From: Holosporales bacterium
GTDB lineage: Bacteria > Pseudomonadota > Alphaproteobacteria > Paracaedibacterales > CANFPP01
Direction: 5' to 3'
DNA: 64,000 nt
NCBI GenBank assembly: GCA_947449005.1
Contig: CANFPP010000006.1
Location: 1-64,000 of the forward strand
Part shown: positions 1 to 64,000 of the stretch, piece by piece
How the letters are laid out: each line of letters begins with the position of its first letter
How positions within the stretch are numbered: the first letter of the stretch is position 1
Program-made: the position numbers and the translations under genes
Notes under the pieces: model-generated
Databases searched by the model: none
Told to the model about the DNA's origin: nothing
The model's input: only the letters and a program-made list of their open reading frames with translations

Positions 1-1
1 T

Positions 2-139
2 AACTTAAAAGATATGACGCAAGAAGATTTTGATGAAACAATTTTAAACTACAATGAAACTCCGAGAAAGAAACTGATGTGGAAAACTCCTCTTCAGGTC
101 TTTAACGAAAATTTACTCCGTGTTGCACTTCCAGCTTGA
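2..139 (+). mobile_element. IS30-family transposase, C-terminal end (cut by window edge)
   Basis: An open frame entering from the left edge encodes about 45 residues ending NYNETPRKKLMWKTPLQVF and then VALPA before a TGA. The pattern N-x-RPRK/TPRKxLxWKTPxEVF close to the C-terminus is characteristic of IS30-family DDE transposases. The last codons (TTGCACTTCCAGCTTGAATG) probably form the right terminal inverted repeat, as in many IS30 elements where the gene runs into the repeat; the left end is outside the window, so this cannot be checked here. The element abuts the promoter-distal end of the sugar operon. Whether it is complete is unknown. Confidence 0.7.
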
Positions 140-421
140 ATGTGGCTACAAATAAAAATTAACTTAAAATGTAATAAAAAGTCAAATTTTAAAAGTGGCC
201 GTAATTATGTTTTGGGGCGGCTAGTCTTGCATGAGGTCCCCGGGGCTGGCCCGGTGGTAACAGCGGAGGGAGTGCAGATGTCATTGCGAGAGAAAGGAGC
301 GACAGGTAGGGACACAGTTGCACTAAGAAGGGTGTGAGTTTATATTTTTAATTTAATCCTAAACTCAAGACTAATTAATTAAAAACTGTTTTAAATCAGC
401 ATGTTATTGATGTGATTTTGC
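140..421. other. Intergenic stretch with GC-rich repeat-like patch
   Basis: No convincing gene lies here. Bases about 214-315 are much richer in G and C than everything around them (runs such as GGTCCCCGGGGCTGGCCCGG). They include TGTCATTGCGAGAGAAAGG, which resembles the start of the dispersed 'GTCATTGCGAG' repeats common in low-GC intracellular alphaproteobacteria. The rest is AT-rich spacer between the IS30 end and the last gene of the sugar operon. A 65-codon open frame over this patch has no recognisable features and is not called. Confidence 0.4.
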
Positions 422-979
422 TTAATCTCTTTTTAGACAGCCATACGCTAAAATACCAGAAACCGTCATTGCATCCGTTAATTGATGAGACATTACAAGA
501 GAAATAGCCTCTTCAATAGGAATCCATGCAATTTGAAGCACTTCTTGAGGATCAGATACAAAGGGTTTAAGCTCTTGCACATCTTCGCAATAAAAAACTT
601 GGGTTAAGTTTTCTACATTATCTAAGCCTGGCCGGTAAGTAATCAAGGGATGCAAAACGTTACATGCATAACCTGTTTCTTCAATACATTCACGGTGTGC
701 AGCGGTGATTGAATCTTCCCCCTCATCCACACGCCCGCCTGGAAGTTCCCAAGTAACCGCATCGATAAGGAAGCGGTATTGAGCTGTTAAGAGAACTTCC
801 CCCTCTTTAACAGCGACAACTCCTGCTCTTGGTCCAAAATCCACAACAAAATAATCTTTTTTAAAGCCATGAAAAAGACCCGTATTTTTCGTTATTATAT
901 GAAACGGGTTCTCATGAACCAATTCAGGTTCTTCAAAGCGAATTATGGGCTTTGCAACAAAGGGTAATGAACTTGTCAT
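422..979 (-). CDS. NUDIX hydrolase (ADP-ribose/NDP-sugar pyrophosphatase type)
   Basis: A 185-residue NUDIX protein. The NUDIX box is intact at about residues 99-121: GRVDEGE, then RECIEETGY, fitting Gx5Ex7REUxEExGU, so Mg-dependent diphosphate hydrolysis is expected. The preceding 'WELPGG' and the length match the ADP-sugar pyrophosphatase branch, which cleaves NDP-sugars or ADP-ribose. It is the last gene of the minus-strand sugar operon, 6 bp after the E1-beta gene, so a role in recycling or controlling an activated sugar is a reasonable inference. The exact substrate cannot be read from sequence. Confidence 0.8.
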   Translation of the reverse strand: MTSSLPFVAKPIIRFEEPELVHENPFHIITKNTGLFHGFKKDYFVVDFGPRAGVVAVKEGEVLLTAQYRFLIDAVTWELPGGRVDEGEDSITAAHRECIEETGYACNVLHPLITYRPGLDNVENLTQVFYCEDVQELKPFVSDPQEVLQIAWIPIEEAISLVMSHQLTDAMTVSGILAYGCLKRD

Positions 980-985
980 AGAAGT

Positions 986-2041
986 TTAAAATGGTCCACG
1001 AAAGGAAGCATCAGGAACATCTAAGTAGTCCTCTGGTTTAATCACAGGAGCAGGTCCTGGATCCTTACCAACCATGCTACAAACAGCTTCAACTATCTCA
1101 TAAGGTCCTGGATAGTAGTAATTAGACAATCCCCTTGACGTTGGAGTTGGCAAATCAGGAAGCGCTATACGCCTTGGAGGTTGCTTAAGATCACTGAAGC
1201 ATTCTTCTGTTATGCGAGCAATAATTTCTGCTGAAAATCCTGCAGACCGACATGCTGTGTCTAAGACAAGAAGTTTTCCTGTTTTTTTGACTGACTTAGC
1301 AATCATAGAAGGATCAAAAGGATTGAGAGTCCTGACATCTATCAGATCTGCTGTTACCCCTATATCTTTTAGAGTTTCTAAAGCTTTAATGGCTTCAATA
1401 TTCATATAAGAGGTTGCAACAATCGTCACATCCTTACCTTCACGAAGTAAATTTGGCTGACTTAAGGGTACATAGTAATCACCCTCAGGAACCTCGCCAT
1501 AAAGATTATAAAGCCATCTATGTTCGATACAAACAACTGGATTGTTATCTTTTATAGCTGACATTAACATTCCCTTAGCATCAGCTGGGGTTGTCGGCAT
1601 AATGACCTTTAAACCTGGAATATGTGCAAACCAAGCTTGTAAGCTTTGGGAGTGCTGAGCTCCTTGGCCCCACCCTCTTCCTACAATCAAACGAATAACC
1701 ATAGGGGCAGCAGCTTGGCCACCAAACATGTAGTGCCACTTTGCTGCTTGATTGGCAATTGGATCCATAGCAAGCATAGCAAACTCAAGCCTAATGTGTG
1801 TCATGACAGGGCGCATTCCAGTTAGAGAGGCCCCTAGTGCCACTCCGGTCATTGCACTCTCAGACACGGGCATATCCATAATTCTTTGTGGTCCGTATTT
1901 GTCAACTAATCCCTTAGTGGAGCCAAAAATAGCAGCAGCATCAGGAACCCCTAAACCAAGAACGAATACGTTTGGATCGTTGGCAAGAGATAAATCTAGT
2001 GCTTCATTAAGCGCTTGCGCGTAGGTCAGATGTCTTGCCAT
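986..2041 (-). CDS. TPP-dependent 2-oxoacid dehydrogenase E1 beta-like subunit
   Basis: A 351-residue transketolase-like protein with the pyrimidine-binding domain first (ISMDMPVSESAMTGVALGASL region near residues 55-73) and the transketolase C-terminal domain after about residue 205. It resembles the beta subunit of pyruvate/acetoin dehydrogenase E1. Its start overlaps the end of the E1-alpha gene by 35 bp, implying coupled translation and an alpha2beta2 enzyme. There is no E2 or E3 gene nearby and the pair is embedded in a nucleotide-sugar operon. It may therefore act as a carboligase or dehydrogenase on a sugar intermediate rather than in central metabolism (inference). Confidence 0.85.
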   Translation of the reverse strand: MARHLTYAQALNEALDLSLANDPNVFVLGLGVPDAAAIFGSTKGLVDKYGPQRIMDMPVSESAMTGVALGASLTGMRPVMTHIRLEFAMLAMDPIANQAAKWHYMFGGQAAAPMVIRLIVGRGWGQGAQHSQSLQAWFAHIPGLKVIMPTTPADAKGMLMSAIKDNNPVVCIEHRWLYNLYGEVPEGDYYVPLSQPNLLREGKDVTIVATSYMNIEAIKALETLKDIGVTADLIDVRTLNPFDPSMIAKSVKKTGKLLVLDTACRSAGFSAEIIARITEECFSDLKQPPRRIALPDLPTPTSRGLSNYYYPGPYEIVEAVCSMVGKDPGPAPVIKPEDYLDVPDASFRGPF

Positions 2042-3056
2042 TGGTCATTTCTTCTTTTTTTGTTTCAAAAAAATTATCGTCTGCATAAAGATATGTTGAA
2101 AGTTCTTTGCGATCAGGAAAAGGACTAGCTTTTGCAAATTTAACCGCTTCTTCAATTTCTTCTGCTATTTGTTTTTTAAACTGACTTACGTCTTGAGCCG
2201 TTAGAACTGATTGAGAAATCAGAGACTTTTCACTTAATGCTACTGGATCTTTACTCTTCCAAGAGTCAATTTCCTCTACCGTTCTATAGCCAAGATGTTC
2301 ATCACCTAATGGTCCGCAATGCTCTAACCATCTATAAGTTTTAAACTCTAAAAAGACAGGCCCTTTACCACTACGCGCATAGTCAACAGCTTCTTGCCCA
2401 AGAGAATAAACGTCTTCTAAAGTATTGCCATCTGCATGGTAGCTTTTGAGACCATGCGCTTGAGCAAGCTGGTAAATTTCTCGGTTATCTGGCTGACGAA
2501 CTGACAAGGGAGAAAGAACGGAATAAAAATTATTTTCACAGACCAAAACAATTGGCAATTTATGAAGCTGAGCAAAGTTCAAGCTTTCATGAAAAACACC
2601 CGTTTCAGTTGCTCCATCTCCAAAGAAAGCGACAACAACTCTATCTTCACCTTTCATCTTAGCGCTCAATGCAGTACCAACGCTGATAGAAATAGTGCTT
2701 CCAACAATAGGAACAGCCCCCAAGAAACCTGCATTTGTATCAATTAAATGCATGGATCCGCCCTTACCAAAAGCACAACCTGTGGCTTTTCCGTACATTT
2801 CTGCAATCATAGCCTTAAGACTACCGCCTTTTGCTAAGTAATGAGCATGGCTACGATGCGCAGACATGACATAATCAGTTTGGCGCAGCTGAGCGCAGAT
2901 ACCAGCAGCAATAGCTTCCTGGCCAATGCTTAAATGGGTAGGACAGCGCATTTCTTGCTCACTTGCATATAAATCTGAAATACGCTCTTCCACCATTCGG
3001 ATACGTAAAAGGCTATAAAAAAGCCTTTTACGATTTTCTTGGGACAATTCTACCAT
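2007..3056 (-). CDS. TPP-dependent 2-oxoacid dehydrogenase E1 alpha-like subunit
   Basis: A 349-residue E1 alpha-like protein. The thiamine diphosphate motif begins GDGATETGVFHESLNF (about residue 146) and ends with CENN, the expected GDG-x(~27)-NN spacing. The conserved SAHRSHAHYLAKGG stretch near residue 65 carries the active-site histidines. Residues GKGGSMH (about 97-103) match the E1 alpha fold. It overlaps the beta gene downstream and follows an SDR gene 15 bp upstream. Known relatives decarboxylate pyruvate or acetoin; here the setting suggests two-carbon transfer to a sugar or a sugar-specific oxidation, which is unproven. Confidence 0.85.
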   Translation of the reverse strand: MVELSQENRKRLFYSLLRIRMVEERISDLYASEQEMRCPTHLSIGQEAIAAGICAQLRQTDYVMSAHRSHAHYLAKGGSLKAMIAEMYGKATGCAFGKGGSMHLIDTNAGFLGAVPIVGSTISISVGTALSAKMKGEDRVVVAFFGDGATETGVFHESLNFAQLHKLPIVLVCENNFYSVLSPLSVRQPDNREIYQLAQAHGLKSYHADGNTLEDVYSLGQEAVDYARSGKGPVFLEFKTYRWLEHCGPLGDEHLGYRTVEEIDSWKSKDPVALSEKSLISQSVLTAQDVSQFKKQIAEEIEEAVKFAKASPFPDRKELSTYLYADDNFFETKKEEMTNGKTSDLRASA

Positions 3057-3070
3057 AACTTTTCTAACCT

Positions 3071-4066
3071 TTAAGCACGCATAGTGTAATCAGTTGGCCA
3101 ATCGTTTAGTTGATCGATGTATTTTTTGCCCCATTCAACGACTTCACGAATTCCTTCTTCAAGTCCAATTTCTGGTTTCCATCCCACATCTTTGTAGATA
3201 GCTGATGAATCTAACCAATAACGAGCGTCTTGACCAAGTCTATCACCTGTTACTTCACAGATTGCTTCAAAAGGTTTGCCGAGTTCTGCAGCAACCATCT
3301 CAACTAAAGTACGGATGGCTGTTGGCTGTTCAGGTCCTGCGTTATAAACAGTTCCCAGTGGTGCTTTCTCTGCAACTAAGTGAATTGCACGGGCTAGATC
3401 GCGAGCATGAATATAAGACTTTTCTGCTCTACCACCACCATGCAAAGGTAGCTTCTTGTCAAGAAGTCCACAGACAACTGCCTTTGGGATAATTCTATGC
3501 AATAATTGACCAGGACAGTATGCATTAGAAGGTCTAATAATATTCATCGGGAACTTTAGAACATTAAAAATTGACATTAAATGCAAATCAAACGCTGCTT
3601 TTGAAGCTGCATAAGGGCTGCTCGGGCGAATTGGAGTATCTTCTTTTGCCGCAAAATCAACAGATCCATAAAGCTCTGAAGTGCCAATTTGAATAAATCT
3701 CTTCAAATAATCTCTTTTTGCCAATTCTTCTGTAAGACGCGCCAAAGCCATAGAGTTGGTCTCAAAGAAGCGCCAAGAATTTTTCCAAGATACAGCACCT
3801 TCTCCTTGAGCAGAGTAGTTAACGATAACCTCTGGTTGTTCTTTATCAAGAAGCTCTAGAAGTAAATCTAGCTCGTGAGTGATGTGGTAGGAGTGATAAG
3901 AATATCTTTTATCGCCTTTTCCGACATTCAAAGTAAATGGCTCTGGCTTTTCAGAGCTACGACCAACGGAAAGAACTCTCTCAACACCAGGTTGATCTAG
4001 TAAGTACTTGGATGTATGAATTCCAAATGAACCACCACCGCCTATAACTGCATAACGTTTAATCAC
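3071..4066 (-). CDS. NAD-dependent sugar epimerase/dehydratase (extended SDR)
   Basis: A 331-residue extended short-chain dehydrogenase. The Rossmann motif is GGGGSFGIHTSK near residue 9. The catalytic pair is Y152-K156 in PYAASKAAFD, with T129/S130 upstream in IQIGTSELYG. The YNAGPEQP region near residue 241 matches NDP-sugar epimerase/4,6-dehydratase relatives (GDP-mannose 4,6-dehydratase and RmlB-like). It overlaps the upstream methyltransferase gene by 4 bp (ATGA type). Likely acts on an NDP-linked sugar; 4,6-dehydratase versus epimerase activity cannot be separated by eye. Confidence 0.8.
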   Translation of the reverse strand: MIKRYAVIGGGGSFGIHTSKYLLDQPGVERVLSVGRSSEKPEPFTLNVGKGDKRYSYHSYHITHELDLLLELLDKEQPEVIVNYSAQGEGAVSWKNSWRFFETNSMALARLTEELAKRDYLKRFIQIGTSELYGSVDFAAKEDTPIRPSSPYAASKAAFDLHLMSIFNVLKFPMNIIRPSNAYCPGQLLHRIIPKAVVCGLLDKKLPLHGGGRAEKSYIHARDLARAIHLVAEKAPLGTVYNAGPEQPTAIRTLVEMVAAELGKPFEAICEVTGDRLGQDARYWLDSSAIYKDVGWKPEIGLEEGIREVVEWGKKYIDQLNDWPTDYTMRA

Positions 4067-4773
4067 TCTTTTTCTCCTAATTCATTAATACTTGCGTCGA
4101 ATTTATTCCAGTTTGGATCTGTCTCAAGAATTGTCCAGTCATAATCACCTGTGTAACCTGACTCTTCAAAAACCTGGTGCCACTCTTCAGGCTTCAAGTA
4201 AGTTAAAGCAGTCAATACCCACCCTTGAAAAATATCGAATTCTTCTTGGGTTCGATAAGCATCTACTTGCACAAAAGCTTTTCCATTAGAAAGCCGTTGA
4301 ATTTCTTGTAACGCAAAAATACAGTCTTGGCGATCTAAATTATGAATTGTGTTAATGCAAAAGACCGCTTGAAAAGAGTTGTCAGAAAAGGGAAGCGACT
4401 TTGCTGTCCCTTTTACAAAATTGCCTTTAACGCTGGGTTCGCAATGGTTTAATGCATATTCTGATATGTCTAATCCAAAAACCTGAAGGCCCGGACAAAC
4501 TTGCATTAAATCATTTACTAAAAACCCCTTAGCGCATCCAATATCTAAAACTTTATCGCCTGGTTTTAATTGAAAATGGTCAACTATATCCCGAGCTACG
4601 GGTAACCATCTTCCATCATACGTATAGCCACCATACCCCTGTTCACGGGGTCCATCGAAATATTCCTGACCAAATTGCCTTGCGACACGCTGATTTTCTA
4701 TATCAAGTGAACGAGGTTTACTTAATTTACGTTTTGAGCGTGGAAGTTTTTGCAGTAAGTGAAGCTCTGGCAT
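4063..4773 (-). CDS. Class I SAM-dependent methyltransferase
   Basis: A 236-residue methyltransferase. Motif I is VLDIGCAKGFLVNDL near residue 86, with FGLDISEYAL (motif II acidic residue) and an LPFSDNSFQAVFCINTIHN stretch (motif III/IV) following. The N-terminal YGGYTYDGRW segment is shared with methyltransferases found in polysaccharide clusters. Sitting between two SDR genes in a sugar operon, it probably methylates a sugar hydroxyl, amine or branch carbon. The acceptor is not readable from the sequence. Confidence 0.8.
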   Translation of the reverse strand: MPELHLLQKLPRSKRKLSKPRSLDIENQRVARQFGQEYFDGPREQGYGGYTYDGRWLPVARDIVDHFQLKPGDKVLDIGCAKGFLVNDLMQVCPGLQVFGLDISEYALNHCEPSVKGNFVKGTAKSLPFSDNSFQAVFCINTIHNLDRQDCIFALQEIQRLSNGKAFVQVDAYRTQEEFDIFQGWVLTALTYLKPEEWHQVFEESGYTGDYDWTILETDPNWNKFDASINELGEKE

Positions 4774-4776
4774 TAA

Positions 4777-5658
4777 TTATGCTGCCTCTGCAAATTCTTT
4801 TTGGCACAACGTCAAAGCTTGTGACCTGTCAGTAAACTGGAATTCTGGAAATGCTTTGTAGATTGCTGTGATATCAAAATGGCGATGAGTTAAAGGATTT
4901 TTTCTCTCAGTTAACTTTACGTCGACTTCAAATGAGAAAATATTAGCAATTTGATTCGCTAAATCAAAATAGGAAATGGATTCACCTGTTGCCAGATTTA
5001 ACGTTCCGGTACTTGCGTGGAATAGCGCTAAGCGTGCTAATTCGGCTACATCTTCAACATAAATATGATCTCTTTTTTCTTCACCACCACCAAACAATGT
5101 GATGGAGTGGTCTTTGTGAGCGGAGCGACGCAAGCGGTTAGGACCATACGAATTATGCGTATCCGTCTCTCCATAGATAAGAGTCGGCCTTAAGATAGCT
5201 GTAGGAATTCCAGTGGAGAGCATCATTAACTCACGCGCTCTGTGCATAATTCCATATAAATCTTCTGCGCAAGCAGAGCTTTCTTCGTTAATAAGCGGTA
5301 TAGATATTGGGTAAACAGCGTCGGAGCTGAAGTATACAGCATGCTTAATTTTAGCAATTTCTATGGCTTGACTTACAGTGCTCGCAATCTGGATATTTGC
5401 CACCAAAGGATCAATTCCTTTGCCCTTATCTGGCGTAATTGCCGCTAAAAAAATCAAAGAATCTGATGGTTTCAGCAATTTTTCTAGCTCTTGATGTGCT
5501 TTTGGTGCCGTAAAATCAAGATCTTTTCTGCCAAGACATAAAACTGGAGTGTCATGTTGAGCTAATTTCTTCACTAAACTCTGACCAACGAAACCTGAAG
5601 ATCCAATAATAACAACTCGTTCTGGTTTTGTTTGTTGGGTATTTAAATGGTGTAGCAT
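4777..5658 (-). CDS. NAD-dependent epimerase/reductase-like SDR with altered active site
   Basis: A 293-residue extended SDR. The nucleotide-binding motif is IGSSGFVG near residue 18, and a VYFSSDAVYP segment supplies the usual serine near residue 111. At the catalytic position the expected YxxxK reads Y135-GIM-H139, so the lysine is replaced by histidine. The remaining fold signatures (RPTLIYGE, HIYVEDVAELA) are normal for RmlD/GalE-type enzymes. It shares one base with the end of the upstream dehydrogenase-like gene. It may be a reductase with modified chemistry or a non-catalytic partner. Confidence 0.75.
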   Translation of the reverse strand: MLHHLNTQQTKPERVVIIGSSGFVGQSLVKKLAQHDTPVLCLGRKDLDFTAPKAHQELEKLLKPSDSLIFLAAITPDKGKGIDPLVANIQIASTVSQAIEIAKIKHAVYFSSDAVYPISIPLINEESSACAEDLYGIMHRARELMMLSTGIPTAILRPTLIYGETDTHNSYGPNRLRRSAHKDHSITLFGGGEEKRDHIYVEDVAELARLALFHASTGTLNLATGESISYFDLANQIANIFSFEVDVKLTERKNPLTHRHFDITAIYKAFPEFQFTDRSQALTLCQKEFAEAA

Positions 5659-6959
5659 TACTTAGTTTCCTTAATTTTATTAGGTTTTCCCAAATTTATG
5701 TGCTGAAGATTACTATTTTCCTCGGCAGCCGCAAACACAGGAAAAGGATCTATGACAACAGGAGTTTTCATTTCTTTTGCAATATCTTCAATCTTAAAAG
5801 ATTTAAACTCATCCCAAGGCGTCATAACAATTAACACATCCGCTCCTTTGCAAGCAGCTAAGGCGCTATCGCAAATGTTGACATGATCATAGCCCCTTAA
5901 ATGTTTTACAACAGGGTCATAAGCGTTGATCTTAAAAGGGCTTAAACTCCGAAGCAATCTTAGGGAAGGAGAGTTTTTAATTGAATGGGTATTAATTTTA
6001 TAGGCTAATCCCCAGACAGCAATCGTTGGGTTTTCTTTGCCGTTTAGGACAGTCTCATGCAATTTTCTAAGAGCCCAATCTGCCCGGTACTCATGGTCCG
6101 TCAACCATGTTTTTACCAGTTGAGCATTGTTTCCATGAGTGTGAGCGATTTGCAGAATTGTTGTAAGGTCTCTTTCTAGATTTCCACCAGAAAGCCCTAA
6201 GCCTGGAGATAAGTATGCATAAGGTCCAATACGTTTATCTAGGCGCAAAGTTTCTGCTATATCTTCCCATTCTGCACCAACTTTTTCACAAACCTCAGCC
6301 AACATGTTTGTCGTGGTTACGGTTGAAACCAAATACATATTAATAGAAATCTTTGCTAGCTCTGCGCTTTCATAACTCATCACAAATATTGGACAATCAA
6401 AAATAGAGAGAAACTTCTGAAGAGGCGCTGGTAATGGATTATTCTTTTCTTTAGCTCCGACCATAAATCTCTCTGGATACATTGCTCTTTCAACAGCACG
6501 ACCAAAAATTAAGGTTTCAACTTGATAGAACAAACGCTCCTTAAGGATTGAAGCATATTTAGCCTCTAATGAACGTGTGAAACCAGGGTGGACTTGGCTC
6601 AAGATGACAACAATAGCAGAAGCAGAAAGGTATGGGACAATATTGCCAACCAAATTTTCTATGGGGGACACATCGCTCTCTCCCTTATCATTGGTCGGAA
6701 CATCAGGCGCAACATAGATAACATCGCAGGCTTTTAAATCATCTAAGTTGGAAGTAAAGCGAATCTTATCTTTATGCTTTTCTAAGAGATTGTCTAAATC
6801 TGGTTCGACAACAGGTAGCTGTCCTTTGTTTAAAGCCTCTGTATTATCAGCGTGATACCCAATAATATTTATATCATCACTTTTGGCCGCTGCAGCGATT
6901 GCAGATACCAAACCAAGATGAGTCATTCCCACATAACCAACAGTAAGGATGGCACTCAT
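5658..6959 (-). CDS. UDP-glucose/GDP-mannose dehydrogenase-family protein lacking catalytic Cys
   Basis: A 433-residue protein with the three-domain layout of nucleotide-sugar 6-dehydrogenases: N-terminal Rossmann (VGYVGMTHLG near residue 7), central helix (ELAKISINMYL near residue 200) and C-terminal UDP-binding part (VWGLAYKINTHSIKNSP). The active-site loop normally reads GGSCFPKD; here it is SGGNLERD with Asn260 in place of the nucleophilic Cys and Arg in place of Lys. Known family members need that Cys for the four-electron oxidation of C6 to a carboxylate. This protein therefore probably performs a different, perhaps two-electron, reaction. Confidence 0.8.
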   Translation of the reverse strand: MSAILTVGYVGMTHLGLVSAIAAAAKSDDINIIGYHADNTEALNKGQLPVVEPDLDNLLEKHKDKIRFTSNLDDLKACDVIYVAPDVPTNDKGESDVSPIENLVGNIVPYLSASAIVVILSQVHPGFTRSLEAKYASILKERLFYQVETLIFGRAVERAMYPERFMVGAKEKNNPLPAPLQKFLSIFDCPIFVMSYESAELAKISINMYLVSTVTTTNMLAEVCEKVGAEWEDIAETLRLDKRIGPYAYLSPGLGLSGGNLERDLTTILQIAHTHGNNAQLVKTWLTDHEYRADWALRKLHETVLNGKENPTIAVWGLAYKINTHSIKNSPSLRLLRSLSPFKINAYDPVVKHLRGYDHVNICDSALAACKGADVLIVMTPWDEFKSFKIEDIAKEMKTPVVIDPFPVFAAAEENSNLQHINLGKPNKIKETK

Positions 6960-7846
6960 TACATTTCCCCCAGATTCTTAGCTATCCAAATATCATTCAA
7001 AATATTACCAGAACCCTTTTTACAAATTTCTTTGAAATACCTATATTCCAACTCCCATGTTGGGTCAGGCTGCACCAACGTAACACACTCTTCCGTTGGC
7101 CTTCCACTTGGTAAGGTCCTATTTCTTAAAATAAAGTGACTTGGTCCCCATTTACACAAAGATTCAATGTGTGCTGAGCCAAATTCTGCAAAAATATCGC
7201 AGGTAAAATGATTGCGCCAACTTAAAAGAGTCATTTCAAGCTGCATATAAGGAGTGCCCTCAGAGTGGAAAGTCGCATGGTCAGGCGCCTTGTTTTCAAA
7301 GCAATGCTCCGTAAGTTTAGAGAAACTTCTAGAATCATCACCAAACCAGAAAAGGATTGTATCTAAAAGATGAGAGCCCAAGTCCTTAATGACTCCATTC
7401 CCCTTGTCTCGCCAAGGAGAGTTTCTAACGTCTCGCGCTGTGCCATTGCCATAAAACATTCTACAGCTATAGATTTTTCCTAAGCGACCTGAATCCAAGA
7501 CTTCTTTCATTTTTACAAAATGAGGTTCAAAGCGATGATTATAGGCTGTATAGCAAATAGCCTTAGAGCTTAGAGAAGAAAGTTTTTCTGCTTGTTGAGC
7601 CGTTACTAAAAGAGGTTTCTCGACTAAGACATGCTTATCATGAGAAAGAAGATACTCTATTATCTCTTCTTTAGCTTCATCAGGCGTGCATAGTAACGCA
7701 GCATCGTAACTTTCTAATGAGATTTCGCGAATATCTTTATAATCTGCTTCAGGCGAAATTGGATCAACCGTAGCCACTAAATCTGCTTGTGCAATGGCTG
7801 CTCTTTTCTTGCCTTGAATCCCGAGCCCAACAACAATAACGCGCAT
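6959..7846 (-). CDS. Gfo/Idh/MocA-family oxidoreductase
   Basis: A 295-residue NAD(P)-dependent oxidoreductase. The N-terminal Rossmann fold begins MRVIVVGLGIQGKKRA. The family-defining VLVEKPLL (EKP motif, lysine near residue 97) is present, followed by YNHRFEPHF. The C-terminal part matches the GFO/IDH/MocA substrate domain. Its start is separated by 9 bp from the upstream kinase gene and its end shares a base with the dehydrogenase-like gene. In sugar operons such enzymes oxidise C3 of an NDP-sugar or reduce a keto-sugar; the substrate here is unknown. Confidence 0.82.
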   Translation of the reverse strand: MRVIVVGLGIQGKKRAAIAQADLVATVDPISPEADYKDIREISLESYDAALLCTPDEAKEEIIEYLLSHDKHVLVEKPLLVTAQQAEKLSSLSSKAICYTAYNHRFEPHFVKMKEVLDSGRLGKIYSCRMFYGNGTARDVRNSPWRDKGNGVIKDLGSHLLDTILFWFGDDSRSFSKLTEHCFENKAPDHATFHSEGTPYMQLEMTLLSWRNHFTCDIFAEFGSAHIESLCKWGPSHFILRNRTLPSGRPTEECVTLVQPDPTWELEYRYFKEICKKGSGNILNDIWIAKNLGEM

Positions 7847-7855
7847 TAAACTTCC

Positions 7856-9406
7856 CTAACCATAACGAACTTGACGTTCAATATGATCAATTTTTGTGAA
7901 TATATCTTTTGGAGTAACAGGAATATTTCCATCATACTCACACTCAATGCCAGCAGCCATTGCCCCTAAAATAGAAGCAATAACTTCATTTTTTGTTGCA
8001 ATCATTGCGAGTGTTGCGTAGGAAAGCAAAGCATCACCTGCCCCTACCGGGTCTACAACTTTATCAGCAAAACTATCAATTGTAAAAAAGCTGCGGGTGT
8101 CTTCACTTGGAGGATGATGGAAAACAATCATTCCTCTTTCTCCCATTTTCAACATCAATGTTTTGCATTCTGCGCGGCGATATAATTCACTGCCCAACGG
8201 CCTTATAACGGAATCTTGGTCACCCAAAGAAAATCTTGCTTCTCTCTCGTTAGGCGTAATGAGATCAAATCCTTTAAACTCTAGTATGTTTCCCCAGCGA
8301 CTTGCAACTTGACTATCAGCAACGCGGAAGCATCCCTTTGGTATACTATCTGTAAGTGTTGGTATTGTCTGACGGCTAAACATGCCATGCCTAAAATCAC
8401 TAAAAACGACAGCATCACATTCAGTATTTGATATTTGCTCTGCAAGCTGTTTTAGAATTTTATCTGAAATGGTGCGATTATCTAGCGTGTCTATTTTTAG
8501 TAAACGATAATTTCCAACAACAATTGCATTTTTATTAGTAGTTGGTCGTGTAGAGTCAATAATGGGTAAGCACTTGATATTGTTTGCTTCAAGATCTGCC
8601 AAAACTTGAGTAGTAAGTTTATCATCCCCCATAACGGTTGAAAATATAACTTCAGCTCCAGCTGCCTGAATGTGTTTTGCAACAACAGCAGCCCCTCCTG
8701 TAAAGTCTTGCTGATCTTCAAAACGCACGCTGATTGTTGGAGTTTTGGTCATCCCCCCAATCATGCTGCAATGCGTGTAACTATCAACGATAGTGTCGCC
8801 GACAACATGAACCTTAAGCCCTGCTGATTTTAAAACAGCCTCTCTTAAATCGCTGAATTTTAAATTTTCAGCATCCATGAGAACCATTAGCTTGTCAGCA
8901 GCTATCTTTGGAGGAGCCATTTCAATCAAAGCAGACGATGAGTAGACAATGTCACCAGGACTAAAAAGAACTTCGCCACCATAAGATTCAATTAAATCAA
9001 TCTCTTCTTGAGTCTTGGGAGGGATTGAACCATCAACATACTCATAACCTTTTGAATAATAGTTTGGCTGAATAAGACTTAAATTCTTTAAGGGTGTTGG
9101 CTCTGAATCAACAAGCACATAATCAACCATTTCAAATGCAGCTAAGTTTATCGCGCGCAGATCTTCTGGCACATAAGGGCGCATATTGGCCTTCATAATG
9201 TGCTTATCTGCTGTCACACTAATAATGAGAATATCGCCTTTAGATTTTGCAAAAAGAAGGTGGCGAATGTGGCCAGGATGAACGACGTCAAAAACGCCAT
9301 GGCACATGATAACCTTTTTATCACGCGGCATTGGCCCTATAATTTGACACAACTCTTTAACAGTTTTAACTTTATGTTTGTATTGAAAAATATCTTCTGC
9401 ATTCAT
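7856..9406 (-). CDS. HldE-like bifunctional cytidylyltransferase/PfkB sugar kinase, domains in reversed order
   Basis: About 516 residues. The N-terminal third is a nucleotidyltransferase: HGVFDVVHPGHIRHL carries the HxGH motif near residues 43-46. The C-terminal two thirds are a PfkB/ribokinase-type kinase, with VVGDTIVDSYTHC at its start, GGAAVVAKHI, and the signature VVDPVGAGDALL containing the catalytic Asp. E. coli HldE has the kinase first and the nucleotidyltransferase last, so the order here is swapped. The frame can be opened from a TTG at 9424, but the ATG at 9406 has an AGGG Shine-Dalgarno at proper distance. Expected job: phosphorylating and nucleotidylating a heptose-type sugar. 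Confidence 0.85.
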   Translation of the reverse strand: MNAEDIFQYKHKVKTVKELCQIIGPMPRDKKVIMCHGVFDVVHPGHIRHLLFAKSKGDILIISVTADKHIMKANMRPYVPEDLRAINLAAFEMVDYVLVDSEPTPLKNLSLIQPNYYSKGYEYVDGSIPPKTQEEIDLIESYGGEVLFSPGDIVYSSSALIEMAPPKIAADKLMVLMDAENLKFSDLREAVLKSAGLKVHVVGDTIVDSYTHCSMIGGMTKTPTISVRFEDQQDFTGGAAVVAKHIQAAGAEVIFSTVMGDDKLTTQVLADLEANNIKCLPIIDSTRPTTNKNAIVVGNYRLLKIDTLDNRTISDKILKQLAEQISNTECDAVVFSDFRHGMFSRQTIPTLTDSIPKGCFRVADSQVASRWGNILEFKGFDLITPNEREARFSLGDQDSVIRPLGSELYRRAECKTLMLKMGERGMIVFHHPPSEDTRSFFTIDSFADKVVDPVGAGDALLSYATLAMIATKNEVIASILGAMAAGIECEYDGNIPVTPKDIFTKIDHIERQVRYG

Positions 9407-9416
9407 GATAAGTACC

Positions 9417-10412
9417 CTAAGCAACCTTCTGTGTTAGCATTTCAAACCAAGTTTTCGTTGCCTTTTCAATAGATTGTGGATCCCACAAAGGAGCTTCACG
9501 CCAATAATCAATCTCGGCAACTATTTTTGCAACACCATCTTCAAAAGAAACTTCAGGCTTCCAATCAAGCTCTTTAGTGATTTTACTAATATCTGCCCAG
9601 GTGCAATCAGGCTCACCTGGTCTTTTAGGGATATAAATAACTTCACCGTCCAAAAGCTCAATTAATTTATTTACTGATTGCGGATTTCCTGCGCCTAGGT
9701 TGAAAACTTCGCCAGATTTTGATGTTTTAGCTGCTAAATAAAAAGCTTTTGCAATATCAGTGACATACAAAAAATCTCTTTTTTGCGTACCGTCACCAAC
9801 AACTGTAAAAGGTTTTTCAGCAAGTTTTTGCTTTAAAAAGACACCAAATACAGCGCCATAAGCACCAGATGTGCGTGACCTTGTGCCATAAGCATTAAAA
9901 ATGCGCACAGAATTTACTGGCAGCTTATAGACTTGGCTCCAATGAAAAGCAGCCTGTTCCCCCATATACTTACTTAAAGCATAAGGATATTCAGGAGAGA
10001 TCTTGTGATCTTCTCGAGTCGGCGTTGAGGCTAGCCCATAGCAAGACGAGGAAGCTGCATAAACAAACTTTTCAACATTCGCAAAACGAGAAGCTTCAAG
10101 AATAGAAACTGTTCCCTGAACATTTGCAGACATATATTCTGCTGGATTTTCAATAGAGGGAACAATGTCGCCTATGCCGGCAAAGTGAAAGACATACTTT
10201 GCTCCTTTAAACAGCGGTGAATCCGGCTTAATAGACCGGATATCACTCTGTTCAAAAACTACTTTTGGATTACTTTTGTGTTGTTCAAGATTAGCGAGTC
10301 TTCCACCAACTAAATTGTCAATAACTCGGACTTCAAATCCCTCATTAACCAAAAGATCAACTGTGTGACTGCCAATAAAGCCAGCGCCACCTGTTACAAC
10401 ACAAATCGCCAT
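9417..10412 (-). CDS. NAD-dependent sugar epimerase (GalE/UDP-glucose 4-epimerase type)
   Basis: A 331-residue extended SDR. The Rossmann motif GGAGFIGSH sits at residues 8-16, AASSSCYG near residue 119 provides the active-site serines, and Y144-K148 forms the YxxxK pair in YPYALSKYMGE. DFLYVTDIAKAF and VFNLGAGNPQSV are typical of UDP-sugar 4-epimerases and related dehydratases. It shares a single base with the next SDR upstream. A nucleotide-sugar 4-epimerase is the most likely activity, though the NDP and sugar cannot be assigned. Confidence 0.83.
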   Translation of the reverse strand: MAICVVTGGAGFIGSHTVDLLVNEGFEVRVIDNLVGGRLANLEQHKSNPKVVFEQSDIRSIKPDSPLFKGAKYVFHFAGIGDIVPSIENPAEYMSANVQGTVSILEASRFANVEKFVYAASSSCYGLASTPTREDHKISPEYPYALSKYMGEQAAFHWSQVYKLPVNSVRIFNAYGTRSRTSGAYGAVFGVFLKQKLAEKPFTVVGDGTQKRDFLYVTDIAKAFYLAAKTSKSGEVFNLGAGNPQSVNKLIELLDGEVIYIPKRPGEPDCTWADISKITKELDWKPEVSFEDGVAKIVAEIDYWREAPLWDPQSIEKATKTWFEMLTQKVA

Positions 10413-11407
10413 TAAGCAGCCTGCTTTCCATTTAGAGAGCGCACATTAAAGAATAGCTCGTTAGTAAGTGTATCCTTTAACTTGCCTGCTTTGAATGCCT
10501 GGCAAAGGTCACGAACAGCATCTTCAATTGTGTGAGTTGCCTTAAAACCAAGGTGACGCGCTATCTTGTCAGAATTAATGTGGTATGAGCGAATGTCATC
10601 CGTTGTCGTTGAAGTGATCTCTAGATCTTTTTTCTCTGGAAACTCTTCTTGAACAATGTCTCTGACAATTTCAGCAATTCTCATAATAGATAAGTTCTGA
10701 TAGCCTGCGTTAAATGTTTGACCAGCAATCTTTTCAGAAGAAACAGTTAAGAGAAGTTTGTAAAGATCACACATGTCTTGTATGTGCAAGTTTGGACGCA
10801 ACTGGCTTCCACCAAATACTGTGATTTTATTATTGTTTATCGCGTGGTTAGTTAAAATATTCACAGATAAGTCAAAGCGCATACGTGGGCTGTATCCACA
10901 AATAGTAGCTGGACGAATTGTTACGCAAACGAAGTTTTCATCTTGATGCTTAAACAATAACGGCTCACACATACCTTTGAATTTATTGTAAAGAGTCAAA
11001 GGAAGAAGCGGGTGCTCCTCTGTAACATCTGGTTGTTCAGACACACCATAAACAGAGCTGCTTGATGCATAAACAAAACGCGTTACGCCAGCTTTCTTAG
11101 CAGCAACAACCATTGGCTCAAAGCAATCATAATTTATAGTCTTGCTAAGGTCTTCATCAAGCTCAAAGCTCGGGTCATTAGAAATACAGGCCAAATGAAT
11201 AACTGTATCTACACCTTGGCAAGCCTCTGCGAATTTTTCTGTATCGCGGATATCTGCTTCATAAGTAGTTAAGCGTGGATGACTCGGTAAAAAACAACCA
11301 TAATACATAGTATCATAAACTGAAACAGTGTATCCCTCATCAAGTAATTGCTGTGTTAAAAGGGTGCCAACGTATCCAGCTCCACCAGTAATAAGTACAT
11401 GCTGCAT
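10412..11407 (-). CDS. NAD-dependent sugar epimerase/dehydratase (extended SDR)
   Basis: A 331-residue extended SDR. GGAGYVG at residues 8-14 binds NAD, YASSSSVYG near residue 113 holds the catalytic serine, and Y140-K144 in LYNKFK is the YxxxK pair. TFNAGYQNLS and the C-terminal LGFKATHTIEDAVRDL repeat the normal pattern of NDP-sugar epimerases. The region DIRSYHINSDKIARHLGF is seen in SDRs acting on heptose and GDP-sugars. It starts 24 bp after the transaldolase gene. Together with the adjacent epimerase it probably remodels the activated heptose-type sugar. Confidence 0.82.
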   Translation of the reverse strand: MQHVLITGGAGYVGTLLTQQLLDEGYTVSVYDTMYYGCFLPSHPRLTTYEADIRDTEKFAEACQGVDTVIHLACISNDPSFELDEDLSKTINYDCFEPMVVAAKKAGVTRFVYASSSSVYGVSEQPDVTEEHPLLPLTLYNKFKGMCEPLLFKHQDENFVCVTIRPATICGYSPRMRFDLSVNILTNHAINNNKITVFGGSQLRPNLHIQDMCDLYKLLLTVSSEKIAGQTFNAGYQNLSIMRIAEIVRDIVQEEFPEKKDLEITSTTTDDIRSYHINSDKIARHLGFKATHTIEDAVRDLCQAFKAGKLKDTLTNELFFNVRSLNGKQAA

Positions 11408-11431
11408 GAAAAAATCTCCAATAAAAAAAAA

Positions 11432-12193
11432 TTAAGCAATCTTTGCGTTTAGTTGAACTGCATTGTCCTGCTCACCAGTTGCTATGCTGTAAGCTGAAGC
11501 TTTAGCATCACGATAAAACATTTCAACAGTTTCTTGGGAGTAATCAAATAAATCCTTACCAAACAATGAAAGTTTAGCCAAAATATCAGAAGTAGCGGTT
11601 ATAATATCGCAACCACTTTGATCTGCATGGATTACATTTAAAAGCTCTCTTGGGCTTGCCCAAAGCAATTCTGCTTTTGGCTTTGAAGCCACTGTTTTTT
11701 TAGCCTCTGTCATAAGCGGCAACGGATCGACGCCAGTATCAGCAATTCTTCCGGCAAAAACAGAAACTATAGCCGCTGTTTCTTTACTTAGACAATTAGT
11801 GACTTCTCTTATTTGTTCTTCTGTAAAAATAGCAGTAATGTTTAACTTTACACCAGCTTCTGCAAGAGACTTTATAATTGGACCAGTAAACTCTCTTTTT
11901 GTGTTCATTACAGGAATTTTTACATAGACATTTTCGCTCCAGCGAGTAATTTCCAGAGCTTGTTTTTCCATTGTTTCTAAATCATCAGCAAATACTTCAA
12001 AAGATATAGGACGATCTCCAATTATCTTCAAAGCCTCAAAAGAAAATTCTTTATAGTCAGTAATCCCTGCTTTGCGCATTAATGTGGGATTTGTTGTGAA
12101 TCCTTTTACCCATGGTTTTTCAGCGAGTGATTTAATGTCACTTAAATTTGCTCCATCGGCATAAATTTTAACTTTTAGGGACTCTAAATTCAT
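11432..12193 (-). CDS. Transaldolase/fructose-6-phosphate aldolase-like enzyme
   Basis: About 253 residues, the size of small TalC-type transaldolases. KIYADGAN near the start carries the conserved Asp, GFTTNPTL follows, and YVKIP holds the Schiff-base lysine (about residue 92). LNITAIFTEEQI also matches the family. Of two close ATGs (12199 and 12193) the second has AAGGA seven bases upstream and is preferred. A transaldolase can supply sedoheptulose 7-phosphate, the substrate of the GmhA-like isomerase two genes upstream, so this gene fits as the entry step of a heptose pathway. Confidence 0.82.
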   Translation of the reverse strand: MNLESLKVKIYADGANLSDIKSLAEKPWVKGFTTNPTLMRKAGITDYKEFSFEALKIIGDRPISFEVFADDLETMEKQALEITRWSENVYVKIPVMNTKREFTGPIIKSLAEAGVKLNITAIFTEEQIREVTNCLSKETAAIVSVFAGRIADTGVDPLPLMTEAKKTVASKPKAELLWASPRELLNVIHADQSGCDIITATSDILAKLSLFGKDLFDYSQETVEMFYRDAKASAYSIATGEQDNAVQLNAKIA

Positions 12194-12207
12194 TTTCATT
12201 CCTTAAT

Positions 12208-12738
12208 TTAATCTTGCATCACAATAAAATTAACGGCGTCCAATAAGCTTTTGCAAACAAAATCTGCTACGTACGGATTCTCTTCTGCATAACCACGCTC
12301 AATTAAAATTGAGCCCTTACAACCAGCGTTTTGACCAGCCCCAATATCTCTCCATCTATCTCCTATCATGTAGCTTTGAGTTAGGTCAATATTCATTTCA
12401 TGACTAGCTTCTAGCAGCATTCCAGGTTTTGGTTTGTAGCAACGACAATCAGCACTATCAACCTCATAACAAACATTAATGAGGTCAATTGGTAGTTTTA
12501 ATTTGATTATTTGATGCATGCTCTCGACTACTTCACGAGCCTGCTTCCCAGTGGCAACATCAGGTTGGTTGGTTACAATGACCAACAAATACCCCAACGA
12601 TTTTAATGTAAGCAGGGCCCCTTCTACGTCTTCATAAAAACGAAAATCTTCTACTGTGTCAGGAGGATAAGGTTTTCCCTCTCGCACGACGGAATAATTA
12701 ATCACTCCGTCTCTGTCGAGGAAAACTGCTTTGTTCAT
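12208..12738 (-). CDS. gmhB: GmhB-like HAD phosphatase (heptose bisphosphate phosphatase type)
   Basis: A HAD-IIIA phosphatase of about 176 residues. KAVFLDRDGVIN contains the DxD nucleophile motif, VIVTNQPDVATGK motif II, KPKPGML motif III and MIGDRWRDIGAGQNAG motif IV. The zinc loop is only partly kept: CYEVDSADCRC retains three cysteines but lacks the histidine usual in GmhB. A longer frame opens at 12774 inside the upstream gene, but the ATG at 12738 gives the standard family N-terminus. It probably removes the second phosphate from a heptose bisphosphate. Confidence 0.78.
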   Translation of the reverse strand: MNKAVFLDRDGVINYSVVREGKPYPPDTVEDFRFYEDVEGALLTLKSLGYLLVIVTNQPDVATGKQAREVVESMHQIIKLKLPIDLINVCYEVDSADCRCYKPKPGMLLEASHEMNIDLTQSYMIGDRWRDIGAGQNAGCKGSILIERGYAEENPYVADFVCKSLLDAVNFIVMQD

Positions 12739-12746
12739 TTTAAAAC

Positions 12747-13352
12747 CTAAGCTGCTGCTGTTGTTCTTTCCCACTTGGTTTCAACGGCTTGTAGCTTTGG
12801 ATGACTTACCAAACAATGCCAAACAACACCTTGAAAAGCTTCAGCATGAGGAGTTATGCGACTATTGTGAATAGTTGGAATCAAAACAACCACATCGCCT
12901 TTTTCTTTCGTATAGCCACCATTGCGCCCAACGATACCAAATATTTTTAATCCTCTTACTTTAGCTTCATCAATAGCTTTAACTAGATTGGGACTAATAT
13001 TGTTTTTAGCATCACCTCCGCCAACAGACAAAATTAAGATAGCGTCTTTCTCATTAGCTTTGCTCACCTTTAGCCAAGCTGAAAAAACCGTATCCCAACC
13101 TTCATCATTCGTTCTAGCTGTTAGCTCAGAAACATTATCTGTTGGGGCATAAGCTTCAATTGCACAAAGTTTACGAAAATCATTAACTGCATGGCCACAA
13201 TTTGCAGCACTTCCACCGACACCAAGAATAAAGAGCCTACCTTCCCGTTGACGCAAAGATGCCAATTCATCAGCTAGTTTCTCAATTAAACTATAATCTA
13301 ATTGTTGTGATATTTCTTGAACTTCTGCAAAGAATGTCTGTGTGTGCTGCAT
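12747..13352 (-). CDS. gmhA: GmhA-like SIS-domain sugar-phosphate isomerase
   Basis: A 201-residue SIS-domain protein. FILGVGGSAANCGHAVNDF (about residues 42-60) is the phosphosugar-binding signature of sedoheptulose 7-phosphate isomerases, and SVGGGDAKNNISPNL and TPHAEAFQGVVWHCLV match the later parts of GmhA. It is the first gene of the minus-strand sugar operon and is followed by the phosphatase after 8 bp. Expected reaction: sedoheptulose 7-phosphate to a heptose 7-phosphate. Confidence 0.82.
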   Translation of the reverse strand: MQHTQTFFAEVQEISQQLDYSLIEKLADELASLRQREGRLFILGVGGSAANCGHAVNDFRKLCAIEAYAPTDNVSELTARTNDEGWDTVFSAWLKVSKANEKDAILILSVGGGDAKNNISPNLVKAIDEAKVRGLKIFGIVGRNGGYTKEKGDVVVLIPTIHNSRITPHAEAFQGVVWHCLVSHPKLQAVETKWERTTAAA

Positions 13353-13476
13353 TTGTGTTTCCTAAAACTTAGTTTTTCAAAAATATGTTTTTTGCAATTC
13401 CAACGCTAATTGATCTCAGAGGATATCCAAAATCTTTTCTCTTATGCAAGTTATTTATAAGGGATTTTTGTGGTGG

Positions 13477-13962
13477 CTATAAAGTTGCCAAAACACCCTC
13501 AGCACTAGATATCTCGCACGAACCAACACTTGGCTCAACATGTACACTTTCAACGATTCCATCATTAACAACCATCACATAGCGCTGTGAACGCATTCCC
13601 ATGCCATGACCAGATGCATCCAGCTCCAAGCCAACGGCTTTCGTAAAATCAGCATTTCCGTCGGCTAACATAACAACTTTATCTTGTGTCTTTTGATCCT
13701 TTGCCCAAGCTTGCATAACAAAAGCATCATTGACTGAAATACATGCAACTTGGTCAATTCCCTTAGCCTTAAGAGCCGCATCATTCGCAATAAAACCTGG
13801 TAATTGTTTTGCTGAACAGACGGGGGTAAATGCGCCTGGAAGACCAAATAAGATCGTTTTTTTGTTTTTAAAGAAATCTCCAGAATTGATATCTTGACCA
13901 CCAGACTCTGTTGCTTTCTTAAAGTTTACTTTAGGTAAGTGATCGCCAGCTTTGATTGTCAT
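13477..13962 (-). CDS. Peroxiredoxin (Prx5/hybrid AhpC-TSA type)
   Basis: A 161-residue thiol peroxidase. PGAFTPVCSAKQLPGF carries the peroxidatic Cys in the PxxxTxxC context, and the conserved Arg lies in MRSQRYVMVVNDG. A further Cys at SVGSCEISSAEGVL near the C-terminus occupies the position typical of Prx5 resolving cysteines. It reduces hydrogen peroxide and alkyl hydroperoxides in the cytoplasm, using thioredoxin or glutaredoxin. It is a separate unit, 125 bp from the sugar operon. Confidence 0.9.
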   Translation of the reverse strand: MTIKAGDHLPKVNFKKATESGGQDINSGDFFKNKKTILFGLPGAFTPVCSAKQLPGFIANDAALKAKGIDQVACISVNDAFVMQAWAKDQKTQDKVVMLADGNADFTKAVGLELDASGHGMGMRSQRYVMVVNDGIVESVHVEPSVGSCEISSAEGVLATL

Positions 13963-14119
13963 TTTACTAATCCTTTGTTGTTGATTTTTTCTGACTATAC
14001 CTCTTCCGATGCGACACTGCTATTTCTTTATATCATTTTTTGATGTTACTCCCTCTTGTTTTTCGGCGTGAGGGTTGTCATAATCCGAAATTAAATAAAC
14101 AAAATAACCTTGGTGTTTT

Positions 14120-14920
14120 ATGCGCTGTTCGTCTTATTGTACGGCAGATAGTTATAGTATAGATGATTTGGCAAAGTTTCTTCGAAGCGAAGGACTTGAT
14201 CCAAAATTTTATAATGACGTGATTCATGTTCGAAAAGATGGTGAAGACACGGGCAAAGATATTTTCTATTTTCCTTACGGTTGCGTTATTTTTTGGGGAA
14301 CTGATGAAGAGGAAGACAATCAATTTATTGAGTCTTTGAAGCCTTTTGAAAGCTCTCCTTTGGCAAACAACACGCAGGATGGATGTGTTTTTCAACTAGG
14401 GTCTGAGACTATTATTAATGAGGAAGATGATGAGATTATTCTAGAATCACATGATCCTCTCATAAAACTTTCCTTGTCACATGGCTTATCTCAATCAGTA
14501 AAATTAACAGCTTTTGAAGAGTCCATTGGAAGGACGATTGAAAAGACACGTCATTTACCAAGAGAGCTAGCCATGATGGGAAAGATCTCTCTATCACGAC
14601 AAAAGCTATCCAAAAAGATTGGCGCTTTGTTTGCAGAGAGAAATTCAATAAACTTACACAGCGATATTTTAGATACTCCAGAATTCTTCTGGCGTCGTCC
14701 ACGCTATGAGCCATATTATCACATGGCAGCCGAGTATATGGACATTAAGACGCGTCTCGATATTTTGAACAAACGCCTTGATGTCATTCATGAGCTTTAT
14801 GATATTTTGTCAAATGAGCTTAAGCATGCACACTCTTCTCGTTTGGAGTGGATTATTATTTGGCTGATTGTTAGTGAAGTTATCATGCATGTCTTGAAGG
14901 ATTTTTTGAAGTGGATCTAA
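14120..14920 (+). CDS. RMD1/DUF155-family membrane-anchored protein
   Basis: A 266-residue protein of the RMD1/Sif2 (DUF155) family. The N-terminal half contains DIFYFPYGCVIFWG, the C-terminal half DTPEFFWRRPRYEPYYHMA, both family hallmarks, followed by a coiled segment (KTRLDILNKRLDVIHELYDIL) and a C-terminal membrane helix (IIIWLIVSEVIMHVLKDFL). Eukaryotic relatives are mitochondrial inner-membrane proteins linked to mitoribosome stability; the bacterial role is not known. It lies 66 bp upstream of lolD, possibly co-transcribed. Confidence 0.82.
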   Translation: MRCSSYCTADSYSIDDLAKFLRSEGLDPKFYNDVIHVRKDGEDTGKDIFYFPYGCVIFWGTDEEEDNQFIESLKPFESSPLANNTQDGCVFQLGSETIINEEDDEIILESHDPLIKLSLSHGLSQSVKLTAFEESIGRTIEKTRHLPRELAMMGKISLSRQKLSKKIGALFAERNSINLHSDILDTPEFFWRRPRYEPYYHMAAEYMDIKTRLDILNKRLDVIHELYDILSNELKHAHSSRLEWIIIWLIVSEVIMHVLKDFLKWI

Positions 14921-14986
14921 AAGCGGTTATTACCACCCCTCTGCCGTCAGTTATGATAACTAAAAGCGTAACAGGATTGAGAGAAA

Positions 14987-15670
14987 ATGACAGGTAGTAA
15001 GGCAGCGGTTCTTGAATTACAAGGAATTACGCGAGTTTTTCAGCAAGGTGATACGGAATTACAAATTCTTTGCGGAGTTAATTTAACCGTTAAATCCGGA
15101 GAAATTGTCGCTCTGTTGGGACCAAGCGGTTCAGGTAAATCAACCTTGTTGCAAATTTCCGGACTTTTAGAATCTCCAACTTCTGGTTCCGTTTTGATGA
15201 ATAATATTGCCTGCCAAACATTGGATGATGAGCAACGCACTCTATTGCGCCGTCAATACGTTGGGTTTGTTTATCAATTCCATCATTTATTGCCAGAATT
15301 TTCTGCACTTGAAAATGTGATGTTGCCCCAATTTATTAGTGGTGTAGATCGTGCAACTGCAAAGGCAAGAGCAGAGCAATTATTAGTAAAGATGGGCCTA
15401 TCGCATCGCTTAGAGCACCGTCCCCAAAAACTATCGGGCGGCGAGCAGCAACGAGTTGCCATCGCGCGTGCCCTTGCAAATAAACCAAAAATTTTGCTCG
15501 CCGATGAGCCAACAGGAAATCTTGACTCTCAAACTTCTGAGAAGGTTTTCAATGAAATGCTAACTCTCGTTCGCGAAACCGGTCTTGCTGCTATCGTTGC
15601 GACTCACAACCTAGAGCTCGCCAATAAAATGGATCGTATTATTCGCCTGAACGATGGAGTGTTACTTTAA
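14987..15670 (+). CDS. lolD: LolD, ATP-binding subunit of the lipoprotein-releasing ABC transporter
   Basis: A 227-residue ABC ATPase of the LolD/MacB subfamily. Walker A is GPSGSGKST, the Q-loop region is [21 protein letters not shown], the signature is [15 protein letters not shown] and Walker B is [13 protein letters not shown], with the switch His in ATHNLEL. The QFHHLLPEF segment is typical of LolD. It should energise transfer of lipoproteins from the inner membrane to LolA. The membrane subunits LolC/E are not in this window. Confidence 0.88.
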
Positions 15671-15680
15671 ACTTTATAAC

Positions 15681-17114
15681 CTAGAAGAATTCTCCAGCGG
15701 CAGCGCTTATAACGAGTCCCGCTATGACTAAAAATACCCAATTAATTTTCTCTTTAAAAACGGCAACTATCGGGTCGTCATGTAACAGGTTTCGATTTGC
15801 CTTAAGCCAAAGATTCGAGAGCATGTAAAGCAAAAGTGGGCAGAGAAACCACAAAACTGACTTATATGGGTAAAGGTGATCGATATCCCCATTCTCAATG
15901 TACATCATCAAAACAATGCTCGTTAAAAAGCCGCAGGAAATACCAAGCATGGCAACGATAGGAGCATCGCTTTGGATGTAGCCGCGTCCTGCAACGAGAG
16001 TGCTCTCCGAAAGGCCATTTAATTCAATGAAACGTTTTAAAAAGGCTAAGCTTAGGAATAAGAATAAACACAACCCAATGAGCCAGTTTGAGTAGGCAAC
16101 GCCTGTTATTTGGTAGCCAGCCAGGATTCTGATTATATAAAAAGCCGACAAAAAGAAAACATCATTGAGAAAAAATTTTTTAATTTTGATCGAATAGATG
16201 AGGTTTAAAACTATATAAGAATAAGCCAATATTAGAAAACTAGGATTTAGCCTAAGCCCCAACAATACAAAGGAAATCTGTAGGACAAGAATCAAAAAAA
16301 CTGCTTTTGGCAGATGAATGGTGCCTCTGGCTAACGGCCTGAAACGTTTTCTTTTGTGAAGACGATCGGACTCTAAATCAAACAAATCGTTGATGATGTA
16401 CATTGAAGAAGCGAGCAGGCTAAACGCGCAAAATCCAATAAAACAATTCAAGAAAAGTTGAAAATCTAAAAACTTATGCGAAGCAAAAAGAGGCAGGAAA
16501 ATCAGAAGATTCTTAACCCATTGATAGGGACGGATAAGGCGAAACAGCGATTTAAATCCAGATTTTTCTTCCACAAATTCTGTTGATTTGATGTCAAATG
16601 TTCTTAGCTTTTTGAGAACCTTTTCGGGAGTATTGATGGCATAGGCCTCTGCAGAATCCTGCCAAACCAAAAGATCGTCTTTTGAGTTTCCAGCATAAAT
16701 AAAGCCATTTTTACCAAATTCCTTAACAAGTGTTTTTGCTTTCTCCCCCGCCCTTAAATTCTCTTTACCATTGCTGGCGAAGTATCCTTCAAAACAACCA
16801 AGATGATCACAGACGGCTTTTGCAAACTTATCATCAGCTGCAGTTGCTAGATAAAGTGGATGTCCTAGAGCTTTTTTCTGTTTTAAGAACTCAATAAATT
16901 GTTCGTTATAAGGAAGTAACGCCGCAGCAGGAAGGGCGACTTTTGCGAGCTGCTGTTTAAGATAGGCTCGCCCGCCTTTAATTAGCCAAACAAGAGCAAA
17001 GAAAAATTTCCACGGATATTTTTTAAGAAATATTAAAAGAGATTCATGGAGAACGTCACTGCGAATGAGTGTGCCATCTAAATCGACGCACAAGGGAAGT
17101 TTAGAAGCATTCAT
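15681..17114 (-). CDS. HAD-domain/UbiA prenyltransferase fusion
   Basis: A 477-residue fusion. Residues 1-190 are a HAD hydrolase-like domain (LCVDLDGTLIRSDVLHESL, with GNSKDDLLVW as motif IV). From about residue 190 it is a polytopic UbiA-family prenyltransferase: the aspartate motif is NDLFDLESDRLHKRKRFRP and about eight membrane helices follow. The RPYQWVKNLL entry is typical of decaprenyl-phosphate phosphoribosyltransferase-like members, suggesting transfer of a phosphosugar to polyprenyl phosphate. The start shares a base with the end of petC, so it may be read through from the bc1 operon. Confidence 0.82.
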   Translation of the reverse strand: MNASKLPLCVDLDGTLIRSDVLHESLLIFLKKYPWKFFFALVWLIKGGRAYLKQQLAKVALPAAALLPYNEQFIEFLKQKKALGHPLYLATAADDKFAKAVCDHLGCFEGYFASNGKENLRAGEKAKTLVKEFGKNGFIYAGNSKDDLLVWQDSAEAYAINTPEKVLKKLRTFDIKSTEFVEEKSGFKSLFRLIRPYQWVKNLLIFLPLFASHKFLDFQLFLNCFIGFCAFSLLASSMYIINDLFDLESDRLHKRKRFRPLARGTIHLPKAVFLILVLQISFVLLGLRLNPSFLILAYSYIVLNLIYSIKIKKFFLNDVFFLSAFYIIRILAGYQITGVAYSNWLIGLCLFLFLSLAFLKRFIELNGLSESTLVAGRGYIQSDAPIVAMLGISCGFLTSIVLMMYIENGDIDHLYPYKSVLWFLCPLLLYMLSNLWLKANRNLLHDDPIVAVFKEKINWVFLVIAGLVISAAAGEFF

Positions 17115-17854
17115 TATTTAACACCGGCCCAAATTTTGCGCATTGTTAAGTAGAAAATTACGGTCATAACAGCGAGATAGATCATAACCTTAACGCCCAT
17201 TCTTTTGCGTTGTTCCATTTCTGGTTCGGCAGCAAAAGCTAAAAACGTCACAACATCATGCGACATTTGTGCGACTGTTGCCTTGGTTCCATCAGCATAG
17301 GTAACTTGACCTTCCGTTAACGGAGGAGCCATCGAAATTTGATTGCCTGGAAAATAGATATTATAATGCCGACCAGCGTCAACGCGCTCGCCATCCGGAG
17401 GGCTTTGATACCCCACCAACAAAGCATAAAGATAATCTGCACCCCCGACTCGTGCTTTTACTAAGAGCGACTGATCTGGTGGAAACGCACCATTATTTGC
17501 AGCGCGCGCCGCATTGTCATTATCATAAGGGGAAACGAAAGTATCGGAGGGAAGAGCTTTACGCTTAAACATTTGTCCATCTAAATTTGGCTGCGCATTA
17601 GTGATTTCATGCTCAGCGGCAATTGCTTTAATCTCTGCCTCGTTAAATCCAAGTGCATTTAAGTTTCGGTAGGCCAAATGTTTCATGCTGTGACAAGTTG
17701 AGCAAACTTCTTTATAAACCTGGAACCCGCGTTGCAAAGCATCTTTTTTAAAAGTTCCAAAAGGCCCATTAAAGGACCATTTTTGTTTTGGAACTTCAAT
17801 GTGTTCAGCAAAGCAAGGAAACGAAAGTAAGATCAATAAGGTCAATATTCTCAT
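17114..17854 (-). CDS. petC: Cytochrome c1 of the bc1 complex
   Basis: A 246-residue cytochrome c1. An N-terminal signal peptide ([16 protein letters not shown]) precedes the haem motif CSTCH near residue 51. The methionine ligand region is GNQISMAPPL, and a C-terminal membrane anchor (MGVKVMIYLAVMTVIFYLTM) fixes it to the inner membrane. It is the third gene of petABC and overlaps petB by one base. It passes electrons from the Rieske protein to a c-type cytochrome. Confidence 0.93.
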   Translation of the reverse strand: MRILTLLILLSFPCFAEHIEVPKQKWSFNGPFGTFKKDALQRGFQVYKEVCSTCHSMKHLAYRNLNALGFNEAEIKAIAAEHEITNAQPNLDGQMFKRKALPSDTFVSPYDNDNAARAANNGAFPPDQSLLVKARVGGADYLYALLVGYQSPPDGERVDAGRHYNIYFPGNQISMAPPLTEGQVTYADGTKATVAQMSHDVVTFLAFAAEPEMEQRKRMGVKVMIYLAVMTVIFYLTMRKIWAGVK

Positions 17855-19023
17855 TACGTCAAACTTTCTGGCAGTTGAGGTTTAGGCTCATACTTTCCAA
17901 GCAACGGGAGGAAAATTAAGAAATGCATAAAGTAATAGGCTGTCGCTAGACGCCCTAAAATCAAATAAAATCCTTCTGGTTGTTTGCCACCAACCCAGCC
18001 CAAAACCAAGCAATTGAGCACAAAAACCCAAAAGAGATGTTTGTGAATTGGGCGATAACGTGAACTTCTAATCGGGCTACTATCGAGCCACGGCAAAACA
18101 AAGAGAACGCCAATTGCACCGAACATAGCCAAAACACCGCCAAGCTTATCCGGAATTGATCGAAGGATAGCATAAAAGGGCAGGAAGTACCATTCAGGCA
18201 CAATATGAGGCGGCGTAACCATTGGGTTGGCTGGAATATAATTATCAGGTTCGCCAAAAAAATTAGGAGCAAAAAAGATAAAGAAACAATAGACCAACAA
18301 ATATACGCCGAGACCAAACAAATCTTTGATAGTGTAATAGGGATGAAAAGGAATTTTATCTTCCTTTTTTTTCAGATCAATACCCTTTGGATTGTTAGAG
18401 CCAAATTGATGCAAAGCCACCAAATGCAACAAGGTTACCCCAATGATGACAAAGGGTAATAAATAGTGCAGCGCAAAGAAACGATTCAAAGTTGGATTAT
18501 CAACAGAAAAACCACCCCAAAGCCAATGAACTATGCTCTCACCAAACGGGAAAGCAGAAAAGAGATTGGTGATAACGGTTGCACCCCAAAAACTCATTTG
18601 CCCCCAAGGGAGGACGTATCCCATAAAAGCAGTTGCCATCATTAACAAAAGAATCACTACCCCCATTATCCAAAGCAATTCGCGTGGTGATTTAAAGGAT
18701 CCATAATAAAGTCCGCGAAACATGTGAATATAGACGACGATGAAAAACATTGAAGCACCATTCATGTGCATATAGCGAATGAGCCACCCGCCATTAACAT
18801 CACGCATAATGCGCTCAACGCTATCAAATGCTTTATCGACATGAGGAACGTAATGCATAGCCAAGAAAATGCCGCTCAGAATCATGATTACCAATGAAAT
18901 TCCAGCGAGTGAGCCAAAATTCCATAAATAGTTTAAATTCTTAGGGGTCGGATATTCTTTTAATTCTTTATTTAAAAGAGTAAAAATTGGCAGACGGTGA
19001 TCTATCCATTTGATAAGACTCAT
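17854..19023 (-). CDS. petB: Cytochrome b of the bc1 complex
   Basis: A 389-residue cytochrome b. Eight membrane helices are visible, and the haem-ligand histidines lie in helices B and D ([40 protein letters not shown]). The Qo-site motif PEWY is present as [17 protein letters not shown]. Flanked by petA (4 bp upstream) and petC (one-base overlap), it forms a classic bc1 operon for ubiquinol oxidation, indicating aerobic respiration. Confidence 0.95.
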
Positions 19024-19027
19024 TTAA

Positions 19028-19576
19028 TTATCCTATGCGAATGACACTATTGTTGTTTAACAATTGATACGAGGGAATTTCTAGGTTTTTAGGGGCAGGA
19101 CCACTCACGATTCTTCCTGAGCTATCATACTGTGAACCGTGACAGGCACACAACCACCCTCCCTGCTCACCTGCAGCCATTGATTTGCGCTCGTTAGGAA
19201 CGCAACCAAGATGTGTGCAAACGCCGACAACAACCAACCACCTCGGATCTTTCTTAAATCTTTCTTGGTCAGTTTGAGGATCTTTTAATGTTTTGATAGA
19301 AACAGCTTCAGCGCTTTTAATTTCTTGTTCGGTGCGATGGCGAATAAAAACCGGCTTGCCGCGCCACATGGCAGTTATGCCTTGTCCTGGCTGAACATTC
19401 TTTACGTCCACATCAATCGAGGCTAAAGCCATAACATCCGCTGCGGGATTCATGCTGTTAATAAAGGGCAGAGCAACGGCACCAACGCCAACAGCGCCCA
19501 TTGCTCCTGCGGTTAGGGTTAAGAAATCTCGCCGAGTTGGATCTTTATTTTCTTCTGACAACTTTGGATATCTCAT
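19028..19576 (-). CDS. petA: Rieske iron-sulfur subunit of the bc1 complex
   Basis: A 182-residue Rieske protein. TRRDFLTLTAGAMGAVGVGA is a Tat-type signal/anchor. The 2Fe-2S ligands lie in CTHLGC and CACHGS, and the disulfide cysteines fall within the same motifs. GRIVSGPAPKNLEIPSY completes the cluster-binding fold. It is the first gene of the petABC operon on the minus strand and accepts the first electron from ubiquinol. Confidence 0.94.
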   Translation of the reverse strand: MRYPKLSEENKDPTRRDFLTLTAGAMGAVGVGAVALPFINSMNPAADVMALASIDVDVKNVQPGQGITAMWRGKPVFIRHRTEQEIKSAEAVSIKTLKDPQTDQERFKKDPRWLVVVGVCTHLGCVPNERKSMAAGEQGGWLCACHGSQYDSSGRIVSGPAPKNLEIPSYQLLNNNSVIRIG

Positions 19577-19786
19577 GTTGTGAAACTTTTTAATACTTTA
19601 ACCAGATTCCTCGTCATTGTCATCGGGCTTATGTTTCTAGAGAAATGATAAAAAAGTAAAAGTATTTCATTCAAAAATATTGTGTTTACACTTCTTCTTA
19701 CTATGGTTTAAATACCCTATGTTTTATTGTTTATTTTTCTGAAACCAAAGAAATATTTAAAATTTTATCAATTAGCGAGGATCGCC

Positions 19787-20869
19787 ATGAACAACTATAA
19801 AGTCTTTGCGATAGCTGTTTTTACTTTCCTAACGTTGCAATGCCAGGCTACTGATGACATGGCAAGCTGGGATTTAACAACTGACAACAAGAAAATAGTA
19901 TTTACGTATAACTATTTACAAAGAGTCGATTGTAAGGCGCAATACAGAGCCAGAATACTATTAAGAGTGATTGACACCTCTCCCGTACAGAATATCTTCA
20001 AAAAGAATCCTGACGAAATTATTGAACTGAGCAGATTGCAAGGAACATTAGGAAATAAACCGATATTATCTAAAGATCCTTCAATGGGGATCATTACAAA
20101 AGAATATGCAGAATGGCTTGTTTCAGATGCCTGGGGGTTTACTTTAGAAGATATCAACTTAATTGTATGGAGTGGAATTAATGCAAGAAAAGGAATAAAA
20201 CTCGACAAAGATTTCTATGCAACTTACTTCCTCGCAGCGGCGCAAGCAATGTACAATGAAAGGTGTGAGGTCTTTAATGTTGAAGGTGGGGGAAAACGTT
20301 GGCTAGATCTAAATTTTAATCCTGTAATGTTTGATGCGCTTTTTGGCACAGGAACAATGCACAATGAATTTTCTTGGCTTCCAAACTTGCACAACTCTCC
20401 AGACCCAATGTTTTCTTTAGATAAATTCCAAAGTTTTGTTTTTTGGCTTAGCAGTAATGGCTTAAACCACACATATCTACGAAGAGCTTTTTATGAGCTT
20501 GTATCATTGAAAAGTGTGGATAGTGGTGATGAAGATAAAAGAAAAGAACAATTAGGCTGCATTAGAAGTATAATCTTTAAAATTGTAAATTTAGAAAAGG
20601 CTGCAGATCTCACAGAAATTACAACTGCAGAAAATATACTTAATTTCTTTATACTTAAATATGGAGCTAATAAGGCCCCGACTCTTGTTAGCAAAGAGCA
20701 CAGGTTTATTTTAGCTTTTGCCTCAAGTACTGCATATATGAATGAAAAAGGGAAACCGTTGAAAGCAGAATTACTTGCAGAACTTCGAGATGCGACACCT
20801 CAGGAGTTTCAAGAATACACCTCAAATGATTTTTCCAGCAATCTTGTTGGGCAGTATCTAGTTAGATAG
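19787..20869 (+). CDS. Exported protein of unknown function
   Basis: I do not recognise this protein. A frame opens at 19727, but the ATG at 19787 is preceded by GCGAGGA at good distance and gives a clean signal peptide (MNNYKVFAIAVFTFLTLQCQ then ATDD), making a mature protein of about 340 residues with no membrane helices. It is acidic and rich in aromatic residues. It stands alone between petA (divergent) and the T6SS cluster, both in expression direction and proximity to tssK. A secreted effector or periplasmic factor is possible, but there is no direct evidence. Confidence 0.6.
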   Translation: MNNYKVFAIAVFTFLTLQCQATDDMASWDLTTDNKKIVFTYNYLQRVDCKAQYRARILLRVIDTSPVQNIFKKNPDEIIELSRLQGTLGNKPILSKDPSMGIITKEYAEWLVSDAWGFTLEDINLIVWSGINARKGIKLDKDFYATYFLAAAQAMYNERCEVFNVEGGGKRWLDLNFNPVMFDALFGTGTMHNEFSWLPNLHNSPDPMFSLDKFQSFVFWLSSNGLNHTYLRRAFYELVSLKSVDSGDEDKRKEQLGCIRSIIFKIVNLEKAADLTEITTAENILNFFILKYGANKAPTLVSKEHRFILAFASSTAYMNEKGKPLKAELLAELRDATPQEFQEYTSNDFSSNLVGQYLVR

Positions 20870-21218
20870 ATCTCTTTCAAGATTAAATTAACAAAAAAAA
20901 TAATTTTATAAATCTCTAGGCTTTCTCTTTCTTACTTTAATGCTGCTTATTTTTGCCCTATGTTGCATTAATTTCACTTAAGAGAAACAATGTCACGGAA
21001 ACCCCCAAGCCAAGACAGTAGGCAACACTGGAGTTTCAAACAAAAAAGCTAAGAGACAAGTCATTACGAGTACTTTAATCTCACACCATCACTTCCAAAA
21101 CAAAATTAAATGAAGTAATCGCACTCCCACAAACCATATCCTTGTAATTCAGGAGAAACCATATCATAATTAAGTAAAAATTTAATTAATAACATATAAA
21201 AATGCTCAGGAATGACAT
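20870..21218. other. Intergenic region upstream of the T6SS operon
   Basis: This 349-bp gap contains no gene I can support. Near 20990-21052 a 20-codon frame starting MSRKPPSQDSRQHWSFKQKS is preceded by AAGAGA and ends in TAA; it may be a chance frame or a small peptide. The right part holds the likely promoter of the T6SS genes. No terminator hairpin for the upstream gene is evident. Confidence 0.4.
21142..21170 (+). promoter_or_regulatory. Candidate sigma-70 promoter of tssK-tssA
   Basis: TTGTAA is followed after exactly 17 bp by CATAAT. It would start transcription about 40 bases before the tssK ATG at 21219. Match is moderate in a very AT-rich stretch, so chance occurrence is possible. 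Confidence 0.35.
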
Positions 21219-22568
21219 ATGACTGTCCCCGATAAAGCAACGATTACGCAAGCAATCCAGTGGCACGAAGGGATGATGCTCTCTCCGCATCATTTTCAGC
21301 AAATGGAATTGCGCTATCATCAAGTGCTCTCGAGTCATTTAGAGTTATTGGCTCCTGCTTATTGGGGAATAAAATTATTAAAACTTGACCCCATAGTTTT
21401 GCCAGATGGACTCGTTCGCATTTTAGAACTAGAGGCCGTTATGCCAGACGGACTGATTGTATTTTATTCAGCAAGTTCATCCGAAATCCCTCCCTTAGAA
21501 ATTGATCTCAGTGATATGAGGGCACAGATGCAAAGATCTGAAATCACAATTCAACTAGCAATTCCAGAATGGCGTGAAGATAGCTCACCAACAATTGGAG
21601 ATTTTCCAAGATTCTGGTCTGTTGAAGGAGAAGAAATAGGTGATGATAATGTCCCTGATAACATAATAAAAATCCCTCGCTTATTGCCTAGATTAACTCT
21701 CGTTGCGAGTGATAAAACGCCTGCACGCTGCTTGAGCTTTCCTCTCATAAAAGTAGCTTTTGTTGAGGAATCGTTTGCCTTAACAAATTTTGTTACCCCT
21801 TGCTTTAATATTGATAAATCTTCTTCTCTTGGTGAAATTTTTTGCTCAATCGTGCAATCAATCCGAGAAAAGGCATCTTTTTTGTCTGAAAAATGGCAAA
21901 ATCAAGTCGGAACCCCAATGTTAGCAGAGACAGCGGCACTTTTGCGTCCCCTCGTACAAGCCTTGCCAGGCCTCGAAACCTCCATGCATGGAGATGGTAT
22001 GCAGCCTCATTTATTGCATACAAAATTATGTGAATTGGCAGGATTGCTGGCGCCTCTCAGGCTGTCACAAATCCCCCCTGTCTTTCCTGTCTACAATCAC
22101 AACGACATCCGAGCAACCATGTCGCCTGTTCTCGATTTCATTAGACAATTATTAGCAAGCATTGAGCAAACTTATGCTGCCTTTCCTTTCCATCAAAAAG
22201 AACGTTTGTTCTATTTGCCCCTTCATAAAACATATCTAGAAAATAGAATTTTCATTGGATTGCGCGCAGCTTCAGGAATGACCGAATCTCAGCTGTCCGA
22301 CTGGATGGATGAAACAATTATTGTCAGTGATTTTGCCATTGACTCTGTCCGCGGGAAACGTATCACAGGCGCGCATCGCACTCTTCTACAAGACGAAGAA
22401 TTATCTGAGCTTATGCCAAGTCGCGGTGTTCTAATTTTTGAGATAGAAAATGACCCTGCTTTTATTCAAGCCGGGCAAAATCTCAATATCTTTAATCCTG
22501 TCGATCAACCAAATCGTAGGCCAACAGAAATTGCTCTCTATGTGAGAAAAGGAACGACAAATGAATAA
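21219..22568 (+). CDS. tssK: Type VI secretion baseplate protein TssK
   Basis: A 449-residue TssK (VasE/ImpJ). The N-terminal IQWHEGMMLSPHHFQQMELRYH is the family signature, and the LRILELEAVMPDGLIVFY segment follows the expected layout; the length matches the usual 440-450. A Shine-Dalgarno AGGA lies nine bases before the ATG. TssK is the baseplate adaptor that joins the phage-tail-like sheath to the TssJLM membrane complex. It starts the tssK-L-M-A run; tssL follows after 15 bp. Confidence 0.93.
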   Translation: MTVPDKATITQAIQWHEGMMLSPHHFQQMELRYHQVLSSHLELLAPAYWGIKLLKLDPIVLPDGLVRILELEAVMPDGLIVFYSASSSEIPPLEIDLSDMRAQMQRSEITIQLAIPEWREDSSPTIGDFPRFWSVEGEEIGDDNVPDNIIKIPRLLPRLTLVASDKTPARCLSFPLIKVAFVEESFALTNFVTPCFNIDKSSSLGEIFCSIVQSIREKASFLSEKWQNQVGTPMLAETAALLRPLVQALPGLETSMHGDGMQPHLLHTKLCELAGLLAPLRLSQIPPVFPVYNHNDIRATMSPVLDFIRQLLASIEQTYAAFPFHQKERLFYLPLHKTYLENRIFIGLRAASGMTESQLSDWMDETIIVSDFAIDSVRGKRITGAHRTLLQDEELSELMPSRGVLIFEIENDPAFIQAGQNLNIFNPVDQPNRRPTEIALYVRKGTTNE

Positions 22569-22583
22569 GGTTGTGAAATAAAA

Positions 22584-23366
22584 ATGCACGCACCTGAAGG
22601 TCAAACCCCACTGTTGCAAAACTTTCAAAGCTTTTACTATGAGCTTTTGAGACAGAAAGAGCGCGCCTTAAGAATGAGTGAAGTGGATAACATTTCTGTC
22701 GAAGATAAAACCCCGCCTCCAGAGGAAAAAAACATCGTCGAGACAATTCAAAAACGTTTGAGATTTCTTCTTGAAGAGCAAGCTTTAGAAATAACAAAAA
22801 GTGGATTTAGTATCAGCCAAAACAGAGATGCTCAATACATTATGGTAGCGCTTGCTGATGATATTTTTTTGACTCTAAACTGGCCTGGCGCAAAACAATG
22901 GGGGAAATCACTTTTGGAAGGACAGCTTTTTCAGACTCAGATATCAGGAGAGTTGTTTTACAAAAAACTAGAAATTCTGCTTGAAGCAAATGATCCTGTC
23001 AGAAGTGATTTAGCGTTAATTTATCTTATGGTTTTAAGTCTAGGATTTCGCGGAAAATACAGAGATGAAGATGACCACGATAAAATTAGCTGGTACCGTG
23101 AACAGCTGTTTAATTTGGTTAATCATCGCCCCTCTCATCTCTTTCGTCCAGGTCGAGCTGAATTAATTAATGAATGTTACCACAATACACTAACTGAATC
23201 TTCAGGAAGAGGATTGCCAGATTTAAGAACATGGACTGTCTGCATTGCCAGCATTATATCTCTGTATATTTTTGTAACTTACATTGTTTGGCATAAGCTT
23301 TCTTCTGAAATGCAAGAAGCGTTAAATTTTGTTTTAGAACACACACGTCATAGTCCGCTAATATGA
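22584..23366 (+). CDS. tssL: Type VI secretion membrane protein TssL (DotU family)
   Basis: A 260-residue TssL. The DotU domain contains IMVALADDIFLTLNWPGAKQWG and AYLIYLMVLSLGFRGKY-like segments (LIYLMVLSLGFRGKYRD), both family hallmarks. A single C-terminal membrane helix lies at about residues 213-238 (WTVCIASIISLYIFVTYIVW). No OmpA-like peptidoglycan-binding extension is present. It forms the inner-membrane core with TssM, and its last codon overlaps the tssM ATG (ATGA). Confidence 0.92.
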   Translation: MHAPEGQTPLLQNFQSFYYELLRQKERALRMSEVDNISVEDKTPPPEEKNIVETIQKRLRFLLEEQALEITKSGFSISQNRDAQYIMVALADDIFLTLNWPGAKQWGKSLLEGQLFQTQISGELFYKKLEILLEANDPVRSDLALIYLMVLSLGFRGKYRDEDDHDKISWYREQLFNLVNHRPSHLFRPGRAELINECYHNTLTESSGRGLPDLRTWTVCIASIISLYIFVTYIVWHKLSSEMQEALNFVLEHTRHSPLI

Positions 23367-26300
23367 AAACAATCACTCATTTTTTAGATTCGATCTTTCC
23401 AAAGATTCCCTTGATTCTCATAATCGTTATTCTTGTCGCTCTTTTAATAATGATTCTAACAATTGTACTCATCATTAAGGCTGTCAAAAAAGCTAAGAAA
23501 AAAGCTGCTGTTGCACAAGAAGGAACAGGAGAAACGGTCAAAAAAGAAAAGAAAGAACAAACTCATAAGCTCCCCCCTCTTATTGGGAAAGTTAGTGAAT
23601 TCTTAACTAAGAAAGGATTCTTTCGTGTCAGTGATATGAGTCTTTCTTTTTTGAAAGCTTTAGAGTTTTTACAACAATCTATTGGCACCACTAACTATAA
23701 ATATAGGCTTCCTTGGTTTTTGTTACTAGGAACAGAGCAATCTGGAAAAACGTCGATGCTCGAAGGGGCAGAATTGCACCTGCCTGTTGGTCAGCCAGAT
23801 TTTGGCATTGCCCACCCAAGGCCAGACTGTCAGTGGTGGTTTTTAAATCGTGGCGTGATTATTGATCCGCGCGGCAAGTTTTTAATCGAATCCAGAGGCA
23901 CCGGAAGCGATGATAAGAGCTGGCGTACTCTTTTAATATTGCTAGCCAGGTATCGCTCAGCAAGACCCTTAAATGGAATAATTCTAACAATTCCTGCTAA
24001 TGAAATCTATGGAAGGAATCAACTTCCGTTAGATGAAATTAATAGTCGTGCCCAGCACATGGCTCAAAAACTTTTATCAGCTCAAAACAGCTTAGGGCTT
24101 CGTCTGCCAGTTTATGTGATCATTACAAAATCTGATGTTATTTCAGGGTTTCAAAGTTTCTGTTCTGAGATTCCCGCGAGCAATCGTCATAACATGTTAG
24201 GGTGGTCATCAAATTACAGCCTAAGCACCGCTTATACCCCAAGCTGGATCGATGAAGCTTTTTCTTTCCTTCAAGACAAGATGTATAAATTAAGGTTAGA
24301 AATTTTTGCTGAAGGGCGTATCGACGAAGGGAAAGATGGTGTTTTTGTTTTCCCAGGAGAGTTGTTGTCCATTAAAGATAACCTTAGCGTATATCTTAAT
24401 CGCTTGTTTAAATCAGATGCGTATAACGAATCTCTTATCTTAAGAGGTATTTATTTTTGTGGCGATAGCGGCATGATGCCACTGACCGTTGTTGATGATG
24501 GCAATGGCGATTCTGAGATACCGGCAGATGCTGAAAATTTTGTAAAGGTTACCAAATTCGGAGTTTCACTTTTTGGTGAAGATGGCTCGTTATCAGAACC
24601 CCCGATCTCTAAAACCCGAAAAACATTTTTTCTAAATGACTTAATTTCAGAAAAAATTTTCAGAGAAGGAGGAATAGCTCACCCCATAAAACGACGGCTC
24701 ATGACAGCCAATCGAGGATTAAACATAGCGAAAATAGGCACTGCTATTTTTATGATTTTTGGGAGCTATGGGCTCTTTAATGCGTATGATAATTTTATAC
24801 GAAATCGAAATTATGTAGTTCCCGTTCTCGGTAAAATGACCGTTCTATTGCAGCAGATTCAAGGCTTAAAACTAAATGAAGCTCCAAGCTCTGCAGAGGC
24901 ATTTGATACGCACGCAAGGCAATTAATGGAAATGATGGAGCAATTACAGCAAACAAGCTTTTTCTCTCTCTTTGTTCCTGCTTCATGGTTTAGCTCTCTC
25001 CACCAAGATCTCCATCAGACTCTTAAGATTTCATATCAACATGTTATTCTTCGAACGATTTATATTGATTTGCTTATTAAAGCTAGAAACCTATTGCACA
25101 AACGGCCCGCAATTCAGGACAAATCTGTCTCGCTTGCCCAGCTCTTAAATCCAACAGCATCGGCAGAGTTTCTCGCTCTTAGAGACTACATTGAAGGCCT
25201 TGAAAAACTTAACGAAAAGATTATCAAGTTCAATTCCCTCAAGAATGCCAATGATGCTAACGACTTGAATGAGCTTATTGCCTTTACTTTCAATACGTCG
25301 CTTCCTGATAAATTTATTAACCAATATCAGAAATTTCGTAATTTTATCCAAAATACAATATTCCCCCCTATTGATTTAATGCCCTATCAGCAAATGGCGC
25401 GGGAGACTTTAAATGTTCTTCATCAAAATTTTCTAAATGCCATATTTTCGACAACTGATCAAAATGGACTTCCTGGACGATTGGCAAGCTTTCTGCATCA
25501 ACTGGGACAACAAACAAATCAACAGTTACCCAGCGTAGATTTTCTACGTCAAATTAGTATTGATTTAACGCAGGCAAAACCTATTCTGGGTGAAGCTGGT
25601 AAAACTTGGATGGATCAACCGTATTTTTCTCCAGGACCAGAGTACAACAAATTTCTTGATAAAATTGACGACTCAAAGCTTTTTGGTAAAGATGTGTCAC
25701 AATTTCTTGTGGACCAAACCTCTGTTGCGTTTGACAATTTAAAAGCGCAATTAAATTCCATTAATCAATTTTTGATCAATCAGCCATCGGCAATGCCGAT
25801 CATTTTACAAGATAAAGCAACACCTCCCTCACAAGGATTGCTCTTGTTGGAGAAAAGTTTAGCAACACTCTTTGCAGAACCTTTTATGGCCCAAGCTCAT
25901 GAACAATCGTTTACAACCAATATCACTCCTGGAAAGCTAATTTATTGGGATTCAAAACTTATCGAGTTAGCAGACGCAATGTCAGGTCGATACGATGAGT
26001 TTATGTCTAAACAGCTGTCTAGTTTTCCAGTAACATTACAAGAAAACATTCGGCTTATTGGCAGAGAAAGCTTGCGAGCGAATGTCGTTAGCTATTTAGC
26101 AAAAGCACAAAGCTTTACCAATATTCCAACTGATCCCTCAGATGCAGTGGCTGCAGAAGAAATACTAAGGTCAAAAATTTCTGACATTCGTGAGAGTAAT
26201 CAAAAATTCCTTAAGTTGCTGGCAATCCTAAACCAAGATACTATTGGATCGACTTATGTTCAGCTTAGATCTTTCTTAAGTGTGACTACATATTGGTTGC

Positions 26301-27736
26301 TCGCCCAGGTTGAAAAACTGGCGGTGACGTTTAACCCTTACGCTGTGCAAAATGGAAATTTTTTATGGTGGGCAGGAAAACCAGGCCTTGCATTTTCTGG
26401 TTTCTCTGCAAAAGACCTGGAGGATCTCAAATCTTACGTAACCTTGCAAAGAGACTATATAAGTCATCTAGCGATTAATTTTGCAAAACCTCTTGTTGCT
26501 CTTTTAGCGGCTCCAATCATGTCAGACGCAGTTGGAGATAAAACTCTTTTAAACCGTTGGCGCCGTATCGTTGAGCAAGTTGAATCGCATGAAAAGAAAA
26601 AGCCTGGAAACACTTTGATAGCGCTTGAGAATTTTATTTTATCTGATATGAACAAAATTGACTTAAGCAACTGCTTTCACCAAATCCCTTTGTCAGAGAC
26701 TAAAACGGAATCTGGAGATTTTTTCTCAGATACGATGAGAAACATAAAAAAGAAAATCCTTGCCCAAGCAGAAGTTCTAAAACGCCAACAAAGTATTAAA
26801 AGTTATAAAACTCTGGCAACTTATTTTAATGCAAACTTAAAGAACAAATTTCCTTTTATAGAGGGTACGGTGAATGGAAATGAAACAGAAGTTGATGCAG
26901 AGCATGTCTTAGAATTTTTCCAAATGTACAATGAGCTTGGAGGCAACCGCAAAGAGGTTTTGCAGCAAGTTTATCAACTTGGAAAAATGTCTCAAGACGT
27001 AACAAAGTTTCTTGATAAAATAGATGAAATTAAAGAGTTTCTAAAAAATTATATTAGTGAAAAAAATGATGTTCCCACATTTGATTTTAACATTGACTTT
27101 AGAGTCAATCGCGAAAAAGAAGAAGCAGCCAATCTCATTGTGGAATGGTACATCAAAACCAATGACATTACAAAAATAGATAACCACGCCAAGACACGCA
27201 ATGGGCAGTGGCGCTATGGAGATAAGATTGAAATAGGATTGCGTTGGCCAGAAGGAATTGCAGCCAAACCCTCAAAGGATTTAAATCAACCATTTATGAA
27301 TGTTGATGGACAGCAGGTAACTTTTAAATATACAGGACGCTGGGCTTTGTTATGGTTATTGAAAATGCAAAAAGCCCCCAATAGTGAGTATGTTTTAAAG
27401 GAAGATAATGACTCCTATATATTGAAATACACTGTACCAATGGGTGCAGTCGGCAGGTCCGTTGGCTATGTTAAGGTTACGCTTGTTGCTCCAGTTAAAG
27501 GAAAGACGACCGCAAAACCAATGAAGGTCCCCGCCAACTTTCCGAATGAAGCCCCCAACATGCCTCAAGATGTTTTAAATGTAGCAGAACAATCTGTTTT
27601 AACAGATGGTATTGTTGAAGCTGTTGAGGACGAACCAAATACCCAAACATCATCTTCCGAAAGAAAATCTGAAACTTCGACGTCATCAATAACAAAAGAA
27701 GATGGTAAAAAACCATCTGAGACTCCGGCGGTATAA
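23363..27736 (+). CDS. tssM: Type VI secretion membrane protein TssM (IcmF family)
   Basis: A 1457-residue TssM, longer than the usual 1100-1250. Membrane helices are at about residues 16-38 and 445-465. A Walker A motif GTEQSGKT lies at residues 123-130, as in nucleotide-binding TssM proteins. The large periplasmic part is followed by the C-terminal IcmF region (RWALLWLLKMQKA). The last 45 residues are a low-complexity Ser/Thr/Glu/Lys tail not seen in most relatives. TssM spans the periplasm and contacts the lipoprotein TssJ, which is not found in this window. Confidence 0.92.
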   Translation: MKTITHFLDSIFPKIPLILIIVILVALLIMILTIVLIIKAVKKAKKKAAVAQEGTGETVKKEKKEQTHKLPPLIGKVSEFLTKKGFFRVSDMSLSFLKALEFLQQSIGTTNYKYRLPWFLLLGTEQSGKTSMLEGAELHLPVGQPDFGIAHPRPDCQWWFLNRGVIIDPRGKFLIESRGTGSDDKSWRTLLILLARYRSARPLNGIILTIPANEIYGRNQLPLDEINSRAQHMAQKLLSAQNSLGLRLPVYVIITKSDVISGFQSFCSEIPASNRHNMLGWSSNYSLSTAYTPSWIDEAFSFLQDKMYKLRLEIFAEGRIDEGKDGVFVFPGELLSIKDNLSVYLNRLFKSDAYNESLILRGIYFCGDSGMMPLTVVDDGNGDSEIPADAENFVKVTKFGVSLFGEDGSLSEPPISKTRKTFFLNDLISEKIFREGGIAHPIKRRLMTANRGLNIAKIGTAIFMIFGSYGLFNAYDNFIRNRNYVVPVLGKMTVLLQQIQGLKLNEAPSSAEAFDTHARQLMEMMEQLQQTSFFSLFVPASWFSSLHQDLHQTLKISYQHVILRTIYIDLLIKARNLLHKRPAIQDKSVSLAQLLNPTASAEFLALRDYIEGLEKLNEKIIKFNSLKNANDANDLNELIAFTFNTSLPDKFINQYQKFRNFIQNTIFPPIDLMPYQQMARETLNVLHQNFLNAIFSTTDQNGLPGRLASFLHQLGQQTNQQLPSVDFLRQISIDLTQAKPILGEAGKTWMDQPYFSPGPEYNKFLDKIDDSKLFGKDVSQFLVDQTSVAFDNLKAQLNSINQFLINQPSAMPIILQDKATPPSQGLLLLEKSLATLFAEPFMAQAHEQSFTTNITPGKLIYWDSKLIELADAMSGRYDEFMSKQLSSFPVTLQENIRLIGRESLRANVVSYLAKAQSFTNIPTDPSDAVAAEEILRSKISDIRESNQKFLKLLAILNQDTIGSTYVQLRSFLSVTTYWLLAQVEKLAVTFNPYAVQNGNFLWWAGKPGLAFSGFSAKDLEDLKSYVTLQRDYISHLAINFAKPLVALLAAPIMSDAVGDKTLLNRWRRIVEQVESHEKKKPGNTLIALENFILSDMNKIDLSNCFHQIPLSETKTESGDFFSDTMRNIKKKILAQAEVLKRQQSIKSYKTLATYFNANLKNKFPFIEGTVNGNETEVDAEHVLEFFQMYNELGGNRKEVLQQVYQLGKMSQDVTKFLDKIDEIKEFLKNYISEKNDVPTFDFNIDFRVNREKEEAANLIVEWYIKTNDITKIDNHAKTRNGQWRYGDKIEIGLRWPEGIAAKPSKDLNQPFMNVDGQQVTFKYTGRWALLWLLKMQKAPNSEYVLKEDNDSYILKYTVPMGAVGRSVGYVKVTLVAPVKGKTTAKPMKVPANFPNEAPNMPQDVLNVAEQSVLTDGIVEAVEDEPNTQTSSSERKSETSTSSITKEDGKKPSETPAV

Positions 27737-27739
27737 GAA

Positions 27740-28873
27740 ATGACTCAAACTCTAGACATACGCGTTGAAATTAATGATGAAGCCTTGCGTTCTCCTCTGG
27801 AAAATGGGGCAGGTCCATATTTACGCTATGAACCAATTTATGATCAGATTCGCGAAGCACGCCGAGAAGATGATGCAAGCTTATCTATGGGGATTTGGGA
27901 AACAGAAATTAAAAAAGCAGATTGGCTTTTAGTTGAAAAGCTATGTTCTGATGTTTTACAAAATCAATCTAAAGACATACAAGTCTCTGTATGGCTTACA
28001 GAAGCATGGCTAAATTTAGATGGTTTTTCAGGGGGCAAGCGTGGTTTTGAACTCATGAAAGATCTTTGTGAAATTTTTTGGCAAGAATTTCATCCCCAGC
28101 TTGACGGAGAAGACATTGAGCATCGCTTGAGGATATTTGAATGGGCCAACGAAACGTTTGCACACCGCCTAATGTTTATTCCAATCACAGCGCCTGTCGG
28201 TCAAAGTAATTTACCTTCTTTTAGCCTTGCAGATTGGAATTATGCTTTAAATCTTGATACGGTTTCAAAACGTTCTACAGACGCAAATTCTATGATTTCT
28301 GCTGCAGAAATAAAAGGAAATCCGACTCTTGGTCGTTTTCGCAAAGGCTTGCAACAAACGTCTGCCGATTCTTTAAACACCACTCTTCAGTTAACTCACG
28401 CCTTAACACAGACCGTAAAATCTCTGTCAGAAGTATTAATATATCGATGTGGTGCTCAAACTCCCTCTTTTCAAAAAATTTTAGATCATCTAGTAGATAT
28501 CTCCAGAATTTGCAAAACAGCACAGATGCAAAAAACAGCTGAACTCCCACTGACCGAAGAAAATGTCTCTATTCCTGTTATGAAAGATTTGGATGAAGAG
28601 AGCCTAAACAATACTCCCAAACTAGAGAATAATGAATTCAAGGTTACAGGGCGCCAATCTGCTTACCAATCCCTAAAAGAGATTGCCGATTTTCTTGAGG
28701 GAACTGATTTGCACAGTCCAACTCCGCATATTTTACACATGGTTGTTAGCTGGGAGAACAAAAGCTTGCCTGAAATTCTTATCAGCCTTTCTGAGGGGCA
28801 AGCAGATCATCAACTTCTTATGCAGCTTCTTGGTTTTCCAGTAATAAATTCAGGTGCAAAGCTTGAAAAATAA
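27740..28873 (+). CDS. tssA: Type VI secretion protein TssA (ImpA N-terminal family)
   Basis: A 377-residue TssA. The ImpA domain is at the N-terminus: GPYLRYEPIYDQIREARREDD, then WLLVEKLCSDVL and VWLTEAWLNLDGFSG. The C-terminal segment SAYQSLKEIADFLEGTDLHSPTPH also matches short TssA forms. TssA caps and primes assembly of the tube and sheath. It begins three bases after the tssM stop and ends the cluster; hcp, vgrG, clpV, tssB/C/E/F/G are absent from the window. Confidence 0.9.
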   Translation: MTQTLDIRVEINDEALRSPLENGAGPYLRYEPIYDQIREARREDDASLSMGIWETEIKKADWLLVEKLCSDVLQNQSKDIQVSVWLTEAWLNLDGFSGGKRGFELMKDLCEIFWQEFHPQLDGEDIEHRLRIFEWANETFAHRLMFIPITAPVGQSNLPSFSLADWNYALNLDTVSKRSTDANSMISAAEIKGNPTLGRFRKGLQQTSADSLNTTLQLTHALTQTVKSLSEVLIYRCGAQTPSFQKILDHLVDISRICKTAQMQKTAELPLTEENVSIPVMKDLDEESLNNTPKLENNEFKVTGRQSAYQSLKEIADFLEGTDLHSPTPHILHMVVSWENKSLPEILISLSEGQADHQLLMQLLGFPVINSGAKLEK

Positions 28874-28928
28874 AGGTATCTTTTTCTTAGTCTTAAACAA
28901 CCGCTAACCCTATGAACGAGGAAAAATA

Positions 28929-30047
28929 ATGAGAATTGGTGTTCCAAAAGAAATTAAAAATCACGAATATCGCGTTGGCTTAACCCCTACTTCAGTTAGA
29001 GAATTAACCAGATTAGGACATCAAGTTACCATTCAAACAATGGCAGGCATGGGCATTGGATTTAGTGACGAGCAATACAAGTATGCTGGCGCTACGATCT
29101 CTCCTGACGCAGCTTCTGTTTTTGCGAATACGGATATGATTGTAAAAGTAAAAGAACCTCAACCTCAAGAATGCAAGATGATGAGAGATGAGCAAATCCT
29201 CTTCACCTATCTACACTTGGCGCCAGATCCAGATCAGGCTCAAGGACTCCTCAACTCTTCATGTATTGCGATTGCTTATGAAACAGTCACCGATAATCAT
29301 GGTGGACTCCCTCTTCTTGCGCCCATGAGTGAGGTTGCGGGGAAAATGTCGATTCAAGTCGGCGCTTGGATGTTAGAAAAAGGTCAAGGCGGCGCAGGAG
29401 TTCTTCTTGGTGGTGTTACGGGTGTTCCTCCTGCAAGAGTTGCTATTCTTGGTGGTGGAGTTGTTGGTGCAAGCGCTGCACGTATTGCTGTTGGAATGGG
29501 AGCTCAAGTTACAATACTTGATAAAAGTCCTCGTCGATTAAACGAACTAGACTGGATGTTCCAAGGGCGCGTCAAACCAATCTTCTCAACCATTGATACT
29601 TTGGAAGAGTTTGTTACAAACGCCGATCTGGTTATTGGTGCTGTTTTGGTTGCCGGCGCTGCTGCTCCCAAACTTGTTACTCATGAGATGGTTAAAAAAA
29701 TGCGAGCAGGATCTGTTCTTGTTGACGTTGCAATTGATCAAGGCGGATGCTTTGAAACAAGCCGCCCAACAACTCACGATAATCCTAGCTACGTTGTTGA
29801 TGATGTCCTGCACTATTGCGTAACAAACATGCCAGGCGCTGTTGCAAGAACATCTGCTCTTGCTTTAAACAATGCAACCCTGCCATTCATCATCGCATTA
29901 GCACAAAAAGGTTATCAAAAAGCACTGAAAGACGATATTAATTTACGAAATGGACTTAATGTCTTTAGAGGAAAAATTACTCACGAAGCTGTTGCTAGAG
30001 ATTTAGGCTTCAGTTATCTTGCAGCTGAAAAAGCAATTGCTGCTTAA
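28929..30047 (+). CDS. ald: Alanine dehydrogenase
   Basis: A 372-residue protein, the standard family length. MRIGVPKEIKNHEYRVGLTP is the N-terminal signature with the substrate-binding Arg and Lys, and the NAD site is VAILGGGVVGASAARIAVGMGA near residue 174. MSEVAGKMSIQVGAWMLEK is also conserved. It interconverts alanine and pyruvate plus ammonia in the cytoplasm. The gene has its own Shine-Dalgarno (GAGGAAAAATA) and is 55 bp after tssA, so read-through from the T6SS operon is possible. Confidence 0.95.
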   Translation: MRIGVPKEIKNHEYRVGLTPTSVRELTRLGHQVTIQTMAGMGIGFSDEQYKYAGATISPDAASVFANTDMIVKVKEPQPQECKMMRDEQILFTYLHLAPDPDQAQGLLNSSCIAIAYETVTDNHGGLPLLAPMSEVAGKMSIQVGAWMLEKGQGGAGVLLGGVTGVPPARVAILGGGVVGASAARIAVGMGAQVTILDKSPRRLNELDWMFQGRVKPIFSTIDTLEEFVTNADLVIGAVLVAGAAAPKLVTHEMVKKMRAGSVLVDVAIDQGGCFETSRPTTHDNPSYVVDDVLHYCVTNMPGAVARTSALALNNATLPFIIALAQKGYQKALKDDINLRNGLNVFRGKITHEAVARDLGFSYLAAEKAIAA

Positions 30048-30058
30048 TTGCTAACAAG

Positions 30059-30088
30059 AGAGGAGATAAGTATATTTCTCCTCTTTTT
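30059..30088 (+). terminator. Rho-independent terminator after ald
   Basis: AGAGGAGA (30059-30066) and TCTCCTCT (30077-30084) form a perfect 8-bp stem around a 10-base loop, followed at once by a T run (30084-30088). It ends ald transcription. Lon-like gene transcription converges on it from the right. Confidence 0.8.
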
Positions 30089-30094
30089 ATCTAT

Positions 30095-32458
30095 TTAATC
30101 TTCTTTTAAAAGCGCTTCGTGGTAAAGCTTGAGCTGTTTATATGCTTCAAAAAATACACTGTTTTTTGGAAAATCATCAACAGCATCACTTGCAATACCT
30201 GCAGGGACGCCTGTTAGCAGCTCAATAGCTTCAAAGACAGAATCAACAGGCCAAACAGAAAACTTTCCTGCTTTTATGTCTTCAATTATTTCATCTCGCA
30301 GCGTCAAACTTTGAACATTCGACCTGGGAAGAATTACCCCTTGTGTGCCTGTCAAACCACGATCTTTGCAAACGCGATAGAATCCCTCAACTTTATAATG
30401 AATTCCCCCAACAGCCTGCGCAATTCCGAATTGATTAATTGAGCCCGTAATCGCAATGTCTTGACGCAAAGGAACCCCAGATAGAGAGGATAGCACAGCA
30501 ACCAGTTCTGCCATGGAAGCGCTGTCGCCCTCTATATCGCCGTAACTTTGTTCAAAAGTTAGAGAGCAAGAACAAGAAAGAGCGAACTTTTGAGCAAAAA
30601 CACCATTAAGAAAGCCCTCTAGAATTAAAGCCCCTTTTTGCTGAATTGGACCCGACATTTCTGTCAGTCTTTCAATGTTTACAACACCATCTTTTCCCGC
30701 ATACGTTCTCGCACTAATACGTGTTGGTAATCCGTATTTATGGTCCCCTGTGCTTAGCACTGACAGGCCATTTACCTGTCCAACCACCTTACCAACTGTA
30801 TCAATTAAAACTTGACCCTCTTCTATGTCTAGATGACTACGATCTTCCAGACGAGCATTTCTTAAGCGGCGCTGATCAATCACATCCTTTACAACTTGTA
30901 GGGAAATTTTTTCCGAAACAGTATTGCGCGCAACAACTGAAGCCTCAGCTAAAATATCTGAAATTAATTCAAACTGAGCGCTTAGCCTCCCCCGATCCTC
31001 CACCCAGCGCGAACTATATCCCATCAAGTAGCTAATAGCTGGATCTTCAATCTCTATGGCTGCAAGGCTATGCGCAGCTTGACGAATCAACTGTCCATAA
31101 ATATTAACATTCTCAACTGTTATAGGAAGATCTGGATCAATATCAGCCTTCACTTTAAAGTATGTTCTAAATTCTGGATCATTAAAGAAGAATGAGTAAT
31201 ACCACAAAGGTGAAGCGATAAGAAAAACCTGTACATCCAAGGGGATGCTTTTAGGATCAGGAGCATCTGCAAGAGGCACAGAATTTTCACGATAAATTTC
31301 TTCAATTCGAATACGCTGATCGCGCAAACTTGCTTTTAAGGCCTCCCAAACATCAGGGTCTTTAGCCAAAGATTCAGCACGCAGCACAAGAATCCCCCCG
31401 TTTGCAATGTGCAAAGCTCCTGGCCGTATTAGTGTAAAATTTGTCTCCAAGCCCCCATTATTGCTTGTGCGATATTTAATAGATCCGAAAAGATTTTCAT
31501 AAGTAGGATTTGCCTCTAGAAAAACCTTTGGGTGCTTGACGTCCTTATGGTTAACGAGAAGATTAACCGCATATTTTTCATCCAACATCGAAGGCAGCTG
31601 ATCTTCATCACTTAGAAATTCATCAAGGCTTGTCAAAATATTCTCGCGCAACTCAATAATCCACTCACCAATATCTTCAGCAAATTCATTTTGGAATTTA
31701 CGAAAGAGAGGAGCTATCGCTTTGTCTGCTATATTGTGTTTCATCTCTTGAACATGCTTTTCAATCTTCTGATTTTCTAAATGAACCAAAAGTGTTAGCT
31801 GATTGAGTTTTTCACGGATTTTCTTTAAATCATTTGCCGAAACCTTAGCCCCCTCAGAGTTTACCTCGATATTAAATCCGGCTTCATCTTGAACAATTTC
31901 ATAACCCTTTTCTTTTGCAAACGATTTTATTTTTTCAACCTGCACATCAATTTGATTTTGCAAAGATGATGTAAGCGCATCAACTTGGCGAAAATAATAA
32001 GGACTAGAGAAAGTCTTTGAAAGTAAGCTGTGAATTGTTTTAATCAATTCACTAAGCTTTGTTTTTAAAATGAGCCCCTTACCAGCTTGAAGTTTATAAG
32101 GTTTGGGACGATGGGGTTCCAAAAAATTGTTAAGGTAAACCCAGTCATTTGGCGGCGGCATTTTTTTTACAACCTGGTCAAGATAGGCTAAGGTTGCTGT
32201 CATCCTACCGCTTCGATCTTCTCCAACTACAAAAACATGAAACCCCATGCTACGCATTTGCAAACCAAATTCGATAGAGTCACGTGCACGCTTATGAGAT
32301 GAGAGATCAAAGAGGGTTAATTGAGAGTTATTGGGGTTTTCAATTTTCAAAGCTTTTTTATAAATCTTATCAACTTTTGCAGGCAAAGCTTTTCCCACCT
32401 CAAACGAGTGAAACTTAGGAAGACCTATGTCTTTAAATGATATGCTTTTTATTTCCAT
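30095..32458 (-). CDS. Lon-like ATP-dependent protease (AAA_32/LonB-type)
   Basis: About 787 residues. The central AAA part includes GGILVLRAESLAKDPDVWE and the C-terminal Lon protease domain has the Ser-Lys dyad in EGDSASMAELVAVLSSLSG (Ser) and IAQAVGGIHYKVEGFYRV (Lys). The VGEDRSGRM segment near residue 80 takes the place of the Walker A loop and is atypical, so ATPase strength is uncertain. Related to YcbZ/LonB rather than canonical LonA. A GTG at 32473 extends the frame by five codons; the ATG at 32458 is chosen. Its substrate range is unknown. Confidence 0.82.
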   Translation of the reverse strand: MEIKSISFKDIGLPKFHSFEVGKALPAKVDKIYKKALKIENPNNSQLTLFDLSSHKRARDSIEFGLQMRSMGFHVFVVGEDRSGRMTATLAYLDQVVKKMPPPNDWVYLNNFLEPHRPKPYKLQAGKGLILKTKLSELIKTIHSLLSKTFSSPYYFRQVDALTSSLQNQIDVQVEKIKSFAKEKGYEIVQDEAGFNIEVNSEGAKVSANDLKKIREKLNQLTLLVHLENQKIEKHVQEMKHNIADKAIAPLFRKFQNEFAEDIGEWIIELRENILTSLDEFLSDEDQLPSMLDEKYAVNLLVNHKDVKHPKVFLEANPTYENLFGSIKYRTSNNGGLETNFTLIRPGALHIANGGILVLRAESLAKDPDVWEALKASLRDQRIRIEEIYRENSVPLADAPDPKSIPLDVQVFLIASPLWYYSFFFNDPEFRTYFKVKADIDPDLPITVENVNIYGQLIRQAAHSLAAIEIEDPAISYLMGYSSRWVEDRGRLSAQFELISDILAEASVVARNTVSEKISLQVVKDVIDQRRLRNARLEDRSHLDIEEGQVLIDTVGKVVGQVNGLSVLSTGDHKYGLPTRISARTYAGKDGVVNIERLTEMSGPIQQKGALILEGFLNGVFAQKFALSCSCSLTFEQSYGDIEGDSASMAELVAVLSSLSGVPLRQDIAITGSINQFGIAQAVGGIHYKVEGFYRVCKDRGLTGTQGVILPRSNVQSLTLRDEIIEDIKAGKFSVWPVDSVFEAIELLTGVPAGIASDAVDDFPKNSVFFEAYKQLKLYHEALLKED

Positions 32459-32490
32459 ACGATCAGTGTACAACGCAGAATATTAACAAT

Positions 32491-32601
32491 TTATGAAATC
32501 AGCTGATCTGCATTCATTGTTTTTAATAATTTTTCTAAAGGCAAGTTATCTGCTTTGTTGAATGATAAAACTCCAATCCCAACTTTCGGGTAATTCGTCA
32601 T
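32491..32601 (-). pseudogene. Possible N-terminal remnant of a NUDIX hydrolase
   Basis: A short frame reads MTNYPKVGIGVLSFNKAD, which resembles the first strand of NUDIX hydrolases of the form YPKVGVGVLIFNKDNKILLGKR, before ending after 36 residues with no NUDIX box. No continuation of the domain is visible in the flanking frames. It occupies the spacer between the divergent lon-like and mutL genes. Either a decayed fragment or a coincidental similarity. Confidence 0.3.
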
Positions 32602-32745
32602 TTTATTTCTCAGACAGGTTATTATTTTTCCAAACAGACAAGGATGGAATAGATATGTATATTGTGAGTGATCCATATGTTGCATTTCTAGGCCAATTTA
32701 TGGGATAAAAGAACATCTAATCAGCAGTAAACGATAAATATAAAT

Positions 32746-34560
32746 ATGGTTGTTAACCTTAAAATCCGATTATTAGAGTCTAATTTAGTGAACCAGATTG
32801 CTGCTGGTGAAGTTATTGAACGCCCTGCTGCTGTCATTAAGGAGCTCGTCGAAAACTCAATTGATGCAGGTTCAACAAAAATTGAAGTTACCATTCGTGA
32901 TGGCGGACGAACTCTCATTGTCGTTCAAGACAATGGTTCTGGGATGTCGCTTGAAAACCTGGAGCTCTGCGTAGAGAGGCACGCAACCTCCAAACTTCCT
33001 GATGGCGACTTATTTAACATCAATAGCCTCGGGTTTCGCGGTGAAGCCCTTCCTTCCATTGGTGCTGTCAGTCGTTTAACAATTTCCACTCGCTCTAAAG
33101 AGACGGAAGACACAGGTTGGCAATTAGTCATTGCAGGCGGAGAGAAATCTGAACCCACTCCTGTTTCACATCCAATTGGTACTCGCATTGAAGTTAAAGA
33201 TTTATTCTACGCCACCCCTGCTCGCCTTAAGTTTTTAAAAACGGCAACAACAGAATTATCTCATAGTGTTGATTATCTAAACCGATTAGCCATGGCACAT
33301 CCGCACATTGAGTTTTCTTTAAAGGATGGTGAGCGTCAGGTTTTTCATTATCCAGGCCTTACACAAGACGGTTTCAACAAAAGAATTGAAGCTATACTAG
33401 GTAAGGATTTTGTGCAAAACAGCTGTGCCGTACACTCTCAAAGAGAGGGAATGGGTGTCTCTGGAATAACAAGCCTACCAACTCTCAATCGCAGTAATGC
33501 AACAGATCAATATCTATTTGTGAACAACAGACCAGTTAAAGATAAACTCCTAAACGGAGCTGTTCGTGCTGCCTATCAAGATTTATTACCTGGCAACCGC
33601 TATCCTATGTTGGTGTTATTCGTTAACATTTCTCCTGAAGAAGTTGATATTAACGTACATCCTGCTAAAGCAGAAGTTAGGTTCCGAGACAGTGGTCTTG
33701 TGCGTGGATTATTGATTGCATCACTTAAAAGCGCCCTCAACCAGTCAGCCCATGAGACTTCATCCCTAATTGCAAGCTCAGCAATTGCCTCGTTCAGATC
33801 ACCTGCTATTAGTTTTCCTGCTCCCACCCCTCACGCAGGCATACCTTCTCCATCATTCAAGCAGTCCTCGTTCCCACAAAAGGCATCTTATCCGGCCATA
33901 AGGCAACTTTCTACCTATGCAATGCCAGATATAGAGCTAGAGGAACTTACTGAAGTCACTGGTGGCGTCGATGCAGAACAATACCGCCTTGGAATTGCAC
34001 ATGCTCAAATTCACGGCACTTATATTGTTGCCGAAACAAACGAGAGTTTGATTATTGTAGATCAGCATGCAGCTCATGAACGCCTCGTTTACGAGCGCTT
34101 TAAAGCTGAGCTTGCAGATCATGGAGTTAGCTCACAGGCGCTTCTGTTGCCAGAGGTTGTTAACCTGTCAGCAGACGAATTCCAATCAATAAGCCTTCAT
34201 TTAGAAGAGCTTAAGGATTTTGGATTAATTATTGAACCCTTTGGCAACAATGCCATTCTTGTTCGTGAAATACCTGCTCTTTTAGGAAAAGTAGACATAG
34301 CATCTTTAGTGCGTGATCTTGCGAGTGAAATTAATGAACTTGGCAATACGCTATCTTTAAAGGAAAATTTGAATGAGATTTTGTCGACAATGGCTTGCCA
34401 CAATAGTATTCGGGCGGGTCGTAAACTTTCTTTATCAGAAATGAATGCTCTGTTACGACAAATGGAACAAACACCTTACTCTGGACAGTGCAACCACGGT
34501 AGACCCACCTATGTTGAACTCAAACGCAACGAAATAGAAAAATTATTTGGTCGTCGTTAG
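32746..34560 (+). CDS. mutL: DNA mismatch repair protein MutL (endonuclease type)
   Basis: A 604-residue MutL. GHKL ATPase motifs are complete: ELVENSIDAG, DNGSGM and GFRGEALPSIGAVS. The C-terminal dimerisation domain carries DQHAAHERLVYE (about residue 440), the DQHAx2Ex4E metal-binding endonuclease motif, plus ACHNSIRAG and CNHGRPT, so this is a nicking MutL rather than an E. coli-like one. It fits a species without MutH. Its stop codon overlaps the convergent membrane-protein gene by 18 bp. Confidence 0.95.
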   Translation: MVVNLKIRLLESNLVNQIAAGEVIERPAAVIKELVENSIDAGSTKIEVTIRDGGRTLIVVQDNGSGMSLENLELCVERHATSKLPDGDLFNINSLGFRGEALPSIGAVSRLTISTRSKETEDTGWQLVIAGGEKSEPTPVSHPIGTRIEVKDLFYATPARLKFLKTATTELSHSVDYLNRLAMAHPHIEFSLKDGERQVFHYPGLTQDGFNKRIEAILGKDFVQNSCAVHSQREGMGVSGITSLPTLNRSNATDQYLFVNNRPVKDKLLNGAVRAAYQDLLPGNRYPMLVLFVNISPEEVDINVHPAKAEVRFRDSGLVRGLLIASLKSALNQSAHETSSLIASSAIASFRSPAISFPAPTPHAGIPSPSFKQSSFPQKASYPAIRQLSTYAMPDIELEELTEVTGGVDAEQYRLGIAHAQIHGTYIVAETNESLIIVDQHAAHERLVYERFKAELADHGVSSQALLLPEVVNLSADEFQSISLHLEELKDFGLIIEPFGNNAILVREIPALLGKVDIASLVRDLASEINELGNTLSLKENLNEILSTMACHNSIRAGRKLSLSEMNALLRQMEQTPYSGQCNHGRPTYVELKRNEIEKLFGRR

Positions 34561-36471
34561 AGGAACAAACCGACGCTCAGCCTGCATCATAAAGACGATA
34601 AAAGTAAATGCCCAAGCTAAGTAATTGTATCTACCGTCTGGAACATAGAACATCAAAACGACTTGCATACTGAGCGCCGTAAAGGCAAGAACTCTTGATT
34701 TATCAGAAACCTTTGATGAAAATAAACTGTATAGAACAGATGCTAAGGGCAATAAGCGAAAGAAATATTTCCAATCATTCCACGCTTTCAAATGCTTAAC
34801 TACCGACTCAATACTCTGACTAGAAAAACTACCCCTCATAAGCTCAAATGTTGCCTTTAAATAAGTTAAAGGTGGCGTGAGTAGATTCTCTGGGATAGAG
34901 CTGGCCGAGGTTAATAGAACCAGCTTGTGACCAAAATACCAGTTGTGTAAAGGTAGCAGTAAAACGGGCAACAACCCTGTAAACAAAAGAAATGTGGTGG
35001 TGTATCCTTCTTTTTTTAACATCCAGTAACTTATAAAAAGACAAAAAACGGCCGCAGGAATTATAAGATTGGGCCTTGCGATAATCGACAAGGAAAACAG
35101 TAAATTCATTCCAATGATTTGTCTTAGTCTAATCTGATCCCTATCACCCAAACCAATTGTTGCTGCCATTAAAAACAAGCCATATCCAAGTGTTTCTGCG
35201 TGTCCCTTATTAATCTCATTAATATACAAATGATTCGAAAGGCCAAAGCAGGCAAAAACCGGAAGAAGCATAAAAATAAAAAATAGAATTTGTGATGTTT
35301 TTTCACAAAGAATTGCCCGAAAAAACCGCAAGAAAATCAAAGGAACAAACACACCAAATAAAACATAGCCATAGTTCGTATCGCCGAAAATGACTTTCTC
35401 GATAGCCTTGAAATACCGCAAACCCGGCATGAAGTAAAAAATACTTTCTTGACCGCGTAGCACCTCTAAATACTGCCCATCCAAAAACAACTGAATGATT
35501 ATACGAGCAAATCCTTCATGGGTTAATCCGTCTCCCCCACCGGGGTATGGAGAGTAACCAGTGAGTAGATTTTGTCTCATTAAATAGATTGTAAGGAAGG
35601 TGAAAAAAACTGATGCAATAGGGAAGGTTAGTTTTTTTAAATCGTCAATTTTTAACAAAAGCCCTAGCAAGCCAACAACGGAAATAGTCGTAAAAATCAA
35701 GCCCAAAATAGACGATAACTTCAACAAAGTGGACGGATCTAGTTTCATTATCAAGGGGTTGTTTGGATCTATTCCAACTCCAAAAACTTTGTGTGTATCT
35801 AGGGGCTCGCACACAAAATCATTGTGAATTTTTGGTGTAAAGTTATTGTCGGATGTTTGCCAAAGCGTTTTTCCTTTCCAACAAAGGCTTGCACCCAATG
35901 TTTTTCCAGGAAACTCATACATAACAAAGTAAGGGATTGTTTCACGCGAAACATCACTTTTAAACTTATAATAATTATACTGAACATCGTTAACCGTCCC
36001 GATGCGCAAAGAAGATAAGCCATTAAAGTTTATTGATTTTACAACACGTGAATATTTTGGATTCTGTAGAATTCCATCAGAAGAAAAAGAGAACGTTTTC
36101 GAAGGAGGGGGGAAAGCCAACCAGCACCCAAACTCCTTTGAATCACATTTTTTCTGAACAGGATAATGGGTATCGAAATCTGTTTTTAGATAAGAGAAAA
36201 CTTGCGGCGGAAGCTCTTTCTCAAGAACCTGATTATCACCTGTAACAATAAAAACATTGTGCCCCTCTTGGATCTCCATTGAGGGTAGAAAGAATCTCGC
36301 TATCCCTAAAATTAGAACAAGGCTAAGAGATTTTTTCCAATGTTGTAAGCTTACCTCAAAAGATAAAATAAAAGTAATAGCCAACGAAACAAGGATAAGA
36401 TTTTCAAGACTGTTAACCGGAAGACCAACAATCCCGAACAAGAGGATAACAAGAGAAAGCTTTTGGATCAT
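34543..36471 (-). CDS. Large polytopic membrane protein, possible GT-C-type glycosyltransferase
   Basis: A 642-residue protein with about twelve predicted membrane helices, two at the N-terminus, a soluble loop of about 200 residues and the rest in the C-terminal half. Segments such as YPGGGDGLTHEGFARIIIQ and YFMPGLRYFKAIEKVIFGD resemble membrane glycosyltransferases with an acidic first loop. Family placement by eye is weak. The coding sequence contains a parS-like 16-mer at 35938-35953. It could use the product of the nearby sugar operon, but no link is visible. Confidence 0.55.
   Translation of the reverse strand: MIQKLSLVILLFGIVGLPVNSLENLILVSLAITFILSFEVSLQHWKKSLSLVLILGIARFFLPSMEIQEGHNVFIVTGDNQVLEKELPPQVFSYLKTDFDTHYPVQKKCDSKEFGCWLAFPPPSKTFSFSSDGILQNPKYSRVVKSINFNGLSSLRIGTVNDVQYNYYKFKSDVSRETIPYFVMYEFPGKTLGASLCWKGKTLWQTSDNNFTPKIHNDFVCEPLDTHKVFGVGIDPNNPLIMKLDPSTLLKLSSILGLIFTTISVVGLLGLLLKIDDLKKLTFPIASVFFTFLTIYLMRQNLLTGYSPYPGGGDGLTHEGFARIIIQLFLDGQYLEVLRGQESIFYFMPGLRYFKAIEKVIFGDTNYGYVLFGVFVPLIFLRFFRAILCEKTSQILFFIFMLLPVFACFGLSNHLYINEINKGHAETLGYGLFLMAATIGLGDRDQIRLRQIIGMNLLFSLSIIARPNLIIPAAVFCLFISYWMLKKEGYTTTFLLFTGLLPVLLLPLHNWYFGHKLVLLTSASSIPENLLTPPLTYLKATFELMRGSFSSQSIESVVKHLKAWNDWKYFFRLLPLASVLYSLFSSKVSDKSRVLAFTALSMQVVLMFYVPDGRYNYLAWAFTFIVFMMQAERRFVPLTTTK
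35938..35953. promoter_or_regulatory. Near-consensus parS site (one mismatch)
   Basis: TGTTTCACGCGAAACA differs from the consensus TGTTTCACGTGAAACA by a single central base and encodes VSRET inside the membrane-protein gene. It lies 4.4 kb from the proposed origin. ParB proteins often tolerate such changes, but binding here is unverified. Confidence 0.5.
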
Positions 36472-36498
36472 TTTTCTTCGTTGTTTTCTATATTTTTT

Positions 36499-36525
36499 GT
36501 GGATCCCCGCCTACGCGGGGATGAC
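36499..36525. repeat. Palindromic intergenic repeat
   Basis: ATCCCCGC-CTAC-GCGGGGAT (36503-36522) is a perfect 8-bp inverted repeat inside the widespread 'GGATYCCCGCCTWCGCGGGRATGAC' type of dispersed bacterial repeat. It sits between rho and the membrane-protein gene, is far more GC-rich than its surroundings and could also act as a hairpin at the 3' end of rho transcripts. Only one copy is in this window. Confidence 0.6.
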
Positions 36526-36560
36526 AAAGAAGAGGGTGTGAAACTCAAAAACTAAAAACC

Positions 36561-37823
36561 CTAAGAATTCATTGATTGGAAGAAATCAGCATTGCACTTA
36601 CTGTACTTCAACTTATCTTGCAGGAACTCCATCGCTTCCGTGGTTCCCATTGGGTTGAGGATACGACGCAGCACCCACATTTTAGAAAGCTCAGCTTTGT
36701 CAGTAACAAGTAACTCTTCTTTACGCGTTCCAGACTTATTAATATCAATTGCTGGGAAAACACGTTTGTCAGAAAGCTTGCGATCAAGCACGATTTCAGC
36801 GTTACCGGTTCCCTTAAATTCCTCAAAAATAACTTCGTCCATACGCGACCCTGTATCAACGAGTGCTGTGGCAATAATTGTCAGAGAACCACCCTCCTCA
36901 ATGTTTCTAGCGGCTCCAAAAAAGCGCTTTGGACGTTGCAGTGCGTTCGCATCCACACCACCCGTTAAAACCTTACCAGATGAAGGAACGACGGTGTTAT
37001 AAGCGCGCGCTAAACGAGTTATCGAATCAAGTAAAATAACGACGTGACGTTTTTGCTCAACAAGACGCTTCGCCTTTTCAATAACCATTTCAGCAACCTG
37101 AACGTGGCGACTTGCTGGCTCATCAAAAGTTGAACTTACAACCTCGCCCTTAACGGAACGAGCCATGTCCGTTACTTCTTCTGGTCTTTCATCAATCAAC
37201 AAGACGATCAAGTAAACTTCTGGATGATTGGCTGTCACTGAATGAGCAATGTTTTGAAGAAGAACCGTTTTTCCTGTGCGTGGTGGCGCAACAATCAACG
37301 CTCTTTGCCCCTTACCCATTGGAGAGACGAGATCAATAACGCGTTGGCTATGATCTTTACCTGTGTATTCCCCCTCCATCTCAAGCTTGAGACGTTGATC
37401 AGGGTACAATGGAGTTAAGTTATCAAAATTTATACGGTATTTAATATTCTCAGGATCTTCAAAGTTAATCGTATTAACCTTCAAAAGAGCAAAGTAGCGC
37501 TCACCATCTTTGGGGGAGCGAATCTGTCCCTCAACAGTGTCACCTGTTCTAAGACCAAAACGACGAACCTGACTTGGAGAGACGTAAATATCGTCTGGGC
37601 CAGGAAGATAATTGGACTCTGGGGATCTTAAAAAACCAAAACCATCCTGCAAAATTTCAACAACACCATCGCCAAATATAGCAATGTCCTTTTCTGCGAG
37701 CTTTTTTAAGATCGCAAACATTAAATCTTGTTTACGAAGAGAGCTTGCGCCTTCTATTTCATGTTGCTCAGCAAATGTTAGAAGGTCTGCGGGGGATTTG
37801 CGTTTTAACTCTTGCAAATGCAT
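36561..37823 (-). CDS. rho: Transcription termination factor Rho
   Basis: A 420-residue Rho, the normal length. The N-terminal domain and cold-shock-like RNA-binding region ([18 protein letters not shown] near residue 61) precede the ATPase domain with Walker A APPRTGKT (about 179-186) and the Q-loop/R-loop region [12 protein letters not shown]. Rho is a hexameric RNA helicase that releases transcripts. It is the leftmost of four minus-strand genes leading away from the proposed origin, the usual alphaproteobacterial placement next to hemE. Confidence 0.96.
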
Positions 37824-37869
37824 AAATTAATCCTGACTTATGGGTTGATCTTTAAAGAGATGAAGGGTT

Positions 37870-38313
37870 TTAAAAAGGTTTAACAATAACACAAACAATA
37901 ATAACGATTAAAAGAAGAGTTGGTATTTCATTTATGATACGGAAAAACTTTGACGTTCTGTGATAATTTCCTCTGGCGAGCTGTAACCGACAATGATTCA
38001 AAAAATACTGAAAACCAATGAGACCAACGACGCACAAAAACTTTAAGTGAAATGACTTGCTTGATATCGTACCTGGAATAATAGCAAGAAGAATTCCAAA
38101 AACCAAGGATAAATGCATTGCTGGCTTCATAATAAATCGATAAAGCCGATACTCCATCTTTTCAAAAATTTCACTCATTGGAGAAACCTGCCCAGATTCA
38201 GTGTGATACACAAAAAGGCGCGGCAAATAAAATAGTCCTGCCATCCAGCAAATAACGGAAATAACGTGGAGGGCCTTAATCCAAAGGTAGTATGAGGAAA
38301 CTATTTCTATCAT
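37870..38313 (-). CDS. hemJ: HemJ, protoporphyrinogen IX oxidase
   Basis: A 147-residue four-helix membrane protein of the HemJ (UPF0093) family. The conserved histidine lies in KALHVISVICWMAGLFYLP, and RLFVYH and the FKLKFLCVVG-like segment (FHLKFLCVVGLIGFQYFL) match. It oxidises protoporphyrinogen IX in haem synthesis. Its ATG shares one base with the hemH stop (TAATG), showing translational coupling with the haem operon. Confidence 0.88.
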   Translation of the reverse strand: MIEIVSSYYLWIKALHVISVICWMAGLFYLPRLFVYHTESGQVSPMSEIFEKMEYRLYRFIMKPAMHLSLVFGILLAIIPGTISSKSFHLKFLCVVGLIGFQYFLNHCRLQLARGNYHRTSKFFRIINEIPTLLLIVIIVCVIVKPF

Positions 38314-39263
38314 TACTGAGCTATAGCCGATCTCACAAGCTTTGCCAAACCCTCAATAAATTGTTTGTGGCACCCCACCGCCGGAACCCGCCCAAAGTAA
38401 GAAACACCAAGATCTTCTGCCATCTGACGATACTCCATATCCAACTCCACCAAGGTCTCTGAGTGCTCCGAAACAAAAGACAAAGGAACCACAACAACAG
38501 GAACCCCATCGCGGGCAGCCACCTTTATTTCATCGCCAATGGTTGGTGTTAGCCACTTGGCGGGCCCGACACGACTCTGATAACAAATGCGGTAATCACA
38601 ATTTTTAAATGGAAAATTTTCTAAAATTCCAGCTGCAGTTTTTTCCACCTGCGACTGGTAGGGATCACCAGCATCAACTATCTTTTGAGGCAATCCATGT
38701 GCTGAAAACAAAACCCGAGGAGCCCCAAACTTTTGAGCCTCAACGTAAAAAGGTTCCATCAACCCCGCATATGCTTTTAAAAAGTCACCCTCAGTCGGAT
38801 AATCGTGTACATCAACAGTTTTAACAGTTAACCCCTGAAGAGTGGCCTGATTGCGCCACTCTGAAAACGAAGACCCGGTCGTTGTTGTGGAGAATTGAGG
38901 GTAAAGCGGCAACAAAACAATTTTATCCGGCGAATAATCAATCACATCACGAACAACATCAGCGATAAAGGGATGCCAATATCGCATCGCAACAAAAACT
39001 TTTTTGTCGCCCCCAAGCTCATTTTCCAAGGCCATCGCCTGAGCCAAGGTGTTCTCGTATATAGGAGATTTTCCGCCAATTTTACGATAAATCTCGATTG
39101 CTTTTTTCTCTCGAAAACCAGAAATCAGTTTTGCCAAACACCACCTTGGAACTTTGGGCCAGGAAATAATCGCCGGATCATTAAAAAGATTAAATAAAAA
39201 AGGCTTCACCGCACCGGGTGAGTCAGGCCCCCCGAGATTAAACAAGACGACCGCTGTTTTCAT
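38313..39263 (-). CDS. hemH: Ferrochelatase
   Basis: About 316 residues. MKTAVVLFNLGGPDS is the family N-terminus, LFSAHGLPQKIVDAGDPY holds the catalytic His and YRICYQSRVGPAKWLTP is the conserved core. VSEHSETLVELDMEY contains the second active-site His and Glu. A GTG at 39272 would add three residues, but the ATG at 39263 overlaps the hemE stop (ATGA). It inserts Fe2+ into protoporphyrin IX as the last haem step. Confidence 0.95.
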   Translation of the reverse strand: MKTAVVLFNLGGPDSPGAVKPFLFNLFNDPAIISWPKVPRWCLAKLISGFREKKAIEIYRKIGGKSPIYENTLAQAMALENELGGDKKVFVAMRYWHPFIADVVRDVIDYSPDKIVLLPLYPQFSTTTTGSSFSEWRNQATLQGLTVKTVDVHDYPTEGDFLKAYAGLMEPFYVEAQKFGAPRVLFSAHGLPQKIVDAGDPYQSQVEKTAAGILENFPFKNCDYRICYQSRVGPAKWLTPTIGDEIKVAARDGVPVVVVPLSFVSEHSETLVELDMEYRQMAEDLGVSYFGRVPAVGCHKQFIEGLAKLVRSAIAQ

Positions 39264-40291
39264 TTGTGGCACCTCACTCGCTCAACAAGATCATAAACAT
39301 GCTCAAGAGGTGTTTGTGGTAGGATACCGTGGCCCAAATTAAAAACAAACACACCCCCCGAAAGCTCAACCAAGATTTCATCAATCGCTTGATGCATCTT
39401 CGCCCCCCCCTCAATCAACAAAAGTGGATCAAGATTTCCCTGTACCGGGGCCAATGTTTGCAGGTTCTCTGCTGCCCACTTAGGAGAAACGTGCTGATCC
39501 ACCCCAAAACAAACGCCAGAAAAATTCTTTATTATTTCGGGATAAATCTCTGAAACACCCTTGCCATAGTAGATAATTGGAATGTTCGGAAATTCGAGCC
39601 TTATGCGAGAAATGATGTTTCTTGCTGGCTGTATAACGTATTTCCCCCTAAGTTGAACCGGAACAGCGCTCGCCCAAGAATCAAAAATCTGAACAACATC
39701 CACGCCCGCATTAATTTGACCAACAAGCGAGGTCACAACAGCGTCCTCTAAAAGGCTCATCAAGGGATCAAGATCAGCTGCTTTGGCAAGATCAATAACC
39801 TTGCTAAAGTCTTTCGATTTTCCAAGCTCAACCATATAGGTTGCGATTGTCCAGGGAGAGCCCGCAAAGCCAATAAGTGTTGTTTTATTTGAAAGCTGGC
39901 TCTTAATTTGTTTGATTGCCTGAAATACAGGTTGAGATTTTTCTAACAGATCCACCCTATAGGCATCTTTGATAAAACCCAAAAGATCTATCGGGGATAG
40001 TTTGGGTCCTTCGCCCTTTTCAAAACTTACATCTTGTCCCAATAGGTGGGGAATGAGTAAAATATCACTAAACAGAATTGCTGCATCAAAACCAAATCTT
40101 TGAATAGGCTGAAGGGTTGCCTCTGTCACCCAATTGGGTGTTAAGCATAAGTCTATAAACGATGATGAGGTTTTTCGGATCTTTCGGTATTCAGGTAAGT
40201 ACCTGCCAGCTTGACGCATTAGCCAAATAGGAGGGGGGCATTCTTGAGTGCCCATTAAAGCTCTGTAAACTGGTTTCATGCTTTGTATCAT
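39260..40291 (-). CDS. hemE: Uroporphyrinogen decarboxylase
   Basis: A 343-residue HemE. PPIWLMRQAGRYLPEYR is the signature active-site loop, GFAGSPWTIATYMVE and IIYYGKGV follow in normal order, and GHGILPQTPLEH closes the family pattern. The first ATG is at 40291; a second at 40279 (MKPVYRAL) is an equally plausible start. It decarboxylates uroporphyrinogen III to coproporphyrinogen III. Being the first gene left of the DnaA-box region, it matches the hemE-origin linkage known in Caulobacter and relatives. Confidence 0.95.
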   Translation of the reverse strand: MIQSMKPVYRALMGTQECPPPIWLMRQAGRYLPEYRKIRKTSSSFIDLCLTPNWVTEATLQPIQRFGFDAAILFSDILLIPHLLGQDVSFEKGEGPKLSPIDLLGFIKDAYRVDLLEKSQPVFQAIKQIKSQLSNKTTLIGFAGSPWTIATYMVELGKSKDFSKVIDLAKAADLDPLMSLLEDAVVTSLVGQINAGVDVVQIFDSWASAVPVQLRGKYVIQPARNIISRIRLEFPNIPIIYYGKGVSEIYPEIIKNFSGVCFGVDQHVSPKWAAENLQTLAPVQGNLDPLLLIEGGAKMHQAIDEILVELSGGVFVFNLGHGILPQTPLEHVYDLVERVRCHK

Positions 40292-40515
40292 AATAATCTT
40301 ATTTATATGTATTAAGGTAGTATTGATAGTAGATACTTGTGAAAAATGGGGATAAAAAAGACTACAAACTTATTCACAAGTTGGGTGCCTTATTTTTCTT
40401 TTCTTGTGGAAAATCAGGATTTCTGTCTTTTTTTCAAATGATTATCTTGTTGAACACTCTGTTGATAACCTGTGGAGTTGTGGGGTTGTTAACAGGTGTT
40501 CACAACTTTTTTTTC

Positions 40516-40524
40516 TGTGGATAA
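40516..40524 (-). promoter_or_regulatory. Perfect DnaA box
   Basis: TGTGGATAA is the exact reverse complement of the consensus TTATCCACA. It lies 4 bp from the CtrA-type box, the closest pairing in the region. Confidence 0.85.
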
Positions 40525-40528
40525 ATAG

Positions 40529-40543
40529 TTAAGATTTGGTTAA
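40529..40543. promoter_or_regulatory. CtrA-type box TTAA-N7-TTAA in the origin
   Basis: TTAAGATTTGGTTAA is an exact TTAA-N7-TTAA match, the binding motif of the response regulator CtrA that silences the Caulobacter origin. It starts 5 bp after a perfect DnaA box, so both proteins could compete here. The motif is short and AT-rich, so chance is possible, but the position is telling. Confidence 0.65.
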
Positions 40544-40634
40544 TTTTCCCACAGTTTTTGGGTGAAGATCTTTCTCCCTCTTTTTTGAGATAGGCTTAAG
40601 TGTGAATATCCACAGAGATATCCACACTATATTA

Positions 40635-42011
40635 TCATGTGGCTAAATATACCTCTATTCTTCCTTTGAGGTTTTGAAGGTCTGGTAGTTGAGTTCGTTC
40701 CATTGACGATTCCGCACCCCTTTTTTTACTTACAAGCTCTTTTAGTTGTTGTTCTGGTGTGCCCATGCCAAGTGATTTTGATACGACAGCAGAAGCTTCT
40801 CTTCCTTCCACAAGGGCTGTTGAGGTGGTGGTTTTTAATTCATCCAAAATAGCTTTTGCGTGCGTTCCATATGCAATTTCTTTAGCGCTTACTGCGTAAC
40901 TTCTGATAAATTCTATCAGCATATTGATGTACTTTACGCCATCTTTAAATGATTGAAAATCAGGCGCTTCAGGGCTTATCCAGCGACTATCTATGAAATT
41001 CGCAATAGCGATATCCCCTATAAACATTTGAGACAGTGCAATAATTTGTTGGCTGTGATCAGAGGGTGGGAGAGTCTTTAGGTTCTCAACCATACTCAGA
41101 AAATCACCAATCATTAGAAATTTTGATTTTAACTTGTGACCCATTATGTTGTTTAGGGTTTGTTCAACTTGGAAAAATATTGCGTGAATGTCTGTGATAT
41201 CAACCCTCTCTAGACTTACTTTTGCGTCTTGGCTACTGTCATTCGGTAAAACAAGATCAGTCAGAGTTAGTACTTTTGGTCCCCCTAGTTCGTGGGCAAC
41301 AGGAATTCTTTCTCTAATATATGTTTCGTGATGTTCAACCGTTTGATTTAAAGCACCCAAAATAATAGGTATGTCTGTGCTTAGGGAGTCTCTTAATCCA
41401 ATAGCTTTTCCTCTTAATTTTTTAATCAGAGGGGGGAAAAGTTTTACAACATCAACTATAAATGAGTTGGGAGCGTCTAATTTTTTGATGGCTCTTGAAA
41501 GCATACTCAGATCATCTTCTATTTTTCCTGTTGCGAAATCATTTAATCCATCACGTAAGTGAATAAGGTCTTTATAGGCCCACAGAACGTTTGTGTCACA
41601 ACGTTGTTCATGCACAGATCTGATGTCTTGAAATCCTATGCTTCCAAACTCCAATGCATCTGCAGCTAATGGTATTGCCATGCTTTTATTGTAAGTCTCA
41701 GAGTTGTTACCTAAGTCTGGTGTTGCGACAGCAATTTCAAGTCCTTTGATTCCGCTCGTCATGAGTCGAGAAAAATCATAACCACGCCCCTCTGGGTTTC
41801 TAATTTTTCCAACATAATTAGAGTCTAGTGTCTCTGATGGTATGACGGCTTTTCCAGAGGGCTTGGCACTAGGAATTGTTACTGGAAATACTGTGGCCGC
41901 GCTTTCTTCTTCTTTGTACACCTCAATAGCTGACGAAGTAGCTGTGTGCGCTACTTGTGTTAGGCAAGGTGTAGACAGTAGGATTGTGAATAATTTTGCA
42001 TATTTTTTCAT
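40635..42011 (-). CDS. Exported protein of unknown function
   Basis: I do not recognise this 458-residue protein. It begins with a signal peptide (MKKYAKLFTILLSTPCLTQV then AHTATSS). The mature part has no membrane helix, is largely helical in character and contains a long segment LVLPNDSSQDAKVSLERVD within a charged middle region. It follows the 508-residue unknown gene by 7 bp and ends at the edge of the origin region, so the pair is probably one operon. It could be a secreted or periplasmic protein specific to this lineage. Confidence 0.6.
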   Translation of the reverse strand: MKKYAKLFTILLSTPCLTQVAHTATSSAIEVYKEEESAATVFPVTIPSAKPSGKAVIPSETLDSNYVGKIRNPEGRGYDFSRLMTSGIKGLEIAVATPDLGNNSETYNKSMAIPLAADALEFGSIGFQDIRSVHEQRCDTNVLWAYKDLIHLRDGLNDFATGKIEDDLSMLSRAIKKLDAPNSFIVDVVKLFPPLIKKLRGKAIGLRDSLSTDIPIILGALNQTVEHHETYIRERIPVAHELGGPKVLTLTDLVLPNDSSQDAKVSLERVDITDIHAIFFQVEQTLNNIMGHKLKSKFLMIGDFLSMVENLKTLPPSDHSQQIIALSQMFIGDIAIANFIDSRWISPEAPDFQSFKDGVKYINMLIEFIRSYAVSAKEIAYGTHAKAILDELKTTTSTALVEGREASAVVSKSLGMGTPEQQLKELVSKKRGAESSMERTQLPDLQNLKGRIEVYLAT

Positions 42012-42018
42012 TTTCTAA

Positions 42019-43545
42019 TTACCTTTGAAAGCCACTTAAGTTTCTATTTAATAGCGCACTAATCTCGTTTAATATTGTTTCAGGAACAGCCATATCTTCA
42101 TCAAGTTCAGTTATGTGATTGTATAGTTCCCCAAGGGTAAATGGGCTGCTTCGGTTTATTGCAAAAATCTTTAGCTCATTCATTTGAGATGGTGTTGGAC
42201 ACCAGTAATAAAAACGCTTCTCTTGACCATTATGTTGAACGCGAGCAACAAGAGAATATGTCTCTTCTCCATCCTCATTTTCAATTTTTCTTTTGGGTGA
42301 TATGATTAGCTGCCCATCGTTTGGTCTTTTTTCAGTTGGTTTAACTTGTGAAACTGAAGAGCGTAAAGCGCTTCCTAGCTGCTTAAAATCAGTAAGTTCG
42401 GTTACGGAGGTTGTGTCATTAGATGGCTGTTCAATATTCCACACAACTCTTAAATCTTCTGTTGTTTTGTCCAAATATTGAACATGAATATTTGTTTCTC
42501 CAGAGCTTCCAGCAGCGGTTGCCGACATATATTGAGGGCGAAGAACGGGATCTCTGTTATCTTCTGGTTGCATAATCACAAAATAATGATTTGGAGAAAT
42601 TTGTGCTGTAATGGAAAGCATATCTTTGGGTTTTTTCATGGGAACTTTGTGAGACCCTAAAACGACTATACCTTTCGGATACCTGGCCTCGTCTAGGCTA
42701 GCATGTAGGCTGTGTCCTTGAGTGCCGGTTGTTCCAAAAATGTGTTGGGGTTTTTCTGATCCTTCGAATCTCAAGCGATCAATAACAATATCTCTTAGGT
42801 TTTCTGGAAAAACAGGAATGCTCGCGCTACTTTGAGCCACAGTTTCAGTTGGTAATAATTGATCCGCATAACCATTAATTTTCACACGAACGTCTGCTCC
42901 AGCAGCTCCTAGATACCAAGCTGAATCGTTTATTAAGCTACGATCATGGCCTGCTAATATTAGCAAAGCAGATATTTGAAGGTGTTGTTTAATTTTATTA
43001 TCTGTTGTTTTTCTGTAAACAGCTTCAAGATCTTTAATTCTTGCTGTAAGTGCAGCGTACTCCATTGAACGGCCACCATTTAACAGCTCACGTGCTATGA
43101 TTATTGTTTCTTCTGCTGTAATTGGACGATTTTGAAAACCTAAATCTCCCCTGATAATACCAAGCATTCCCGTCATTTCTGCATCAGCGATGTTTTTATA
43201 ATTGGGATTTCCGTCGTTCAAGATTCCACGACTTGAAGTCCCCATGGTTTCGAAAATATTGAAGGCGCTTATGTTCTCATCTCTTGATGTGTAGATTTTG
43301 TGTTGGCTGTTCCAGCTTTTATAAGACGAGCATGGATCAGAAAAGAAACTCATGGGCTGGTTTGGATTTTGAGCAAATGGCCTCGTTACGCGGGTCGCAA
43401 AGCTATCACTACCTTGGCTTGCTGTTGGTCTTTTGAGCATTGAATTGAAATCAGACGTTATACCATCTTCAGAATACCTATGACTATAAGCAGGATCTAA
43501 AAGAAAAAATATTAAAGCCAAAAAACAATATAGTACTTTGGTCAT
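42019..43545 (-). CDS. Exported protein of unknown function
   Basis: I do not recognise this 508-residue protein. The N-terminus is a signal peptide (MTKVLYCFLALIFFLLDPAYS then HRYS). The C-terminal region EETYSLVARVQHNGQEKRFYY has a beta-rich look, and a helical stretch follows (MNELKIFAINRS). No catalytic motif is evident. The gene starts behind an AGGAGA Shine-Dalgarno and is followed after 7 bp by the other exported unknown. Both may be virulence or envelope factors, but this is a guess. Confidence 0.6.
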   Translation of the reverse strand: MTKVLYCFLALIFFLLDPAYSHRYSEDGITSDFNSMLKRPTASQGSDSFATRVTRPFAQNPNQPMSFFSDPCSSYKSWNSQHKIYTSRDENISAFNIFETMGTSSRGILNDGNPNYKNIADAEMTGMLGIIRGDLGFQNRPITAEETIIIARELLNGGRSMEYAALTARIKDLEAVYRKTTDNKIKQHLQISALLILAGHDRSLINDSAWYLGAAGADVRVKINGYADQLLPTETVAQSSASIPVFPENLRDIVIDRLRFEGSEKPQHIFGTTGTQGHSLHASLDEARYPKGIVVLGSHKVPMKKPKDMLSITAQISPNHYFVIMQPEDNRDPVLRPQYMSATAAGSSGETNIHVQYLDKTTEDLRVVWNIEQPSNDTTSVTELTDFKQLGSALRSSVSQVKPTEKRPNDGQLIISPKRKIENEDGEETYSLVARVQHNGQEKRFYYWCPTPSQMNELKIFAINRSSPFTLGELYNHITELDEDMAVPETILNEISALLNRNLSGFQR

Positions 43546-43691
43546 AGGAGAACCATTATTAAAATAAAAAACTAATTACCTAATAATACAAATAAAAAAC
43601 TTATAAAAGGTTAATTTATAAAAGTGACCTTTCAACAGTCTTGTAAAAGCGGTATATGTGGGATCTCATGAAAACGAAGAAAGTTTAAGTT

Positions 43692-44390
43692 ATGCGTGAA
43701 GTTATTTTAGACACCGAAACCACAGGTTTAAGCCCTGCGTCTGGTCATCGGGTTGTTGAAATTGGGTGTGTTGAGCTTTTTAATCGCCTTCCAACGGGAC
43801 GAACTTATCAAACTTATATAAATCCAGAAAGAAGCGTTCCTTCAGAATCAACGGCAATCACGGGACTTACAGAAGCATTTTTAAGGCCTCATCCTGTTTT
43901 TAGTCAAATCGCTGGTGATTTTTTAGAGTTTATACAAACAGATCCTCTAGTAATTCATAATGCTAGTTTTGATGTGGGGTTTTTGAACTCAGAACTTGGT
44001 CGCCTGAGTCTTCCTCTGATTGAAATGACTCGCTGTATTGATACTTTAAAGATTGCTCGCAATAAGTTTCCTGGGTCTCCTGCAAGTCTTGATGCCTTGT
44101 GTAAGCGTTTTGGAGTTGATCTTGGTAAGCGTGATAAGCATGGTGCTTTGCTAGACTCGGAGCTTTTGGCTCAGGTTTATCTTGAGCTTATCGGGGGAAG
44201 GCAACGGTCTATAGAGATAAGTGTTGCTACTCTTGAGGGAGAGTTTGGGAAGTTGGAGATGGGAGAGGTTTCCATTAAGGAAACGCTCCCTCCGCGTCCA
44301 CATCAGATCTCTCATCAAGAAGATGAGGATCATCAAAAGCTTGTGAACGCTCTTAAAAATCCCCTGTGGTCTAAGTTTTTAAAGAATTAA
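43692..44390 (+). CDS. dnaQ: DNA polymerase III epsilon subunit (proofreading exonuclease)
   Basis: A 232-residue DnaQ. Exo I is LDTETTGLSP (DxE), Exo II is HNASFDVGFLNSEL, and Exo III is KHGALLDSELL (Hx4D), so the DEDDh site is complete. It proofreads for the replicative polymerase. It lies right of the origin as in other alphaproteobacteria, though coaE and aroE that often precede it are missing. Its stop overlaps the end of the convergent secB remnant by 4 bp. Confidence 0.93.
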   Translation: MREVILDTETTGLSPASGHRVVEIGCVELFNRLPTGRTYQTYINPERSVPSESTAITGLTEAFLRPHPVFSQIAGDFLEFIQTDPLVIHNASFDVGFLNSELGRLSLPLIEMTRCIDTLKIARNKFPGSPASLDALCKRFGVDLGKRDKHGALLDSELLAQVYLELIGGRQRSIEISVATLEGEFGKLEMGEVSIKETLPPRPHQISHQEDEDHQKLVNALKNPLWSKFLKN

Positions 44391-44851
44391 GCAGATTCTT
44401 CTCCAGCAAGCTGGTCTCTGTAAAGGTGTGAAAAATCAACAGGTGATAGTAATAGGGGGGGGAAACCTCCATCACTGATTGTGTCCGCGACAATTTTTCG
44501 TGCAAAAGGAAAGAGTATATGGGGAATTCCAACCATGACGATCGGACGTATCTCTTATGGTTCTTGTGCAGCTTGACTGCTTAGGGCAACAATAGCTCCA
44601 TAGCTTAGTTCTAGTAAAAATAATTGCTTATCGTTGCGTTTGGCATCAACCCTAATCTCTAACAACACTTCAAATGAAGAGCTTCCAAGATCCTGAGCTT
44701 TTGCTTGAATATCTACAGAAATACTAGGTTGTGCTTCAACTGTTTCACCAAAACTTTCCAGGGGATTGGGATTTTCAAATGAAAGATCTTTAATGTATTG
44801 AACGTGTATCAGAAAAGGTGGTGGTGTTTCCTGGATGTCAGCTTGGCTCAT
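44387..44851 (-). pseudogene. secB: secB interrupted by an in-frame stop codon
   Basis: The first 98 codons read as a SecB export chaperone (HVQYIKDLSFENPN, SSSFEVLLEIRVDAK, LELSYGAIVALS). A TAA at 44555-44557 stops it. The same frame continues beyond the stop with VGIPHILFPFARKIVADTI and DGGFPPLLLSPVDFSHLYRD, the conserved SecB C-terminal half, to a natural TAA at 44387-44389. The total of 155 codons matches full-length SecB, and there is no frame shift. A good Shine-Dalgarno (AGGAGA) precedes the start. Either secB is recently inactivated, or the stop is a sequencing error or is read through. Confidence 0.85.
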
Positions 44852-44899
44852 AGTTTTCTCCTAAAAAGTGGTAAATTTTAACTCTAACGTAACACATTC

Positions 44900-44929
44900 C
44901 TCTTAAAATGAAGATGTTGATTTTAAGAG
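44900..44929. promoter_or_regulatory. Inverted repeat between divergent secB and timA
   Basis: CTCTTAAAAT and ATTTTAAGAG are perfect 10-bp inverted arms with a 10-base spacer, placed about 50 bp upstream of secB and about 140 bp upstream of timA. It may be an operator or a hairpin. A TATAAT at 44979-44984 that could serve timA lies nearby, without a clear -35. Confidence 0.4.
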
Positions 44930-45067
44930 AGGTGTAGCAATTTGTAACTAATCTCGTCTAGATTAGAAAGATGTAGTATATAATACATTATATCCGATTC
45001 ATTGTGACTTACCAGGTTTGGTTCAGGTGAGTTGGGTGTAAAACCAATGAGAGTGAATGAGTAGATT

Positions 45068-45718
45068 ATGGAAATTTTGATTTTTGCAGCTTTAGCAGCT
45101 TACTTATTTTTTAGGTTGTGGAGTGTTCTTGGAACTCAAAACGAAAAAGGAGATTTTTTAAATCGCTCTACTCCTATTAAAGGGGAGGTTGGTGACAATG
45201 TTATTTTGCTGCCACAAAAACAACCCAAGAAATCACCTTTTCCTGAATTACATCAACTGTCATCTGAAGTGCAGCAAGAGCTAAAAAAACTTAGTGATCT
45301 TGATTCTTCGTTTAACCTAACATCTTTTCTAAAAGGTGCACGCGCAGCTTTTGGAATGACTATTGAAGCATTTTCTGATGGTGACTTAATAAGCCTACAG
45401 AAACTCTTAGCTCCTCATGTTTATAATCAGTTTTACTCCGTGATTGAGAGTCGGTCTGCTAAAAAATTAACTGTGAAAACTGAGATCAAGGACATCACAA
45501 TCTCTGATCTGACAAAAATAGAAATTAAAGAGGGAGAAGCCTTTATTAGTCTTCGGTTTGTTAGTAATCAAATAGTGACAACCCTTAATGAAGAAGGGCA
45601 AATTATAGATAATCCATCAAAACTTGCTGTTCTAATGACAGATTTGTGGACTTTCAGGCGTGAAATTTCTGCCACAACACCCAATTGGCAGCTTACTGAA
45701 ACGCGTTCAGAGAAATAA
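45068..45718 (+). CDS. timA: TimA/Tim44-domain inner membrane protein
   Basis: A 216-residue protein with one N-terminal membrane helix (MEILIFAALAAYLFFRLWSV) and a Tim44-like C-terminal domain (FLKGARAAFGMTIEAFSDGD, then FISLRFVSNQIVTTLNEEGQ-like text and TDLWTFRRE). It is the bacterial relative of mitochondrial Tim44, conserved in alphaproteobacteria next to secB, mltA and smr. It probably helps a protein-quality or translocation step at the inner membrane. It begins the timA-mltA-smr run, with mltA three bases after its stop. Confidence 0.85.
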   Translation: MEILIFAALAAYLFFRLWSVLGTQNEKGDFLNRSTPIKGEVGDNVILLPQKQPKKSPFPELHQLSSEVQQELKKLSDLDSSFNLTSFLKGARAAFGMTIEAFSDGDLISLQKLLAPHVYNQFYSVIESRSAKKLTVKTEIKDITISDLTKIEIKEGEAFISLRFVSNQIVTTLNEEGQIIDNPSKLAVLMTDLWTFRREISATTPNWQLTETRSEK

Positions 45719-45721
45719 TAT

Positions 45722-46789
45722 ATGTTTTCAAGGTTTTTTGTTTTTCTGAGCCTTTCTATATTATTTGGGTGTCAGGCCCCCCTCCCTCCTCTTGATTTAA
45801 CACCGGTTGAGTATGAGGCTTTGCCTGGCTGGTCAAAAGATTCTTCTTTAGAGGTGCGTCCTGCACTGCAGCGTTCTTGCGGTAAGATTCTTAATTTGAA
45901 GCCTCAAGTTGTGATGATGGATGATCAAAAAAAGAAAAAGATTACAGCTGCTGACTGGCAGCCATTTTGCCGTGCCATTATGTCTTCCTCTAATGTTGAT
46001 GAATTAACATTTAGAAATTTAGTAAAGCAATTTTTGAGACCATATAAAGCTTCTATTAATGGAAATAGCCAAGGCTTGTTTACCGGATACTATGAGCCAA
46101 TCTTAAGGGGGGCTTTAACAAGAAGAGGAGCTTATCAGACACCTTTGTATGCTCTTCCTAAGGGGCGAGATGGTAACATTCCTCGAAGTGAAATTGTGGG
46201 CGGAGCACTTGCTGGCAAGGGATTGGAATTGCTTTGGGTGGATGATCCTGTTGATGCTTTCTTTTTGCAAATTCAAGGCTCAGGGAGGGTTGTACTTGAG
46301 AATGGTAGAGTTATAAAACTTGGTTACGCTGGCACAAATAACCATCCTTATGTTGCGATTGCACGAGTTTTAGTTGAACGCGGTGAGCTTACAAAAGAAG
46401 AAAGCACAATGCAGTCCATTCGTGTTTGGCTTCGAAAGCACCCAAAAGAGGCAGAGACGATTATGTCTTGCAATCAATCCTACGTGTATTTTAGAAAACT
46501 CGATAAAGAAGGGGCGATTGGTGCACAAGGGGTGGCTTTAACTCCAGAGAGAAGCCTGGCGGTAGATAAACGCTATATTTCCCTTGGAACGCCAATGTGG
46601 GTTGATTTGGAGCACCCTAACCCGGCTCGAGGGCGCTTGCAGAAAATTATGGTAGCTCAAGATATTGGTGGCGCTATTAAAGGTGGAATCAGGGGAGATT
46701 ACTTCTGGGGACTAGGCCCTAAGGCTGGAGAGAATGCCGGCAGCATGAAATCTCGCGGTGAATATTATGTTCTTTTGCCAAAGAAGTAG
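45722..46789 (+). CDS. mltA: Membrane-bound lytic murein transglycosylase A
   Basis: A 355-residue MltA. A lipoprotein signal ends in ILFGCQA, so it is anchored to the outer membrane. GLFTGYYEPILRG and YGALAGKG-like VGGALAGKGLELLW are family motifs, and the catalytic Asp lies in MVAQDIGGAIKGGIRGDYFWG near the C-terminus. It cleaves peptidoglycan glycan chains to 1,6-anhydro ends. It is the middle gene of timA-mltA-smr. Confidence 0.94.
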   Translation: MFSRFFVFLSLSILFGCQAPLPPLDLTPVEYEALPGWSKDSSLEVRPALQRSCGKILNLKPQVVMMDDQKKKKITAADWQPFCRAIMSSSNVDELTFRNLVKQFLRPYKASINGNSQGLFTGYYEPILRGALTRRGAYQTPLYALPKGRDGNIPRSEIVGGALAGKGLELLWVDDPVDAFFLQIQGSGRVVLENGRVIKLGYAGTNNHPYVAIARVLVERGELTKEESTMQSIRVWLRKHPKEAETIMSCNQSYVYFRKLDKEGAIGAQGVALTPERSLAVDKRYISLGTPMWVDLEHPNPARGRLQKIMVAQDIGGAIKGGIRGDYFWGLGPKAGENAGSMKSRGEYYVLLPKK

Positions 46790-47305
46790 ATGTCTAAGCG
46801 TCGTGATATAAGCCCTGATGAACAGCAGTTATGGAAAGCCGTTGTTGATGGTGTTAAGCCGCTTAGGAGCGATAGGGTTAAACCTAACCTCAGCCCAACA
46901 AGGCTAAGGCCTATTAGTCCTCCTACTCCGCAATCTTTTTCTGAGTTCATCCCTTCTAAATTCAGACTCTCTCAAAAAAGCTTGCGACTCAACAGCCTTA
47001 AAAAATCAATTGTTATCGAGGGGACTATTGATTTGCATGGATTTACTCGAGATCAGGCCGCTGAAGCTCTAGAAAGATTCATGTCTACTTCTCAAAGGTT
47101 AAATCGACGCTGGGTTTTGATTGTTACGGGTAAGGGAGCGGCTGGAATTGATGAAGAATCTTTAAGATTAAAAAAAGGTGTTTTGCAAGACTTTGTCCCA
47201 AGCTGGTTAGATCGACATTCTTACTATGTGGTGAATTACATAACCGCAAAACCTGAGCAAGGTGGTGCTGGTGCTCTTTGTGTTCATGTCCGTAGATTGA
47301 GATAA
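46790..47305 (+). CDS. Smr-domain protein
   Basis: A 171-residue protein with a C-terminal Smr (small MutS-related) domain: GTIDLHGFTRDQAAEALERF and WVLIVTGKGAAG carry the conserved DLHG and TGKG motifs. Smr domains are endonuclease-like and act on nucleic acids, in some cases mRNA on stalled ribosomes. The N-terminal 70 residues are basic and unstructured. It begins directly after the mltA stop, completing the block. Confidence 0.9.
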   Translation: MSKRRDISPDEQQLWKAVVDGVKPLRSDRVKPNLSPTRLRPISPPTPQSFSEFIPSKFRLSQKSLRLNSLKKSIVIEGTIDLHGFTRDQAAEALERFMSTSQRLNRRWVLIVTGKGAAGIDEESLRLKKGVLQDFVPSWLDRHSYYVVNYITAKPEQGGAGALCVHVRRLR

Positions 47306-47358
47306 ACAATCTAGACTACAAGTCACTCATAGGAATTTCTTTATATGTTTTTTGCTGA

Positions 47359-48294
47359 CTATTTTTTTTTGTAATACCTTATTTTATTTTTATCTACATA
47401 TTCTGGATATAAAAACTTTAGCAATTGAGCTTGTGCTTCATCACAGGTAGCAAAAATATGACAATGGTGAAGACCTGATAGAGAAATTTGAAAATCAGGT
47501 ATCGTATTTTCTTCAATTTTAACATCATCGCGAATACCAGGTAGTTTAATCTTAAATGAATTTTCCTCCGAGCTAATTGTAGGTCTTTTTATTTTATCAA
47601 GAAACAAATTTGCAATCGAAAAAAGATATAAACTTGGTAAATCCGTTTGCAGGTTTTTATCTTTCCATCCTGTGGGTCCTTTTTGCTCTAAAAATCTAAT
47701 CTTCATGCCCTTTTTTGTGCCTTTTATTTCTGCAATTAGCTTGTTTGTAATTATCGGTATACGACGACATCCGGTTTTAATTGGGGTAAAAAGCTCATTT
47801 ATAAGCTCGTCTAATGTTGGTGGTTTATATCCAACAGATCCGACTTGAATGTTTTTAAAGGTTGCTTTTCTTGCTTTTTGTCTTTCGTCTATGCGTTCTT
47901 GATATTGTTGTTCCCAGTGTTGCTGTTGGTATGGTGGAAGCTTCTTTGCAAGAGACAGTAAAACATCCTGCTCACGTTTTAAGTTTTTTCCTAAGTGATC
48001 GAAGTTTTGCTTGTGGTGAAACTCGTTCCAAATAATTACATGCGATGATTCCATCATATAAAGGTTGTTGGCTCTATAAATTTGGATATTTTTCTCTCTC
48101 CACACAAGATTTGTATTTGCATCACTTAAGGGATTATCGCGAAAAAACTCATCAAGAACATAATCATGGATGACGCGATCATATTCATCATCAGGAAACT
48201 CTTTATCAATAATGTTGGTGCCATCTGCAGCAGAGATTCCTTGTTTTGAATGCCCCAGAAACGAACTATCTAAAACGACTCTTTTTTTGTTCAT
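47359..48294 (-). CDS. Unknown protein with PIN-like ends
   Basis: A 311-residue protein I cannot place with certainty. The N-terminus KKRVVLDSSFLGHSKQG has an early acidic residue after a hydrophobic strand, and near the C-terminus HHCHIFATCDEAQAQLLKFL resembles the last acidic motif of PIN-domain nucleases. The middle is long and charged (QQHWEQQYQERIDERQKARK). It is divergent from a RelB/YafQ module across a 46-bp palindrome, which supports a stability or defence role. A PIN-type RNase is an inference; no antitoxin partner directly abuts it on its own strand. Confidence 0.5.
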   Translation of the reverse strand: MNKKRVVLDSSFLGHSKQGISAADGTNIIDKEFPDDEYDRVIHDYVLDEFFRDNPLSDANTNLVWREKNIQIYRANNLYMMESSHVIIWNEFHHKQNFDHLGKNLKREQDVLLSLAKKLPPYQQQHWEQQYQERIDERQKARKATFKNIQVGSVGYKPPTLDELINELFTPIKTGCRRIPIITNKLIAEIKGTKKGMKIRFLEQKGPTGWKDKNLQTDLPSLYLFSIANLFLDKIKRPTISSEENSFKIKLPGIRDDVKIEENTIPDFQISLSGLHHCHIFATCDEAQAQLLKFLYPEYVDKNKIRYYKKK

Positions 48295-48321
48295 GGTATA
48301 GTCTACCTTTTTTTATTGTAT

Positions 48322-48367
48322 TTTACATGGACATAATGTCTCAAATGAGATATTATGTCCATGTAAA
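48322..48367. promoter_or_regulatory. 46-bp near-perfect palindrome, probable relB operator
   Basis: Two 22-base arms beginning TTTACATGGACATAAT and ending ATTATGTCCATGTAAA flank a 2-base centre, with a single mismatch. It lies 27 bp upstream of relB and 27 bp upstream of the divergent PIN-like gene and contains TATTAT, a possible -10. RelB-type antitoxins bind such palindromes to repress their own operon, so shared control of both genes is likely. Confidence 0.7.
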
Positions 48368-48393
48368 TGTAATCTGTATTGTTGGGGAAAATC

Positions 48394-48660
48394 ATGGCAA
48401 CACATACAACAACACAAATGATCCACGCTAGAATTGATTCAAATCTTAAGCAGCAAGCAGAGGCAGTTTTTTTTGCTCTTGGTATCAATACTGCTGATGC
48501 AATTCGTATGTTTCTTACTCAGGTTACTCTTAATCAAGGGCTTCCTTTTGATGTTAAAATACCCAATAAAGAAACGAGAAAAGCTATTGAAGATAGCAGA
48601 TTGGGGAGAAACTTAACGCGCATTTCGATTAACGATCTAGATAAACTATTTAATGATTAA
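48394..48660 (+). CDS. RelB/DinJ-family antitoxin
   Basis: An 88-residue antitoxin. The ribbon-helix-helix N-terminus is MIHARIDSNLKQQAEAVFFALG, followed by the RelB/DinJ pattern NTADAIRMFLTQVTLNQGLPFDV. The ATG at 48394 is chosen over a TTG at 48379 because it gives the family N-terminus. It overlaps the toxin gene by 8 bp, typical of coupled translation. It should bind and neutralise the YafQ-like toxin and repress the promoter at the upstream palindrome. Confidence 0.88.
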   Translation: MATHTTTQMIHARIDSNLKQQAEAVFFALGINTADAIRMFLTQVTLNQGLPFDVKIPNKETRKAIEDSRLGRNLTRISINDLDKLFND

Positions 48661-48919
48661 TGTAGTTTATACAAATAGGTTTAAAAAGGATCTTAAGCTT
48701 GCTCAAAAAAGAGGCTTTAATGATGTTAAACTAAAAAATATAATCACATTACTTTGTGAGAGCAAAGAGCTTCCAAAACAGTGCAGACCCCATATTCTTT
48801 CTGGCGAATGGAGTGATTGTTGGGAATGTCACATAGGGCCAGATTGGATTTTAATTTATCGATTCATAGAAGATGATGTTCATTTGCTTAGGACCGGAAC
48901 TCATAGCGATTTATTTTAA
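48653..48919 (+). CDS. YafQ-type mRNA interferase toxin (RelE superfamily)
   Basis: An 88-residue toxin. VYTNRFKKDLKLAQKRGFND is the RelE/YafQ start, and the catalytic end region CHIGPDWILIYRFIEDD plus LLRTGTHSDLF keeps the YafQ residues (His, Asp, His and terminal Phe). It cleaves mRNA on the ribosome when freed from its antitoxin. The active-site set looks complete, so the toxin is probably functional. Confidence 0.88.
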   Translation: MINVVYTNRFKKDLKLAQKRGFNDVKLKNIITLLCESKELPKQCRPHILSGEWSDCWECHIGPDWILIYRFIEDDVHLLRTGTHSDLF

Positions 48920-48975
48920 TAACGCAAATTCGAGATTAAATAATATTTATTATATGTTAATTCTTAGCGAAGCAT

Positions 48976-48981
48976 TATAAT
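48976..48981 (+). promoter_or_regulatory. -10 element of the 6S-like RNA gene
   Basis: TATAAT ends five bases before the start of the perfect closing stem, the expected spacing to a transcription start. No strong -35 is seen (GTTAAT region only). Confidence 0.6.
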
Positions 48982-48986
48982 AGGTA

Positions 48987-49146
48987 AGAGTGATGCTGCA
49001 GGGCACGTGAAGGTTTGAATCCCTTGGCCCAATTTACATCCCCGGGAGCTGTCCCTTCTAAAGCCTTGGTTTTAGAAAATGGTTACCCACCTGGTCACTT
49101 GGCCACGGAGGATCGTAAACCAAAACGACCCAGGCGGCATCACTCT
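48987..49146 (+). ncRNA. ssrS: Probable 6S RNA
   Basis: A 160-nt region folds into one long rod. AGAGTGATGC and GCATCACTCT form a perfect 10-bp closing stem, 49012-49016 pairs with 49117-49121, 49019-49022 with 49110-49113, and TTCTAAA/TTTAGAA (49056-49062/49071-49077) forms the apical hairpin; a large open central part remains with a small hairpin on its 3' side. This, and the 3' end GGCGGCATC, match the shape and end of 6S RNA, which sequesters RNA polymerase. A perfect TATAAT (48976-48981) ends six bases before the first base, and TTTT follows the last pair. No covariance search was possible. Confidence 0.65.
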
Positions 49147-49198
49147 TTTCACTTACTCAATATCTAAAAAACAATAGACTATAGTTTATATAAACATA

Positions 49199-49227
49199 TT
49201 GACGTACGTCTTGGCGTACGATATTGT
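49199..49227 (+). promoter_or_regulatory. Promoter-operator of the yefM-yoeB module
   Basis: TTGACG and TATTGT are separated by exactly 17 bp. Two CGTACG palindromes (within GACGTACGTC and GGCGTACGAT) lie in the -35/spacer region, so the antitoxin can block polymerase by binding there. The antitoxin ATG follows 23 bases after the -10, behind AGAGGAGG. Confidence 0.7.
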
Positions 49228-49250
49228 GTTTATAAATAGAGGAGGTTGAT

Positions 49251-49493
49251 ATGGATACTCTTACAGTAACGCAAGCTCGATCAAATCTTTATAAGCTTAT
49301 AGAGAAAGTCGATGAAAATCATCATCCTACACTTATTGTGGGAAAGAAAAATAATGCTGTTTTAATTGGTGAGGCTGACTGGCGATCAATCCAAGAGACG
49401 ATGTTTCTTTTAACTGTTCCTGGTATGCGTGAATCAATTATCGAAGGGATAAAAGAGCCTTTATCCAAATGCACTCAAGTGATTGATTGGTAG
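49251..49493 (+). CDS. YefM/Phd-family antitoxin
   Basis: An 80-residue antitoxin: MDTLTVTQARSNLYKLIEKV is the Phd/YefM DNA-binding start, and NAVLIGEADWRSIQETMFLL the conserved middle. The Shine-Dalgarno AGAGGAGG is very strong, fitting excess antitoxin. Its stop overlaps the toxin reading frame region, so the two are translated together. It neutralises the YoeB-like toxin and represses the promoter described here. Confidence 0.9.
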   Translation: MDTLTVTQARSNLYKLIEKVDENHHPTLIVGKKNNAVLIGEADWRSIQETMFLLTVPGMRESIIEGIKEPLSKCTQVIDW

Positions 49494-49494
49494 T

Positions 49495-49755
49495 GTGTAC
49501 ACTCTTTATTTTACAAAAAAAGCACTCAAAGATGCAAAAAAAATAAAAGAAGCAGGCCTTAAGGATAAAGCAAGCCAACTTCTTGATGTTTTGAATGTAA
49601 ATCCCTATCAAACCCCACCACCATATGAAAAGCTTATTGGAGACCTTGAGGGCGCTTACTCACGTCGTATTAACATCCAACATCGTCTTGTTTATCAAGT
49701 AATCGAAAAAGAGAATTGTGTTAAAGTACTTCGTATGTGGACTCATTACGAATGA
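49495..49755 (+). CDS. YoeB-type mRNA interferase toxin
   Basis: About 86 residues. YTLYFTKKALKDAKKIKEAG starts the Txe/YoeB family, and GAYSRRINIQHRLVYQV plus the C-terminal MWTHYE keep the catalytic Arg, His and Tyr. A GTG at 49495 directly after the antitoxin stop is the likely start; a TTG at 49483 would overlap it and add four residues. The toxin cleaves mRNA at the ribosome A site. Confidence 0.9.
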   Translation: MYTLYFTKKALKDAKKIKEAGLKDKASQLLDVLNVNPYQTPPPYEKLIGDLEGAYSRRINIQHRLVYQVIEKENCVKVLRMWTHYE

Positions 49756-49833
49756 GGCATGTTCGATTTATTTCTTGAAATCCCATCTGATAAATCTTAT
49801 AGATGAACCTCCTACATAAACGAGGCTTTAACT

Positions 49834-50247
49834 ATGTATTTTCAAAAATTTTTCTTAATTATAGGATTAACCATGATGCCATTACTCGCAGAATCTAACG
49901 ATAAAACCATAACAACAGAATCCGGTCTTCAGTATGTAGATACTAAAGTTGGCGAAGGACAATCACCGACTAAAGGACAAACTGTTAAAGTGCATTACGA
50001 GGGAACATTAGAAGACGGGACTGTTTTCGATAGCTCTTATCGTCGTGATGAGCCTATTGAATTTGTCCTTGGTGTTGGTCAAGTTATTAAGGGTTGGGAT
50101 GAAGGTATTATGAGCATGAAAGTTGGCGGAAAACGCAAACTCATTATTCCAGCAAATCTTGCTTATGGAGACAATGGAGCTGGCAAGATTATCCCTGCTG
50201 GTGCAACTTTAATTTTCACGACTGAACTCGTTTCAGTTAAAGGTTAG
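49834..50247 (+). CDS. FKBP-type peptidyl-prolyl isomerase
   Basis: A 137-residue exported FKBP. A signal peptide ([22 protein letters not shown]) is followed by one FKBP domain: [37 protein letters not shown] and [20 protein letters not shown]. Such proteins speed proline isomerisation during periplasmic folding. The domain is minimal, without the long dimerisation arm of FkpA. Confidence 0.92.
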
Positions 50248-51045
50248 TTACATTCGTTCAACGATATCGCCGACTTTAATGATTCCCGGTCTGTCATGAA
50301 CAATATTAGCACCAAAAAGAATCCCTTTTTCTGTATTGCGATATCGCGCAAGCGTTAAAAGGGGTTCTTTTCCTTTGACTCCAGTATCTTGGTCCACCGT
50401 TGTTACTGTGCAACGCGTGCATGGTTTGGCAACCGAAAACACAATCTCTCCAATACGAAAACGTTTTAAATGATCTTCACCGTAAGGCTCTAACCCTTTA
50501 ATCACAATGTTTGGCCGAAAACGTGTCATGGGCATTGGTGATTCAAGACGTGCATTGAGATCTTCTAAGGATTCCTCAGAGATCATTAAAAAAGGAAAGG
50601 CATCAGAAAAAAGAGTTTGGTTGCCTTCTGGTAATGCATAATCAGGGTTTACTGTTCGGGTTGTATCTTTTGCAAAACCAACTAATTTTGCATCGCACTC
50701 TAAATAATCACTCAGCAAACACGATGCCTCCACAGATTGCTCAACAGTTTGTAGGGTGGTCTTGTGTAATGTGGCTTCAATAATACTTCCTTCATCAGTA
50801 GGAATCACTACTATTGGTTTATGATTGGGGATAGAAATCTCCAAGAGACCGCCGTAAACACGAGTTACAATTACAGCAAGTTTAGGATGTGTTCTTTGTG
50901 AAATGAATTTTCCATTCGCATCAACGATCATCCATTGGCGATCATAAAGCGGACCTGTGTTTACAACATCCATCTTGTCCAAATGAATTGCTTGGCAACC
51001 TTTAACAGGGTAAATGGACAAGCCTGTTATGGTGAGTTGTGTCAT
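50248..51045 (-). CDS. MOSC-domain protein (YcbX type)
   Basis: About 265 residues with an N-terminal MOSC_N beta-barrel domain (SIYPVKGCQAIHLDKM, LYDRQWMIVDANGKF) and a C-terminal MOSC domain carrying the conserved Cys in VAKPCTRCTVTTVDQDTG. A longer frame opens at 51105, but the ATG at 51045 has a GGAGAGAAA Shine-Dalgarno and overlaps the upstream stop. MOSC proteins bind molybdenum cofactor and reduce N-hydroxylated compounds. It shares an overlap of 4 bp with the membrane protein gene. Confidence 0.86.
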   Translation of the reverse strand: MTQLTITGLSIYPVKGCQAIHLDKMDVVNTGPLYDRQWMIVDANGKFISQRTHPKLAVIVTRVYGGLLEISIPNHKPIVVIPTDEGSIIEATLHKTTLQTVEQSVEASCLLSDYLECDAKLVGFAKDTTRTVNPDYALPEGNQTLFSDAFPFLMISEESLEDLNARLESPMPMTRFRPNIVIKGLEPYGEDHLKRFRIGEIVFSVAKPCTRCTVTTVDQDTGVKGKEPLLTLARYRNTEKGILFGANIVHDRPGIIKVGDIVERM

Positions 51046-51920
51046 TTTCTCTCTCCAATTTTTTTTAGCAGATCTAATCCATAAATACAGGGTTCCATCA
51101 ACCATCTATAATTTTGTTTGGAAAGATAATCCATTATTTTATGAATAGGGATAAAATTAAGACCCAACATGATACTGACATAAAGGACCAATCCTAAACT
51201 AATAGATTTTAAGCCAGCTATAAGATTCTGGTTCGTTACAAATATGCCAACTATTGAAAGTATCGTTGGAATAATAAACCACATATTAAAAAAGGTGAGA
51301 TAATTAGACTTGTGTCTGATTGATGAAAATGGAACACGCTGAAGAGATCTTAGGATACGTTCTTGTGAGGTTAGCCATTTCTTTGGCGACATTTTAAAAG
51401 CATAAAAGCATACAATAATTGCAAAAATCATTTTTAAAAGAACAACACAGGCGAGCACAGAAAATATATTAATGTGCCACTGTTCGGTAAATGCATTTAC
51501 AGCTTCTAAGCCATTTATAATTGGTTTTCCCATGATCAAGCTAATAAGAAGCAATGGTTGTATGAAACCCCACAGACTAGAAATAGTTGATCCAACACAA
51601 CAACCGATAATCGTATTTCCAAACAATAAGGTGCCTATATTAAATAAAATGCCTTGCATCAAAATTGCCACAAATGGCGTGAGCGTTTTTGTCGATGGTA
51701 ATGACAGTTTTAACAAACCAGCTGCCAGCGAAATTTTAATAGGATTTAAAGCATTATCTGTTTCAAGCGTTGCGCGATTCAGACAGAAAATTTGATGAAG
51801 AGAAAGCACATATCCTGTAAGAGGCAAACGAAAAGCATGAAAAAAACTTCCCAAGACAGCTTCAATACAGCCCAGATAAACAGCTAGTCGGTGATGAAGA
51901 GGAACTTTATCAAACATCAA
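51042..51920 (-). CDS. Polytopic membrane protein of unknown function
   Basis: I do not recognise this 292-residue protein. It has about six membrane helices (FVAILMQGILFNIGTLLFG, LWGFIQPLLLISLIMG, IFSVLACVVLLKMIFAIIV, IIPTILSIVGIFV, LVLYVSIMLGLNFI among them) and a basic cytoplasmic loop KKWLTSQERILRSLQRV. An early conserved-looking segment is FRLPLTGYVLSLHQIF. The stop overlaps the MOSC gene start (ATGA), so the two are co-expressed; a vitamin or cofactor uptake role is possible but unsupported. Confidence 0.55.
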   Translation of the reverse strand: MMFDKVPLHHRLAVYLGCIEAVLGSFFHAFRLPLTGYVLSLHQIFCLNRATLETDNALNPIKISLAAGLLKLSLPSTKTLTPFVAILMQGILFNIGTLLFGNTIIGCCVGSTISSLWGFIQPLLLISLIMGKPIINGLEAVNAFTEQWHINIFSVLACVVLLKMIFAIIVCFYAFKMSPKKWLTSQERILRSLQRVPFSSIRHKSNYLTFFNMWFIIPTILSIVGIFVTNQNLIAGLKSISLGLVLYVSIMLGLNFIPIHKIMDYLSKQNYRWLMEPCIYGLDLLKKIGERK

Positions 51921-52002
51921 AACAATTTCTCACTATACCAATTGGAAATGAACTTGTACCTTTGTATTAAAATAATTTCAACAACACAAGGAACACAACA
52001 AC

Positions 52003-52725
52003 ATGACTCGTCTAGCTTTAGTTACCGGTGGAACTCGTGGAATTGGTGCGGCAATATCTTGTGCACTCCAGCAAAAAGGCTATCAAGTTGTTGCCACGTA
52101 CTCTAGTAATGCAGAGGCCGCTGAAGATTTTTCTCGCCAGACTAGAATTCCTGTTTATTGTTGGGATGTTAGCCAATTTAAAGATTGCCAAAAGGGCGTA
52201 GAACAAGTTGTTGCACAGCATGGACCAATTGAAGTTTTAATTAACAATGCCGGTATTGCAGATGACAGTATGTTTCACAAAATGACGAGTGAGACGTGGG
52301 AAAAAGTCATCACAACCAATCTAACCTCTTGTTTCAATATGACGCGCTGCGTCATTGAGTCGATGCGAGAGAGAAACTACGGTCGGATTATTTCTCTTTC
52401 TTCGATTAATGGACAAAAAGGACAAGCGGGCCAGACAAACTACGCTGCAGCAAAGGCGGGTATTATTGGTTTCACCAAAGCTCTTGCGCTTGAAAATGCA
52501 ACAAAAGGTATAACCGTCAACGCAGTTGCACCAGGTTATATTGGCACGGATATGATGAATTCTATGCCCGAGGCAGTTCTCTCAACAATCATCAATCAAA
52601 TTCCTGTTAAAAGATTGGGGCTTGTCTCAGAAATTGCTCATGCTGTTACTTTTCTTACCGATGATAATGCTGCTTTTATTACAGGCGAAGTTATAAATGT
52701 AAATGGCGGGCAGTATCTTGGCTAA
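52003..52725 (+). CDS. phaB: Acetoacetyl-CoA reductase (PhaB-type SDR)
   Basis: A 240-residue classical SDR. TGGTRGIGAAIS binds NADPH, NNAGIADDSMFHKM is the PhaB-type core, and the catalytic set is S (LSSINGQKGQAG), Y and K in YAAAKAG. IPVKRLGLVSEIA and FITGEVINVNGGQYLG are typical of PhaB rather than FabG. It reduces acetoacetyl-CoA to 3-hydroxybutyryl-CoA for polyhydroxybutyrate; phaA and phaC are not in the window. Confidence 0.88.
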   Translation: MTRLALVTGGTRGIGAAISCALQQKGYQVVATYSSNAEAAEDFSRQTRIPVYCWDVSQFKDCQKGVEQVVAQHGPIEVLINNAGIADDSMFHKMTSETWEKVITTNLTSCFNMTRCVIESMRERNYGRIISLSSINGQKGQAGQTNYAAAKAGIIGFTKALALENATKGITVNAVAPGYIGTDMMNSMPEAVLSTIINQIPVKRLGLVSEIAHAVTFLTDDNAAFITGEVINVNGGQYLG

Positions 52726-52767
52726 AAATTAAATTCTTGTTAAGGAGTTTAACGCTAAATTGAGAGA

Positions 52768-53919
52768 ATGGATATTCAATCAATCATATCAAGATCTCTT
52801 AAGTTCGTTAACCAGCGAAGATATGCTCTTCTTGTCCTTTTTTTCTTTATAGTTTTTCTTCTATTCAAAGCCTTTTCAGGTGCCTCTAAGCAGCCTCATA
52901 GAAGTTTTCCTATGATAACGATGGCCAAGGTTGAAAAGAAAGCTGTTCCTTTAATCATACAATCTCCAGGGGTCGTGGAGTCGCAGCAGATCGTTAATAT
53001 TCGAACTCGCGTTAATGGTTTATTAAAGAAAGTTCATTTTGAAGATGGTCAAATTGTTAACAAAGGGGATTTGCTTTACACGATTGATGATGACATTCTG
53101 CAATCACAATTAAAGCAATTAAAAGCTAAATTATCTGGGGATCAGGCGAAGGCTGAGCAGGCACAAATTGAATTGGAACGTAACACGCCTTTGGTTAAAA
53201 AAGGTGTTATTACTAAATCGAGGTTTGATGAACTCTCTGCAAATGCTAAAAATCTTTTAGCCATTACTCAAGCAGATCAAGCTGATATTGATTCTGTGAA
53301 TCTGCAAATTGGATACACTCAAATTGTAAGTCCTCTTGCAGGCCGGATCAGTTTTAATAAAGTTCAAACAGGAAATTTTATTCAGATAAGCGATGTTGCG
53401 CCCATGGCAACTGTTTTGCAAATCAACCCAATTGATATTACGTTTTCGGTTTCAGAAACTTACCTGGAAGATTTAAAAAACAAAGACTTATCCAAGATTA
53501 AAGTTAATCTTTCTTCATCAGAAGGTACGCCAATTGGCAACAAAGGAACCCTTAGAGCAATTGAAAACACTGTCAATTCTCTCACCGGAACTATTGAATT
53601 AAAGGCCGAGTTTAGTAATGACAATAAAGCTTTGTGGTCAGGACAGTACGTAAATGTAACTTTGGAAATAGTATCTGAGGGTGATTCTTTGGTAGTCCCT
53701 CTTCCGGCGTTGCAAACAGGGCAAAATGGATCTTATCTTTTTGTTCTGAAGCCTTCTAGTCAAACAGTTTCAATCAGGCCTATTAAAACTGGAATCGTGA
53801 CAAATTCTTTGGCGGTCATCAAAGAAGGATTAAAAGAAGGTGAATTTGTTGTTACGTCAGGGCAGCTACGTTTGTCTGGTGGCGTCAGGGTAGCTGTGCA
53901 GCAAAAAACTGAAGGTTAA
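52768..53919 (+). CDS. RND efflux membrane fusion protein
   Basis: A 383-residue periplasmic adaptor. A membrane anchor (YALLVLFFFIVFLLFKAF) is followed by the lipoyl/hairpin/barrel layout of HlyD/AcrA proteins: VVESQQIVNIRTRVNGLL, a coiled hairpin (KAKLSGDQAKAEQAQIELER) and IVSPLAGRISFNKVQTG. It bridges an inner-membrane RND pump to an outer-membrane channel. The pump gene starts three bases after its stop; no TolC-like channel gene is here. Confidence 0.92.
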   Translation: MDIQSIISRSLKFVNQRRYALLVLFFFIVFLLFKAFSGASKQPHRSFPMITMAKVEKKAVPLIIQSPGVVESQQIVNIRTRVNGLLKKVHFEDGQIVNKGDLLYTIDDDILQSQLKQLKAKLSGDQAKAEQAQIELERNTPLVKKGVITKSRFDELSANAKNLLAITQADQADIDSVNLQIGYTQIVSPLAGRISFNKVQTGNFIQISDVAPMATVLQINPIDITFSVSETYLEDLKNKDLSKIKVNLSSSEGTPIGNKGTLRAIENTVNSLTGTIELKAEFSNDNKALWSGQYVNVTLEIVSEGDSLVVPLPALQTGQNGSYLFVLKPSSQTVSIRPIKTGIVTNSLAVIKEGLKEGEFVVTSGQLRLSGGVRVAVQQKTEG

Positions 53920-53922
53920 AAA

Positions 53923-56900
53923 ATGAATTTTTCTAGCCACTTTATCTCACGTCCCGTTATGACCACGCTGCTTGCTTTATGGATTACAATCTCTGGAGTT
54001 GTTGCCTTTATTTATTTGCCTGTTAGTGCTCTTCCAAAGGTTGAATTTCCAACAATTCAAGTAACTGCTAATCTGCCTGGAGCAAAATCTGAAACGATGG
54101 CAGAAGCCGTTGCTTTGCCGCTTGAGCAAAGGTTTGCTGCCATTGATGGTTTGGACAACATGAGCTCTTCAAGCGCTCAAGGAACCAGTAGAATCACTTT
54201 GCAATTTTCATTGGATAAAAATATTGATGCTGCAGCACAGGATGTTGGAACAGCTATTTCTGCTGCTCAGGCTGTTTTGCCTCCTAATATGCCAAGCTTA
54301 CCGACTTACAAAAAGATTAATCCTTCTGACACACCGGTTATCTATCTTGCTTTAACTTCAAAAACACTGCCCTTGTGGCAAGTTAATGAATACGCCGATA
54401 CATATGTGTCTAATCGTTTGTCTATGCAATCAGGTGTTGCACAGGTTGAGATACTCGGGGAACAAAAATACGCTGTCAGAATTTACGCAAAACCAGATCT
54501 GCTTGCTGTGCGCAAATTATCTTTAAAAGACGTTGCAACAGCGATTCAAAAAGCCAACATTAATCCTGCGACGGGATCTTTAGATGGTCTCTATCAATCT
54601 CAAATTATCAACCCAGATACCATTGTGAGAAACGCCAAAGAGTTTTCAAAGCTTATCGTTAGCGAAAAAGATGGAAAGCCAGTTCGTATTAAAGATATTG
54701 GCGAGGCTGTTGATGATGTGGATAACAATAAGATTGCTTCTTGGTTTAATCATGAGCGTGCAATTGTCGTTGCTGTCAGTAAGCAGCCAGGGTCAAATAC
54801 AATTGATGTTGTTAAGGAAATTAAAAACATCTTGCCATCTTTGAGGGAGCAACTTCCTCCCTCTGTGTCGCTTGAGGTTATTATTGATAGATCTCTGCCT
54901 ATTGTTGAATCCATTAAAGATGTGGAGAGGACTTTTCTTGTAACGGCCATTCTTGTTGTTCTCGTTATTTTTGTCTTTTTATGCAATGTCCGCGCAACAA
55001 TTATCCCGAGCGTTACTGTTCCTTTGGCGATTGTCGCCACTTTTATTCTTATGTCTGCTTTTGGCTTTAGTTTGAACAACTTAACATTGTTAGCTTTGAC
55101 GCTTTCAATTGGGTTTATCGTTGATGATGCTATTGTTGTTTTGGAAAATATCACCAGACATGTTGAGCAAGGGCTTTCGCCTTTAAAGGCAGCTTTTAAA
55201 GGCACTAAAGAGATCTCTTTTACTATTATTTCGATGACTTTGTCTCTTAGCGCAGTCTTTATACCTATTTTATTGATGCCGGGAATTGTTGGGCGCTTAA
55301 TGCATGAATTTGCGATCACCATAATTGTCGTTATTTTGATGTCAGGCATCATCTCCTTAACGATTACTCCAATGATGTGTCGCTATTTTCTGACCACAAT
55401 ACACCAAGAGAGTGATTTTTGGCTTTATAAACACTTTAAAGATGCATTTGAATGGTTAACTTTGCAATATCATGGGTCTCTTAATTGGGTTATGAAGAGG
55501 CAAAAGCAAACCCTTATAGTTAGTTTTTTAGTCTTAATCCTAAATGTATTTCTTTACATAGGAATTCCTAAGGGTTTTTTCCCGAATGAAGACACAGGAA
55601 TTCTTTTTGCTTCAACGGAAGCGGGTCCTGAAATATCTTTTTCCGCCATGAAAACAGCGCAATTAAAGGTTATGGAGATTATTGGTAAAGATCCAAATGT
55701 CGAGGGTTTTACAAGTTCAATCGGTGCTTCAAGTACAACATTAGCGCAAAACCAGGGGCGCGTTGTCATCACCCTAAAGCCAACCGACCAAAGACAAATG
55801 AATGCAGAGCAAGTTACGAACAGTCTTCGAGAAAAATTGTCAAAAATTCCAGATATTAATGTTTTTATTCAGACAATTCAAAACTTAAGAGTCGGCGGTA
55901 TATCGAGTAAAAGTCAGTATCAATACACCCTTCAAGGACAAGTCTTAGAAGAGCTAAACAATTTTACGAAAAAATTTGAAGAGACTTTGAAAAAGAAGTC
56001 TGGCTTTTTAGATGTAACCAGCGATCTTCAACTGTCAAGTCTGCAGATTAAAGTTAATATTGATCGAGACCACGCAGCTAGATTGGGGGTTAGCGTTGAA
56101 GATATTGCCAACACAATTAACCTTGCGTATGGTGATCAGCAAATTTCGACAATTTATACTGAATTAAATACATATCAGGTCATTCTGGATGTTGAGCAAG
56201 ATAAGGCTCAAACTCTTGCAGATTTAAAAAATATTTATGTCAATAATAATACGGGCGATCTTATCCCTTTAAATTCTTTAGCAACCTTTACAAGAACGAA
56301 TGCACCCCTGACGGTCAATCATTTGAATCGCCTTCCCTCAGCAACGATTTCTTTTAATTTGCAGAAGGGAGTTAGTATTGGGGATGCGGTTGAAGCAATA
56401 AAGGACGGTGAGCGCGAGATTAATCTTCCTCCAACAATTGTGGGCTCATTTCAGGGGTCAGCGCAGGCTTTTCAGAGTTCGCAGAAAGGGCAAATATGGC
56501 TGCTTCTAGCAGCAATCATCACAATTTATGTGGTTTTGGGAATGCTGTATGAAAGCTATATTCATCCGCTTACGATTTTATCTGGTCTTCCGAGTGCTGG
56601 AATTGGTGCTTTAGTCGCCTTGTTAGTTGCCGGATTGGATCTTGATGTTATTGGTTTTATCGGCATTATTATGTTGATTGGTATTGTAAAAAAGAATGCA
56701 ATTATGATGATCGATTATGCGCTTGATCAGCAAAGAAATTATGGAAAAACACCAGAGGAGGCGATTATAGAGGCTTGTCATCGTCGCTTCCGTCCGATCA
56801 TGATGACAACGATGGCAGCGATTATTGGTTCACTTCCTATCGCGCTTGGTATTGGAGTCGGTGCGGAGATACGCCAGCCACTGGGAGTTTGTGTTGTTGG

Positions 56901-56997
56901 TGGTCTTTTGATCTCCCAGATTCTAACACTTTATGTAACGCCTGTTTTTTATCTATGGCTCGACCAGCTTTCTATTAAAAGTGTTAATGAAAGATAA
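53923..56997 (+). CDS. RND multidrug efflux permease (AcrB/MexB-type)
   Basis: A 1024-residue inner-membrane pump with about twelve helices and two large periplasmic loops. SIGFIVDDAIVVLENI carries the proton-relay aspartates, and GFFPNEDTG starts the second half. PTIQVTANLPGA near the N-terminus and VPLAIVATFILMSAFGFS support the HAE family. With the adaptor it exports drugs or toxic compounds using the proton gradient. Confidence 0.94.
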   Translation: MNFSSHFISRPVMTTLLALWITISGVVAFIYLPVSALPKVEFPTIQVTANLPGAKSETMAEAVALPLEQRFAAIDGLDNMSSSSAQGTSRITLQFSLDKNIDAAAQDVGTAISAAQAVLPPNMPSLPTYKKINPSDTPVIYLALTSKTLPLWQVNEYADTYVSNRLSMQSGVAQVEILGEQKYAVRIYAKPDLLAVRKLSLKDVATAIQKANINPATGSLDGLYQSQIINPDTIVRNAKEFSKLIVSEKDGKPVRIKDIGEAVDDVDNNKIASWFNHERAIVVAVSKQPGSNTIDVVKEIKNILPSLREQLPPSVSLEVIIDRSLPIVESIKDVERTFLVTAILVVLVIFVFLCNVRATIIPSVTVPLAIVATFILMSAFGFSLNNLTLLALTLSIGFIVDDAIVVLENITRHVEQGLSPLKAAFKGTKEISFTIISMTLSLSAVFIPILLMPGIVGRLMHEFAITIIVVILMSGIISLTITPMMCRYFLTTIHQESDFWLYKHFKDAFEWLTLQYHGSLNWVMKRQKQTLIVSFLVLILNVFLYIGIPKGFFPNEDTGILFASTEAGPEISFSAMKTAQLKVMEIIGKDPNVEGFTSSIGASSTTLAQNQGRVVITLKPTDQRQMNAEQVTNSLREKLSKIPDINVFIQTIQNLRVGGISSKSQYQYTLQGQVLEELNNFTKKFEETLKKKSGFLDVTSDLQLSSLQIKVNIDRDHAARLGVSVEDIANTINLAYGDQQISTIYTELNTYQVILDVEQDKAQTLADLKNIYVNNNTGDLIPLNSLATFTRTNAPLTVNHLNRLPSATISFNLQKGVSIGDAVEAIKDGEREINLPPTIVGSFQGSAQAFQSSQKGQIWLLLAAIITIYVVLGMLYESYIHPLTILSGLPSAGIGALVALLVAGLDLDVIGFIGIIMLIGIVKKNAIMMIDYALDQQRNYGKTPEEAIIEACHRRFRPIMMTTMAAIIGSLPIALGIGVGAEIRQPLGVCVVGGLLISQILTLYVTPVFYLWLDQLSIKSVNER

Positions 56998-57044
56998 AAG
57001 AGAAAAATGATAGACATCTAAGTATTGTAAGTCAAACAAAAAAC

Positions 57045-57073
57045 TTGAGTTTTTCGCTTTTTTTAGTTATAAT
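57045..57073 (+). promoter_or_regulatory. Sigma-70 promoter of the outer-membrane barrel gene
   Basis: TTGAGT, exactly 17 bp, then a perfect TATAAT. The expected start near 57080 lies between this and the ATG at 57105, which rules out the longer open frame that begins inside the -35 hexamer. Confidence 0.75.
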
Positions 57074-57104
57074 ACTTGTACTAAACGATAGGGAATTTGT
57101 GTGC

Positions 57105-57866
57105 ATGAAAAAAAATTCAATTTCTTTCTTGATTGCAGCAGCAAGCATTAGCTTGGCTACAGCAAATGCTCCTTTTAATGGTTTTTACTTGGGTGCTTCA
57201 GGCGGATATACACAAAAAACTGTTACGAACTCTGTTTCTGAAAGCAGTTCTGGAAATGGGAGATCCGCTACATCTGGCTTCATTAATTCTGCTGATAAAA
57301 ATAAAATTAACGGCTTTGTTTCCGGTCTAATGGGTGGCTATGGGCGCAAATTAGATAATGGGTTTTATCTTGGCGGTGAAGCTACACTTCAATATGACAC
57401 AGCAAATAAAATGAAAACATCAAGCTTGGCTGCAAGCGATGGAAGTGTTTGGTCATTTAACTCTAAATACAAGCGTGGTCTTGTTTTTGGAGCAAGTCCC
57501 CGTTTTGGTGTAACATTCGATAACTCTCTACTCGCTTATGGAAAAGTCGGATTGGAAGTTAGTCGTGATAAAATTTCACATCAAAACATGGGAGGAAATA
57601 TTTCTTCACCTCCAGGAAGCGCTGCCTCTTCTTTTCCATCAAGTGCAACTTTCTCAACCACAAAAACAAAGGTGGTTGTTGTTCCTGGTGTTGGTTTAGA
57701 GAAATCTTTTAATAATATTTTAGCGCGCATTGAATACAATTATAACCCAGGTACAAAAATCAATCAGACAGCAAATTATGTTCAAAATGGAATGAGTAAT
57801 AGCGACAATCAAAAAGTAAAATACACATCCCATGCCCTGAAGTTAGGTTTGGCTTATAAGTTTTAA
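57105..57866 (+). CDS. Outer-membrane beta-barrel protein
   Basis: A 253-residue protein with a signal peptide (MKKNSISFLIAAASISLATA) and a mature part starting FNGFYLGASGGYTQK, the classic start of small opacity/OmpA-type barrels. Alternating strands run to a C-terminal aromatic residue (LKLGLAYKF), the BAM recognition signal. The Ser/Gly-rich insert near residue 155 (ISSPPGSAASSFPSSATFS) may be a surface loop. A longer frame from 57045 is excluded by the promoter there. Likely surface exposed. Confidence 0.85.
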   Translation: MKKNSISFLIAAASISLATANAPFNGFYLGASGGYTQKTVTNSVSESSSGNGRSATSGFINSADKNKINGFVSGLMGGYGRKLDNGFYLGGEATLQYDTANKMKTSSLAASDGSVWSFNSKYKRGLVFGASPRFGVTFDNSLLAYGKVGLEVSRDKISHQNMGGNISSPPGSAASSFPSSATFSTTKTKVVVVPGVGLEKSFNNILARIEYNYNPGTKINQTANYVQNGMSNSDNQKVKYTSHALKLGLAYKF

Positions 57867-57947
57867 TGTTGGCTTATAATTTCTTTCTTATTCTTAGTCT
57901 TTTTGATATAATCTGCATCATTCTCTAATAATCAATTAATAGAAATT

Positions 57948-58460
57948 ATGGCTCAACTAAACGTTCTTATAGCTCCGGATCCGCGATTGAAGATTGTAGC
58001 AAAACCTGTTTCATCTGTTGATGATAGCGTTCGGAAAATAATGGATGATATGTTGGAGACGATGTATGCAGAAGATGGCGCTGGCTTGGCGGCAACGCAA
58101 GTAGGTATTGATAAAAGAATTATTGTTATGGATGTTGTTTGGGATGAGGGTTCAAAGAGAGCGCCTTTTAAAATGGCCAATCCTGAAATTCTGTGGTGTT
58201 CAGAAGAAACATCCATTCATAACGAAGGTTGTCTATCTGTTCCCGGACAAAGAGGTGAAGTTGAGCGACCATCAAAAATAAAAGTGCGCTATTTAGATGA
58301 AAAAAATACTCTCATCGAACGAGATGCAGATGGTATGTTAGCTGTTTGCATTCAACATGAAATCGACCACTTAAATGGCAAATTATATATCGATTATTTC
58401 TCTCCCTTAAAACAGCAGATAATCTTAAGAAAATTAAAAAAATATAAAAGTTACGCATAA
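57948..58460 (+). CDS. def: Peptide deformylase
   Basis: A 170-residue deformylase. GAGLAATQVG (motif 1), EGCLSVPG (motif 2, zinc/iron-binding Cys) and QHEIDHLNG (motif 3, HExxH) are all intact. It removes the formyl group from new proteins. It lies two bases before fmt on the same strand, the standard pair that adds and removes formyl groups, and a TATAAT (57907-57912) precedes it. Confidence 0.95.
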   Translation: MAQLNVLIAPDPRLKIVAKPVSSVDDSVRKIMDDMLETMYAEDGAGLAATQVGIDKRIIVMDVVWDEGSKRAPFKMANPEILWCSEETSIHNEGCLSVPGQRGEVERPSKIKVRYLDEKNTLIERDADGMLAVCIQHEIDHLNGKLYIDYFSPLKQQIILRKLKKYKSYA

Positions 58461-58462
58461 TC

Positions 58463-59386
58463 ATGCGTATTATTTTTATGGGAACCCCTGATTTCTCTGT
58501 TTCTGCCTTAAAGTGCTTGTTAAAAAGCTCGCATGAAGTTGTCGCAGTTTATTCGCAGCCACCTCGTGCAAAAGGAAGAGGGCATAAAGTTCAAAAGTCT
58601 CCTGTTCACTTAATTGCAGAAAAAAATGGGATTGAGGTTTTAACGCCAGTTTCTCTAAGAGATCCTGATACACAAAAACAGTTTTTTGACTTTAAAGCTG
58701 ATGTTGCTGTTGTTGCAGCCTATGGTTTAATTTTGCCTCAGCCAATTTTATCTGATCCTAAATATGGTTGCATTAATATTCATGCCTCATTGTTGCCACG
58801 TTGGCGTGGTGCGGCTCCTATCCATCGATGCATTATGACTGGTGATTTACAAACCGGAATTACCATCATGAAGATGGATAAGGGGCTGGATACAGGTGAT
58901 ATTTTGGATATTCAGAAGACTGAAATTACACCCAAAATGACAACTTCATCTCTTCATGATGTGTTGGCCGAAATCGGTAGTTCTTTACTTTTGAGTGTTC
59001 TTGAAAGGATTGATACCATTGAAGCTGTGCCACAGCCGAAAGATGGAATTACGTATGCAGAAAAAATAATACCAGAAGATGGTAGAATTAATTGGGCTCA
59101 GTCTGCTGCAGAAATAGACCGATTAATTCGCGCTTTAACGCCAAAGCCTGGCGCTTGGTTTCTTCACAACGAAGATCGTATCAAGGTGATCGCTGCTGAG
59201 CCTGTAGATATGCAGTATGATGATCCTACAGCTGGAGGTATTTTAGAAAGCTCTCCAGAGGATCAACTAATTATAGCTTGTGGGTCAGGAGTGCTGCGTA
59301 TCAAAATGTTACAACGTGCTGGTGGAGTCCCCTTGCCTGTCCAAGAGTTTCTACGCGGCTATAAAATTATGGGAAAAATCTCTTAA
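58463..59386 (+). CDS. fmt: Methionyl-tRNA formyltransferase
   Basis: A 307-residue enzyme. MRIIFMGTPDFSVSALK and NIHASLLPRWRGAAPIHR are diagnostic, the second including the SLLPxxRG folate-binding loop, and ITIMKMDKGLDTGDI holds the catalytic Asp context. The C-terminal OB-like domain (RINWAQSAAEIDRLIRAL) follows. It formylates initiator Met-tRNA. It ends the def-fmt pair. Confidence 0.96.
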   Translation: MRIIFMGTPDFSVSALKCLLKSSHEVVAVYSQPPRAKGRGHKVQKSPVHLIAEKNGIEVLTPVSLRDPDTQKQFFDFKADVAVVAAYGLILPQPILSDPKYGCINIHASLLPRWRGAAPIHRCIMTGDLQTGITIMKMDKGLDTGDILDIQKTEITPKMTTSSLHDVLAEIGSSLLLSVLERIDTIEAVPQPKDGITYAEKIIPEDGRINWAQSAAEIDRLIRALTPKPGAWFLHNEDRIKVIAAEPVDMQYDDPTAGGILESSPEDQLIIACGSGVLRIKMLQRAGGVPLPVQEFLRGYKIMGKIS

Positions 59387-59439
59387 TCACAATTTTTTAT
59401 TAAGCTCTTGTTTTGAATCAGGTATATTATTTTGCATTT

Positions 59440-59635
59440 GATACGCATGGGGTAAAGTAGAAGCCTGCATCTCGGCCTTCGAGAGGATGATGAGATGGAG
59501 AGAGAAAATTTCACTTACAGATTTCTTGTTGCTTCTGGCGTTATATTTTTCCCTCTGCCGTGCTCCCGCGATGGTGGAGATCCAGGCTCTTTACACCTGC
59601 AAGTAAAAAGCAAGGAGCCAAAAGACTCGCGTATC
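59440..59635. ncRNA. Unidentified structured RNA element
   Basis: The 196-bp stretch between convergent fmt and the BON gene nests helices: GATACGC/GCGTATC (59440-59446/59629-59635), GGGGTAAAG/CTTTACACC (59449-59457/59589-59597, one mismatch), AGCCTG/CAGGCT (59462-59467/59583-59588) and ATCTC/GAGAT (59469-59473/59577-59581). The 59585-59594 segment can pair instead with 59603-59607 and 59615-59619 as a local hairpin, so two exclusive folds exist. It matches none of tRNA, tmRNA, RNase P, SRP or 6S as I know them. Strand is not decided. Confidence 0.5.
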
Positions 59636-59675
59636 TGATTTAACAATAACCCATATTGTATATGCTGCTTGATCT

Positions 59676-60275
59676 CTAATCGATAATTTCATCTTTGATG
59701 CGTGCATAACTCACTACCTTGGTAACGCCATTAATCTTGCTTGCAAGATCGGTTACTTTTGTTATTTCTTCTTCATTTTGAGCGATACCCATTACATAAA
59801 CAATACCATTCACAGTTTTGATATTGTAGTTGAGTGATTGAACTCCATCAGCAAAAACTAGAGAACTTTTAATTTGGGTCGTTATCCAAGCATCTTTCGC
59901 TGTAACGATTGCACCGCCACCTTCTGCTGTTTCAATGTTATTATTAACATGTTTCACACCCTTTACTTCCCAAGCAATTCTTTCAGCTTCCATCTGAGCT
60001 TGTTGATCTGGAACAAAGCCCGTCAATAGAACATCTCCGCTCTGAACACTTATGCCGACTTTACTAAATAAATCTGATTCGTGTTTATAAAGACCTGCTT
60101 TAATCTTGGTAGAAATTGCCGAGTCAGAAACTGTACCACTTATCCCTTTTTCTTTTGTGGCTAAGGTGCCAACCAAGGCCCCTCCTCCGATAATTATTGG
60201 GGCACATCCAGTCAATGCTAATGTTGTAAAAGTAACTGCTACAAAAGTAAGTGGAGTTTTTAGTGTTTTTATCAT
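59676..60275 (-). CDS. BON-domain lipoprotein (OsmY/DolP-like)
   Basis: About 199 residues. A lipoprotein signal ends in ALTGCAPII, and the mature protein has two BON domains, the first around VSDSAISTKIKAGLYKH and GDVLLTGFVPDQQAQ, the second around AWITTQIKSSLVFADG and GIVYVMGIAQNEEE. It resembles DolP/YraP, an outer-membrane quality-control lipoprotein. A longer frame starts at 60308 inside yraN; the ATG at 60275 after GAGGCGCAC gives the proper signal peptide. It follows yraN in the same direction, as in E. coli. Confidence 0.87.
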   Translation of the reverse strand: MIKTLKTPLTFVAVTFTTLALTGCAPIIIGGGALVGTLATKEKGISGTVSDSAISTKIKAGLYKHESDLFSKVGISVQSGDVLLTGFVPDQQAQMEAERIAWEVKGVKHVNNNIETAEGGGAIVTAKDAWITTQIKSSLVFADGVQSLNYNIKTVNGIVYVMGIAQNEEEITKVTDLASKINGVTKVVSYARIKDEIID

Positions 60276-60285
60276 GTGCGCCTCG

Positions 60286-60651
60286 CTATTGATCAGATCG
60301 CCATGCATCTTGAATGTGATGCAATCCTTTGTGTAAGGATATTAGAATAACATCAAACCGAATTTGTGTATACCTGTGACCTTCTTGGAGAAACTGATTG
60401 GTTGCTCTCTGGATTCTTTGCCTCTGTTTAAAGCTGATGGATTCTGCTGCATCCTTGTGATTTTTTCTGTATTTTATTTCTAATATTACTAAAGTCTTCC
60501 AATGACTTGCGATGATATCAATTTCCCCGACGTACGTTTTATATCGTCGCTTTAAAATGCGATATCCTTTTAATCTTAAAAAAATAACAGCTAATGTTTC
60601 TGAGAACCGTCCAACACGCTCTGCAAAGATTTTAGCTTTCTTAGTTTGCAT
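60286..60651 (-). CDS. yraN: YraN-family protein (UPF0102)
   Basis: A 121-residue YraN protein. The restriction-endonuclease-like core is visible as TYVGEIDIIASHWKTLVILEIKYRK, keeping the acidic GEID and E-x-K pattern of the family. Function is unknown, but it occurs beside rsmI and DolP-like genes in many proteobacteria. Its start overlaps the end of rsmI by 11 bp. Confidence 0.88.
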   Translation of the reverse strand: MQTKKAKIFAERVGRFSETLAVIFLRLKGYRILKRRYKTYVGEIDIIASHWKTLVILEIKYRKNHKDAAESISFKQRQRIQRATNQFLQEGHRYTQIRFDVILISLHKGLHHIQDAWRSDQ

Positions 60652-61477
60652 TTTTTAGATTTAGCGCTTGTTGATATATTAGTTTCTTGGAAAGATTGTA
60701 GCTTTCCGCGACTGAAGCGCTTGCATCACGAACAGACTGATGAGCAAGAGCTTTTATAAGCAATTGATTGATTTCAGTTTCTGATAATTCATTGCTTCTC
60801 AATGGAGGGCTTAATACAATAACCACCTCACCTTTGGGAAGGCCATTTTCTTTGTAGTTGTTGATAAGTTCTTCAATGCTTCCTTGTCTGGTTTCTTCGT
60901 ATATTTTTGTAATTTCTCGAACTACGCTGACTGTACGATTTCTGTAGGTGTCTATCATTTTTTCTAGAGTTTTTAGTAAGCGCCTAGCTGATTCAAAAAA
61001 TATTAGCGTGGCGGGGCTTGCTTCAAAATCTTTGATTTTTTTTGAATCAAAAAAACCTGCGAATAGAAATTGATCACTTGGTTGACCAGAAAGTACAAGT
61101 GCAGAAAGTACAGAAGATGCGCCTGGGGCAGACGTTACGTAGATGCCTTGTGCGCGGCATTCTCGAACAAGCTTGTAGCCTGGATCGGAGATTAGTGGAG
61201 TTCCAGCATCACTAACCAGACTTATAACCCTTCCGTTTTTTAGCTCATTTATAATTTTAGGACGAACTTCATCAGCATTATGATTATGATAAGACATCAG
61301 TTTTTTGTTGATTCCGTATGCCTGTAAAAGCTTGTTGCTTACTCTTGTGTCCTCACAAAGAATTAGGTCACAATCTTTCAGAATTCTGAGGGCGCGTAGT
61401 GTGATGTCTTCTAAATTTCCAATAGGTGTCGAAACAATATACAGGCCCGGCTTTAAAGATGCTGTTGTTGCTATCAT
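60641..61477 (-). CDS. rsmI: 16S rRNA 2'-O-ribose C1402 methyltransferase
   Basis: A 278-residue RsmI. GLYIVSTPIGNLEDITLRAL, CEDTRVSNKLL, SYHNHNADEV and VSDAGTPLISDPGYKLV are its conserved N-terminal motifs, and PKGEVVIVLSPP follows in the C-terminal half. It methylates C1402 of 16S rRNA together with RsmH. Its start overlaps the end of parB by 4 bp. Confidence 0.94.
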   Translation of the reverse strand: MIATTASLKPGLYIVSTPIGNLEDITLRALRILKDCDLILCEDTRVSNKLLQAYGINKKLMSYHNHNADEVRPKIINELKNGRVISLVSDAGTPLISDPGYKLVRECRAQGIYVTSAPGASSVLSALVLSGQPSDQFLFAGFFDSKKIKDFEASPATLIFFESARRLLKTLEKMIDTYRNRTVSVVREITKIYEETRQGSIEELINNYKENGLPKGEVVIVLSPPLRSNELSETEINQLLIKALAHQSVRDASASVAESYNLSKKLIYQQALNLKNAN

Positions 61478-62331
61478 TCATCATCTCTAAGGCTTTTAAA
61501 TTTATTTATTAAATCATCCATTTGCTCGTAGTTGTTAAAGTAGAGACTTATAACACCTCCGCTTGGTTTAATGTCAACTTTTGCTTTTACGGATAATAAA
61601 TCGCTAATTTGCTCTGCTAACTGTATAGCGTCTTCATTGTATTTATCGCTTACACCATTCTTTTTTTGTTTGCTTTGTTTTACTTTTTGCTCTGTATCGC
61701 GAACTGATAAGTTATTTTTAAGAATGTCATCAATTACATCATCCAGGTTTTCGTGATTGATCAGTGCCCTGGCGTGCCCAGCTGATAATCTTCCATCATG
61801 AATTAGCTTTTTAACGTGAACAGGTAAAGTATTAAGTCTTAACATGTTGGCTACGTAGCTTCGACTTTTGCTAAGAGCCTGAGCAATCTGTTCTTGTGTC
61901 TTGCCGTGATCTGTTATAAGCCTTTGAAATGATTCAGCTTCTTCTACTGGGTTTAAATCATCTCTTTGGAGATTTTCAATTAAGCCAATTTCAAGAGCTT
62001 CGCTGTCAGTGCAGCTCATAATAACAGCTGGAACGGAATCTAATCCAACTTCCTTAGCTGCTCTCCATCTTCTTTCTCCTGCGATGATTTCGTATTCTTC
62101 GTGGATAGAGTCAAGTTTTCTAAGAATAAGAGGTTGAATAACACCCTTTTCACGAACTGATTCAATTAGAGAGCTCATCTTCTCAGGGCTAAATACTTGC
62201 CTTGGTTGCAATCTTCCTGGCTTAATGATGCTAATATCAACTTCTGTTGTTTGTTGTTTTTGTGTTTCTAGATCTGTATCTCCTAGCAGCGCAGAAAGAC
62301 CACGGCCTAACGTTTTATTTTGATTAAACAT
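61474..62331 (-). CDS. parB: Chromosome partitioning protein ParB
   Basis: About 285 residues. The start KTLGRGLSALLGD is typical of alphaproteobacterial ParB. The ParB/Noc core has the CTPase motif GERRWRAA, and the helix-turn-helix follows in KTQEQIAQALSKSRSYVANML. A C-terminal dimer domain ends LYFNNYEQMDDLI. A longer frame opens at 62397 within parA; the ATG at 62331, with the family N-terminus, is chosen. It binds the parS sites inside rsmG. Confidence 0.94.
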   Translation of the reverse strand: MFNQNKTLGRGLSALLGDTDLETQKQQTTEVDISIIKPGRLQPRQVFSPEKMSSLIESVREKGVIQPLILRKLDSIHEEYEIIAGERRWRAAKEVGLDSVPAVIMSCTDSEALEIGLIENLQRDDLNPVEEAESFQRLITDHGKTQEQIAQALSKSRSYVANMLRLNTLPVHVKKLIHDGRLSAGHARALINHENLDDVIDDILKNNLSVRDTEQKVKQSKQKKNGVSDKYNEDAIQLAEQISDLLSVKAKVDIKPSGGVISLYFNNYEQMDDLINKFKSLRDDE

Positions 62332-62339
62332 TTTAAATC

Positions 62340-63101
62340 CTATCGTTTTGTTAAAATTTCTTTTGCGAGATTCATATAAGCTTGTGCGCCTAAACACCCT
62401 ACGTCATAGACCAATACTGGTTTTCCGTGTGAAGGTGCTTCTGAAACCTTTATATTTCGCGGAATAACTGTTTGAAATACTTTGTCTTTCAAGTGGTGTC
62501 TTACGTCGTTTTCTACTTGTGAGCTGAGTGAACTTCTTCTGTCATACATTGTGAGTACTATTCCGAATAATTCAAGTGACGGATTGAAATTCTTTTTAAT
62601 TTTTTGAATAGAGTTAAGTAAATAACTCAATCCTTCTAATGCATAGTATTCACATTGGAGTGGGACCAAAACAGAGTCAGCTGCGACCAATGCGTTAAGT
62701 GTTAAAAGTCCCATAGATGGCGGACAATCAATGATAATATAGTCAAACATATCTTTGTATGGCTCAATGATAGTTTTAAAAATACGTTCTCTGTTTTCTT
62801 GGTTTACGAGTTCTATTTCAGCGCCAATCAATTCTATGGACGATGAAATAACTGAGAGTCCTGGGATTATACTTTTTTTAAGAACTTCGCTAAGTGTGTT
62901 TTGCCGTATAAGCAACTCATAGCTTCCAATCCCTTTGTTCTTTTTGCTGATTCCAACGCCAGTTGACGCATTCGCCTGAGGATCCATATCTATTAAAAGG
63001 ACCTTTTTATCAACGGCAGCTAATGCTGTTGATACATTTACTGCTGTCGTAGTTTTCCCAACTCCGCCTTTTTGATTGGCAACAACAATAACTTCACCCA
63101 T
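62340..63101 (-). CDS. parA: Chromosome partitioning ATPase ParA (Soj)
   Basis: A 253-residue ParA. The deviant Walker A is KGGVGKTTT near residue 11, followed by LLIDMDPQANASTG (Walker A' region) and IIIDCPPSMGLLTLNAL (Walker B). Its lack of an N-terminal DNA-binding domain fits chromosomal ParA. It overlaps rsmG by 8 bp and precedes parB by 8 bp; together they segregate the origin. Confidence 0.95.
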   Translation of the reverse strand: MGEVIVVANQKGGVGKTTTAVNVSTALAAVDKKVLLIDMDPQANASTGVGISKKNKGIGSYELLIRQNTLSEVLKKSIIPGLSVISSSIELIGAEIELVNQENRERIFKTIIEPYKDMFDYIIIDCPPSMGLLTLNALVAADSVLVPLQCEYYALEGLSYLLNSIQKIKKNFNPSLELFGIVLTMYDRRSSLSSQVENDVRHHLKDKVFQTVIPRNIKVSEAPSHGKPVLVYDVGCLGAQAYMNLAKEILTKR

Positions 63102-63714
63102 TTATACGTTCCCTTACATTTGTAATTTTTACTATGACGCTATCCGAAGATGTTATGCTTTGGTATTTTTCTATGTCAAAAAGCCAGTTCTCGCGTGCCG
63201 TGACCTCTTCTGAGGTAAAGTTTTGACCTTTGTGAAAGATTCCAATCGGATTTGTTTCACGTGAAACATCTATCATATATCTTAGAAGAAGTGACAAAGA
63301 ACAGCAAGCTCTAGATACAAAGATGTCGTATTTATTTTTTACAGTTTCTATGCGTTCATTTTTTATTAAAACCTTTGTTTTAGTGATTCTTGAGATTTCA
63401 GACAGAAATATTACTTTCTTAACATTTGATTCAAAAAGCGTTACATTCTGATATCCCATCATCGCTAAGATCATTCCAGGAAAGCCTGCGCCTGTGCCAA
63501 TATCTGCGATTGATAGGTTTTTGTTTTGAACATGTTGGCAGAGCTGCAATGAGTCGATAATATGTCTTTCGTAAAAGTCACTTTGTGTTTTTTCTTGGAT
63601 AAGTGACATTTTTTGATTCCACTTTTCAAGTTCCTTGAAATATGTGTCAAATAAAGAAATTGTTTCACGTGAAACATTTAAGGTCTCTATGAGGTTGAGG
63701 TGCATTTGTTCCAT
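63094..63714 (-). CDS. rsmG: 16S rRNA 7-methylguanosine methyltransferase RsmG (GidB)
   Basis: A 206-residue RsmG. IADIGTGAGFPGMILAMMG is the SAM-binding motif I, and the FESNVKKVIFLSEI and FVSRACCSLSLLLRYMID segments fit the family. Twice the peptide VSRET appears, because the gene hosts two perfect parS sites. Start at 63714, with a second Met three codons later. It sits upstream of parA as in most bacteria. Confidence 0.95.
   Translation of the reverse strand: MEQMHLNLIETLNVSRETISLFDTYFKELEKWNQKMSLIQEKTQSDFYERHIIDSLQLCQHVQNKNLSIADIGTGAGFPGMILAMMGYQNVTLFESNVKKVIFLSEISRITKTKVLIKNERIETVKNKYDIFVSRACCSLSLLLRYMIDVSRETNPIGIFHKGQNFTSEEVTARENWLFDIEKYQSITSSDSVIVKITNVRERING
63253..63268. promoter_or_regulatory. 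parS site (perfect)
   Basis: TGTTTCACGTGAAACA, a perfect 16-bp palindrome and the universal ParB-binding site, lies inside rsmG where it encodes VSRET. Confidence 0.93.
63661..63676. promoter_or_regulatory. parS site (perfect)
   Basis: A second exact TGTTTCACGTGAAACA, 408 bp from the first, lies in the first codons of rsmG. Two sites promote ParB spreading and clamp loading. Confidence 0.93.
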
Positions 63715-63743
63715 TTGGTAGCCATCTCCAGGGATTTAGATTT

Positions 63744-63983
63744 TTAATTGGTAATAAACATGTCGTCCTTGTGAAGATCGTCTTTAATGCTGCGTGCATG
63801 AGTGGAATCTTCAGAAAGGATAATCAAGTCTTTTTGAGCATTAGCTGTGTTATATTTGTCAGCTTCCAACTCAGGAACTTCGGCTAATCTAGGGTAGTAT
63901 GGGATATCAACAGGTTCACGATCTACAAATTGACACGTAGATAGCGTTGTAAGCATTAAGAATGAAGCAATTCTAGAAATCAT
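63744..63983 (-). CDS. Small putative lipoprotein
   Basis: A 79-residue protein starting with a signal peptide MISRIASFLMLTTLSTCQF whose LSTC looks like a lipobox. The rest (DREPVDIPYYPRLAEVPELE and a charged tail) has no known motif. It lies 30 bp upstream of rsmG on the same strand, with an AGGCG-like Shine-Dalgarno region at the window edge. The function is unknown. Confidence 0.55.
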   Translation of the reverse strand: MISRIASFLMLTTLSTCQFVDREPVDIPYYPRLAEVPELEADKYNTANAQKDLIILSEDSTHARSIKDDLHKDDMFITN

Positions 63984-64000
63984 GGGAATATTTCGCCTCT

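Follow-up and report, generated by a model that had tools for sequence, protein, structure and literature searches.

The 343-bp gene-free gap beside hemE, at positions 40292 to 40634 of the analysed window (the whole stretch of DNA, 64,000 nucleotides long), is very likely to be the single chromosomal oriC of a hemE-type alphaproteobacterium. The assignment is made because the density of DnaA boxes, the change in GC skew at the contig minimum, the nearby parABS genes and sites, the synteny of the flanks and the hemE-side box clusters in relatives agree as independent lines of evidence, and the original prediction of a probable oriC beside hemE is supported by all of them. The likely origin is thereby fixed for a poorly known alphaproteobacterial lineage, and a hemE-type origin is added in which the second boundary gene has been replaced.

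The gap extends from the start of hemE (40291, minus strand) to the stop of the neighbouring gene (40635, minus strand). It had been predicted to be AT-rich and free of genes, and both properties hold: the AT content is 68% vs about 60% in the 64-kb window, and no gene lies within 40292-40634. From the elements listed for hemE-type origins (PMC1914354), the boundary gene hemE, a gap length within 200-1000 bp, the density of DnaA sites, a higher AT content and a shift in GC skew were all found here. The IHF consensus WATCAN5WTR has no match inside the gap, which is not disqualifying because an alphaproteobacterial oriC need not possess every listed element (PMC1914354); IHF/HU-type genes are present in the genome. 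An Rfam search of 40292-40634 returned zero matches. The gap, its left boundary gene and the DnaA boxes are as follows.

40292 to 40634, unstranded: putative oriC, the intergenic gap between hemE and an uncharacterised secreted-protein gene, with 7 DnaA boxes (at most one mismatch) and the skew minimum at 39833
39260 to 40291, minus strand: hemE, left boundary gene (PF01208, E 9.5e-89)
40338 to 40346, minus strand: weak DnaA box TTTTTCACA, 2 mismatches, which abuts the next box and points at the trinucleotide repeat; its TTCACA half is conserved in relatives
40347 to 40355, minus strand: DnaA box TTATCCCCA, sequence match
40370 to 40378, plus strand: DnaA box TTATTCACA, sequence match
40405 to 40413, minus strand: DnaA box TTTTCCACA, sequence match
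40460 to 40468, minus strand: DnaA box TTATCAACA, sequence match
40516 to 40524, minus strand: perfect DnaA box TTATCCACA, sequence match
40606 to 40614, plus strand: DnaA box ATATCCACA, tandem copy 1, sequence match
40618 to 40626, plus strand: DnaA box ATATCCACA, tandem copy 2, offset by 12 bp, sequence match
40638 to 40646, minus strand: DnaA box TTAGCCACA, the eighth box, just within the neighbouring gene

The predicted cluster of DnaA boxes is therefore real, but the six boxes originally counted were too few: seven with at most one mismatch lie in the gap, with one more at 40638-40646. The perfect box and the tandem pair named in the prediction are both present. Dinucleotide shuffles of the gap gave a mean of 0.17 boxes and a maximum of 3, with 0 of 2000 attaining seven, and the richest other 343-bp stretch of the window holds two. 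None of the remaining 23 perfect DnaA boxes of the genome stands in a comparable cluster. The DnaA protein encoded by this genome carries the domain IV box-reading signature GGRDHTTV.

GC skew was computed on one contig of 74 (74,323 bp), from an assembly that is about 91% complete for a genome of 1.9 Mb. On this contig, the cumulative G-C minimum lies 0.5 kb off the gap, G-C averages -20.9 per kb on the left and +16.8 on the right, and 0 of 20,000 permutations of 1-kb blocks matched the observed change; the skew check proposed with the prediction, run at the scale of this contig, placed the minimum near the gap. The segregation genes are on the same contig, as are the two perfect parS sites, about 23 kb from the gap, which are the only two in the assembly.

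61474 to 63714, minus strand: parB, parA and gidB, 21-23 kb from the gap
63253 to 63268, unstranded: perfect parS TGTTTCACGTGAAACA, sequence match
63661 to 63676, unstranded: perfect parS TGTTTCACGTGAAACA, sequence match
35938 to 35953, plus strand: one-mismatch parS, 4.3 kb to the left of the gap

The gene order, with rho and parts of the order assigned by comparison with a complete chromosome from this class (L133), is rho-hemJ-hemH-hemE, the gap, and then dnaQ-secB-tim44-mltA-smr, which is the order at the hemE gap of that chromosome. The usual alphaproteobacterial order had been predicted on both flanks; the left flank is standard, but the right opens with two unknown genes (40635-43545), beyond which the dnaQ-smr series begins. 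These two genes occupy the usual place of COG1806 and its neighbours, and COG1806 (PF03618) was not found in the roughly 91% complete assembly. The proteins of 40635-42011 and 42019-43545 are long, have signal-like N termini, are encoded facing the gap and gave zero Pfam or NCBIfam matches. The flanking genes had also been predicted to point mainly away: on the left 25 of 34 do so, in agreement with this, whereas on the right the figure is 11 of 22, which does not bear the claim out. Elsewhere in the window, type VI secretion genes (VasE/ImpJ, DotU, ImpA_N) were observed at 21219-28873, within 20 kb of the origin, and a 6S RNA at 48990-49144 (53.9 bits, above the gathering score).

Also present in the assembly is a contig of 8.5 kb that encodes plasmid-type ParA and ParB together with a Rep of the DnaA_N type; this would be compatible with the gap being the origin of an integrated plasmid. 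This explanation is extremely unlikely, as chromosomal housekeeping genes flank the gap in the ancestral alphaproteobacterial order and the gap encodes no Rep protein. It is also very improbable that the gap serves to titrate or reactivate DnaA, in the manner of datA or DARS, with oriC located elsewhere. Such sites are box clusters too, but the skew minimum, the synteny and parABS coincide at the gap, and the other small box group of the genome (contig C19; four boxes in two repeat copies) has a 26-bp core in common with two further contigs, of which one has plasmid-type genes.

The 26-bp element, GTTATCCACAGATAATGGGGATAACT, comprises inverted DnaA-like boxes and is identical at four intergenic places: L115:3540-3566 and 3925-3951 (contig C19 of G000), L238/L242 (C51) and L240/L241 (C74). 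C51 encodes ParA and ParB of plasmid type and a DnaA_N-type Rep. On both C51 and C74 the element comes after the end of similar ORFs, that on C74 with a Cro/C1-type HTH, and it is possibly an operator or plasmid control site.

Among known origins, Caulobacter crescentus Cori and Rickettsia prowazekii oriC are of the hemE/COG1806 type (PMC1914354, citing Brassinga et al. 2002). The present locus is like them in its hemE boundary, its AT-rich gap (343 bp vs 383-404 bp), its DnaA-box cluster, a tentative CtrA-site match and a ctrA gene in the genome, and unlike them in having two unknown genes where COG1806 would stand and a gap without an IHF-site match; Caulobacter, in addition, has five CtrA-site matches vs one here. 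The origins of Wolbachia, Ehrlichia and Anaplasma are of the hemE/COG1253 type, in which the second boundary gene has been exchanged (PMC1914354). The present locus likewise retains hemE with the other boundary gene replaced, although the replacing gene is unrelated and more DnaA boxes are present than the three of Wolbachia. Overall, apart from the replaced boundary on its right, the locus is a standard hemE-type alphaproteobacterial oriC, notable mainly for its putative opening module and for a possible shift in what DnaA reads.

The CtrA-site match of the gap is the following.

40529 to 40543, unstranded: perfect CtrA-site match TTAA-N7-TTAA (tentative), 4 nt away from the perfect box

The chance of one perfect CtrA site in a gap of the same composition is 0.05, and a perfect site is found in 3 of 18 loci, the gap's own counted, so that it is not conserved. 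The genome encodes a CtrA ortholog with receiver and DNA-binding domains, which is 67% identical to the Caulobacter CtrA sequence used as query. CtrA restraint of the origin is plausible, with the single site being suggestive only. Upstream of ctrA itself (C1:35076), region L223 (G000:C1:34500-35100) holds a perfect DnaA box at 34777-34785 and a perfect TTAA-N7-TTAA at 34964-34978, and further CtrA-site matches stand at 34022 and 34230 of C1; DnaA input and CtrA autoregulation are possible there.

The hemE end of the gap contains the putative opening module, in which the abutting boxes at 40338-40355 are followed by two further elements.

40318 to 40332, plus strand: trinucleotide repeat resembling DnaA-trios, 3'-5' GAT GAT AGT TAT GAT, with position and periodicity conserved in relatives
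40281 to 40331, unstranded: AT-rich, least stable stretch, which overlaps the hemE start codon and is the likely first opening site

Read on the minus strand from the boxes towards hemE, the module is TTATCCCCA-TTTTTCACA-AGTAT-CTA-CTA-TCA-ATA-CTA, followed by AT-rich DNA, and the spacers between the box pair and the repeat are 5 and 14 nt. The least stable 40-mers of the 39-42 kb region start at 40281-40293, and 40292-40331 is within the top 0.1% of the window for low stability. A module pattern derived from related origins, this window among them (ATCCMC-N4-TTCACA-N2-14-CNACNA), matches the 1.9-Mb genome at a single place, inside the gap, and the reversed control has no match.

DnaA-box clusters on the hemE side, at the same position and distance, are present in families f4, f5, f6, f7 and f13. 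In families f2, f3 and f8 of the same taxonomic order (e.g. L117, L118, L119, L126, L127 and L129), hemE is found without an adjacent box cluster, and therefore hemE alone is no proof of oriC; the f8 stretches that were read showed no hemH. Two f3 genomes (L142 and L143) carry the module within a cluster of 7-8 boxes, and in L142 it stands between aroE and a Bax1-I gene with the hemE linkage lost. The f3 module away from hemE therefore indicates that the module, and not hemE, marks the origin, and the conserved hemE-side module provides a way to locate moved origins, as applied here to f3. The same search for a relocated origin in f8 and f2 gave no module with a box cluster. A further f3 match, in G002 (L141), lies inside an ORF and lacks a box cluster, and another match in the class (L140) is without boxes; both were attributed to chance. 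A class-wide search for TTATCCMC-N4-TTCACA gave matches in 20 of the 385 genomes, in most cases with no trio-like repeat behind the match, and the exact spelling of the box pair is therefore not general in the class.

These relatives also bear on the reading of the boxes as a DnaA-regulated hemE promoter with no origin function, which the location of the cluster immediately upstream of hemE and the overlap of the AT-rich stretch with the hemE start would favour. Such a promoter is very unlikely here: 7-8 boxes, a skew change and a nearby parABS would not be expected of it, the f3 module stands beside aroE without hemE, and the moved hemE of f8 is without boxes.

For the oriC reading, we infer from the sequence layout that DnaA would bind the box cluster of the gap and load at the abutting boxes 40338-40355, which face hemE, before extending along the plus strand of the repeat at 40318-40332. 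The AT-rich stretch 40281-40331 would then melt at the hemE start, the helicase would be loaded and forks would depart both ways, with parABS 21-23 kb off segregating the origin region. Loading at 40338-40355 and opening at the hemE start are proposed because the layout is that of the basal unwinding system (BUS), in which two boxes and a short spacer are followed by trinucleotides bound as single strand and by AT-rich DNA (PMC8287927).

The repeat itself appears to differ from the known trios in its middle base. When five triplets were picked in the relatives on the basis of the outer letters alone, the middle base on the box-to-hemE strand was T in 54, A in 28 and C in 27; when the register was set from the first two triplets and the next two were read, the first position was C in 24/28, the third was A in 27/28 and the middle was T in 13, A in 11 and C in 4, all of these counts coming from loci related to each other. 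On the strand that DnaA would bind, 3'-GNT-5' fits the repeat better than 3'-GAT-5' does. In B. subtilis, the middle base of the trio is recognised, via its amine, by Asn187, such that A or C works and G and T impair opening (PMC10721633). Alignment to the B. subtilis structure 8btg places Tyr205 of the present DnaA at Asn187 and Lys220 at Arg202, and the equivalents of both residues are invariant in 30 DnaA proteins from this genome and its relatives. A tie between this tyrosine and the variable middle base is inferred. That alphaproteobacterial origins open via a shifted trio code, 3'-GNT-5' with a free middle base, paired with Tyr at the Asn187 position, is a tentative proposal that we regard as possible rather than probable. 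The existence of trios without a middle adenine was suspected previously (PMC8287927), and a search of literature outside subscription journals for the DnaA-trio with Alphaproteobacteria, Caulobacter or Asn187 found nothing on this group. If functional, 3'-GNT-5' would address the open point of PMC8287927 and PMC10721633 concerning non-adenine trios and their reading by DnaA.

Compared with the BUS of Bacillus subtilis, the module of the gap shares two co-oriented boxes, a short spacer, a trinucleotide repeat and AT-rich DNA (PMC8287927, PMC10721633). The published BUS search rule (PMC8287927) calls for a box with at most 2 mismatches that is 0-16 bp from the trios, a second box, and at least 3 uninterrupted trios with a middle adenine. 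The boxes at 40338-40346 and 40347-40355 conform to the first part of this rule, whereas the repeat falls narrowly short of the last, with a middle adenine in 4/5 triplets and a longest unbroken run of two. The module is also unlike the BUS in that the middle base of its triplets varies among relatives of the window, and the DnaA is unlike that of B. subtilis in having Tyr for Asn187. Although the module is not classed as a BUS member, it resembles one and, by analogy, probably works like one.
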